A stretch of DNA of 38,642 bases, from assembly GCA_944382835.1 (NCBI GenBank), contig CALWNP010000024.1, positions 1 through 38,642 on the forward strand, written 5' to 3'. Positions 1 to 38,642 of the stretch are shown here, piece by piece. A program made the translations under genes and the position numbers. This DNA is from an uncultured Gemmiger sp. Lineage in GTDB: Bacteria; Bacillota; Clostridia; Oscillospirales; Ruminococcaceae. Position 1 is the stretch's first letter; every line of letters begins with the position of its first letter. The notes below the pieces were generated by a model. It ran no database searches, was not told where the DNA came from, and saw nothing but the letters and a program-made list of their open reading frames with translations.

Positions 1-1159
<1,159 letters not shown>

Positions 1160-1163
1160 TTAA

Positions 1164-1181
1164 TTTGCACTATCGCGCAAA
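1164..1181. promoter_or_regulatory. Palindrome downstream of the nifJ promoter (candidate operator)
   Basis: An 18-bp imperfect palindrome with TTTGC at the left end and GCAAA at the right end. It lies about 20-40 bp downstream of the putative nifJ -10, where a bound repressor would block transcription. Its TTGCAC half-site recurs at 1250 and, inverted, at 1275. It does not match the Rex consensus TTGTGA-N8-TCACAA closely. The binding protein is unknown. Confidence 0.35.
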
Positions 1182-1201
1182 GGGTGCTTTTGCTCGGTTC
1201 T

Positions 1202-1231
1202 ATTTTACCAAAAAACGTGGTGTTTCGTAAA
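1202..1231 (-). promoter_or_regulatory. Putative sigma-A promoter of nifJ
   Basis: Read on the minus strand, TTTACG (1231-1226) and TAAAAT (1207-1202) are separated by 18 bp. The -10 lies about 150 bp upstream of the nifJ start, so the mRNA would have a long leader. No better -10/-35 pair was seen closer to the gene. Confidence 0.5.
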
Positions 1232-1249
1232 GCCTATTTGGTTAGAATG

Positions 1250-1280
1250 TTGCACATATTTTTGAGATTCTTGTGTGCAA
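1250..1280. promoter_or_regulatory. Inverted repeat TTGCACA-N17-TGTGCAA
   Basis: Perfect 7-bp arms at 1250-1256 and 1274-1280. The repeat starts about 20 bp upstream of the nifJ -35, in the divergent nifJ/nfnA control region. It shares the TTGCAC half-site with the palindrome at 1164-1181. The spacing suits a cooperative pair of sites or a stem-loop; which one applies is not decidable from sequence. Confidence 0.3.
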
Positions 1281-1494
1281 ATTGCCTATTTTGTCGGGCA
1301 TCCTCCCCCACCGCGGCGGGATGCAGGGTCAAAACCCGGATTGATGCTCCCCGGATCTGTACAAAATTCCAGAATCTGGCAGCAAAATTGCCCGCAAGGT
1401 CGCAAAATATACAAATCGACATTTTTTTCACAATATTTTTCTCTCCACGTTCCAGCGTCCTTTCCGCCGCCGGGTGCGAAGGGCAAAACAATCC

Positions 1495-1523
1495 TTTACA
1501 TCCCCGGGAAAATCCTATAAAAT
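1495..1523 (+). promoter_or_regulatory. Putative sigma-A promoter of nfnAB
   Basis: TTTACA (1495-1500), a 17-bp spacer and TAAAAT (1518-1523) form a near-consensus promoter about 70 bp upstream of the nfnA start. Confidence 0.6.
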
Positions 1524-1593
1524 AGGAACAACAAGGGCAGGAAGGCCAATGCCGGTCCACGCCTTGAGTTTACTGTAAAGCGAGGGCAAAACC

Positions 1594-2436
1594 GTGTTCA
1601 AAATCGTACAAAAACGGGAACTGAACCCCACGGTGACCGAAATGGTCATCGAGGCACCGCTGATCGCCAAAAAGGCGAAGGCCGGCCAGTTCATCATCGT
1701 CCGCGCCAAGGAGGATTCCGAGCGGATTCCCCTGACCATCGCGGGTTACGACCGGGAAGCGGGCACCGTGTCGATCATCTTCCAGATTGTGGGCGCCGGC
1801 ACCATGGAGCTCAACACCCTGCCGGAAGGCGGCTGTGTCCACGACTTTGTGGGCCCGCTGGGCAAGGCAACCGAGATTGAAGGGCTCAAGAACGTCTGCG
1901 TGGTGGGCGGCGGCGTGGGCTGTGCCATCGCCCTGCCCATTGCCCAGGCGCTGCACGCCCAGGGCAGCCGGGTCACCGGCATCATCGGCTTCCGGGACAA
2001 GAATCTGCTGATTTTGGAGGATGAGTTCCGGGCCTGCTGCGACGAGCTGATCGTCATGACCGACGACGGCTCCTACGGCCGCAAGGGTGTGGTCACCCTG
2101 CCGCTGGAGGAAAAGATCAAGGAAGGGGCGAATTTTGACGAGGTCATCACCATCGGACCCCTGATCATGATGAAGTTTGTGGTCAAGACCACCAAGCCCT
2201 ACAACGTCAAGACGGTTGTCTCGATGAACCCCATCATGGTGGATGGCACCGGCATGTGCGGCGGCTGCCGCCTGACGGTGGGCGGACAGACCAAGTTTGC
2301 CTGCGTGGACGGCCCCGACTTCGACGGCTTTGAGGTGGACTTTGACGAGGCCATGCACCGTGGAACGATGTACAAGGAATTTGAGGGTCACGCCCGCGAC
2401 GAGGCGTGCAACCTGTTCAAACAGGAGGTGCAGTGA
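1594..2436 (+). CDS. nfnA: NfnA-type ferredoxin-NADP+ reductase / sulfide dehydrogenase subunit alpha
   Basis: A 280-residue flavoprotein of the PyrK/ferredoxin-NADP reductase family. With NfnB it forms the cytoplasmic complex that couples NADH and reduced ferredoxin to NADP+ reduction by electron bifurcation. An FAD-binding barrel comes first, with the RIPLTI flavin motif at 44-49. The NAD-binding fold follows, with VGGGVG at 104-109. Cys222, Cys225 and Cys237 of the DHODB-type [2Fe-2S] domain are visible; a fourth ligand is not evident and may not be a cysteine, as known for Nfn. The start is GTG, with a modest GAGGG upstream. The gene ends 1 nt before nfnB begins, as expected for a two-subunit enzyme. 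The close homologue sulfide dehydrogenase SudB cannot be excluded by sequence alone. Confidence 0.88.
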   Translation: MFKIVQKRELNPTVTEMVIEAPLIAKKAKAGQFIIVRAKEDSERIPLTIAGYDREAGTVSIIFQIVGAGTMELNTLPEGGCVHDFVGPLGKATEIEGLKNVCVVGGGVGCAIALPIAQALHAQGSRVTGIIGFRDKNLLILEDEFRACCDELIVMTDDGSYGRKGVVTLPLEEKIKEGANFDEVITIGPLIMMKFVVKTTKPYNVKTVVSMNPIMVDGTGMCGGCRLTVGGQTKFACVDGPDFDGFEVDFDEAMHRGTMYKEFEGHARDEACNLFKQEVQ

Positions 2437-2437
2437 G

Positions 2438-3835
2438 ATGCCGAACATGGACCCGAAAAAGTGCCCCATGCCCAGCCAGGACCCCAACGTCCGCAACAAG
2501 AACTTCAAGGAGGTGGCCCTGGGCTACACCGCCGAGATGGCGGTGACCGAAGCCCAGCGCTGCCTGCAGTGCAAGAACCATCCCTGCCGCAGCGGCTGCC
2601 CGGTGGACATCGACATCCCCGGCTTCATCGCCCAGGTGGCCAAGGGAGAGTTTGAGGCTGCCTACCAGATCATCGCCCAGTCCAGCGCTCTGCCCGCCGT
2701 CTGCGGCCGGGTCTGCCCCCAGGAGAACCAGTGCGAGGGCAAGTGCATCCGGGGCATCAAGAACGAGCCGGTGGGCATCGGCCGCCTGGAGCGGTTCGTG
2801 GCCGACTGGCACCGGGAGAACGTCCACAGCGCCCCGGCCAAGCCCACTCCCAACGGCCACAAGGTGGCGGTGATCGGCGCCGGTCCCTCCGGCCTGACCG
2901 CGGCCGGCGACCTGGCCAAGATGGGCTACAAGGTCACCATCTACGAGGCCCTGCATGTGGCGGGCGGCGTGCTGATGTACGGCATCCCCGAGTTCCGTCT
3001 GCCCAAGGACATCGTCCAGAACGAGGTGGAAGGCCTGAAAGAGCTGGGCGTGGACATCGAGTGCAACATGGTCATCGGCAAGGTGCTGACCATCGACGAA
3101 CTGCTGGGCGAATACGGCTTTGAGGCCGTCTACATTGCTTCGGGCGCCGGCCTGCCCCGCTTCATGGGCATCCCCGGCGAGAGCCTGAAGGGGGTTTATT
3201 CCGCCAACGAGTACCTGACCCGGGTCAACCTGATGAAGGCCTACCTGCCCGGCAGCCACACCCCCATCCAGAAGAGCCACGCAGTGGCGGTGGTGGGCGG
3301 CGGCAACGTGGCCATGGACGCCGCCCGCTGCGCCAAGCGGCTGGGCGCCGAGACCGTCTACATCGTCTATCGCCGCGGCATGGCCGAGCTGCCCGCCCGC
3401 AAGGAGGAAGTGGAGCACGCCGAGGAGGAGGGCATCATCTTCAAGACCCTGACCAATCCGGTGGAAGTGCTGGGCGATGAGCAGGGCTGCGTCAAGGGCA
3501 TGACCTGCGTGGAGATGGAGCTGGGCGAACCCGACGCCTCCGGCCGCCGCCGTCCCATCGTCAAGGAGGGCAGCGAGTTTGAGCTGGATGTGGACACCAT
3601 GATCATGGCGCTGGGCACCAGCCCCAACCCGCTGATCCGCTCCACCACCCCCGGCCTGGACGCCGACAAGCACGGCTGCATCATCACCAACGGCCCCGAC
3701 GGGCTGACCAGCCGTCCCTTCGTCTACGCCGGCGGTGACGCCGTCACCGGTGCGGCCACCGTCATCCTGGCCATGGGCGCCGGCAAGGAGGCCGCCAAGG
3801 CCATCGACGCCGCCATCAAGGCCAAGAACGCCTGA
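2438..3835 (+). CDS. nfnB: NfnB-type NADPH-dependent glutamate-synthase-like oxidoreductase (GltD family)
   Basis: A 465-residue partner of NfnA, homologous to the small subunit of glutamate synthase. The N-terminal iron-sulfur domain has cysteines at 42, 45, 50 and 54 and at 89, 93, 99 and 103, enough for two [4Fe-4S] clusters. An FAD dinucleotide fold follows (IGAGPSG, 146-152), then a second GGGNVAMD fold for NADPH. The C-terminal AGGD segment closes the FAD site. The chosen ATG at 2438 has AGGAGG at 2423-2428 and sits 1 nt after the nfnA stop; the frame stays open further upstream, but that is inside nfnA. No glutamate synthase large subunit is nearby, which argues for Nfn or sulfide dehydrogenase function rather than GltD. 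Confidence 0.88.
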   Translation: MPNMDPKKCPMPSQDPNVRNKNFKEVALGYTAEMAVTEAQRCLQCKNHPCRSGCPVDIDIPGFIAQVAKGEFEAAYQIIAQSSALPAVCGRVCPQENQCEGKCIRGIKNEPVGIGRLERFVADWHRENVHSAPAKPTPNGHKVAVIGAGPSGLTAAGDLAKMGYKVTIYEALHVAGGVLMYGIPEFRLPKDIVQNEVEGLKELGVDIECNMVIGKVLTIDELLGEYGFEAVYIASGAGLPRFMGIPGESLKGVYSANEYLTRVNLMKAYLPGSHTPIQKSHAVAVVGGGNVAMDAARCAKRLGAETVYIVYRRGMAELPARKEEVEHAEEEGIIFKTLTNPVEVLGDEQGCVKGMTCVEMELGEPDASGRRRPIVKEGSEFELDVDTMIMALGTSPNPLIRSTTPGLDADKHGCIITNGPDGLTSRPFVYAGGDAVTGAATVILAMGAGKEAAKAIDAAIKAKNA

Positions 3836-3852
3836 AGAACCTGATCTTTTGC

Positions 3853-3886
3853 GGGAGCCGTCCCTCCGGGGGCGGCTCCCTTTTTT
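3853..3886 (+). terminator. Rho-independent terminator of nfnAB
   Basis: Stem GGGAGCCG (3853-3860) with CGGCTCCC (3873-3880), then six T (3881-3886), 17 bp after the nfnB stop. Confidence 0.85.
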
Positions 3887-3888
3887 GC

Positions 3889-3926
3889 ACAAAAAAACAG
3901 AGGGGCAGCTGCCTCTCTGTTTTTGT
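3889..3926. terminator. Bidirectional terminator between convergent nfnB and exporter operons
   Basis: A near-perfect palindrome, 3897-3920, centred on AGCT with one G-T pair. It is flanked by a run of A on the left and TTTTTGTTTT on the right, so it yields a stem plus U-tract on either strand. It lies immediately after the minus-strand permease stop at 3928. Confidence 0.85.
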
Positions 3927-3927
3927 T

Positions 3928-5241
3928 TTATTCGTAGCGCAGGGCCTCGATGGGGTCCATCTTGGCCGCCCGGTTGGCGGGATAGTAGCCGAAGAAGACG
4001 CCGATGGCCATGCTGAAGCCCACCGCGATGAGGATGGCTCCGATCTGGGGTTTGGCGGCATAGCCGATGAGCCCGCTGAGCAGCGAACCCAGAGCCAGGC
4101 CCGCAATCACCCCGATGATGCCGCCGATGAGGCAGAGGACCATGGATTCGGTGATGAACTGCAGCCGGATGGCCGAGCTGGGGGCGCCCAGCGCCTTGCG
4201 GGTGCCGATTTCCCGGGTGCGCTCGGTGACCGAGACGGTCATGATGTTCATGACCCCGATGCCGCCCACCAGCAGCGAGATGGCTGCGATGGCCGAGATG
4301 CCCAGGCTGATGGTGCTGAGCATCTTGGTCAGGGAATCCACCAGGCTGGAGATGCTGCTGGCCTTGACGGTCCAGGTGTCGTTGCGGGTGTAGTAGCTGG
4401 CGAAGTAGTTACCGGTGGTGTCCACAAAGCTGTTGACGTTCACCCCGTTGGCCGCCACCGCCGTGATGCTCTGGTAGCCCTCCGAGGCCCCGGTGATCCG
4501 GCGGGCCACATCCAGCGGGATGTAGAGGGTGGTGACGATGGTGTCGTCACTGCTCTGGCCCATGAGGCTGGAGTAGGCGTTCTCCACATACTTGTAGACC
4601 CCCACGATGTAGAAGTCCTGGGGCATCCCCTCGATGGTCAGGGTGACCCGCTTGCCGATGGCGTCGGTGACCGGACCGCCCACTGCCTGCTCCACAAATT
4701 TCTGGGAGACCACGCAGAGCTTGCGGCCGGCGTCGGTGTCGTCGTTGAGCCAGCGGCCGGCCAGCAGCGGGGCGTCGTCCCCGGTGGCGGCCAGGGCGTC
4801 GTGGTTGATGCCCTGGACGGTGGCCGAGATGGTGGTGTCGGGGTCCCCCACCTTGTCGATGGTGCCGGTGCCGGCGTCCACCGTCAGCGAGATGTGGTCC
4901 ACCTGGCCGGGGAAGGCCGCCAGGTATTCCTCAATCATCTGGTCGGTGATCAGGTCCTCCTCCGCGGGGGTGCTGTCCATGAACCAGCGCAGCATCACCC
5001 CGTCGCTGGAGGTGCCGTCGTTGCTCTTTTTCTGGGTCAGCGAGACGGTGATGTTGTTGATGCCCATACCGGACATGCTCTCGGTGACGGTGCCCGACAT
5101 GCTGCCGCCCACCGTCTCGATGGCGATGACCGCCGCAATGCCGATGATGATGCCCAGCATGGTCAGCAGGCTGCGCATCTTGTTGCTGCGCAAACTGGTC
5201 AGGGCCATGCCGATGTTTTCCACAATGTTAGAGAGCCCCAC
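3928..5241 (-). CDS. MacB/YknZ-like ABC exporter permease (FtsX family)
   Basis: Permease of the exporter encoded with the next two upstream genes. The N-terminal transmembrane helix follows the family signature RSLLTMLGIIIG. A large extracytoplasmic MacB-type domain of about 250 residues comes next, then three C-terminal helices of the FtsX domain with the hallmark GGIGVMNIMTVSVTERTREI segment. The start is uncertain: the frame is open to a TTG at 5271, but GTG codons at 5247 and 5241 lie just after an AAAGGGGG ribosome-site-like run and overlap the ATPase stop, so 5241 is used here (437 aa). In Firmicutes such systems (B. subtilis YknXYZ) export or protect against peptides and do not need a TolC channel. 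The substrate is unknown. Confidence 0.85.
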   Translation of the reverse strand: MGLSNIVENIGMALTSLRSNKMRSLLTMLGIIIGIAAVIAIETVGGSMSGTVTESMSGMGINNITVSLTQKKSNDGTSSDGVMLRWFMDSTPAEEDLITDQMIEEYLAAFPGQVDHISLTVDAGTGTIDKVGDPDTTISATVQGINHDALAATGDDAPLLAGRWLNDDTDAGRKLCVVSQKFVEQAVGGPVTDAIGKRVTLTIEGMPQDFYIVGVYKYVENAYSSLMGQSSDDTIVTTLYIPLDVARRITGASEGYQSITAVAANGVNVNSFVDTTGNYFASYYTRNDTWTVKASSISSLVDSLTKMLSTISLGISAIAAISLLVGGIGVMNIMTVSVTERTREIGTRKALGAPSSAIRLQFITESMVLCLIGGIIGVIAGLALGSLLSGLIGYAAKPQIGAILIAVGFSMAIGVFFGYYPANRAAKMDPIEALRYE

Positions 5242-6001
5242 GGACACCGCCCCCTTTCCGTTCTCCCACAATCCGGCCGTCCCGCAGGGTCAGCACCCGC
5301 TCGCACTCCTCGGCCAGGGCGGGGTTGTGGGTGATGAGCACAATGGTCTTGTGGTATTTTTCGTGCATTTCGTGGAAGAGGTCCATGACCACCCGGCTGG
5401 TCTGGCTGTCCAGGGCGCCGGTGGGCTCGTCGGCCAGGATCAGGGCCGGTTCGTTGACCATGGCCCGGGCGATGGCCACCCGCTGTTTCTGCCCGCCCGA
5501 GAGCTCGTTGGGCTGGTGGCGCATCCGCTCCCCCATCCCCACCCGGGTCAGCCATTCCTTGGCGCGGCGCACCCGCTCCCCCGCCGGGACCCCGGCGTAG
5601 AGCATGGGCAGCTCCACATTTTTCAGCGCCGACTGCCGGCCGATGAGGTTGTAGGTCTGAAAGACAAAGCCGATCTTGCGGTTGCGGATGGCGGCCAGCT
5701 CGTTGTCCTTGGCCTGATGAATGTCCACCCCGTCCAGGGTGTAGGTGCCGGAAGTGGGTTTGTCCAGCACCCCGATGATGTTCATGAGGGTGGATTTGCC
5801 CGAGCCGGACTCTCCCACGATGGCCACGAACTCCCCCTCATAGACGGTGAGGTCCACCCCATGGAGGATTTCCAGCTCGTTGGGCTGGCCGATGTAAAAG
5901 CTTTTTCGGATGCCCTGCATCCGGATCAGGCAGCGCCGGCGGGGGACGCTGCCGGTGACGGCGCGGGCGATCTGAGCGGCCAATGCCGCCTTGTTCGCCA
6001 T
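5228..6001 (-). CDS. ABC exporter ATP-binding protein (MacB N-domain/YknY/LolD type)
   Basis: The 257-residue ATPase of the same exporter. It has Walker A GESGSGKST (63-71), Q-loop Gln115, signature LSGGQ (167-171), Walker B ILADE (188-192) and H-loop His225. The ATG at 6001 is 1 nt past the stop of the membrane fusion gene (TGAGATG) and has GGAGGA 9 nt upstream, so it is preferred to the longer frame that starts inside the upstream gene. About 28 residues precede the usual first strand of the domain, a slightly long N-terminus; an internal ATG at residue 28 would give the canonical length. The tail overlaps the permease start. Confidence 0.9.
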   Translation of the reverse strand: MANKAALAAQIARAVTGSVPRRRCLIRMQGIRKSFYIGQPNELEILHGVDLTVYEGEFVAIVGESGSGKSTLMNIIGVLDKPTSGTYTLDGVDIHQAKDNELAAIRNRKIGFVFQTYNLIGRQSALKNVELPMLYAGVPAGERVRRAKEWLTRVGMGERMRHQPNELSGGQKQRVAIARAMVNEPALILADEPTGALDSQTSRVVMDLFHEMHEKYHKTIVLITHNPALAEECERVLTLRDGRIVGERKGGGVRGAL

Positions 6002-6002
6002 C

Positions 6003-7985
6003 TCACTGTCCTCCGGGGGCATCGGCCGGGGCACCGCCGCCACCGCCGGGGCCGCCGGGCGCGCCGCCCTCATCGGGCACTTCCATCTCCACCGAGACCT
6101 CGCCGGTGAGCAGGTCCCCCAGGTTTTCGGTGTTGTCGCTGGATTCCAGCCCCTGGCTCAGGTCGGCGGAGGAGCGGATCACATCCCCCTCGGCCAGGTC
6201 GTCGCCGGAGATGGCGATGGAGTAATCGTTGGATTCCCCGGTGGTCACCGGCACCTCCTCAAAGGTCATGTCCACCCCGCTGCCGCCGGTCTGGCGCAGC
6301 ACATAGCGGCTGCCGTCCTCGGCGGTGCCCACCGCGTCGATGGGGACGGTGAAGACGTTGTCGGTCTGCTGGATGATGATTTCCACCTTGGCCTGAACTC
6401 CGATGAGCAGGTCGCTGTCGGCGCTGCTGATCTTGACCTTGGCGCCGAAGGTGCCCTGGTCGTTGGCCACCGGGTCAATCTGGGTCAGGGTGCCGGCGAT
6501 CTCGGCGCTGCCGGTGGCATCGCTGGTCACCACGCAGGAGAGCCCGGTCTTGAGGTTGGGCACATCGTCGGCGGAGATGGTCACCTTGACCACCAGGGCG
6601 TCGGTGTCCTGGATGGTGGCCACAGCGCCGCTGCAGACCGAGCCCACCGTGGCGTTGAGGGCGGTGACGGTGCCCGACATGGTGGCGGTGAGGGTGCAGT
6701 CGGCCAGGGTTTCCTGCAGGGTGGTCAGGGTGTCGGGGGTGCGCTGGGCCTGCTCCAGCTTGGTCTTGGCGTCCTCCAAGGTCTGCTGCTTCTGCTTGAG
6801 GGTGGAGTAGTTCTTTTCGCTGTCATAGGCGCTCTGGGCGCTGGTCAGCTGCTGGTTGGCGGTGTCCAGCGTCTTCTGGGCGGTATCCAGGGCGGTCTGG
6901 GCCTGGCTCAGTGTCTGTTCGGCGGCGTTGTAGGCCTGCTCGATGGCCTGGAAGCCGTACAGCCCCAGCGAGACCACCGAACAGCTTCTCTGGGCCTCCG
7001 AGAGGGCCTGCTGGGCCTGGGCGGTGGCCGCTTTGGCCTGGTCATAGGCCGCCTGCTTGGCGGTCTGGTCGGCGGTGGCGGCGTCCAGCTCGGTCTGGGC
7101 GGCGTCCCGGGCGGCGATGTTGGCCGCGCTGGGGTCGGCGTCCACCGCATACTGGGCGGTGTTGCGGTTGTTGCTCTTTTCCACCACCAGCAGATTGGCG
7201 GTGTTCAGGGCGTCCAGGGCGGCGTTCTCGTTGGCCGCCGCGGTGTTGTAAGCCATGGTGTAGCTGCTGATGTCGGACTGGATCCGGTCATACTCCGCCT
7301 TGAGGGTATCCCGGCTGCTCTGGGCGCTGTCCTTGCTGCTCTTGGCGCTGTCCAGCGCCTTCTGGGCGTCCGACACCGTCTTGTTGGCATCGTCCACCTT
7401 GGCCTGCAGGTCAATCAGGTTGTTGTCGTGCTGGACCACCGAGGTGTTGTAGTCGTCCAAGGCCCGATCGTAGCTGGTCTGGGCGGCCTGCAGGGTGTCG
7501 TTGTAGCTCTGCTGGGCCTGCTGGATCTGGCGCTCCAGGTCGGCGGTGTCCAGGGTGGCAATCACATCCCCCTCGTTCACATGGTCCCCCACTTGGACGT
7601 TGACGGTGGCCACCTTGTAGGTCTTGGCGGCGTCGGCCACCGTGACGCTGGCCTCCTCGCCGGAATTGACGGTGCCGTTGACGGTGACGCTGTTGTCCAG
7701 CGAGGTGCGCTTGAGAACGGTGGTGCGGACAAACTGGTAGCCGGACATCGCCTTGACCGCATCGGCGGCCCTGTGCAGCTTCCAGGCCACCAGCCCGGCC
7801 GCCGCCAGAATCAGCACCAGCACCACGGTGAGCACCTTGTGCCGGGCGAACCAAATCGGGCGCTTGGGCGCCGGTGCGGCGGGCGCCTCCTCCAAGGCGG
7901 GTTCCTGGATGGGGGAAAGGTCGGCGCTGTCGGGGGCCGGCGTCTCCTCCCGGAGGTCAAATTCTTTGTTCTGATCTTCTTGCAT
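6003..7985 (-). CDS. HlyD/YknX-like membrane fusion protein with a very long coiled coil
   Basis: A 660-residue periplasmic-adaptor-type subunit, first gene of the exporter operon. A 50-residue acidic/proline-rich cytoplasmic leader precedes one transmembrane helix (about 51-68). Paired lipoyl-like half domains flank a roughly 300-residue Ala/Gln/Lys/Asp-rich alpha-helical hairpin. A beta-barrel and a C-terminal domain follow, then a Gly/Pro-rich tail. Typical YknX or MacA proteins have about 370-400 residues, so the hairpin is greatly extended. The ATG at 7985 has AGGA 8 nt upstream; the open frame continues to a TTG at 8024 that lacks a ribosome site. The long coiled coil may span the thick cell wall; that is inference. 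Confidence 0.85.
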   Translation of the reverse strand: MQEDQNKEFDLREETPAPDSADLSPIQEPALEEAPAAPAPKRPIWFARHKVLTVVLVLILAAAGLVAWKLHRAADAVKAMSGYQFVRTTVLKRTSLDNSVTVNGTVNSGEEASVTVADAAKTYKVATVNVQVGDHVNEGDVIATLDTADLERQIQQAQQSYNDTLQAAQTSYDRALDDYNTSVVQHDNNLIDLQAKVDDANKTVSDAQKALDSAKSSKDSAQSSRDTLKAEYDRIQSDISSYTMAYNTAAANENAALDALNTANLLVVEKSNNRNTAQYAVDADPSAANIAARDAAQTELDAATADQTAKQAAYDQAKAATAQAQQALSEAQRSCSVVSLGLYGFQAIEQAYNAAEQTLSQAQTALDTAQKTLDTANQQLTSAQSAYDSEKNYSTLKQKQQTLEDAKTKLEQAQRTPDTLTTLQETLADCTLTATMSGTVTALNATVGSVCSGAVATIQDTDALVVKVTISADDVPNLKTGLSCVVTSDATGSAEIAGTLTQIDPVANDQGTFGAKVKISSADSDLLIGVQAKVEIIIQQTDNVFTVPIDAVGTAEDGSRYVLRQTGGSGVDMTFEEVPVTTGESNDYSIAISGDDLAEGDVIRSSADLSQGLESSDNTENLGDLLTGEVSVEMEVPDEGGAPGGPGGGGGAPADAPGGQ

Positions 7986-8174
7986 CTGGTATTTCCTGCC
8001 TCTCCTGTTATGATCTGGAATCAACGGGGTTGAGGGATTCTCTGCCCTAGCCTACCGCGAAAGTGTGATAAATCTGTGGCAGATGTGTTAAGAGCCGGGG
8101 AAAGCCTCTGCCCCGCGGTGGAAAGTTTCCCGTTTATTCCAACGAATCAGGGAGGCAATTTTTGGCAAAGGCGC
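7986..8174. other. Intergenic stretch upstream of the exporter operon
   Basis: Under 200 bp with no gene. It must hold the exporter promoter, but no convincing -35/-10 pair was found; the AT-richer part around 8065-8095 is the likeliest place. No inverted repeat long enough to call an operator was seen. Confidence 0.4.
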
Positions 8175-8208
8175 AAAAAAAATCGGGCATGCCGCATCGG
8201 CATCCCCG
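8175..8208 (-). terminator. Terminator of the ECF S-component gene
   Basis: On the minus strand, an 11-bp stem with one mismatch (8208-8198 with 8194-8184) and a 3-nt loop is followed by eight T. It begins right after the stop at 8216, separating this gene from the exporter. Confidence 0.8.
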
Positions 8209-8215
8209 AAAAATC

Positions 8216-8833
8216 TCATTTTTTCTTGCCCAGGAACTTGAGCAGCGGCACCGTGACCGCCGCCGAAACCGCACAGCAGACCACTGCCTCGATGACCCCC
8301 TGCACGCCCACCAGGGCGACGACGAAGGTCAGCGGATTGCCGACCCCCAGGGTGGTGACCAGCCCCTGCACATAGTCGCTGTCATAGTAGAAGAACACCA
8401 GCAGCCCCATAAAGAAGAAGGTGTTGAGCACCGGGGCCGCCAGCCCGCCCAGGGCGCAGCAGAGCTTGGTGCGGCCGGGAAGCAGCTTGCAGACCGCCCG
8501 GTAGATCAGGGCGCAGAGCAGGCCGCAGAGCAACCGGGCGACCACGGTGACCACAAAGCACCAGACCGGGTTGAGGGTGAACAGCGCAGTGCCCATGGCA
8601 CTTTTGCCCTCCATGGCGCTCATGAAGCTAGTCAAGCCGAAGGCCGTGCCCAGGATGGCGCCGCCGACAGGTCCCAGCAGCATCCCGCCGATGGCCACCG
8701 GAATGGTCAACAGGCTGAGGGAGAGCGGGCCGATGGGCAGATAGCCCAGCGGGGTGTAGGCCATGATCAGAACCAGCGCCAGCAACAGCGCCAGTTGGGT
8801 CAGGCGGCGGGTGTCCGTCTTGATTGGTTTCAT
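8216..8833 (-). CDS. ECF transporter S component (substrate-binding membrane subunit)
   Basis: A 205-residue, very hydrophobic protein with about six transmembrane segments and the LGYLPIGPLSLSLLTIPV and GPVGGAILGTAFGL segments typical of the energy-coupling-factor S-component family (PF12822-like, resembling PanT/FolT types). It would bind a vitamin or similar small molecule and dock on a shared EcfAAT module encoded elsewhere. Start ATG 8833 is chosen over the TTG at 8839 because AGGAGG lies 10 nt before the ATG and only 4 nt before the TTG. A good promoter lies directly upstream. No riboswitch-like leader is visible in the short leader, so the substrate cannot be inferred from regulation. 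Confidence 0.8.
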   Translation of the reverse strand: MKPIKTDTRRLTQLALLLALVLIMAYTPLGYLPIGPLSLSLLTIPVAIGGMLLGPVGGAILGTAFGLTSFMSAMEGKSAMGTALFTLNPVWCFVVTVVARLLCGLLCALIYRAVCKLLPGRTKLCCALGGLAAPVLNTFFFMGLLVFFYYDSDYVQGLVTTLGVGNPLTFVVALVGVQGVIEAVVCCAVSAAVTVPLLKFLGKKK

Positions 8834-8910
8834 ATTCAATTTTCCTCCTGCTGCCGTCTTCTCTTCAAAGTACAGCGCATATTTTCGGCCCGGTTTCCCG
8901 GACCGCTCTC

Positions 8911-8939
8911 AGTATACGCCCCGGCGCAGCAAAATGCAA
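8911..8939 (-). promoter_or_regulatory. Sigma-A promoter of the ECF S-component gene
   Basis: Minus strand: TTGCAT (8939-8934), 17 bp, TATACT (8916-8911). It sits 11 bp beyond the argF stop, with no terminator between, so argF read-through into this gene is also possible. Confidence 0.75.
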
Positions 8940-8950
8940 GGTGTGAACGC

Positions 8951-9943
8951 TCAGAATTGAGCGCCCAGGGTGGCGGCCATCACCGCCTTGATGGTGTGCA
9001 TCCGGTTTTCCGCCTCCTGGAAGACGATGGACTGGGGCCCGTTGAAGACCTCGTCGGTGACCTCCATGGCGTCCCGGCCGAACCGCTCGCCCATCTCCTT
9101 GCCGATGGCGGTCTTGTGGTCGTGGTAGGCGGGCAGGCAGTGCATGAAGACGGCGTCGGGGGCCGCCTCGGCCATCCGGTCGGCGTTGATCTGGTAGGGG
9201 GACAACGCCTCAATCCGCTCCTGCCAGACCTCCACCGGCTCGCCCATGCTGACCCAGACATCGGTGTAGAGGATGTTGGCGCCGGCGGCTGCGGCGGTGT
9301 CCTCGCTGAGGGTGATGGAGCCGCCGCTGGCTGCCGCAAAGCCCTTGCACCGCTCCACCAGCGCCGGGTCGGGCCAGTAGGCCTTGGGGGCGCAGGCCAC
9401 AAAGTGCAGCCCCATCTTGGCGCAGCCGATCATCAGCGAGTTGCCCATGTTGTACCGGGCGTCCCCGAAGTAGGCAAACTTGAGCCCCGCCAGCTTGCCG
9501 AACTGCTCCCGGATGGTCAAAAAGTCGGCCAGGATCTGGGTGGGGTGGAACTCGTTGGTCAGGCCGTTCCAGACCGGCACCGAAGAGTACTTGGCCAGCT
9601 CCTCCACAATGGCCTGGCCGTAGCCCCGGTACTCGATGCCGTCAAACATGGAGCAGAGCACCTGGGCGGTGTCGGCGATGGACTCCTTTTTGCCGATCTG
9701 GCTGCCGGTGGGGTCCAGGTAGGTGGTGCCCATGCCCAGGTCGTGGGCCGCCACCTCAAAGCTGCAGCGGGTGCGGGTGGAGGTCTTTTCAAAAATCAGG
9801 GCCACATTTTTGCCCCGCAGCACGTCGTGGGGGATGCCCGCCTTCTTTTTTGCCTTGAGCTGTGCCGCCAGATGGAGCAGCGCGTCGATCTCCTGCGGGG
9901 TGTAGTCCAGCAGGGTGAGAAAATCTCTGCCTTTGAAATCCAT
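8951..9943 (-). CDS. argF: Ornithine carbamoyltransferase
   Basis: A 330-residue cytoplasmic enzyme that makes citrulline from ornithine and carbamoyl phosphate (arginine synthesis, or the arginine-deiminase route in reverse). Carbamoyl-phosphate site STRTR at 55-59, HPTQ at 133-136, and the ornithine-site FMHCLP with Cys269. Length and motif order are those of the anabolic ArgF/catabolic ArcB family. The HCLP motif separates it from aspartate carbamoyltransferase. ATG 9943 is preceded by GGAGAGAAGAAGG. No arginine-deiminase genes are near and the upstream region holds ARG-box-like sites, so a biosynthetic role is favoured. Confidence 0.95.
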
Positions 9944-9985
9944 CCTTCTTCTCTCCTTATATATAAAGTATCTTGTTCCGTTCTG

Positions 9986-10010
9986 CCCGCCGGCCCACAG
10001 CGCCGGCGGG
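9986..10010 (-). promoter_or_regulatory. Hairpin at the predicted 5' end of argF mRNA
   Basis: Perfect 9-bp GC-only stem (9986-9994 with 10002-10010) and 7-nt loop. The predicted transcription start is at about 10011, so the transcript would begin almost exactly with this stem. There is no U-tract, so it is not a terminator. A 5' stem of this kind may protect the mRNA from 5'-end-dependent decay; this is inference. Confidence 0.55.
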
Positions 10011-10017
10011 TGTCTTT

Positions 10018-10046
10018 ATTATGGCACAGCCCGCCGCCGGTGGCAA
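10018..10046 (-). promoter_or_regulatory. Sigma-A promoter of argF
   Basis: Minus strand: TTGCCA (10046-10041), 17 bp, CATAAT (10023-10018). Confidence 0.7.
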
Positions 10047-10099
10047 GAGAAATATTCACTCACATGAAACTATATGATAAAATCCGGTATTTTTATGCA
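10045..10099 (-). promoter_or_regulatory. Two possible ARG boxes upstream of argF
   Basis: Against the ArgR/AhrC half-site pattern TGAAT-W4-ATTCA, the minus strand at 10099-10086 matches 11 of 14 positions. The strand at 10058-10045 has a perfect TGAAT half and a poor second half, and touches the -35. This fits arginine repression but is weak by eye. Confidence 0.3.
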
Positions 10100-10134
10100 A
10101 TACGCCCATCCGCTGTGGGCTGGAAAAAAATTTC

Positions 10135-10162
10135 TTGACATCGGCCCCCGCCGGTGTATAAT
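10135..10162 (+). promoter_or_regulatory. Sigma-A promoter of the fatty-acid synthesis operon
   Basis: TTGACA (10135-10140), 16 bp, TATAAT (10157-10162): both hexamers perfect. It drives the 8-kb acpP-to-marR operon. Confidence 0.9.
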
Positions 10163-10173
10163 TGTACCAGACT

Positions 10174-10199
10174 TTTTATCTAAATTTATTTAGATAAAA
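10174..10199. promoter_or_regulatory. 26-bp perfect palindrome: candidate operator of the linked MarR-family regulator
   Basis: Arms TTTTATCTAAAT (10174-10185) and ATTTAGATAAAA (10188-10199) match perfectly around a 2-bp centre, starting 11 bp after the -10. Its place over the initial transcribed region suits a repressor. The only regulator in the operon is the MarR-family protein at 17767, so autoregulated control resembling FabT is inferred. The sequence is not the FapR box and only loosely like streptococcal FabT boxes. Confidence 0.7.
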
Positions 10200-10239
10200 T
10201 TCTCAAACAATAAAAATGACACAGACAAGGAGAATTATC

Positions 10240-10470
10240 ATGACTTTCGAAGAGATGAAGAACATTATCGTTGACACCCTGAGCTGCGACGCCGACAAGG
10301 TGACCATGGAGGCCACCCTGGCCGACGACCTGCAGGCCGACAGCCTGGACGCCGTGGAACTGAATATGGCCATCGAGGAAGCCTGCGGCATCGCCATCCC
10401 CGACGAGGAGCTGCCCAACATGAAGACGGTGGGCGATCTGTTCAACTACATCACCAGCCACGCCGAATAA
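10240..10470 (+). CDS. acpP: Acyl carrier protein
   Basis: A 76-residue acidic protein that carries growing acyl chains on a phosphopantetheine arm during fatty-acid synthesis. Attachment serine Ser35 lies in the DSLD motif (34-37). Length is typical. The ATG at 10240 has AAGGAG 6 nt upstream; an in-frame ATG at 10216 is ignored because it lacks a ribosome site. First gene of the operon, with the promoter and palindrome just upstream, which suits the high expression ACP needs. Confidence 0.95.
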
Positions 10471-10510
10471 TCTTCCCCACTGTCCATCATCGCCCGAAGG
10501 AGGCATTCCC

Positions 10511-11395
10511 ATGAAAAACGTTGGCAAGCTGTTTGCGGCCGGCAGCAATGAGCGGGTGTTCCGGCTCAAGGCGCGCCGCGACGCCGGCACCGATACCCCG
10601 GTCTGGCAGGCGCCCCAGTTCATGACCTGCAAAAAGTGCGAGCGCCGCGCCACCCGCCAGGTCTGGGCCAAAAGCCTGTATGTCTGCCCCAACTGCGGCT
10701 ACTACCATCCCATCGGCGGCTATTATCGGCTGAGCATGGTGCTGGACCACGGAACCTTCCGGGAGCTGGACCCCGATGTGGAGGCCAATGACCGGCTGAA
10801 TTTCCCGGGCTATCCCGAAAAGCTGGAGGCAGCCCAGCGCAAGACCGGCCTGAAGGAGGCGGTGGTCACCGCCACCGGCAAGATTGCCGGGGTTCCGGTG
10901 GTGGTTGCGGTGCTGGACAGCCGGTTTTTCATGGGCAGCATGGGCACCGCGGTGGGGGAAAAGATCACCCGCGCCGTGGAGTTTGCCACCGCCAAGCATC
11001 TGCCGCTGATCATCTTTTCGGCCAGCGGCGGCGCCCGGATGCAGGAGGGCATCTTCAGCCTGATGCAGATGGCCAAGACCAGTGCCGCCATCCAGCGGTT
11101 TTCCCAGAAGGGCGGGCTGTACATCAGCTACCTGACCCACCCCACCACCGGCGGCGTCACCGCCAGTTTTGCCAGCCTGGGGGACATCACCCTGGCCGAG
11201 CCGGGGGCGCTGATCGGCTTTGCCGGGCCCCGGGTCATTGAACAGACCATCGGCGAAAAGCTGCCCAAGGGATTCCAGCGCAGCGAGTACCTGCTGGAGC
11301 ACGGCTTTGTGGACGCCGTGGTGCCCCGCAGCGAGATGCGCAAGACCCTGGCCCAGATTCTGCAGCTGCACACGGAGGGAGGCAAGCGAAATTGA
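10511..11395 (+). CDS. accD: Acetyl-CoA carboxylase carboxyltransferase subunit beta
   Basis: A 294-residue beta half of the carboxyltransferase that transfers CO2 from carboxybiotin to acetyl-CoA, giving malonyl-CoA. An N-terminal four-cysteine zinc ribbon (Cys40, 43, 59, 62) precedes the crotonase-like fold with the [11 protein letters not shown] oxyanion segment. Strong GAAGGAGG precedes the ATG at 10511. It overlaps accA by 4 nt, fitting co-translation of the two halves. The biotin carrier and carboxylase subunits (accB, accC) are not in this operon. Confidence 0.95.
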
Positions 11396-12378
11396 TCAAG
11401 GAGACTTTACAGCAGATCGACGCCATTGACGCCGAGATCGAGGCCCTGCACAACGCGGTGGCCCAGCAGGAGGACGGGGACATCCTGCCCGACGACGCCT
11501 TCAACCCCGCCCCCGACTCCGTCTCGGAGAACGAGGCAAAGATCACCGAGCTGACCAACCGCCGGGCCGCCCTGGTGGAGGGCTGTGCCGATCTGACCGC
11601 CGAGGACCGGGTCTTTCTGGCCCGGCATCCCAAGCGGCCCCGCATCGACGAGTACATCGACGCCCTCTTCACCGATTTCTTCGAGCAGCGGGGCGACCGG
11701 CAGTGCCGGGAGGACGAGGCCATCCTGGGCGGCATCGCCCGGTACAAGGGGGTGCCGGTGACCGTCATCGGCCACCGCAAGGGCAGCACCCTGGAGGAGA
11801 ATCTCCGGTTCAACTTCGGCATGCCCGGCCCCGAGGGCTACCGCAAGGCGCTGCGGCTGATGAAGCAGGCGGAGAAGTTCCACCGGCCCATCATCACCTT
11901 CATCGACACCCCCGGCGCCTACCCCGGCAAGGAAGCCGAGGAGCGGGGCCAGGGCGAGGCCATCGCCCGCAACCTGGCCGAGATGAGCGCCCTGACGGTG
12001 CCGGTGATCTCGGTGGTCACCGGCGAGGGCAGCAGCGGCGGCGCTCTGGGCCTGGGTGTGGCCAACCACATCCTGATGCTGGAGAACGCCGTCTACTCGG
12101 TGCTCAGCCCCGAGGGCTTTGCCAGCATCCTGTGGAAGGATTCCTCCCGCAGCGGCGAGGCCTGCGAGATGATGAAGCTCACCGCCCAGGACCTGTACCA
12201 GGGCGGCATTGTGGAGGAGATCATCCCCGAGCCCCTGGGCGGCGCCCAGGCCGACCACCAGAAGCTCTTTGCCTGCCTGGACACCGCGCTGGAAAAGCAT
12301 CTGGTCCAGCTTTGCCGGATGAGCCCCCGCGCTCTGGCCGAACAGCGCTACAAGAAATTCCGCCAGATCGGGCGGTGA
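11392..12378 (+). CDS. accA: Acetyl-CoA carboxylase carboxyltransferase subunit alpha
   Basis: A 328-residue alpha half of the carboxyltransferase. An N-terminal helical segment is followed by the crotonase-type core with HRKG, the [10 protein letters not shown] segment and [10 protein letters not shown], all diagnostic of AccA. It starts with TTG at 11392, overlapping the accD stop (TTGA), with GGAGGG about 12 nt upstream. The frame has no better start, and the N-terminus reads like family members, so TTG is accepted. Start uncertainty is small. Confidence 0.93.
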
Positions 12379-12389
12379 AGGGAGACATC

Positions 12390-13340
12390 ATGGAAGGATT
12401 GCAGCTCATTGCCACCGGCGGGGCGCTGCCCAGCCGGCTTGTCACCAATGAGGACCTGAGCCATATGGTGGAGACCAGCGACGAGTGGATCACCTCCCGC
12501 ACCGGCATCCGCCAGCGGTATTTCTGCGCCGAGGGGGAGGCCGACCACACCCTGGCCATCGCCGCCGCCCGCCAGGCCCTGACCCGCAGCGGGCTGACCC
12601 CCGACCAGATCGGCTGCTGCATCTGCGCCACCCTGTCGGGGGCCTATGTCACCCCCAGCGTGGCCTGTCTGGTACAGCGGGAGCTGGGCCTGCCCGAGAA
12701 CATCCCGGTGTTTGACCTGAACGCCGCCTGCTCCGGCTTTGTCTACGCCGTGGCGGTGGCCCGGGGACTGCTGGCCAGCACCGGCGGCCGCTACGCCCTG
12801 GTGGTGGGCTGCGAGCAGCTCTCCCGCCTGATGGACATGACCGACCGTTCCACCTGCGTCCTCTTCGGGGACGGGGCCGGGGCGGCGGTGCTGGAGCGGA
12901 CCGAAGGAGTTCCCTTCGCCGCCATGCTGGGCGCCCGGGGCGGGTTTGAGATCTCCGCCGAGGGCCCCGGGCCGGACCCCTCGGCCATCAAGATGGACGG
13001 CAAGGCGGTCTTCCGCTTTGCGGTGGACGCCCTGCCCCGCTGCCTGACCGGGGTGCTGGACCAGGCCGGCCTGACCATGGAGGACCTGTCCTGGGTCATC
13101 TGCCATCAGGCTAACAGCCGGATCATCGACCACTGTGTCAAAAAGATCGGCTATCCCGAAAAGTTTTTCAAGAACATCGACCGTTTCGGCAACACCAGTG
13201 CCGCCAGCATCCCCATGGCCCTCAACGAGATGGCCGAGCGAGGGCTGCTGGCCCCCGGCCAGCGCATCGCCTGTGTCGGGTTTGGCGGCGGGCTGACCTG
13301 GGGCGGCGTGCTGCTGCAAGTCAAGGAGGTTCCGGTATGA
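12390..13340 (+). CDS. fabH: 3-oxoacyl-ACP synthase III
   Basis: A 316-residue condensing enzyme that starts fatty-acid synthesis by joining a short acyl-CoA to malonyl-ACP. The catalytic triad is complete: Cys114 (NAACSGF), His239 (CHQAN) and Asn268 (FGNTS). The ATG at 12390 is 11 nt after accA with AAGGGAG upstream; the frame is open much further back, but only inside accA. Its choice of primer sets the straight- or branched-chain content of membrane lipids, which cannot be read from sequence here. Confidence 0.95.
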   Translation: MEGLQLIATGGALPSRLVTNEDLSHMVETSDEWITSRTGIRQRYFCAEGEADHTLAIAAARQALTRSGLTPDQIGCCICATLSGAYVTPSVACLVQRELGLPENIPVFDLNAACSGFVYAVAVARGLLASTGGRYALVVGCEQLSRLMDMTDRSTCVLFGDGAGAAVLERTEGVPFAAMLGARGGFEISAEGPGPDPSAIKMDGKAVFRFAVDALPRCLTGVLDQAGLTMEDLSWVICHQANSRIIDHCVKKIGYPEKFFKNIDRFGNTSAASIPMALNEMAERGLLAPGQRIACVGFGGGLTWGGVLLQVKEVPV

Positions 13341-14275
13341 AATTGCTGAACGAAATTCTGGGCACCAAGTACCCCATCATCCAGGGCGGCATGGCCAACA
13401 TCGCCACCGGCGAGTTCGCCGCCGCCTGCTCCAACGCCGGGGCTCTGGGCCTGATCGGCGCCGGCGGGATGAATGTGGATTCCCTGCGGGAAAACATCCG
13501 CCGCTGCAAGGAGCTCACCGACAAGCCCTTCGGGGTCAACATCATGCTGATGCACCCCCAGGCCGACGAGTTCGCCAAGATCGTGGTGGAGGAGGGCGTC
13601 CAGGTGGTCACCACCGGCGCCGGCAACCCCGGGAAATACATGAAGGAATGGAAGGCCGCCGGCATCAAGGTGATCCCGGTGGTGGCCGCGGCGGTGCTGG
13701 CCAAGCATCTGGCCGCCTGCGGCGCCGACGCCATCATCGCCGAGGGCACCGAGAGCGGCGGCCATGTGGGCGAGATGGCCACCATGGCCCTGGTGCCTCA
13801 GGTGGTGGACGCGGTGGACCTGCCGGTGATTGCCGCTGGCGGCATTGCCAGCGGCCGGCAGCTGGCCGCCGCCTTTGCCCTGGGCGCCTGCGGGGTCCAG
13901 GTGGGCACCTGCCTGCTGGCCTCGGAGGAATGCCCCATCCATCCCAACTACAAGGCCGCCCTGCTCAAGGCCAAGGACAGCGACACCATCGTCACCGGCC
14001 GGATCGGCGGCACCCCCGTTCGGGTTCTGAAAAACAAGATGAGCCGGGAGTACGTCCGGCAGGAGAAGGCCGGCGCCGACAAGATGGAGCTGGAGAAATT
14101 CACCCTGGGCAGCCTGCGTCGGGCCGTCTTTGACGGCGACACCGACACCGGCAGCCTGATGGCCGGTCAGGTGGCCGGCATGCTGCACGAGATCCGCCCG
14201 GTGGCCGCCATCCTGGACGAGATGATGGCGGACTGCCGCACCCGGCTGGCCGAGCTGGGCGCCATGCAGGTCTGA
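13337..14275 (+). CDS. fabK: Enoyl-ACP reductase II (FMN-dependent, FabK)
   Basis: A 312-residue nitronate-monooxygenase-fold flavoprotein that performs the last reduction of each elongation cycle. The N-terminal YPIIQGGMA, the GAGGM segment, the [11 protein letters not shown] segment and the [11 protein letters not shown] phosphate-binding loop are FabK hallmarks. It overlaps the fabH stop by 4 nt (ATGA). No fabI or fabL occurs here. FabK enzymes are insensitive to triclosan; known for the family, not shown here. Confidence 0.95.
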
Positions 14276-14289
14276 AAGGAGACAATACC

Positions 14290-15231
14290 ATGAAACTTGC
14301 CTTTTTGTATGCCGGTCAGGGCAGCCAGCACGCCGGGATGGGCGCCGAGCTCTACCAGCGCTTTCCCGCCTTTGCCAAGGTACTGGACGAGGCGGCCCAG
14401 GGGCTGGACTTTGACCTGAAAACCACCTGCTTCACCGACCCCCAGGGGGTCATCAATTTGACCCAGTACACCCAGCCCTGCATGGTGGCCTTCGCTGCCG
14501 GCGTCACCGCCGTGCTGCGGGAGGCGGGCATCCGCCCCGCCTACGCCGCCGGGCTCTCCCTGGGCGAATATTCCGCCCTGGAAGCCGCCGGCGTCTTTGA
14601 CGCCAAGACCGCGGTGGATCTGGCGGCCTTCCGCGGCAAGGCCATGGCCAAGGCTGCCGAGGGCATCGCCTGCGGCATGACCGCCATCCTCTCCCTGGAC
14701 CGGGACAAGCTGGCCGACTGCTGCGCCCAGGCCGCCGACCAGGGGGTGGTGCAGATCTGCAACTACAACTGCCCCGGCCAGCTGGTCATCGGCGGCGAGC
14801 AGGCCGCGGTGGACAAGGCCGCCGAGCTGGCCAAGGCCGCCGGCGCACGCCGCTGCATCCCCCTGAAGGTCAGCGGCCCCTTCCACACCAGCCTGATGCA
14901 CCCCGCCGGGGACGCCCTGGCAGAGCGGTTCCGGACGGTGCAGTTCGGGGAGATGGAGTTCCCCGTTCTCTTCAACTGCCTGGGCCGGGAGAAGGCCGAC
15001 AGCGACACCATCCCCGGCCTGCTGGTCCGCCAGGTGCAGAACAGCGTCTATCTGGAGGACACCATCCGCCGCCTGGCCGAGCTGGGGGTGGACACTGCGG
15101 TGGAGATCGGCCCCGGCCACGCCATCAGCGGCTTTGTGAAAAAGACAGTGGGCACCGCCATCCGCTGCCTGCCCGCCGAGACCGCCGACCAGCTGGATGA
15201 GGTTGTCAAAACCCTGCAGGAGGAGGTATAA
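14290..15231 (+). CDS. fabD: Malonyl-CoA:ACP transacylase
   Basis: A 313-residue enzyme that loads malonyl groups onto ACP. N-terminal GQGSQ, nucleophile Ser90 in GLSLGE (the usual GHSLGE with Leu in place of His) and catalytic His199 in GPFHTS. ATG at 14290 has AAAGGAG upstream. The His-to-Leu change beside the nucleophile is an allowed variation in Firmicutes. It ends 1 nt before fabG. Confidence 0.95.
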
Positions 15232-15232
15232 T

Positions 15233-15979
15233 ATGGAGGAGCAACAGACCCGCGCCGCCCTGGTCACCGGCGGCAGCCGCGGGATCGGCCGGGCTATCTG
15301 CGTGGCCCTGGCCAAGGCCGGCTGCAACGTCTGCGTCAACTACGCGGGCAGCGCCGCAGCCGCCGAGGAAACCGCCGCCCTCTGCCGTCAGTGCGGGGTG
15401 GAAGCGGTGACGATGCAGGCCGACGTGAAGGACCCCGCCGCCTGCCAGAAACTGGTGGAGGACACCGTGGCCCGGTTCGGCCGGCTGGATGTGCTGGTCA
15501 ACAACGCCGGGGTCAATGTGGACAAGCTGCTGATGCGGATGAGCGAGGAGGACTTTGACAAGGTCATCGACACCAACCTCAAGGGTGCTTTCTTCTGCAG
15601 CAAGGCCGCCAGCCGGGTGATGATGCGCCAGCGCAGCGGGCGGATCATCAGCATCAGCAGCGTGGTGGGCCTGCACGGCAACGCCGGCCAGACCAACTAC
15701 GCCGCCAGCAAGGCCGGGCTCATCGGCCTGACCAAGAGCATCGCCAAGGAACTGGCCGGGCGCGGCGTCACCGCCAACGCGGTGGCCCCCGGCTTTATCG
15801 AGACCGACATGACCGCCGCCATGCCCGAGGCTGCCCGCAATGCGGCGCTGGCCGCGGTGCCGGCGGGCCATGCGGGTCATCCCGAGGACATTGCCAATGC
15901 CGTGGCCTTCCTGGCCAGCCCCGAAGCCGGGTACATCACCGGCCAGGTGCTGGGCGTGGACGGCGGCATGGGCATGTGA
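15233..15979 (+). CDS. fabG: 3-oxoacyl-ACP reductase
   Basis: A 248-residue NADPH-dependent short-chain dehydrogenase for the first reduction of the elongation cycle. Cofactor loop TGGSRGIG (12-19), NNAG (90-93), and Ser143, Tyr156 and Lys160 of the catalytic set. The chosen ATG at 15233 follows the fabD stop by 1 nt and has AGGAGG 6-7 nt upstream; the frame extends a little further back into fabD. Context in the fab operon makes FabG far more likely than another dehydrogenase. Confidence 0.95.
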   Translation: MEEQQTRAALVTGGSRGIGRAICVALAKAGCNVCVNYAGSAAAAEETAALCRQCGVEAVTMQADVKDPAACQKLVEDTVARFGRLDVLVNNAGVNVDKLLMRMSEEDFDKVIDTNLKGAFFCSKAASRVMMRQRSGRIISISSVVGLHGNAGQTNYAASKAGLIGLTKSIAKELAGRGVTANAVAPGFIETDMTAAMPEAARNAALAAVPAGHAGHPEDIANAVAFLASPEAGYITGQVLGVDGGMGM

Positions 15980-15991
15980 GGAGGAGCTGTT

Positions 15992-17242
15992 ATGGAAAAA
16001 CGCAGAGTTGTGATCACCGGTCTGGGCACCGTCAACCCCACCGGCAACACGGTGGCCGACAGCTGGGCCGCCGTCCGCCGGGGCGAATGCGGGGTGGCGC
16101 CCATCACCGCCTTTGATACCACCGATTTCAAGATCAAGCTGGCCGCCGAGGTCAAGGGCTTTGATCCCGCCGCCCGGATGGACAAGCGGGACGCCCGCAA
16201 GATGGCCCGCTTTACCCAGTTCGCGGTGGCTGCCGCCGCCGAGGCCATGGCGGACTGCGGCCTGGTGGGGGATGCCCTGAGCCAGGAGGACGCCATGCGG
16301 TTCGCCACTGTCATCTCCAGCGGGGTGGGCGGCCTGCCCACCATCGAGGAGGAGCACGCCCGGGGCGAGGCCAAGGGCTTTGAGCGGGTCAGCCCCTTCT
16401 TTGTCCCCATGGCCATCGCCAACATGGCGGCGGGCCAGGTGGCCATCCGGTTTGGCCTCAAGGGGATGTGCACCTGCCCCGTCACCGCCTGTGCCGGCGG
16501 CACCAACGCCATCGGCGACGCCTTCCACCTGATCCGGGACGGCTACGCCGACCTGGCCCTGTGCGGCGGCACCGAGAGCTGCATCAGCCCCCTGGGGGTG
16601 GGCGGGTTCTCCAGCATGAAGGCCCTGTCCACCGCCACCGACCCCAACCGCGCCTCCATCCCCTTTGATGCCGAGCGCGGCGGCTTCGTCATCGGCGAGG
16701 GCTGCGGCCTGCTGGTGCTGGAGGAGCTGGGCCATGCCCAGGCCCGGGGTGCCAAGATCTACGCCGAGGTGGTGGGCTACGGCGCCACCTGTGACGCCCA
16801 CCACATCACCGCCCCCGCCCCCAACGGGGAGGGCGGCGCCCGGAGCATGGCGCTGGCCCTGGCCGACGCCGGCATCACCCCCGAGCAGGTGGGCTACATC
16901 AACGCCCACGGCACCGGCACCCATCTGAACGACAGCGGCGAGACCGCCGCCATCAAGACGGTCTTTGGCGAGCATGCCTACCATCTGGCGGTCTCCAGCA
17001 CCAAGTCGATGACCGGCCATCTGCTGGGCGGCGCCGGCGGCGTGGAGGGAGTTTTCACCGCCCTGGCGCTCCGCGACGGCTTCCTGCCCGCCACCATCAA
17101 TTTGCAGCAGCCCGACCCCGAATGCGACCTGGACTACATCCCCAATGTGGGCCGGGAACAGCAGGTGGACTATGCCATGAGCGACAGCCTGGGCTTTGGC
17201 GGCCACAATGCCTGTGTTGTCATGAAACGTTGGGAGGGCTGA
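15992..17242 (+). CDS. fabF: 3-oxoacyl-ACP synthase II
   Basis: A 416-residue elongating condensing enzyme. Catalytic Cys167 (TACAGG), His306 (NAHGTGT) and His343 (TGHLLG) complete the Cys-His-His triad. GAGGAGC precedes the ATG at 15992. Length and motif spacing are typical. It lies between fabG and fabZ, completing the elongation cycle. Confidence 0.96.
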   Translation: MEKRRVVITGLGTVNPTGNTVADSWAAVRRGECGVAPITAFDTTDFKIKLAAEVKGFDPAARMDKRDARKMARFTQFAVAAAAEAMADCGLVGDALSQEDAMRFATVISSGVGGLPTIEEEHARGEAKGFERVSPFFVPMAIANMAAGQVAIRFGLKGMCTCPVTACAGGTNAIGDAFHLIRDGYADLALCGGTESCISPLGVGGFSSMKALSTATDPNRASIPFDAERGGFVIGEGCGLLVLEELGHAQARGAKIYAEVVGYGATCDAHHITAPAPNGEGGARSMALALADAGITPEQVGYINAHGTGTHLNDSGETAAIKTVFGEHAYHLAVSSTKSMTGHLLGGAGGVEGVFTALALRDGFLPATINLQQPDPECDLDYIPNVGREQQVDYAMSDSLGFGGHNACVVMKRWEG

Positions 17243-17245
17243 AAA

Positions 17246-17713
17246 ATGGCAATCACTGCGAACGACCCGCCGCGCGCCCTGAACGCGGCCCAGATCGCCG
17301 AGATTCTGCCCCACCGGTATCCCTTCGCCCTGGTGGACAAAATTACCGACTACACCCCCGGGCAGTGGGCCCGCGGCATCAAGTGCGTCACCCTGAACGA
17401 GCCCTTTTTCTGCGGGCATTTCCCGGGGCAGCCGGTGATGCCCGGGGTGCTGATCCTGGAAGCGCTGGCCCAGACCGGCGCGGTGGCGGCGCTGAGCCTG
17501 CCCGAAAACCGGGGCAAGCTGGCCCTCTTCGGCGGGGTGCGCAGCGCCCGGTTCCGCCGGCAGGTGGTGCCGGGGGATGTGCTGACCCTGGAGTGCGAGC
17601 TGGTGGAACAGCACGGCGCCATGGGGATCGGCAAGGCGACCGCCTGGGTGGATGGACAGCGCGCCGCCAACGCCGAGCTGATCTTTGCGATCACCGACGC
17701 GGTGAAAGCCTGA
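17246..17713 (+). CDS. fabZ: 3-hydroxyacyl-ACP dehydratase
   Basis: A 155-residue hot-dog-fold enzyme that dehydrates 3-hydroxyacyl-ACP. Catalytic His58 (GHFPG) and Glu72 (LILEAL) on the central helix; N-terminal LPHRYPF is the FabZ signature. The ATG at 17246 is 3 nt after fabF with GGAGGG inside the fabF end. No fabA, fabM or fabN lies here, so how unsaturated chains are made is not shown by this operon. Confidence 0.95.
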
Positions 17714-17766
17714 CCCGGTCCGGGGAAAGCCCCTGGACCCCGCAGATGATACAGGAGGTATTTGCC

Positions 17767-18234
17767 ATGCTGGACAAAGCGTTTGAAAATGTCTATACCA
17801 AGTTCAAGCTGCATTTTTACCAGAAGGTTTTCAGCCGGTTCGAGAGCCGCGAGGCAACCCTGACCACGGTGGAGACCTTCTGCATGGAGGGGATCATGGC
17901 CATGGGCTGCCCCACCATTGCGGAGTTTTCCAGCATGATGCACATTTCCACCCCCAACGCTGCCTACAAGATCAACTCGCTGGTCAAAAAGGGCTATGTG
18001 GAGAAGATCCAGTCGGCCACCGACAAGCGGGAATACCATCTGCGTCCCACCCGGAAATACATCGACTATTACAACATCAGCTACGCCTATCTGCAGCAGG
18101 TGGTGGACCGGGTCAAACAGCGGTTCCCCCTGGAGGATGTGAAAAAGCTGGAGGAGATGCTGTCGGTGATCTCCAACGAGCTGATGCCCGAGATTCCCCT
18201 GCCGGACCGGACAGAGGAAGATGGCATGGTCTGA
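17767..18234 (+). CDS. MarR-family regulator in the fab operon (FabT-like role inferred)
   Basis: A 155-residue protein. Long N-terminal helices (1-45) and C-terminal helices (about 100-140) for dimerisation flank a winged helix-turn-helix (about 48-95), with recognition helix around [16 protein letters not shown] and a wing with DKRE at 86-89. It is the last gene of the fatty-acid operon, 53 bp after fabZ with AGGAGG upstream of ATG 17767; the frame is open far upstream, but only inside fabF/fabZ. FabT of streptococci and lactococci and FabR-type clostridial regulators are MarR proteins in fab operons, usually at the start rather than the end. A role in repressing this operon through the palindrome at 10174-10199 is inferred from position. 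Confidence 0.85.
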
Positions 18235-18244
18235 CAGACAAGAC

Positions 18245-18285
18245 AAGCCGCCGCGAAGCGCAACGCTTCGCGGCGGCTTTTTTGG
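18245..18285 (+). terminator. Terminator of the fatty-acid operon
   Basis: A perfect 16-bp stem (18245-18260 with 18264-18279), CAA loop and T-tract, just after the marR stop. It also separates the operon from the convergent methyltransferase gene. Confidence 0.92.
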
Positions 18286-18289
18286 GTTT

Positions 18290-18979
18290 TTACCGGCCGG
18301 GACCGTAGCCCACCCCGGTTTCCACCAGGATGTCCGGCTCCCAGACCAGGCCGGGGCGGCCCCCCTTGCGGGCCTCGGTGAGAAAGAGCCAGGGCCGCTC
18401 CCCCGCCCGGTGGCGGACCAGGGCCACCCGCTTGGGCTCCAGCCCGGCGGTGCAGAGGGCGGCAAACACCGCGGCCATCTGGTCCGGCCGCTGGCAGAGG
18501 GCCAGCCGTCCCCCGTCCTGCAGCGCCCGGGCGGCGCAGGCCGCCACATCGGCCAGGGTGCAGCTGCCGTCGTGGCGGGCGGCGGCCCGCCGGGGATCGG
18601 GGCTGACATAGCCGCCGGTGAAGTAGGGCGGGTTGCAGGCCGCAAAGGCGTACCGCCCCCGCTGGGGCCCCGCCTGGCAGAACTGCCGCAGGTCGGCGCA
18701 CAGGGGGTGGATGTGGGCGGCCTCGGGGCCGTTTTCCGCCACCGCCGCGGCGCAGAGGGCGCTGGCCTCGGGGTCCAGCTCTACCGCGTCGCATTGGCCC
18801 CGGTGGCCCATGTCGTGCCAGGCCAGCGCCACAATGCCGCATCCGCTGCACAGGTCCAGCGCCCGCTGCCCCCGCCGGGGCCGGGCAAACCGGGCCAGCA
18901 GCAGGGCGTCGGTGCCGAAGGTGGCCCCGGGGGCGGTGAGAACCCGGGTGCCGGCGTCGAGGATTTCGGTGTTGGGCAT
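18290..18979 (-). CDS. SAM-dependent methyltransferase, TrmN6/YfiC-like (tRNA1Val A37 N6)
   Basis: A 229-residue Rossmann methyltransferase: SAM loop DLCSGCG (42-48) and target-base motif NPPY (116-119), the pattern of N6-adenine and YfiC/TrmN6-type enzymes acting on tRNA. The N-terminus carries the [11 protein letters not shown] segment typical of the YfiC group. ATG 18979 is chosen because GGGAGG lies 5 nt upstream; the frame is open to 19036 but passes through the ferredoxin terminator. Convergent with the fab operon and without an obvious partner gene. The substrate is inferred from family only. Confidence 0.75.
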
Positions 18980-19011
18980 GGCAGCCTCCCTGACGATGGA
19001 AAATGGCAGAC

Positions 19012-19046
19012 AAAAAACGCGGCGCGGTGTTGCCACCGGCCGCGTT
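19012..19046 (-). terminator. Terminator of the ferredoxin gene
   Basis: Minus strand: a 13-bp stem with one bulge and a GCAA tetraloop (stem 19046-19034 with 19029-19016) followed by TTTTTTG. Confidence 0.9.
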
Positions 19047-19061
19047 TCGGAAGTGTTTTAC

Positions 19062-19229
19062 TTATTCCGGCTTGATCGCACCGGTGGGGCAAGCACCCTC
19101 GCAGGCGCCGCAGTCCACACAGGCAGAAGCGTCGACCTCAGCCTTGGCGCCCATGGTGATCGCGCCGACGGGGCAGGTGTCAACACAAGCGCCGCAAGCA
19201 ACACACTCGTCAGAAACCATATGAGCCAT
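19062..19229 (-). CDS. 2[4Fe-4S] ferredoxin
   Basis: A 55-residue clostridial-type ferredoxin, the small electron carrier used by pyruvate:ferredoxin oxidoreductase and Nfn. Two CxxCxxCxxxCP clusters: Cys 9, 12, 15, 19 and Cys 37, 40, 43, 47. ATG 19229 has AAGGAG 7 nt upstream; the frame extends to 19280, but nothing supports that start. It is a single-gene transcript with its own promoter and a strong terminator, fitting high expression. Its partner in this window is probably nifJ/nfnAB, although unlinked. Confidence 0.95.
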
Positions 19230-19318
19230 CGTGAATCTCCTTATCTCCGTGCTATAAATTTTGACCGCCGGGCCGTGCACGGTGGGTGACCGGCGGCACG
19301 CATTCCTGCGTTTCCATT

Positions 19319-19347
19319 ATTGTACCATCCGGCGGCAGGGTTTGCAA
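19319..19347 (-). promoter_or_regulatory. Sigma-A promoter of the ferredoxin gene
   Basis: Minus strand: TTGCAA (19347-19342), 17 bp, TACAAT (19324-19319). The leader then holds a GC-rich stem, CCGCCGG/CCGGCGG (19296-19290 with 19271-19265), enclosing a second small palindrome, possibly an mRNA-stabilising structure. Confidence 0.8.
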
Positions 19348-19370
19348 GGGCATGGCCAAAAAATCCCTGG

Positions 19371-20213
19371 TCAATCCTCCTCGGGATCGGGCTGGATGGG
19401 GGCCCGTTTGCCGCCCCGCAGATAGGTGCACTCGCTGCGCTTGTAGCACTTGGGAGCCAGGCTTTCCACGCTGCGGACCTTGAGGGTGCCCGAGACCACA
19501 TTGGCCTCCAGCACGGTGCCCTCCCCGTCGGGGGTGCGCACCACGCTGCCCGGCTGGGGGGTGATGGCGTTGAGGTACTCGTAGCTCTTCTGCTCATAGC
19601 CCAGGCAGCACATCAGCCGCCCGCAGGCGCCGCTGATCTTGGCCGGGTTGAGGGACAGCCCCTGCTCCTTGGCCATCTTGATGGAGACAGGCTGGAAGTT
19701 CTTGAGGAAGCGGCTGCAGCAGAAGGGCTGGCCGCAGACCCCCAGGCCGCCCAGCATCTTGCTCTCGTCCCGCACCCCGATCTGCCGCAGCTCGATGCGG
19801 GTGTGGAACTGGCTGGCCAGGTCCTTGACCAGCTCCCGGAAATCCACCCGGCTGTCGGCGGTGAAGTAGAAGACCAGCTTGTTGCGGTCCAGGGTGTACT
19901 CGGCGTCCACCAGCTTCATCTGGAGCTTGTGGGCGGCGATGCGGGTTTCGCAGAGGCGGAAGGCAGAGCGCTCGTCGGCGCGGTTCTGGCGCATCCGGCG
20001 GATGTCCACCCCGTCGGCCATCCGCAGCACCGGTTTGATTTCCCGGGGTGTGCCGCCGCTGGGCAGCTCGTGGGGGGCGCGGACCACCTCGCCGCACTCC
20101 ACCCCGCGGGCGGTTTCCACCACCACATAGTCCCCGCGGTGGGGTTCCAGGTCGCCGGGGTTGAAATAGTAGGCCCGGCCGCTCTCCTTGAATTTGACCG
20201 AAATGACTTTCAT
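19371..20213 (-). CDS. ricT: PSP1-domain protein RicT (YaaT)
   Basis: A 280-residue PSP1-domain protein. In Bacillus, RicT (YaaT) with RicA and RicF forms an Fe-S-containing complex that acts on RNase Y-dependent mRNA processing and on sporulation and competence phosphorelay. Six cysteines occur in two clusters, Cys160/165/166 and Cys197/202/203, matching the conserved iron-sulfur ligands. ATG 20213 begins the family-typical MKVISVKFK. The ribosome site (AAGGA) is 12 nt away, somewhat far. Last gene of an operon with pstA and holB, the same neighbours as in B. subtilis. RicA and RicF are not in the window. Confidence 0.9.
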   Translation of the reverse strand: MKVISVKFKESGRAYYFNPGDLEPHRGDYVVVETARGVECGEVVRAPHELPSGGTPREIKPVLRMADGVDIRRMRQNRADERSAFRLCETRIAAHKLQMKLVDAEYTLDRNKLVFYFTADSRVDFRELVKDLASQFHTRIELRQIGVRDESKMLGGLGVCGQPFCCSRFLKNFQPVSIKMAKEQGLSLNPAKISGACGRLMCCLGYEQKSYEYLNAITPQPGSVVRTPDGEGTVLEANVVSGTLKVRSVESLAPKCYKRSECTYLRGGKRAPIQPDPEED

Positions 20214-20244
20214 AGTTGTTGGCAATCCTTTTCTTGGGGTTTTC

Positions 20245-21150
20245 TCAGACCGCGGCCGCCAGCAGGCTCAGGGCCAGCCGCAGGTTTCCGTTGGCCCGGA
20301 TGGCGCGGGCAGTCTTGCCCGCCGCATCCAGCAAGATGGCAGCCCGGTCGGGCTGAATCCCGGCAAAGCCGGGGCGGCGCAGCGCCGCCGAGGCGGTGAG
20401 CCGGGTCTGGCGCAGCAGTTCTAAGGCCGCCTCCCGGTCCTTCTCACACCGGGCCAGCAGGGCGGCCGCCTTGTAGGTATCCCCCTTCTGCACCAGGGCG
20501 CAGAGGGCGGCGGCATTGTCCCGGGCGGCCCCCAGCTTGGGGTCCCGCATCGAGGCCAGGCAGGAGCCGATGTGCCCTTCGTAGAGAAAGGCCAGGTCGT
20601 TGGCCTTGGTCTCGGTCAGGCCGGGCAGCGCCTGGCGCAGGGCCGCGGCGCATTCCTCGGCGGCCACCGGCGCCAGGGTGTAGGCAGCACAGCGGCTGCG
20701 GATGGTGGGCAGCACCGCGGCGGTGCTGGTGGCGGTGAGGAGAAAGAGCACCCCCTCGGGGGGCTCCTCGATGATCTTGAGCATGGCGTTGGCCGAGGAC
20801 CCGTTGAGGTTCTGGGCGCCGTAGATGAACATGACCCGTCCGGCGGCATCGGCCGAGAGGGCGGAGTGCTGGATGGCCTCCCGGGCGGCGCGGATTTTCT
20901 CCACCTTGATCTGGCCCGAGGCGCCCTCCCCCCGCACCGTGATGCACTCGCTGTCCCCCCCCCGCAGGACCGCCTCGGCGTGGGGGCCGCCCCGGGGATA
21001 GAGATAGTCGGCAGCCAGGCAGCGCGCGGCAAAGCCCGCCCCGCAGCCAGCCTCCCCCACCAGCAGGATGCTGTGGGCCAGACGGCCGGCCGTGAGCGCG
21101 GCTTTGAGATCCTCTTTCAGTGCCCGGTTGCCGACGATGCGATCCAGCAT
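20245..21150 (-). CDS. holB: DNA polymerase III delta' subunit (clamp loader)
   Basis: A 301-residue AAA+ family protein. The P-loop is degenerate (GEAGCGAG, the lysine missing), as usual for delta', which does not hydrolyse ATP. The SRC motif (RSRC) that feeds into neighbouring clamp-loader subunits is kept. It loads the sliding clamp at the replication fork. The start is uncertain: ATG 21150 gives a family-like N-terminus, but an in-frame GTG at 21165 overlaps the pstA stop (GTGA) and may be the real coupled start; neither has a clear ribosome site. The pstA-holB-ricT order supports the call. Confidence 0.88.
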   Translation of the reverse strand: MLDRIVGNRALKEDLKAALTAGRLAHSILLVGEAGCGAGFAARCLAADYLYPRGGPHAEAVLRGGDSECITVRGEGASGQIKVEKIRAAREAIQHSALSADAAGRVMFIYGAQNLNGSSANAMLKIIEEPPEGVLFLLTATSTAAVLPTIRSRCAAYTLAPVAAEECAAALRQALPGLTETKANDLAFLYEGHIGSCLASMRDPKLGAARDNAAALCALVQKGDTYKAAALLARCEKDREAALELLRQTRLTASAALRRPGFAGIQPDRAAILLDAAGKTARAIRANGNLRLALSLLAAAV

Positions 21151-21161
21151 CGGGGCGGTGT

Positions 21162-21485
21162 TCACAGCTTTTCGAACCGCTCGACGTTGGTCACAAAGAC
21201 GGTGGCGCCGCCCACCGTGACCTCGATGGGCATGGCGCTCTCGATGCCAAGGCCGATGGAGGCGGTGCCGGGAACGATCTCGGTGCGCTGCTTGCAGCAC
21301 TTGGCGATGCAGGCGATGCAGTCATCCACCCGCTCGTCCTCGGTGCCGATCATCAGGGTCATGTTGCCGGCCATCAGGAAGCCGCCGGTGGTGGCCAGAC
21401 GGGTGACATAGAATTTCTGCTTGAGCAGCTCGTTGCAGACGTTGCGGGAATCCTCTTTGTTGACAATGGCAGTGACGAGTTTCAT
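21162..21485 (-). CDS. pstA: Cyclic-di-AMP receptor PstA/DarA (PII-like)
   Basis: A 107-residue PII-like signal protein (YaaQ/DUF970 family) that binds cyclic di-AMP in Firmicutes; the downstream target is not settled. N-terminal MKLVTAIVN, the TTGGFL segment and the C-terminal VTVGGATVFV strand match the family. ATG 21485 has a strong AGGAGG. It stands 34 bp after the rhomboid-like gene and directly before holB, so it is expressed with replication and RNA-processing genes. Confidence 0.92.
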   Translation of the reverse strand: MKLVTAIVNKEDSRNVCNELLKQKFYVTRLATTGGFLMAGNMTLMIGTEDERVDDCIACIAKCCKQRTEIVPGTASIGLGIESAMPIEVTVGGATVFVTNVERFEKL

Positions 21486-21519
21486 AGGAATACCTCCTTA
21501 TTCTGTGCGGCGCGGCGGG

Positions 21520-22176
21520 TTACCGCTTCCAGCGGTTTTCCCAGTCCCGGCGGCGCTTGTAGCTTGTGATGGTCTCCCTGCACCAGGAAAAGAGTTCGGG
21601 CCCGAAAAAGACCAGGAACCCGGCCAGGCCGAAGACCAGGCTGAGCCGGTAGGCCATGGACACCCGCAGGGAGAGGAAATTGAAGAGCCAGACCACCGCG
21701 GCGGCCAGACCCAGCCATTTGACCTTGATGGGGATGAAGAAGAAGAGCAGGATCTGCTGTTCCGGCCACATCCAGGCGTAGGCGAAGAAGAGGGAGAGAA
21801 AAATCCCCGACGACCCGGCCGACCCGGTGATCAGGCAGGAGACCAGCGCCCCCACCATCCCGATGAGGATGTAGAGGGTGAACCGGAAGCTGCCCCAGGC
21901 CCGTTCCAGCGAGTTGCCCACCCACCAGTAGAAATACAGCTGCAGCAGCAGGGCAAAGGCGCTGTAAGTGAGGGGCGGCACAAACAAAAAGGTGACAATC
22001 TGCCAGATCCACCCCTGCATCAGACCGAGCCGAGACAGGGACAGGACGCTGTACACATTGGCGTTGACAAACATCACCAGGAACCAGACCACCGCCTGGG
22101 CCACACAGATGATGTTCATCAGATAAGGGATGCCCAGCCGCCCGAAGCGGCGTTCCAGTTTGTCAATCCAGCGCAT
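21520..22176 (-). CDS. Rhomboid-like membrane protein, probably proteolytically inactive
   Basis: A 218-residue polytopic protein of about six transmembrane segments. The rhomboid landmarks are present: LE..WG..RF in the loop after helix 2 and a GSSG segment in the helix 4 position, where the catalytic GxSG serine sits. The helix 6 histidine that completes the Ser-His dyad is not seen; the equivalent stretch reads RLSLVFGLAGFL. It is therefore likely a pseudoprotease that binds or chaperones membrane proteins. A Lys/Arg-rich cytoplasmic tail ends the protein. ATG 22176 has AAGGAG upstream. It is the first gene of the pstA-holB-ricT operon, an unusual addition to that cluster. Confidence 0.65.
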   Translation of the reverse strand: MRWIDKLERRFGRLGIPYLMNIICVAQAVVWFLVMFVNANVYSVLSLSRLGLMQGWIWQIVTFLFVPPLTYSAFALLLQLYFYWWVGNSLERAWGSFRFTLYILIGMVGALVSCLITGSAGSSGIFLSLFFAYAWMWPEQQILLFFFIPIKVKWLGLAAAVVWLFNFLSLRVSMAYRLSLVFGLAGFLVFFGPELFSWCRETITSYKRRRDWENRWKR

Positions 22177-22226
22177 GGATGCTCCTTTCCGAATCACGCC
22201 GCCGAAGCAGCCTTTTAGTAAACAAT

Positions 22227-22255
22227 ATTGTACCATTTTTATAGGGGGAGTTCAA
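22227..22255 (-). promoter_or_regulatory. Sigma-A promoter of the rhomboid-like/pstA/holB/ricT operon
   Basis: Minus strand: TTGAAC (22255-22250), 17 bp, TACAAT (22232-22227). The only strong promoter for these four genes. Confidence 0.8.
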
Positions 22256-22276
22256 CAGCTTCTTGTCGAGATTCAC

Positions 22277-22309
22277 AAAAGAGGGGCCGGTGCGTGCCGC
22301 ACCGGCCCC
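22277..22309 (-). terminator. Terminator of the phage structural operon
   Basis: A perfect 12-bp GC-rich stem (22309-22298 with 22294-22283), 3-nt loop, then TCTTTT on the minus strand, 13 bp after the holin stop. It insulates the housekeeping promoter next to it. Confidence 0.9.
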
Positions 22310-22321
22310 CCTGCCGTGGGT

Positions 22322-22498
22322 TTATTTTCCGCTCTGGGTCCCGAAATAAAAGGCCAGCACCATGGTGACCGCCGTCATGACGGTGTCGGGCTGGAAGGCC
22401 CCGCCCAGGGCCAGCGCCGCAAACACCCCGATGACCACCATGGTCACGATGGTCTTCACCTTGAGCAGCGCCGCCAGATTTTTCCAGAATTCCTCCAT
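22322..22498 (-). CDS. Small holin-like membrane protein
   Basis: A 58-residue protein with an amphipathic start (MEEFWKNLAALLKVK) and two closely spaced hydrophobic stretches ending in FYFGTQSGK. Size, position at the end of the tail genes and topology suit a phage holin, which would open the membrane for lysis. ATG 22498 follows a purine-rich GGGGAGAGG. No endolysin follows. Holin function is inferred from position and shape only. Confidence 0.6.
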   Translation of the reverse strand: MEEFWKNLAALLKVKTIVTMVVIGVFAALALGGAFQPDTVMTAVTMVLAFYFGTQSGK

Positions 22499-22511
22499 CC
22501 TCTCCCCCCTT

Positions 22512-22766
22512 TCATCCCTGCCGGGCCTGCTGTTCCAGGTCGGCAATCCGGTGGTTGGCCACCCGGATCTGTTCCTGCTGCACCTCCAGCCGTTCCTCCA
22601 GGTTGTAGGTGCGCTCCACCACGGTGTTGTGCTTGTCCACCTTCTTTTCCAGCTGTTCGATGCGGTAGGTGGTCAGCCGGGTGTTGATCACAATGCCGGC
22701 AAAGGCCCCCAGGGCGCTGCCCAGCACCGGCAGCAGGGCGGCCAGAAGGGCCGGATCAATCGTCAT
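22512..22766 (-). CDS. XhlA-like small phage membrane/coiled-coil protein
   Basis: An 84-residue protein. One N-terminal transmembrane helix (about 5-27) is followed by a long charged coiled coil rich in Glu, Gln and Arg. It resembles proteins placed beside holins in Clostridia phages, sometimes annotated as haemolysin XhlA; XhlA helps the holin in PBSX. GGGGAGGGAAGGG precedes ATG 22766. Together with the next gene it is all that remains of a lysis module. Confidence 0.55.
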   Translation of the reverse strand: MTIDPALLAALLPVLGSALGAFAGIVINTRLTTYRIEQLEKKVDKHNTVVERTYNLEERLEVQQEQIRVANHRIADLEQQARQG

Positions 22767-22780
22767 GCCCTTCCCTCCCC

Positions 22781-24253
22781 TCAGGCCCGCTGCAGGGTGT
22801 AGGTGATCTTCATGGTCATGCCGGCGTTCTTTTCCACCGGCTGGCTCAGATCGTTGATGGTGGCCAGGTAGGTGGGGCGCAGCCCCAGGGTGACCCCCTT
22901 GCCGTTGGTGGTGCCGGCGGGGTTGATGCCCTTGCCCAGCAGCACCCTGCGCCCCCGGATGGGGATGGCGTGGCAGTTGTAGAGATACCGGCTGGTCAGG
23001 TTGTACTGGATGGCCAGCATCTCGTCGGTGGCGGTGTTCAGCACCACCGAGGGGGCGGTGGCGGTGCCCCCGTCCTGGTACTGGTAGTAGTACAGCCGCC
23101 CGTCGTGGGCGTCGTGGACATAGGGCATGGACAGGCCGTTGGTGGTGATCTCCCGGACCTCGCCGGGGTCAGACAGCCGGATGCGGAAGACCCGCTTGCT
23201 GCCATCGCTGGCCGCCGTGGCCCCCCAGAGGTAGATCCAGCCGTCATAAACCAGCCCGTTGCCGCTGGGGGTGGTGGTGCCGCTGTTGGACACCACCGCC
23301 TGCAAGGTATGGCCGGTCTGGTTGGTGATGCGGTAGCTCTTCAATGCGTAGCTGTCCACATCCAGCTCATAGACCAGCAGCTCCTTGTTGGGGGCCACCT
23401 GGCTGGAGGGAAAGCTGACCAGATAGAGTTTGCGCCGCTCGGCATCATAGCAGCCGCAGAGATAGCTGGTGGAGGTGCTGAGCAGAGCCGGGGTCAGCGA
23501 GACGGTCTTTTCGCTGCGGCAGGGGGGCAGGTTGGCGGCCCCCCTGGCCCAGAACAGCGAGAGCTCCTTGAGCTTGAGGGGGTAGCGCCGCAGGGTGACG
23601 CTGGGGGCGGTGGGGTTGAACTGGGCCAGCAGAAAGCAGTCCTGGCTCTCGTCCAGCTCCAGCAGGTGGCCGGGGGCGGAGAAATAGCTGCCCGGCACCG
23701 TGACGGCGGGGGCGATGGTGCCCGAGAGCTCCACCCCCGGGGTGTAGGCCACCGTGCCGTTGCAGTCCCCGGTGCCCCGGACGGCGGCCTCGGCGCCGGC
23801 CCAGGCGGCGGCCCGGTTGCTCAGGCAGACCGAGGCGATGGTGCCGTTGGCCTGCTGGGTGCCGAAGTCGTAGACAAAGGTGGCGGTGCCGCCCTGGAGG
23901 TCGATGTCGGTCTCCACCGGGTTCCAGCTGCCCTGGACCGGGTTCTGGCCGTTGTTGGCGCCGTTGTACCCGGCGCAGCCGGTGATCCTGGCCTCGGCGG
24001 GGGCAAAGAGAGTGTCGGCATCCCCGCCGATCTTGCGGTCAAAGAGGAGCAGTCCCCCGTAAAACTGGGAGATCAGATCCACAAAGTTTTCCTTGGTATT
24101 GTCGTCCAGCAGGTTGGCCCCCAGGGTGTACATCCCGAAGGGGGTCAGAATCTCCTGCATGGCGTTGGTCACCAGGTTGTCCTGCTCCACCACCCGGGTG
24201 CGGCCGGTGTGCAGGTCGGTCAGTTCAATTTTGGTGTGGCCATGCAATGGCAT
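22781..24253 (-). CDS. Phage tail tip/receptor-binding protein with propeller-like repeats (putative)
   Basis: A 490-residue protein after the tail hub gene, the usual place of the receptor-binding or fibre protein. The N-terminal 35 residues (GHTKIELTDLHTG...) resemble the attachment segment of Firmicute phage tail proteins. The C-terminal half (from about 230) has repeated strands with aromatic and glycine turns (NGLVYDGWIYLWGA, AHDGRLYYYQY, CYDAERRKLYLVSF), like the blades of a beta-propeller. That suggests binding to a cell-surface glycan. ATG 24253 has AAAGGAG 8 nt upstream. No lytic domain is visible. Confidence 0.6.
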   Translation of the reverse strand: MPLHGHTKIELTDLHTGRTRVVEQDNLVTNAMQEILTPFGMYTLGANLLDDNTKENFVDLISQFYGGLLLFDRKIGGDADTLFAPAEARITGCAGYNGANNGQNPVQGSWNPVETDIDLQGGTATFVYDFGTQQANGTIASVCLSNRAAAWAGAEAAVRGTGDCNGTVAYTPGVELSGTIAPAVTVPGSYFSAPGHLLELDESQDCFLLAQFNPTAPSVTLRRYPLKLKELSLFWARGAANLPPCRSEKTVSLTPALLSTSTSYLCGCYDAERRKLYLVSFPSSQVAPNKELLVYELDVDSYALKSYRITNQTGHTLQAVVSNSGTTTPSGNGLVYDGWIYLWGATAASDGSKRVFRIRLSDPGEVREITTNGLSMPYVHDAHDGRLYYYQYQDGGTATAPSVVLNTATDEMLAIQYNLTSRYLYNCHAIPIRGRRVLLGKGINPAGTTNGKGVTLGLRPTYLATINDLSQPVEKNAGMTMKITYTLQRA

Positions 24254-24271
24254 CCATCATTCTCCTTTCTC

Positions 24272-25993
24272 TCACAGCTCCAGCTCCGGGGCCTGCTCGG
24301 CCGGGATATCCACCGCCGGGCCGGCGGGGGTCCAGCGCAGCGGGGCCAGGGTTTCCTGCCCGGTGCGCCGCTGGGGCGTCTGGGGCGCGGCGGACACCTG
24401 CCCGGTCAGGCTGTCCAGCACCGGCCGGGCGGGGGCCGCCAGGGCGGGCGAGGGCAGACGGTCCTCCAACTGCAGGTTGTTGTCCGCGGCGCTGCTCTCC
24501 ACCAGGCTCCGGCCGCTGAGCAGCGCCTGCACCCCGTTGGCCCCCACCGTCACCTGGCCGCCCTCGGCGGTGATCCGCACCGAAAAGATGCCGCTGGTGT
24601 TGGCGGCCACCTCGGCCAGGGGGTAGCACAGGGCCAGGGCGTGCTCCCCCGCGGGCAGGGTCTGGGCCAGGGAGAAATCCAGCGGGGTGCCGTCCAGGTA
24701 ATACGCCACCCGCAGCAGCAGGGTGCCCCCGCTGGCGGCGGGTTGGGCGGAGAGGGGCAGCTGGGCCAGAAAGAGAAGGGTGGTGGCCTGGGTGGTGACA
24801 AAGGCGATGCGGCAGAGCTGCACCTGGGTGGTCCCTGCCGTCACCGGGACCGGGTTGGTGAACCGGTAGGAGAGGGTGCGGCTCTGGTCGGCCTGGGTCT
24901 GCAGCCGGCGCAGGGCGGTGTCGGTGCGGCTGCGGTTGCCCACCAGGTAGGGGTTGCGCCCCACCGCCTTGAGGGTCTGACGGCCCCGGAACTTCCAGAC
25001 CCGGTGGGTCACCAGCATCTCGGCCGAGCCCCCCGCCCCCGGCAGGTCGGTGAGGGTGATCCGGTCGCCGCATTCCAGGCTGGGGTCCCCGGCCATGGTC
25101 AGGGTGGCGGGCACATACCGGATGGCGGACAGGGCGGCAAAGACGGCGTCGGCCACCGCCTGGTTGCGGCCGGTGAGCCCCTTGCCGAAGAGGGGGGCGT
25201 CGGACATCCGCATCTCCAGCCCGCCGGCGGCGGCATCCCCGCAGGAAAAGTCCTGGGCCCCCTCGATGACCAGCGAGGTGTAGCGGCAGCTGTAATCGGC
25301 CACCGTGGCGCCGGTGCGGGCCTCGGGGCCCAGGGCGGTGGAGGGCTGGGCCGAGAAAGCACGGATCACCAGCGCCCCCGCCCGGTCCACCGTGCCGAAG
25401 CCGGCCAGGACCTGGGCGATGGCCCCCACACAGTCCCGGTAGCTCTCGCAGCCGTCCTCCCCGTCCAGCTGGAAGGTCTCGGCGGCGTTGGGGAAGGCGG
25501 CCAGCTCCCCCTCGGTCTGGCCCAGGGTCAGGCCGCACTTTTCGCAGATGCGGCAGAGCATCTGGAAGGGGGTGCCCTGCAGGGCTTCCCCGTCAAAGGC
25601 CTTGTCCAGCAGTAGGGCGTTGTCGTAGGCCTTGATGGAGACATAGAGGGCGGTGCGCTCCGCCTCCGAGATGGTGTAGACCCCCAGCGGCAGCTCGTAC
25701 CAGCTGCCGTCGGCCAGCCGGATGCCGTAGGTCAGGGTCAGCCGGCCGCCGTAGAACCGGTAACGGTTCAGCTGGGTGCGCAGCTGGAAGGCTGCCTGGC
25801 CCAGATAGACGCAGCCGAACTGCAGCTCATCCCCGCTGACGCACTGGTCGTCGATGGTCACCGACCCGCTCATGAGGTCGTCGGCGGTGAACTCCAGGCT
25901 ACCGCCGTCGGCCAGTTGGATGGTGCCGGTGATCCGGTCGGTGCGCACCGGGGCGCGGATGGCCGCCAGATATTGTTGGTTGACTGGGATCAT
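24272..25993 (-). CDS. Phage tail hub / tail-associated (Tal-like) protein
   Basis: A 573-residue protein. The N-terminal 200 residues (beta-rich, with ITGTIQLADG, LPLGVYTISEAE and KAYDNALLLDKAF) match the hub domain of Siphoviridae baseplate proteins of the prophage-endopeptidase-tail type. The remainder is beta-rich with a proline/alanine-rich tail; no peptidase motif is seen. ATG 25993 has GGAGGCAGC. It lies between the distal-tail-like protein and the receptor-binding protein, as in tailed-phage order. Confidence 0.65.
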   Translation of the reverse strand: MIPVNQQYLAAIRAPVRTDRITGTIQLADGGSLEFTADDLMSGSVTIDDQCVSGDELQFGCVYLGQAAFQLRTQLNRYRFYGGRLTLTYGIRLADGSWYELPLGVYTISEAERTALYVSIKAYDNALLLDKAFDGEALQGTPFQMLCRICEKCGLTLGQTEGELAAFPNAAETFQLDGEDGCESYRDCVGAIAQVLAGFGTVDRAGALVIRAFSAQPSTALGPEARTGATVADYSCRYTSLVIEGAQDFSCGDAAAGGLEMRMSDAPLFGKGLTGRNQAVADAVFAALSAIRYVPATLTMAGDPSLECGDRITLTDLPGAGGSAEMLVTHRVWKFRGRQTLKAVGRNPYLVGNRSRTDTALRRLQTQADQSRTLSYRFTNPVPVTAGTTQVQLCRIAFVTTQATTLLFLAQLPLSAQPAASGGTLLLRVAYYLDGTPLDFSLAQTLPAGEHALALCYPLAEVAANTSGIFSVRITAEGGQVTVGANGVQALLSGRSLVESSAADNNLQLEDRLPSPALAAPARPVLDSLTGQVSAAPQTPQRRTGQETLAPLRWTPAGPAVDIPAEQAPELEL

Positions 25994-26002
25994 GCTGCCT
26001 CC

Positions 26003-26350
26003 TTAAAACTCCACCAGGTCCACGCTGATCTCCCAGACGGCGCAGCCCTCCCGGGCGGCCCGGAGGTTGGCGGTGCGCGCCCCGGCATACATGGTGGCGG
26101 TGTTGTAGCTGCCAAAGAAATACTCCACCTGGAACTGGTCGGGGGCGGTGGCGTTGAGGATGGCGGCGCACTGGTCGGTGGATAGCGCCTGCCAGGAGGC
26201 GCTGATCTTGGCGATGCCGCCCCGCACCCGCTCCCGGATCAGCACCCCGTTCTCGGTGCGGCCGGTGTCGGCGCTGTCCAGGTCGGACAGGGTGACTTTG
26301 TACTCGTTGGGGACGGGCAGCGGCGTCCCGTCGATGGTCAGGATGTTCAT
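26003..26350 (-). CDS. Distal-tail-position phage protein (DUF6711-like)
   Basis: A 115-residue beta-rich protein starting MNILTIDG with a central ISASWQALST segment. It sits directly after the tape measure, the position of distal tail (Dit) proteins, but is much shorter than classical Dit. It resembles the small DUF6711-type family in Clostridia phage tails. ATG 26350 has AAAGGAG. Function inferred from position. Confidence 0.5.
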   Translation of the reverse strand: MNILTIDGTPLPVPNEYKVTLSDLDSADTGRTENGVLIRERVRGGIAKISASWQALSTDQCAAILNATAPDQFQVEYFFGSYNTATMYAGARTANLRAAREGCAVWEISVDLVEF

Positions 26351-26363
26351 GGGTGCTCCTTTC

Positions 26364-28109
26364 TCAGCGGCCGCCGCTGCGCAGGGCCCGGCGGTTCTGG
26401 CTGCTGGCGATCACGGTGTCCAGCAGCTCCTCCCCCAGGTAGATGTTGATGGGCTGTCCCTGGCCGCCCAGGGTTTCCAGGGTTTCGGCCAGGGCCTGCT
26501 TGATGGTGTCCAGCGGGGCCTCCACATTGGTGCCGCTGCGCTGGTCCCCCAGCAGGGCCAGGAAAGCCCGGTTGGGCGGGATCACCGCACCGGCGGCCAG
26601 GGCCGGCACCGGCACCGACGCAGCCCGGGACATGCCGGGCAGGACCGACTGAGACTGGCTCCCGCCCACCAGGCCGGCGGCCTTGCCCAGCAGCGAGCCC
26701 ACCGAACTGGCCAGCTGGCTGACCAGGCTGAGGATGCCCTGGATGGCGTCGTGGATGGTCCAGCGAATCCGCTGCCACACCGCGGCCACCGTGTTGGCCA
26801 TGGCGTTCCAGGCGGCGTCCCACTGGCCCCGGAAGGCGGCGGAGAGGAAGTCCGCCAGCCCCCGCAGGGTGATGAGCAGCACATCCACCAGGTCGGTGAT
26901 GACCCCGGTGGCCACCGCCACCCCCTGGGCCGCCATGTCAAAGGCCTGGGCAAAGAGGGGGCCGAAGGTCTGCACCGCCCAGGTCAGGGCGGGGGCCAGG
27001 ACGCTGTTCCACAGGTCCAGCACCGCGGTGCCCACCGCCCCGAAACAGGCCACCAGGTCATCCCAGAGGGGTTTGAGGTGGAGGGTCCAGAACTGGTCCA
27101 GCAGGGCGATGAGGTCCTGCAGCACCGGCTGCACCGCGCTGTGCCAGAGGGCGATGAAGAGGTCACAGAGGGACTGCACCGCCTGGGAGATGCCGGCCAG
27201 CAGCGGCGGGCCGTAGACCTCCCACCCCGCCTGGATGCCGGCCATCATCTCCTGCCAGGCGGTGAGCACCAGGGCCAGGGCGGGGCGCAGCACCGTGTTG
27301 ACCATCTCGGTGGCCACGGTGCAGAGTTTCTGGAAGGCCAGGGTCAGGGTGGAGATGGCGGTGGCTACCGTGCCCCCCACAATGGGGGCGAAGGCCTGGG
27401 AAAAGCTGTTGACCACCCCGGGCAGGAAGGTGGTGTTGAGGTAGTCCAGCAGCGGGGAGAGCCCGCCCACCCACAGGGCGTTCACCGAGGTGCGGATGGC
27501 CTCCATGGCAGCCTGGGAGGCCGTCCGGATCTGGTCCCAGGCCCCCTGCCAGGCGGTGACGGCGGGGGTGTAGTACCCCTTGGTTTTGTCCCAGAAGTCC
27601 GCCCAGGCGTCGGAGAGCTGGGCCAGGATGCCCTGGGTGGCGGCGGGCTCCCCGGTGCTGCCGCTGCTGCCCCCGCTACTCCCCGAGGCGGAGGAAGAGG
27701 TCCCGCTCAGGGCGGACAGCCGCTCGATCTCGTCGAAGGAGGCCAGGCTGCGCACCGCCTTGGCGGTCTTTTGGGCCGCGCTGCCCACCTTGCTCACCGA
27801 GGCGGCGGCCTTGGCCGATCCCCTGGCGGTCTTGCCGGTGAGGGCGGAGACCAGCCCGTCGGCGCTGTCCAAGGCGGCGTCAAAGGCTTTGCCCAGGCTG
27901 CCGATGGCGGGGGTCAGCTCCCTGGCCACCGGCTTGGCCGCCGCCGAAAAGACCGGCTGCAGCTTCTCCATGGCCCGGAACGCCTCGTTTCCCCAGCTGC
28001 TGGTCTGGCGCAGGGTCTGGTTCAGGGCTTCCAGACTGCCCTGCATGCTCTCCACCGACCGGACCGACTGGTTCAGGTCCCCGTCGGCGTCAAACCAGAT
28101 GCTTGTCAA
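26364..28109 (-). CDS. Phage tape measure protein
   Basis: A 581-residue alanine-rich, mostly helical protein. A Ser/Gly linker lies near residues 130-155, and repeated aromatic helical units (WDQIRTA, WQEMMAGIQAGWE, FWTLHLKPLWDDL) follow, as in tape measures, which set tail length and enter the host envelope. At about 0.15 nm per residue, a known family relation, the tail would be on the order of 90 nm. It starts with TTG at 28109 (GGAGG upstream) and overlaps the Gp15 gene by 20 nt. No peptidase or lysozyme motif was noticed. Confidence 0.75.
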   Translation of the reverse strand: MTSIWFDADGDLNQSVRSVESMQGSLEALNQTLRQTSSWGNEAFRAMEKLQPVFSAAAKPVARELTPAIGSLGKAFDAALDSADGLVSALTGKTARGSAKAAASVSKVGSAAQKTAKAVRSLASFDEIERLSALSGTSSSASGSSGGSSGSTGEPAATQGILAQLSDAWADFWDKTKGYYTPAVTAWQGAWDQIRTASQAAMEAIRTSVNALWVGGLSPLLDYLNTTFLPGVVNSFSQAFAPIVGGTVATAISTLTLAFQKLCTVATEMVNTVLRPALALVLTAWQEMMAGIQAGWEVYGPPLLAGISQAVQSLCDLFIALWHSAVQPVLQDLIALLDQFWTLHLKPLWDDLVACFGAVGTAVLDLWNSVLAPALTWAVQTFGPLFAQAFDMAAQGVAVATGVITDLVDVLLITLRGLADFLSAAFRGQWDAAWNAMANTVAAVWQRIRWTIHDAIQGILSLVSQLASSVGSLLGKAAGLVGGSQSQSVLPGMSRAASVPVPALAAGAVIPPNRAFLALLGDQRSGTNVEAPLDTIKQALAETLETLGGQGQPINIYLGEELLDTVIASSQNRRALRSGGR

Positions 28110-28707
28110 TGGGGGTTCCTCCTTTCCTGCCGTCCAGCAGCGCCCGCAGCCGGGCGCGCTCGGCTTTTTCGGCGTCGCTCATCCGGGGGCGCAGCTCCAC
28201 CTCGGCCCGGTGGGTGCGGTAGAACTCCAGCTCCCAGGGTTCCAGCCGCTTGCCCCGGCGCAGCTTGTCCCGGATGCCCACCACGGTGGAGAGGGTGCCC
28301 TCCCCAATGCCGGCAAACCAGGCCAGGAAGGTCCACCAGTGGAGGTAGGGCAGAGCCCGGACCTCGCAGCCGGCGGCCTTGTTCACCCCCGAGACAATCA
28401 GGGGGGCGTCCTGGTCCCAGTCCAGCAGCTTGGGTCCGGTGCGGCCCTCCTCCCGGCGGCCGCCGGCCAGAAATTCGGCCAGGTAGTCGGTGGCGGCGGC
28501 GTAGCTGGCGGGGGGCATCGTCTCAAAGGCCCGGTAAAAGAGGTGCAGGGCGATGTACCACCGCTCCTCGGGGGAGAAGTCCGCTCCCTTCTCCCCTTCC
28601 AGCCAGCCGATGATGTCCAGGATGTCCCGGTAATCGGTGTTCAGCTCGTAACGGCGGCCGTCCAGCAGAGCGGTGCGGGGCAGCCCCCAGGCGGCGGGGG
28701 CGCTCAT
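28090..28707 (-). CDS. Bacteriophage Gp15-family protein (tail assembly)
   Basis: A 205-residue protein with the Gp15-family core: YELNTDYRDILDI near the N-terminus, then LHLFYRAF, DWDQDAPLI and LHWWTFLAWFAGI in the middle, and a charged C-terminus. Gp15 lies just before the tape measure in many Firmicute siphophages and is thought to act as a tail-assembly chaperone. ATG 28707 overlaps the preceding stop (ATGA). Confidence 0.75.
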   Translation of the reverse strand: MSAPAAWGLPRTALLDGRRYELNTDYRDILDIIGWLEGEKGADFSPEERWYIALHLFYRAFETMPPASYAAATDYLAEFLAGGRREEGRTGPKLLDWDQDAPLIVSGVNKAAGCEVRALPYLHWWTFLAWFAGIGEGTLSTVVGIRDKLRRGKRLEPWELEFYRTHRAEVELRPRMSDAEKAERARLRALLDGRKGGTPIDKHLV

Positions 28708-29168
28708 TCGCCCCGGGCGGCGCGGGCCTGCTCGGCGTCGGCCACCGCCCGGGCCGCGGTGCACTCCATGTTGCGCCGGGCCCCCGCCTGCAGCACCGGG
28801 GTCAGGGCTTCCAGCAGGTTGCCGATGACCCGGTTGCCGTTTTTGCCCGCCCCGGCCAGATTGACCCCCTCCAGAATGTCGTCAAAGTCGTTCTGGGGGC
28901 CAAAGATCCCGGTGAGCATCGTCTTGACCTGTTTGTCGTAGCCGGCCAGCATCGCCAGCCGCTCCTCCATCCGGGCTTCTTCCGAGAGGTCCTGCCGCTC
29001 TTCCAGGGCCTTGTCCCGCCGGGCCAGCTCCTCCTCCAGATCCAGCAGGGGCTGCCGGGCGTCAAAAAACCGGTGGTAGAGGTTGGGGTCGGTGGGGTTG
29101 AAGCGGAGAATCCCCCGCCCGTTGATCTGGAATTCCTCCATCCCGATGTCAATGTTCAGTTGCTGCAT
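28704..29168 (-). CDS. Putative tail assembly chaperone
   Basis: A 154-residue acidic helical protein with an N-terminal MEEFQINGRGILRFNPTDP segment, a DUF6673-like pattern for proteins between tail tube and Gp15. This is the slot of tail assembly chaperones. It couples to the Gp15 gene by an ATGA overlap. GGAGGG precedes ATG 29168. No slippery heptamer for a frameshift was evident near the overlap. Confidence 0.55.
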   Translation of the reverse strand: MQQLNIDIGMEEFQINGRGILRFNPTDPNLYHRFFDARQPLLDLEEELARRDKALEERQDLSEEARMEERLAMLAGYDKQVKTMLTGIFGPQNDFDDILEGVNLAGAGKNGNRVIGNLLEALTPVLQAGARRNMECTAARAVADAEQARAARGE

Positions 29169-29211
29169 AAATCCCTCCTAGTTGTTCCCGCCCACCCGCC
29201 CGCAGATGCCG

Positions 29212-29685
29212 TCAGGCGGGGCTGAAGGTCTTGCTCTCGATGTCAAAGGTGCCGGTGGTCTTGACCCCGGTGTAGTGGAGGTTGAAGGGGATCTGGTAGC
29301 CGGTGGTGTCGCCGCCGTAGCTGACGATCTCCACATAGACCTCCTCCTTCACCGCCGGGTAGCTGCCGCCCTGGTCGCCCCAGAGCTTGACCTCCACCAC
29401 GTCGGTCTTGAGCTCGTCCAGCACCAGGTCGCCGTCGATGATGGCCTGCAGCCGCTCGAAGAGAGGGTCCCCCTCCTCGGCGTAGTAGGGGGCCACCTCC
29501 CCCTGCTTCTGGTAGCTGTCGATGACCACCGAGGTCTGGCCCAGGATGTTGGACTTCTTTTCCACATTGGCGGTCATCTCGGGGGAATACTCCTCCAGGT
29601 CGGCGCCCAGCCGGACATAGCTGTCGGGCTCCTCGCCGAAACCGGCGTTGAGGTAGTGGGCCATGTATTTGCGTTGAATCTTCAT
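29212..29685 (-). CDS. Phage major tail tube protein
   Basis: A 157-residue protein in the tail tube slot, starting MKIQRKYMAHYLN with the EEYSPEMTANVEKKSNILGQ segment common to Firmicute tail tube proteins of this class. It ends in a beta-rich stretch (TGTFDIESKTFSPA). The ATG at 29685 is 2 nt beyond the preceding stop; the frame is open further upstream but overlaps that gene. Confidence 0.65.
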   Translation of the reverse strand: MKIQRKYMAHYLNAGFGEEPDSYVRLGADLEEYSPEMTANVEKKSNILGQTSVVIDSYQKQGEVAPYYAEEGDPLFERLQAIIDGDLVLDELKTDVVEVKLWGDQGGSYPAVKEEVYVEIVSYGGDTTGYQIPFNLHYTGVKTTGTFDIESKTFSPA

Positions 29686-29686
29686 C

Positions 29687-30136
29687 TCATGCCTCCCATT
29701 GCATGGTGTATTCGGCCTGCAAGGCCATGGTGTAAAGGGCGGTGCCCTCGTCCCGCATCCGGTCCAGCCGGCCGGTGCCGGCGGTGACGGTCTCGGCCTC
29801 GGGGTCGGTGTTGCCGAAGCGGGGGGCGGTGCCGGCGGCGCTCTGCTGCGCCACCCACTGCTGCAGTTCCAGCAGCCAGGCGGCGTTGGCCGCCGAGGTG
29901 CCGGCGGCACCGGGGGCCAGCGGCAGCACCAGGGACAGGGTAAAGCGGCAGCGGCAGCGCTGGGTCACGATGCCCAGCAGGTTTTCCCGCCGGGAGAGCA
30001 CCTCCACCCCGCCGGGGCGCAGTGCCCCCTCGCCGCTGCGGCCGGTGGTGTAGTCCACCCGCAGCTGGCCCACCCGGTCAAAGCCGGGGGCGGTTTTCAG
30101 CCAGGCGCACAGCTGGTCCAACAGATCGCTCTGCAT
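29687..30136 (-). CDS. Phage minor capsid / tail completion protein
   Basis: A 149-residue protein; the closing ALYTMALQAEYTMQWE strand pattern and the preceding RMRDEGTALY are typical of head-tail joining or tail completion proteins found just before the tail tube gene. ATG 30136 has AAAGGAGG. Assigned by position and fold-like pattern; no catalytic motif. Confidence 0.5.
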   Translation of the reverse strand: MQSDLLDQLCAWLKTAPGFDRVGQLRVDYTTGRSGEGALRPGGVEVLSRRENLLGIVTQRCRCRFTLSLVLPLAPGAAGTSAANAAWLLELQQWVAQQSAAGTAPRFGNTDPEAETVTAGTGRLDRMRDEGTALYTMALQAEYTMQWEA

Positions 30137-30152
30137 CCCTGCGCCTCCTTTC

Positions 30153-30563
30153 TCAATTGGTCAGGCTGTGGGCACCGGTGCCGCCGCTGGTCCACCAGCC
30201 GCCGGCCTCGGTGTGGGTGACGATCCCCCGCAGGGTTTTGCGGTCCACATACTGCACCGCCGCCACCCCCGGGGTGTTGGCGGGGGAAAAATCGGCCCAG
30301 CCGGCGTAGTCCAGCACCGGGCCCACCCCCTCCACCACCCGGTCCCCGGGAAAGAGGGAGAACTCCCCCACCCCCGCCGGGATGACCAGCAGAAAGGACC
30401 CGGCCCCCTCGGCGCCGTCGCTGTCCATCGTTTCCCGGCGGCGGCTGTCAAAGAAGACCCCGCGCAGCAGGGTGCGCTGCACCGTCCCGGCGTCGTGGTC
30501 GGGGTGGTAGAGGGTGACGGTCTGGCGGCAGAGGGACCAGCGGAAGGGAATCTTCTCAGCCAT
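30153..30563 (-). CDS. Phage head-tail joining protein (DUF6751-like)
   Basis: A 136-residue protein with a beta-barrel-like pattern (TVTLYHPD, TLLRGVFFD, FPGDRVVEG). Proteins of this size and place are stopper or neck proteins in Firmicute siphophages. ATG 30563 has GGGGGGTGG upstream and overlaps the preceding gene by 8 nt. Confidence 0.5.
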   Translation of the reverse strand: MAEKIPFRWSLCRQTVTLYHPDHDAGTVQRTLLRGVFFDSRRRETMDSDGAEGAGSFLLVIPAGVGEFSLFPGDRVVEGVGPVLDYAGWADFSPANTPGVAAVQYVDRKTLRGIVTHTEAGGWWTSGGTGAHSLTN

Positions 30564-30921
30564 GGTCCACCCCCCGTTCCATCACCAGGAAGTCCTTGGC
30601 CAGATGGCGGTAGAACTGTTCCCGCAGATAGAGGGTGGTGGCGGAAAGCTCCTGCGGGGCGGTGTAGGTCTCGGTGACGCTGCCCACGCTGAGGGAGGCA
30701 AAGCCCCGGCGGGCGTCCTCCTGGTCAAACTCATACATGGCGTCGGCGATGGCGCACAGGGCGTTGTCCTCGGCGTCCTCCACCCCGGGGCGGGGGTGCA
30801 CCCGGAAGAGGTGCTTGAACTGGTTCAGCTTAGCCTCCGCCCGCCGGGCATAGCGGGGGAACTGTTCCTCGGGGATGTACTCCCCCAGGTATTTGTCGGT
30901 GTAAAAGGCGAAATCTGCCAA
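30556..30921 (-). CDS. Phage head-tail connector (adaptor) protein
   Basis: A 121-residue helical protein directly after the capsid gene, the position and size of gp6/gp15-type connector proteins. N-terminal FYTDKYLGEYIPEEQFPRY and a middle CAIADAMYEFDQ helix fit that group. It starts with TTG at 30921 with GGAGG 7 nt upstream. Confidence 0.55.
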   Translation of the reverse strand: MADFAFYTDKYLGEYIPEEQFPRYARRAEAKLNQFKHLFRVHPRPGVEDAEDNALCAIADAMYEFDQEDARRGFASLSVGSVTETYTAPQELSATTLYLREQFYRHLAKDFLVMERGVDHG

Positions 30922-30933
30922 GCGACCGCCTCC

Positions 30934-31797
30934 TTACGCCTTGAACTTCGCCAGCACCACCTTGGCCTCGTTGGACAGCACCGCCACATAGAACTCGTCG
31001 GCGGTGATCTCGGTGACCCGGGCCTTGGGCTTGCGCTCGGTTTCCACATTCACATCCCGCTTGCGGTAGATGGTCAGGGCCGGGGCCTCGTCCTCCACCT
31101 CGGGGTCGGTTTCCAGCTTGACGATGGGGCAGGCGTAGCAGTTCACGCTGCTGACCTGGACCTGGGGCACCTTCAGCGAGGGCACCACCCGGCAGCCGGC
31201 GATGATGCCGATTTCCCCCGAAACCATGGTGCCGGCCTGGTACTTGTCGGCGCTGAGGAAGTCGGGGTCCTTGCGCAGCTGGGTGACCTGCTTGGGGTGG
31301 ACAAAGATCACCTTGTCGCTGCCCTGTTCCTCCTGGAAGAGGTCCAGCGCATCCACCAGGCCGCTGTAAGAGAGGTTGGCGGCCTTACCGTCATAGATCA
31401 GGCTGGCGGTCTGCAGGGCGTCCATGCAGTCGTTGTCGATCTTGGCGGCGATGGACATGGCCAGCTGGGTGTTGGCCTCCCCCACCGGGTTGCCGTAGCC
31501 CGAGAGCACCGCCTCGTCGCTGAGGGAGATGCCCTTCATCGCCTTTTTGACGGTGGCCTTGCGGGTGGAGGTGGTCATCTGTTCGATGGAAACCTCCTGG
31601 CCCTCGGCCACGTCGCTGGCGTCCCCGATGTAGGCATAGGCGGGCACCGTGATGGTGTCGCCGGGCACCCCCATCAGGGTGTCGTCAATCTTGGCGAAGG
31701 GGGCCACCCGCAGCTTTTTGGGGATGCGGGCGGACACCATATCCCCCATGACTTCGGGATCGATGAGGTTTGCGAGTTTGGTCATAGAATCTGCCAT
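30934..31797 (-). CDS. Phage major capsid protein (N4-gp56-like)
   Basis: A 287-residue shell protein. N-terminal TKLANLIDPEVMGDMVSARI, the TITVPAYAYIGDA segment and FVHPKQVTQLRKDPDF belong to the N4-gp56/HK97-fold capsid group. There is no visible delta domain and no protease gene, so it would assemble without head maturation cleavage. The start is the ATG at 31797 with AAAGGAG 9 nt upstream, not the ATG at 31836, which overlaps the next gene. Confidence 0.8.
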   Translation of the reverse strand: MADSMTKLANLIDPEVMGDMVSARIPKKLRVAPFAKIDDTLMGVPGDTITVPAYAYIGDASDVAEGQEVSIEQMTTSTRKATVKKAMKGISLSDEAVLSGYGNPVGEANTQLAMSIAAKIDNDCMDALQTASLIYDGKAANLSYSGLVDALDLFQEEQGSDKVIFVHPKQVTQLRKDPDFLSADKYQAGTMVSGEIGIIAGCRVVPSLKVPQVQVSSVNCYACPIVKLETDPEVEDEAPALTIYRKRDVNVETERKPKARVTEITADEFYVAVLSNEAKVVLAKFKA

Positions 31798-31835
31798 AGC
31801 ATTTGTCTCCTTTGTTGTGATGTGGGGCGGGGGCA

Positions 31836-31997
31836 TCAGCCCTCCCGCAGGCGGCGGTATTCCTCGGGGTCGGTCCGTTTCAAGGCCAGCCGTTCCCGGT
31901 AGCTCATCCGGGCAAAGTCCTCGGCGCTGGTCTGCACCGGGGTGGTCCCGGTGGACGCGGCGTAGGGTGCGGGCCGGTTTTTCTCCTGTTCTTCCAT
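31836..31997 (-). CDS. Small phage protein of 53 residues between portal and capsid
   Basis: A short gene with a strong AAAAGGAGG site upstream of ATG 31997 and a TGA at 31838-31836. The product starts MEEQEKNRPAPYAAST, is disordered and charged in its first half, and ends in a predicted helix with MSYRERLALKRTDPEEYRRL. It occupies the place of the scaffold gene. A short helix with a disordered leader could be a minimal scaffold or a remnant of one; this is inference. I do not recognise the family. Confidence 0.65.
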   Translation of the reverse strand: MEEQEKNRPAPYAASTGTTPVQTSAEDFARMSYRERLALKRTDPEEYRRLREG

Positions 31998-32012
31998 CTT
32001 CTTCACCTCCTT

Positions 32013-33350
32013 TTACCCTTGCTGACCGGCGGCCGGCATGTACCGGTCCCGGATGGCCTGCAGGTCCTGGGGCGTCTTGTGGGGCAGGTCAAAGTACCAG
32101 GCCAGGGCCAGCTCGGGGCGCAGCAGCCCGTCGGTGACCATCTGGCGGTACTCCTCCCAGGTGCGGGTGCGGTCGTAGAGCACCCCGTCCCCCCAGTCCA
32201 CCGCCAAAGCGGCGTCCAGGTCCAGGGGTTCCCCGGCGCAGAGGCCGTAGACCCGGCCCAGGCTGTCGCAGAGGGTCAGCGCCTCCCGCAGCCCGTCGGC
32301 CCACATCTGCTGGAAGTCCTGGATGGTCAGGCTGTAATCTCCCTGGCTGGAGGTGATCTCGGTGGCGGTGCGCTCGGTGGCCTCCACCTCGCTGAGAATC
32401 CCCCGCTTGAGGCCGATGAGGCTCTCACACCCCCGCAGGATGTCCTGCTTGCGGGCCAGAAAGCTCTGCTCCCGCAGCGCCGGGCTGAAGACGGTCACCC
32501 CCAGGTTGGCGGGGTCGTCGGGCAGCCCCACAAAGAGGTCATCCTGCAGCGAGCGGCGGCCGGTGCCGTCCTCCCGCAGCAGGTCCTCCGAGGCAAAGAC
32601 CCGGGAAGCGCCGTTGGCGAACTCCTGCTGGAGCTGGCGTTCGGTGCGGGCCAAGCTGTGGATCAGCCCCACCGCCGGGGCGAAGACCGACACCGCATCG
32701 GCGGAGCCGTCCACACAGTTGAGCAGCGGGGTGCGCAGCGCCGCCAGCCCCACCCCCGGCACCCCGGGCAGCAGCAGGTTGGGCTTGAGCCCGGCGGTCT
32801 GGGGCAGGGTGTCCAGCGGTGCCTCCCGGCCCAGGACCTCCCCCGCCATCTCAAAGAGCCGGGTCTCGATGAAGAGCCCATCCGCCCCGGCGGTGCGGCG
32901 TTCCAGCAGGGCGTACTGCCGCCCGCCGCCGGCCAGACGGCTCATGGTGCCCACCGTCCGCAGCCGGCCCCGGGCATCCCGGGCCAGGGGGGCGAAGCAG
33001 TCCCGCCGCACCGGCACAAAGTCAAACCCGGCGCCGGACAGCACCGGCTTGAGCAGGCATTCCCCGCCCACCAGGGCGTCCTGCACCGCCCTGCGGCGGA
33101 TGGCGTCCAGCGCCTTCAGGTTGCCCTGCTGCCAGCTGGCCATGGAGCTGCCGGGCAGGATGCGGGCCTCGTACTCGGCAAAGACGGTGCGGCAGAGCTT
33201 GCTGACGATGAGCACCGGCAGCCGGCAGTCCGCCGACTCGCCGGGGCGGGGCACGGCATAGTAGAGATCATTCCACTCCCGGATGGCGGCGCGCATCCGG
33301 GGGGTGGTGGCGTCGGCCTTGCCAAACGCCTGTTCCAGAAAGGTTTTCAC
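32013..33350 (-). CDS. Phage portal protein
   Basis: A 445-residue protein of the A118/SPP1-gp6-like portal group: N-terminal RMRAAIREWNDLYY, then LVGGECLLKPV, and a C-terminal EVEATERTATEITSSQGDYSLTIQ segment characteristic of these portals. It forms the ring through which DNA enters the head. GTG 33350 is chosen (GGAGGAG upstream); the frame is open up to the terminase stop. It follows terminase directly, the standard order. No MuF-type minor head gene follows, which is unusual. Confidence 0.8.
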   Translation of the reverse strand: MKTFLEQAFGKADATTPRMRAAIREWNDLYYAVPRPGESADCRLPVLIVSKLCRTVFAEYEARILPGSSMASWQQGNLKALDAIRRRAVQDALVGGECLLKPVLSGAGFDFVPVRRDCFAPLARDARGRLRTVGTMSRLAGGGRQYALLERRTAGADGLFIETRLFEMAGEVLGREAPLDTLPQTAGLKPNLLLPGVPGVGLAALRTPLLNCVDGSADAVSVFAPAVGLIHSLARTERQLQQEFANGASRVFASEDLLREDGTGRRSLQDDLFVGLPDDPANLGVTVFSPALREQSFLARKQDILRGCESLIGLKRGILSEVEATERTATEITSSQGDYSLTIQDFQQMWADGLREALTLCDSLGRVYGLCAGEPLDLDAALAVDWGDGVLYDRTRTWEEYRQMVTDGLLRPELALAWYFDLPHKTPQDLQAIRDRYMPAAGQQG

Positions 33351-33389
33351 AAACTCCTCCTTTTGAGGGCGCGGTCTTTTCCCGGGCAA

Positions 33390-34628
33390 TCACTGCCCGC
33401 GGCGGCGCCAGACGCTTTCCAGCGCATACCGGACCGCGTCGATGTGATGGTTGTTCAGGTCGGGATACCCCGGCAGCACCTCACCGGTGCGGGGGTCCCG
33501 CTCATATTCGTACTCCGAGAACTCGGCGGCGGTGTCGGGGCAGCGGGCCGGGTCGATGACGATGGCCGCCAGGCTTTGCAGCCATTTCATACTGCCGGTC
33601 AGGCTGCCGGGGCCCTTGTGGGCGGCCCGGCAGGGCAGCCCGAAGGCCCGGTAGTCGGCGCAGCTCTTGGGCTCGGCGGCGTCGGCGGTGAGCAGGTCCC
33701 CCGTCCCCAGCCCCCGCGCCAGCAGCAGGGCGGCGGTTTCCCGGTTGGGGGTGCGGTGGCGGGTCAGCTCATCAAAGAGGTAGAGGGTGCGGCGGGCAGG
33801 GTCGTACCCGGCGGCGTTGTAGGCCCAGGGGTCGGGATACCAGCCCCAGTCCACCCCGTAATAAATCCGGGAGACCCCCTCGAGGACCTCCTCCGGGATG
33901 GCCTCCAGCCGCAGGTTGTCAAAGACGGCGGCGCCGCTGCCCACCACCTCCCCCAGGTACTCGTGGCGGTAGGCCACCTCGTTGGCGGTGCGCAGCGCCT
34001 CGGCGTCGGCCAGGAACCGCGCCCCCAGCCAGCTGCGGGGCAGCTCCCGGTAGGTGGAGTGGTGAACCAGCCGCCCCGGCGCCGGGGTGCGGGCGTAGCG
34101 GTTGACCCAGCTGCGGGCCATGGCCGGGGGGTTGAAGCTCTTGAAGGCCAGGGCGAAGTCCCCGCCCCGGAAGACGCTCTGTTCCACGTTGCGGACCTCC
34201 TCCGGCCCGTCGTACTGGTCCAGCTCCTCGAACCAGAGCAACCCCAGCGAGCCGAAGGGCAGCTTGAGGCTTTTCAGCTTGCCGGCGTCGTCCAGCCCGA
34301 AGAAGAGGATCTTCTGCCCGGTGGGCAGATAGGTGCACTCCATGGGGGAGAGGGTACACCGGAACCGGCTGGACAGCCCCAGCACCCCGATGGCCCAGCA
34401 GACCTGGGCATAGACGCTGGTGCGCAGGGTGTTGCCCACCTTGCGCAGCACCAGGGCGTGGCAGTCGGGATGGCGCAGCAGCTGCACCACCAGCTCCAGC
34501 GAGATGTAGCTGGACTTGCCCGAGCCACGCCCGCCCTTGGCCACCACCTCCCGCACCTTGCCGCCCCGCACCGCCCGGTGCACCGGCCAGAAGGCCGGCG
34601 GCATCAGATCTTTCAGACGGATTGTCAC
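33390..34628 (-). CDS. Phage terminase large subunit (PBSX/Terminase_3 type)
   Basis: A 412-residue DNA-packaging motor. The ATPase has Walker A GGRGSGKS (32-39) and Walker B LLWFEELD (130-137). The C-terminal RNase H-like nuclease keeps acidic residues at Asp260 (YYGVDWG), Asp316 (TADAAEP) and Asp397 (HHIDAVRYA). All key residues are intact, so the motor looks functional. ATG 34628 has GGGAAGGGAGGAAGG upstream. Confidence 0.92.
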   Translation of the reverse strand: MTIRLKDLMPPAFWPVHRAVRGGKVREVVAKGGRGSGKSSYISLELVVQLLRHPDCHALVLRKVGNTLRTSVYAQVCWAIGVLGLSSRFRCTLSPMECTYLPTGQKILFFGLDDAGKLKSLKLPFGSLGLLWFEELDQYDGPEEVRNVEQSVFRGGDFALAFKSFNPPAMARSWVNRYARTPAPGRLVHHSTYRELPRSWLGARFLADAEALRTANEVAYRHEYLGEVVGSGAAVFDNLRLEAIPEEVLEGVSRIYYGVDWGWYPDPWAYNAAGYDPARRTLYLFDELTRHRTPNRETAALLLARGLGTGDLLTADAAEPKSCADYRAFGLPCRAAHKGPGSLTGSMKWLQSLAAIVIDPARCPDTAAEFSEYEYERDPRTGEVLPGYPDLNNHHIDAVRYALESVWRRRGQ

Positions 34629-34655
34629 ATCCTTCCTCCCTTCCCTGGGGGCGGC

Positions 34656-34859
34656 CTAGTCGCCGTCCACAATCACCACCCCCTCGTCGGTGGGGTCGCC
34701 CTCCCCCATCCGCAGATATTTGTAGATCATTTCGAGGGCACGCAGTTTGTCGGCCGGCTTGATGGGCGGGCCTTCGGGGTTGCCCAGATCGGCAAAGGCG
34801 ATCCCCGCAAGCTCCGCCAGGACGTGGTCCGGCGTGATCCCCCGTTGCTCCTGTTGCAT
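34656..34859 (-). CDS. Short terminase small subunit-like protein
   Basis: A 67-residue protein with HVLAELAGIAFADLG and the KPADKLRALEMIYKYL helix, matching the C-terminal oligomerisation part of terminase small subunits. The N-terminal DNA-binding helix-turn-helix of normal 130-180-residue subunits is absent. ATG 34859 has a strong AAAGGAGG. Either a truncated gene or a reduced form that does not recognise a specific pac site. Directly upstream of the large subunit. Confidence 0.6.
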   Translation of the reverse strand: MQQEQRGITPDHVLAELAGIAFADLGNPEGPPIKPADKLRALEMIYKYLRMGEGDPTDEGVVIVDGD

Positions 34860-34946
34860 GCACCCTCCTTTCCGGGCGGCGGCCCATGGGATCAAAAAAA
34901 GCCGCCGAGTCAGGCAGTGCCTGTCTCAACAGCTTTCGACGGTATC

Positions 34947-34975
34947 ATTCTAGCATGGGGTGGGTGGAATTACAA
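34947..34975 (-). promoter_or_regulatory. Promoter of the phage structural operon
   Basis: Minus strand: TTGTAA (34975-34970), 17 bp, TAGAAT (34952-34947), in the 190-bp gap between the regulator and the terminase genes. The DUF1492-like product would be expected to act here if it resembles late-gene activators. An 8-bp stem (35002-35009 with 35021-35028) lies between the regulator stop and this promoter, without a U-tract. Confidence 0.6.
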
Positions 34976-35049
34976 GGATATGTTACGGAATAATGTATTT
35001 TCTTGGGGTATCCGGGCGGAACCCCAAGGAAGTGCAGGGGAAAAGTGTG

Positions 35050-35469
35050 TCAGGATTCTGAAATCTTCATCTCCCGCAGCCCCTGGTCATAGAGCTGCCG
35101 CACCCGGCGGGGCACCAGATTAAGGGCCTGGGCGATCTGTTCGGTGGTTTGGCCCAGGACGTAGCGGCGGTAGAGGGCATCCCGGGGGGCCGCGGCCCGG
35201 ACCGACCCCAGGGCCCGGACGATCTGGGCCCGGATGGCCATGCAGCGGTCCACCTGGGTTTCCAGGTCGGCGCGGGCGGCGTCGATGCGCTCCACCGCCC
35301 GGGGCAGCCGATCGATGGAGGGGGCGCCGCCGCCCCCGGTGCCCCCCAGGCCGGCGCTGACCCGCTCGGCGTCGGCGCGGAGCCACTGCAGTTCCTCCAG
35401 CAGGGTGTTTTCCTGCTGCATGGCATCCTTATAGCGGGCCAACCACTCCATCTTTTCTTTTTTCTCCAT
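35050..35469 (-). CDS. DUF1492-like phage transcriptional regulator (RinA/ArpU type)
   Basis: A 139-residue protein. The N-terminal two thirds are helical and charged; the C-terminal part reads RDALYRRYVLGQTTEQIAQAL followed by VRQLYDQGLREM, a sigma-region-4-like helix-turn-helix. Such proteins precede terminase genes in Firmicute phages and switch on the packaging and structural operon. ATG 35469 has GGGGAGGAG, and a consensus promoter lies upstream. No other phage regulator is present. Confidence 0.75.
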   Translation of the reverse strand: MEKKEKMEWLARYKDAMQQENTLLEELQWLRADAERVSAGLGGTGGGGAPSIDRLPRAVERIDAARADLETQVDRCMAIRAQIVRALGSVRAAAPRDALYRRYVLGQTTEQIAQALNLVPRRVRQLYDQGLREMKISES

Positions 35470-35497
35470 AGAACTCCTCCCCTTTTGGTTCGATATA

Positions 35498-35545
35498 ACA
35501 GTTTTCTGTAAGTTTTATTATAGGGTAACAACTTATTGTTGTCAA
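35498..35545 (-). promoter_or_regulatory. Consensus promoter with overlapping palindromes upstream of the phage regulator
   Basis: Minus strand: TTGACA (35545-35540), 17 bp, TATAAT (35522-35517), both hexamers perfect. The spacer and -35 contain the inverted repeat ACAAC-N5-GTTGT (35528-35542); a second palindrome, ACAG-TTTT-CTGT (35498-35509), lies just downstream of the -10. These are likely operator sites, but no repressor gene is in the window. Confidence 0.8.
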
Positions 35546-35561
35546 TAGGTGGGTTACGGCT

Positions 35562-35819
35562 GCTTTTTGTTAGGCCCGACGGGGACCGTAGGCTTCTCGC
35601 TTCCGGTTTCGGAGTGGACCACCCCGAGAGCGATCCTCCCCCGAAGGCGTTCCTTTTTGTGACCAAAAAGGAACCGAAAAAGTCCCACCGTTCCGATGCG
35701 GTGGACGCACGGCCAGGGCTGTAAGCCCTGGACTCCTCAAGGCCCCCACCCCTGACGGGGGCCTTGAGCAAGGTGGGGATTGAGAATCAAGGGCTTCGCC
35801 CTTGATAATCCTTCTCTAT
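35562..35819. repeat. Left arm of a large imperfect inverted repeat with five hairpins
   Basis: A ~258-bp arm that matches the reverse complement of 35970-36232. It holds, in order: an 11-bp stem GTTCCTTTTTG/CAAAAAGGAAC (35649-35674); CCACCG/CGGTGG (35685-35704); CCAGGGCT/AGCCCTGG (35713-35731); a 12-bp stem CTCAAGGCCCCC/GGGGGCCTTGAG (35736-35768); and ATCAAGGGC/GCCCTTGAT (35786-35806). No gene is recognised in it. Confidence 0.85.
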
Positions 35820-35826
35820 AAAATAA

Positions 35827-35887
35827 AAGCCAGAAACAAATGGAAAGGCGTGTGGCCTCTCGGTTGTTTCTGGCTTATCTTTTTGTG
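35827..35887. terminator. Central hairpin of the inverted repeat, bidirectional-terminator-like
   Basis: A perfect 13-bp stem AAGCCAGAAACAA/TTGTTTCTGGCTT (35827-35839 with 35864-35876) and a 24-nt loop that can form a small inner stem. It is followed by ATCTTTTTG on the plus strand and by TTATTTTATAG on the minus strand. No protein gene in this window ends beside it. Confidence 0.65.
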
Positions 35888-35969
35888 TTACTACTTTCGG
35901 AAGTTTTTCTAAAACCCTTCCTCTAGGTTTGGATTCCGGTTCCGGGGTAGCCTCCGTAGGTGGTGAGTA

Positions 35970-36232
35970 ATAGAGAAGGTTTGAAAAGGGCGAAGCCCTT
36001 TCTCTAATAAGGTAATTCCTTGCTTTTGGCCCCCGTCCGCGGTGGGGGCCAAAAGGGGACCAGGGTCAAAGACCCTGGTCGGGCGTCCACCGCCTCGAAA
36101 CGGTGGAACTTTTTTCGGTTCCTTTTTTGGTTACAAAAAAGGAACGCTTTCGGGAGGATGCCGCCCTCGGGGTGGTCCACCCCGACAACCCCAGCGAGAA
36201 ACATCCGTCCCCCGTCGGGCCTATCGGAAAGC
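35970..36232. repeat. Right arm of the large imperfect inverted repeat
   Basis: A ~263-bp arm, inverted relative to 35562-35819. The same five hairpins appear in mirrored order: AAAGGGC/GCCCTTT (35985-36001), TTTTGGCCCCC/GGGGGCCAAAA (36024-36054), GACCAGGGTC/GACCCTGGTC (36058-36080), CCACCG/CGGTGG (36087-36106) and a 12-bp stem GTTCCTTTTTTG/CAAAAAAGGAAC (36118-36145). Several stems differ from the left arm on both sides so that pairing is kept. Confidence 0.85.
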
Positions 36233-36268
36233 ACCCGCTTTCCCCCTCGCTTTTCCCCCAAAACGAGG

Positions 36269-36274
36269 TATAAT
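36269..36274 (+). promoter_or_regulatory. -10 element of the metallophosphoesterase promoter
   Basis: Perfect TATAAT 33 bp before the ATG; the -35 region (about 36246-36251) is poor, so either activation or a weak promoter is implied. It lies 37 bp outside the end of the right repeat arm. Confidence 0.45.
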
Positions 36275-36306
36275 AAACCCATCACATCTCGGGAGCGTCC
36301 ACCCTT

Positions 36307-37467
36307 ATGTACAGTCATTTCATCCAATTCACCATTCCCAAAATCGGCCAGGCCCTGGTGGCTGTGGTGCTCTACCTCAACTTCCTGGCCCTGCCCTTCG
36401 TGGCCCCCTTCCAGGGGGCCTACCCCCTGGTCTACTACGGGCTGCCCCTGCTCCTGCTCTGGGGGCTGTCCTTCCTCAGCCGCAACCCGCTGGGCTTCGG
36501 GATGGTCTTTGTGGGGCATCTCACCGCCCTCTACCTCCTCTGCGACGGGCTCTCGCTGCTGGCCGGCCTGGCGGGCGGTCCGCTGTCCTCCCTCTGGCGG
36601 ACGGTGTACTGCGGTGGGGCGCTGCCCTGGGTGGTCACCCTGGCCCTGGTCTTCTGGGGACGGCGGCGGGCGGTGCAGCTGCGGCTCACCCGCTACCGCA
36701 TCACCACCCCCAAGGCCCTGCCCGGCGGCAGGCTGCGGGTGCTCCAGATCAGCGACCTCCACCCCGGCCCCACCATGAACCACACCCGCACCCCCGAACT
36801 GCGGGACCTTGTCACCCGGGCCGCCCCCGACCTCATCGTCTTCACCGGGGACATCTTTGACGAGTACACCACCCGGGCGGATTTCGACGCCTTCTGCCGC
36901 TTTTTCGGCCAGCTCACCCCGCCCCTGGGCAAATACTTTGTCTACGGCAACCACGACCTGGGCCACTACTGGACCACCGCCTGCTTCACCCGGCTGGAGC
37001 TGGAAACCGCCCTCCACGCCGCCGGCATCCAGATTCTCGAGGACCAGTCGCTGCCCCTCCTCTCGGGGATTCCCCTGCGGGTTGTGGGGCGGCAGGACTG
37101 GCTCTTCTGCCAGGGCAAGCGGCTCTCCCCAGTCCAGCTCCTTCCCCAGGGCCCCGACGAGGTCTACACCCTCTGGCTGGACCACGAGCCCCGGGAACTG
37201 GCCGAGGCCGCAGCCGCCGGGGCCGACCTGATCCTCAGCGGCCACACCCACGGCGGACAGATCTGGCCCACCGGGCTGCTGGCCCGGCTGTTCCGCTACA
37301 ACGAGCTGAACTACGGCCTCAAACAGGTCACCCCCACCTGTGCCGCCGTGGTCAGCGGAGGCACAGGCACCTGGGGCTACCGCTTCCGCACCGAGGGCCG
37401 CACCGAACTGGTCCTGGTAGAAATTGACAGCACTTCCTCTTGTTGCCTGAGCAACAGCGATCTCTGA
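36307..37467 (+). CDS. Membrane-anchored metallophosphoesterase (YkuE/YaeI-like)
   Basis: A 386-residue protein. The first ~120 residues carry four hydrophobic segments; the calcineurin-like phosphoesterase domain then has all metal-binding motifs: SDLHPG (DxH), FTGDIFD (GD), YGNHD (GNHD) and SGHTHGGQ. The domain end is followed by a short cysteine-rich tail. Relatives such as YkuE and YaeI act on lipid-linked or phospholipid-derived phosphates, but the substrate here is unknown. ATG 36307 has only a distant GGGAG. Only a weak hairpin inside the last codons separates it from the dehydrogenase gene, so the two may be co-transcribed. Confidence 0.88.
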   Translation: MYSHFIQFTIPKIGQALVAVVLYLNFLALPFVAPFQGAYPLVYYGLPLLLLWGLSFLSRNPLGFGMVFVGHLTALYLLCDGLSLLAGLAGGPLSSLWRTVYCGGALPWVVTLALVFWGRRRAVQLRLTRYRITTPKALPGGRLRVLQISDLHPGPTMNHTRTPELRDLVTRAAPDLIVFTGDIFDEYTTRADFDAFCRFFGQLTPPLGKYFVYGNHDLGHYWTTACFTRLELETALHAAGIQILEDQSLPLLSGIPLRVVGRQDWLFCQGKRLSPVQLLPQGPDEVYTLWLDHEPRELAEAAAAGADLILSGHTHGGQIWPTGLLARLFRYNELNYGLKQVTPTCAAVVSGGTGTWGYRFRTEGRTELVLVEIDSTSSCCLSNSDL

Positions 37468-37478
37468 AATTTTTGGGT

Positions 37479-37484
37479 ATACTA
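37479..37484 (+). promoter_or_regulatory. Possible -10 element before the dehydrogenase gene
   Basis: TATACT 67 bp before the ATG, in the 84-bp gap after the phosphoesterase. No fitting -35 at 16-18 bp, so the call is weak. Confidence 0.3.
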
Positions 37485-37551
37485 TCCCAGGCTCAAGTCA
37501 TCTGCTCCCGCCCTGCGCGGGGGTTTTATCCAACAAAAGGGGGAATATCGC

Positions 37552-38553
37552 ATGAAGATCATTTTCTATGGAACCCGCGAATACGACCACTACTATTTCG
37601 ACGTTCTGGCCGCCGACCCCGATTACGGCTGCGAGATCAAGTTTCTTGCGGCCAATCTGGACGTGGACACCGCCCCGCTGGCCCGGGGCGGGGACGCGGT
37701 CTGCGCCTTTGTGAACAGCGACTGCTCCGCCCCGGTGCTGGAGGAGCTGGCCAAGGCGGACATCCGGCTGCTGCTGATGCGCTGCGCCGGGTTCAACAAC
37801 GTGGACCTGCACGCCGCCGCCCGGCTGGGCATCACGGTGCTGCGGGTGCCGGGGTACAGCCCTGAGGCGGTGGCCGAGCACGCCATGGCCCTGGCCCAGG
37901 CGGCCAACCGCCGGATCTGCAAGGCCTATATCAAGGTCCGCAACAACAACTTTGCCCTGGACGGCCTGCTGGGCTACAACCTCTACGGCACCACCGCCGG
38001 CATTGTGGGCACCGGCCGGATCGGCGCCGCCATGGCCCGGATCTGCCACGGCTACGGCATGACCGTCCTGGCCTATGACCAGTACAAGAACCCCTCTCTC
38101 GAGGGCATCGTCCGCTATGTGGAGCTGGACGAGCTGCTGCGCACCGCCGACCTGGTCAGCCTCCACTGCCCGCTGACCGCCGACACCCACCACCTGATCA
38201 ACGCCCGCACCATCGCCATGATGCGGGACAGCGCCATCCTGGTCAACACCAGCCGCGGCGCCCTCATCGACACCGACGCCCTCATCGCGGCGCTGCGCCA
38301 GCGCAAGTTTGCCGGGGTGGGCCTGGATGTCTACGAGGACGAGGATGACCAGGTGTTTGAGGATTTCTCCGACAACATCCTCCAGAACGAGGTGGTCCCG
38401 GTGCTGCTCAGCTTCCCCAACGTGGTGATCACCAGCCACCAGGCTTTCTTTACCCGCACCGCCCTGCAGAGCATCGCCATCGTCACGATGGAGAACGCCC
38501 GCGCCTTTGCCCGGGGAGAAAAGCTGGTCAACCAGGTCCGCGCCGACGGATAA
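37552..38553 (+). CDS. D-lactate dehydrogenase-type 2-hydroxyacid dehydrogenase
   Basis: A 333-residue NAD-dependent dehydrogenase of the LdhA/Ldb D-lactate group: substrate-site RCAGFNNVD, cofactor loop GTGRIG, the TSRGALIDTDAL segment, GLDVYE and catalytic His in TSHQAFFT. N-terminal MKIIFYGTREYD is typical of D-lactate dehydrogenases. It would reduce pyruvate to D-lactate, regenerating NAD+, and so compete with nifJ for pyruvate. AAGGGGG lies 7-8 nt before the ATG. 2-hydroxyisocaproate or similar dehydrogenases share the fold, so the exact substrate is not certain. Confidence 0.85.
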   Translation: MKIIFYGTREYDHYYFDVLAADPDYGCEIKFLAANLDVDTAPLARGGDAVCAFVNSDCSAPVLEELAKADIRLLLMRCAGFNNVDLHAAARLGITVLRVPGYSPEAVAEHAMALAQAANRRICKAYIKVRNNNFALDGLLGYNLYGTTAGIVGTGRIGAAMARICHGYGMTVLAYDQYKNPSLEGIVRYVELDELLRTADLVSLHCPLTADTHHLINARTIAMMRDSAILVNTSRGALIDTDALIAALRQRKFAGVGLDVYEDEDDQVFEDFSDNILQNEVVPVLLSFPNVVITSHQAFFTRTALQSIAIVTMENARAFARGEKLVNQVRADG

Positions 38554-38565
38554 CCGAGACAAAAC

Positions 38566-38606
38566 GGGGCTGTTGCAAAACGAAAGTTGAGCAGCAGCCC
38601 CATTTT
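38566..38606 (+). terminator. Terminator of the D-lactate dehydrogenase gene
   Basis: An 11-bp stem with one G-U pair (38566-38576 with 38591-38601), 14-nt loop, then ATTTTC, 12 bp after the stop. The T-tract is short, so termination may be partial. Confidence 0.7.
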
Positions 38607-38642
38607 CATGGCGATTTCTGTTGAAAACTCCATTCCGGAAGG

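Follow-up and report, generated by a model that had tools for sequence, protein, structure and literature searches.

The window analysed here, a stretch of 38,642 nt from an uncultured Gemmiger sp., carries a non-coding element of about 690 nt (Table 1), one copy of a repeat family. As an earlier sequence-only reading had stated, the element lies between a gene for a regulator with a sigma-70 region-4 domain (phrog_36; 35050-35469, - strand) and a gene for a calcineurin-like phosphoesterase (36307-37467, + strand). A phage structural block with portal, terminase, major head and tail genes occupies positions 22322-35469 and is flanked by chromosomal genes, a rhomboid-like gene (21520-22176) on one side and the phosphoesterase gene (from 36307) on the other. 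None of six phage-block proteins tested was an integrase, and the block could be what is left of a phage or a module of one that has been domesticated.

Table 1. Positions of the element and its parts in the window
Feature	Positions	Strand	Sequence or remark
Whole element: arm L, middle and arm R as an inverted pair	35550-36243		limits set by the outermost hairpins, approximately +-10 nt
Arm L	35557-35820	+	inverted repeat
Hairpin A (S1)	35649-35674	+	GTTCCTTTTTG / loop TGAC / CAAAAAGGAAC
Purine linker CGAAAAA	35675-35681	+	mirror of the S1 purine strand; third strand of the proposed triple helix
GTC	35682-35684	+	pairs with loop bases GAC (35661-35663) as pseudoknot
Hairpin B	35685-35704	+	CCACCG / TTCCGATG / CGGTGG
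Hairpin C	35713-35731	+	CCAGGGCT / GTA / AGCCCTGG
Hairpin D	35736-35768	+	CTCAAGGCCCCC ... GGGGGCCTTGAG
Hairpin E	35786-35806	+	ATCAAGGGC TTC GCCCTTGAT
Middle	35820-35970		~150 nt
Arm R	35970-36243	-	inverted partner of arm L, diverged to 78% identity
Arm R read on the + strand	36107-36145	+	AAC 36107-36109, pyrimidine loop TTTTTTCG 36110-36117
Arm R stem	36118-36145	+	GTTCCTTTTTTG / GTTA / CAAAAAAGGAAC; loop bases GTT pair with AAC; telomerase-like order
Outermost hairpin, right end	36226-36243		GGAAAGC ACCC GCTTTCC

The two imperfect inverted arms with five shared hairpins, which the same reading had described, are borne out by complementarities of 75% over an ungapped 113 nt (35557-35669 with 36125-36237), 76% over an ungapped 109 nt (35665-35773 with 36018-36126) and 87% over a third stretch of 31 nt. 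The outermost hairpin of the right end has a weaker counterpart at about 35552-35569, and the folding energy lay 8 SD below shuffled sequences for arm 1 (folded as DNA) and 5.5 SD below them for arm 2 (folded as RNA). Likewise, all four compensatory changes that had been quoted are present in the sequence, namely CCAGGGCT/AGCCCTGG versus CCAGGGTC/GACCCTGG, CTCAAGGCCCCC versus CTTTTGGCCCCC with the complements changed likewise, CAAGGGC/GCCCTTG versus AAAGGGC/GCCCTTT, and a T5/A5 versus a T6/A6 stem. Beyond these, our analysis found a pseudoknot between a loop and a linker, a mirror relation between linker and stem, and a conserved middle of 150 nt with a terminator-like hairpin.

A mobile repeat family had been one of three options named for the element, beside a pair of structured RNAs and a recombination substrate, on the understanding that the idea would fall if no other copies existed and covariation was not significant; a nucleotide search of the arms in relatives returned many copies. 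With arm L as query (35562-35820), blastn gave 51 whole or partial matches in the own genome, a draft of 2.52 Mb in 83 contigs with 90.9% completeness, while a covariance model of an 89-position core gave 49 matches at E<=1e-5 and 69 at E<=0.01, the weakest 20 of which score 26-35 bits; since several contigs end within or near copies, the true number may be higher. Core-model matches occur in 27 of 35 Gemmiger genomes, 1 to 58 apiece, the richest being G009 (58), G010 (51), the own genome (G000, 49), G025 (42) and G015 (39), and copies within one genome fall into few sequence types. The arm L query matched 22 of 61 relatives at E<=0.001, all of them in the own genus. Two copies with the same pseudoknot and mirror linker (L068, L070) were found in G265, a genome of another genus of the same family. 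A model search through the order (295 genomes, best 14 candidates per genome) gave matches in the own genome and in G265, and an exact-pattern search of 297 family genomes found 2 and missed G012 and G008 though both are positive by the model, so further copies may exist outside the genus. A scan of genome contigs yielded at least 98 stretches, of which 71 parse as the element and 27 do not, the latter coming from other groups except for L122 (an Oscillospiraceae MAG); neither of two matches on viral contigs parses as the element. The counts over all loci given below refer to 215 distinct contexts, which were drawn from 327 rows (260 kept after filtering), include at least two false ones, and count a genome present under two names once only where the 180 nt around the core were identical. 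In agreement with the remark that no known family could be recognised, Rfam 15 gave no match at the gathering cut-off in the window or in 19 relative loci. Near-matches such as Clostridiales-2 (18.3 bits, cut-off 58.6) were rejected, as they did not recur at the element in ten relative loci.

In the own genome the element takes two forms. One is an inverted pair some 670 nt long, of which the middle makes up about 150 nt; the other is a solo arm that has a leader of its own and of which 12 were aligned. Among 51 pairs of neighbouring cores less than 900 nt apart, 49 face inward, 2 stand in tandem and none faces outward, and 113 cores lack a partner inside 900 nt, several of which lie close to the end of a contig or locus. 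The tandem exceptions are same-strand neighbouring cores in L129 (4247/4333) and L209 (4631/4941). The cores of the own pairs listed are 356-427 nt apart; in the other pairs most distances fall within 270-470 nt, over a full range of 27-695 nt. By eye, the alignment of the 18 own pairs shows the right half of the middle in 17 and a terminator-like hairpin of the GCCAGAAACA...TGTTTCTGGC type, with T runs on both strands, in 15; inversion of the middle between the arms was not seen in these 18. In several own copies hairpin A lacks its loop and 3' strand, which are replaced by a second insert, likewise rich in hairpins and about 130 nt long (L034 7152-7290, L036 742-874, L037 1505-1643, L039 5103-5241, L040 from 673, L046 5047-5178 and 5616-5754), and internal deletion forms of the pair retain the outer ends only (L035 2645-2844, L043 9124-9236). 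Two candidates for an autonomous version with a gene between arms 0.9-4.5 kb apart were considered and set aside; the genes flanked by arms were a response-regulator-like gene (by eye) in one, and genes of 104 and 845 aa in the other.

Covariation was assessed with a model and alignment of the cores, which had been proposed as a check of the fold. The counts are based on 18 cores from an initial alignment of 28, namely those whose stem is full and whose loop has four bases; excluded were ten in which the loop has six bases, the stem is shorter, hairpin C is broken or an end is cut. Across the 18 cores 99.4% of 501 base-pair cells are paired, compared with 35-56% when partners were slid by one to three columns; 20 of 28 pairs have changed on both sides, and in none has a cell changed on one side only. 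Four of five covariation measures were above all 500 shuffles, while the fifth, the number of further pair types, reached 28 versus 31.0 in shuffles. Moreover, hairpin A takes part in a pseudoknot, in which the final three bases of its loop pair with a triplet past the linker. This pseudoknot exists in the variants GAC/GTC, AAC/GTT, CAC/GTG, GCC/GGC, CGC/GCG and GGC/GCC; in the 18 cores two of its three pairs covary and all of its cells are paired. All three pseudoknot pairs are present in 180 of the 215 contexts, and a further 28 represent an arm subtype with the linker AAAAACCG and no pseudoknot. The remaining 7 comprise two apparent false matches (L161 and window position 36229), two copies with stem indels (L131, L034) and three with a base mismatch.

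The linker between hairpin A and the pseudoknot strand repeats, level by level, the stem's purine strand in the backward direction from the pseudoknot, so that linker and stem occur in mirror pairs such as AAAGAG/GAGAAA, AAAAGA/AGAAAA, AAAGAA/AAGAAA, A4/A4, A5/A5 and A6/A6. In 35 distinct pseudoknot-bearing combinations, two of them from G265, the mirror agrees at 196 of 204 positions; shuffled linkers gave a mean of 152 and a maximum of 172 in 5000 trials and never reached 196, a result that is not to be read as a probability as the combinations share descent. Where purines are mixed, as in 20 combinations, the mirror register scored 5.45 of 5.85, and the best of four direct registers reached 4.70. 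A is matched with A and G with G at levels 1, 5 and 6, apart from one G/A crossing, two C in the stem and five C in the linker, and level 7 is in most cases (17 of 28) occupied by the first C of the linker. Since the stem pairs covary as well as the linker, three strands change together, and by its sequence the linker is in register with the stem as expected of a third strand. In the orientation of the arm it would act as a purine third strand. The complementary strand (the + strand for arm R) reads pseudoknot strand, pyrimidine loop, stem, loop and stem, an H-type order as known from triple-helix pseudoknots of the U.A-U / C+.G-C kind. The fold may thus contain a triple helix, and the joint changes suggest that selection keeps a folded strand in a three-stranded knot, probably for recognition by some enzyme or binding partner. 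The sequence-only reading had already taken covariation between the arms to imply selection. The family-wide pair counts, the pseudoknot and the three-way changes argue for this view, although the window alone was insufficient proof, because paired changes in simple hairpins can also arise by palindrome correction through template switching. Duplication followed by random change, which had been named as a possible source of the similarity between the arms, is unlikely, as neither the pseudoknot nor the three-way changes would result from it.

Wobble pairs are rare throughout the fold. In 207 distinct copies G.U makes up 19 of 5359 paired positions, divided into 2 of 2062 (stem A), 0 of 532 (pseudoknot, without the AAAAACCG subtype), 6 of 1212 (hairpin B) and 11 of 1553 (hairpin C), while eleven distinct tRNAs of the same loci, used as a control, have 18 of 233. 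Non-pairs number 8, 8, 24 and 99 in the same four parts, and A.C, which corresponds to G.U on the other strand, was counted 0 times in A, 5 in B and 20 in C. The stem finder used for these counts prefers Watson-Crick pairs; the alignment count, made without it, likewise has no cell altered on just one side, and shows five U-G cells in one pair of hairpin C. Rarity of G.U favours folded DNA or palindrome correction over RNA, and the folded strand may be DNA rather than RNA, though a low G.U content is compatible with RNA too.

With genes called by a hexamer gene caller built for this analysis, 214 of 215 copies lie outside genes. Gaps between divergent genes hold 7 of 87 pair arms and 3 of 72 solos (both neighbours known), compared with 64 of 230 background gaps of at least 150 nt, a background that includes gaps holding copies. 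In 15 own pairs, taken from 23 listed pairs or part-pairs with ends set by hand, a stop codon lies 15 nt or less from the outer hairpin at 19 of 22 gene-end flanks, and the 7 gene-start flanks keep 28-95 nt to the element; divergent genes flank two of these 15, the window copy and a deletion form. Own solos are sense to the preceding gene in 10 of 12 cases, and over all loci solos between co-directional genes are sense in 27 and antisense in 19.

Orthologous sites in other species mostly lack the element, which supports the mobile-repeat option. These comparisons cover part of the matches listed per site and run between species whose flanking genes are about 66-90% identical. At the window site, of 18 relatives that match the phosphoesterase gene, the element was absent from all 14 examined within the stretch compared, and in six of these the upstream sequence instead has a terminator-like hairpin together with the last part of a different gene. 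It was likewise absent from 22 relatives at site F, three of the stretches being shortened by contig ends, and from 11, 5 and 4 relatives at sites C, D and E, respectively; the far-side gene is also shared in 2 of the 11 at C and in none at D and E, which thus test the upstream gene alone. At site A the element is present in 4 of 27 relatives, with a fifth (G032) possibly cut by Ns, and at site B in 3 of 11, at a place further along. At site C, G032 and G015 keep the convergent partner gene, and a short gap with a native bidirectional terminator-like hairpin takes the place of the own pair. The own solo at site F sits between a stop codon and a terminator-like hairpin. Against pure mobility, copies from different species often follow one and the same gene. 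The upstream gene is shared by 112 copy pairs, no fewer than 3 of which fall within a single locus; the upstream side alone was used for this count because a downstream stretch may contain the partner arm. At the gyrB-like site, too, copies follow the same gene across species with different element sequences, and such cases could reflect shared hot spots, or retention with sequence turnover. One own locus, L031 (G000:C33, 327-17332), holds ten arm matches in 17 kb. The genes there resemble recF, gyrB and gyrA, and the replication origin may lie close by.

In summary, we regard the element, with moderate confidence, as a non-autonomous mobile interspersed repeat of Gemmiger with folded-strand arms that would be recognised by a mover encoded elsewhere. 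Its unit would be an inverted pair of structured arms of about 260 nt around a middle with a terminator-like hairpin, next to which a solo-arm form exists. The arms would act as a folded single strand, of which a protein or RNP mover would recognise the pseudoknot and the neighbouring hairpins, and the unit would be pasted into intergenic gaps, often directly behind stop codons, where the terminator-like middle, if it works as a terminator, could replace the native one. A more specific version, which we put forward tentatively and consider rather doubtful, is that the signal of the mobile repeat is an intramolecular triple-helix pseudoknot in single-stranded DNA, read by an undescribed transposase or nucleic-acid-guided enzyme; such a structure would leave wobble pairs almost absent.

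Candidates for the mover were sought among transposases. The own genome gave no match to Y1_Tnp (PF01797). Of the 35 genus genomes 19 have one, and its presence is unrelated to how many copies of the element a genome holds; G012, for example, has 16 element matches and no Y1 gene, and G026 has 8 Y1 genes and no element. A protein search for RAYT-like proteins, which found genes that the Y1 family search had missed, was positive for 18 of 35 genus genomes, including G028, where the element has 28 matches, and gave no match in the own genome, G009, G010, G025, G015 or G005; the genomes are drafts and neither search was exhaustive. The RAYT-like proteins score 65 and 62 bits with NCBIfam NF047646 (cut-off 80). 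None of 30 RAYT-match loci, some of which are two pieces of one gene, carries the element within about 1.5 kb, nor does any of 8 IS200-type loci carry it nearby, and a RAYT or other Y1 transposase was rejected as the mover on the grounds of these loci and of the absent relation to copy number. A RAYT-like Y1 gene of 153-253 aa occupies one inter-gene site in ten Gemmiger genomes (L259, L260, L264, L269, L270, L275, L280, L281, L282, L284), flanked by what we take to be gyrB- and gyrA-like genes. TnpB (PF07282) had no match in the own genome, was over the cut-off in 2 of 35 genomes (G019, G001) and scored less strongly in 6 others, G015 and G010 among them; a TnpB link by way of omega RNA was rejected, both genomes over the cut-off holding just 3 element matches each. 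A target-site duplication, for which a check at the copies had been suggested, was not found in 15 own pairs, where the longest shared end word averaged 4.60 versus 4.73 after permutation with ends accurate to about +-10 nt.

Inverted doublets, extragenic placement and a fold of the single strand are features of REPINs (PMC3116915), and the Gemmiger element shares with REPINs and BIMEs the inverted doublet (49 of 51 close pairs), the extragenic position (214 of 215), many copies, pairing-conserved single-strand hairpins and a lack of coding capacity. In contrast, its arms measure about 260 nt and are not short single palindromes, and it has the pseudoknot, the mirror linker and the terminator-like middle. 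Cognate REPs normally flank the RAYT gene (PMC2817692), whereas the own draft genome gave no RAYT-like match and none of the RAYT-match loci is flanked by the element, for which reason we do not file it as a REPIN member. The best reading is a structured non-autonomous repeat that is REPIN/BIME-like in layout. A RAYT-driven REPIN family whose transposase was lost, or missed in the drafts, would fit this layout and the RAYT-like genes in genus genomes such as G028, yet we consider it very improbable in view of the missing matches in the five richest genomes and in G005 and of RAYT loci that stand apart from the element.

MITEs, like the Gemmiger element, are short, non-autonomous and present in high copy number with inverted ends; here, however, the inverted ends are whole structured domains and no target-site duplication was found. 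Pneumococcal BOX and RUP elements are similarly modular intergenic repeats with predicted folds, from which the element is set apart by bacterium and size. With the pseudoknots of telomerase RNA, SAM-II and preQ1-II the strand opposite the arm shares the H-type order, a pyrimidine loop in register with the purine strand of the stem, and C opposite G-C and U opposite A-U. The element differs from them as a genomic repeat that is neither a single gene nor a riboswitch, with G.U nearly absent and a three-stranded form that is predicted from sequence. To our knowledge, three-strand covariation in a natural genomic repeat was not known before; our literature search found no case of this kind, and no publication that describes a similar repeat for Gemmiger or its relatives. 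The element may be present, without a name, among the candidate RNAs of PMC8040213.

Two further explanations were considered. The element could be a structured 3'-UTR or antisense RNA, serving as a stabiliser, processing signal or protein-binding site, that is selected at gene ends, so that the copies would form a regulon and not the outcome of selfish spread. The ends that abut stop codons, the sense orientation of most own solos, the copies behind the same gene in several species and the strand opposite the arm, whose order is that of canonical RNA triple-helix pseudoknots, all fit this explanation. We nevertheless think it unlikely, since G.U pairs are far rarer than in the tRNAs, the sense bias is weak over all loci and orthologous genes are mostly without the element. 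Alternatively, perfect stems could result from palindrome correction by template switching together with gene conversion among copies, the fold itself being unselected. Whole-pair swaps without any pair changed on one side, and the small set of sequence types per genome, would follow readily from such a process; template switching inside a hairpin, however, should yield neither the covariation between loop and linker nor the mirror relation of the linker, and this explanation appears to us improbable.

If the reading as a mobile repeat with a three-stranded signal is true, three strands change together between copy types while the partner keeps recognising the fold. Through the family, one candidate triple-helix pseudoknot would then be available for chemical testing in dozens of naturally occurring versions, and the repeat could place a terminator-like module behind genes, among other sites between a recF-like gene and its neighbour and in the gap that separates gyrB- and gyrA-like genes. 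It would also be a pointer to a new way of spreading in a common gut genus.
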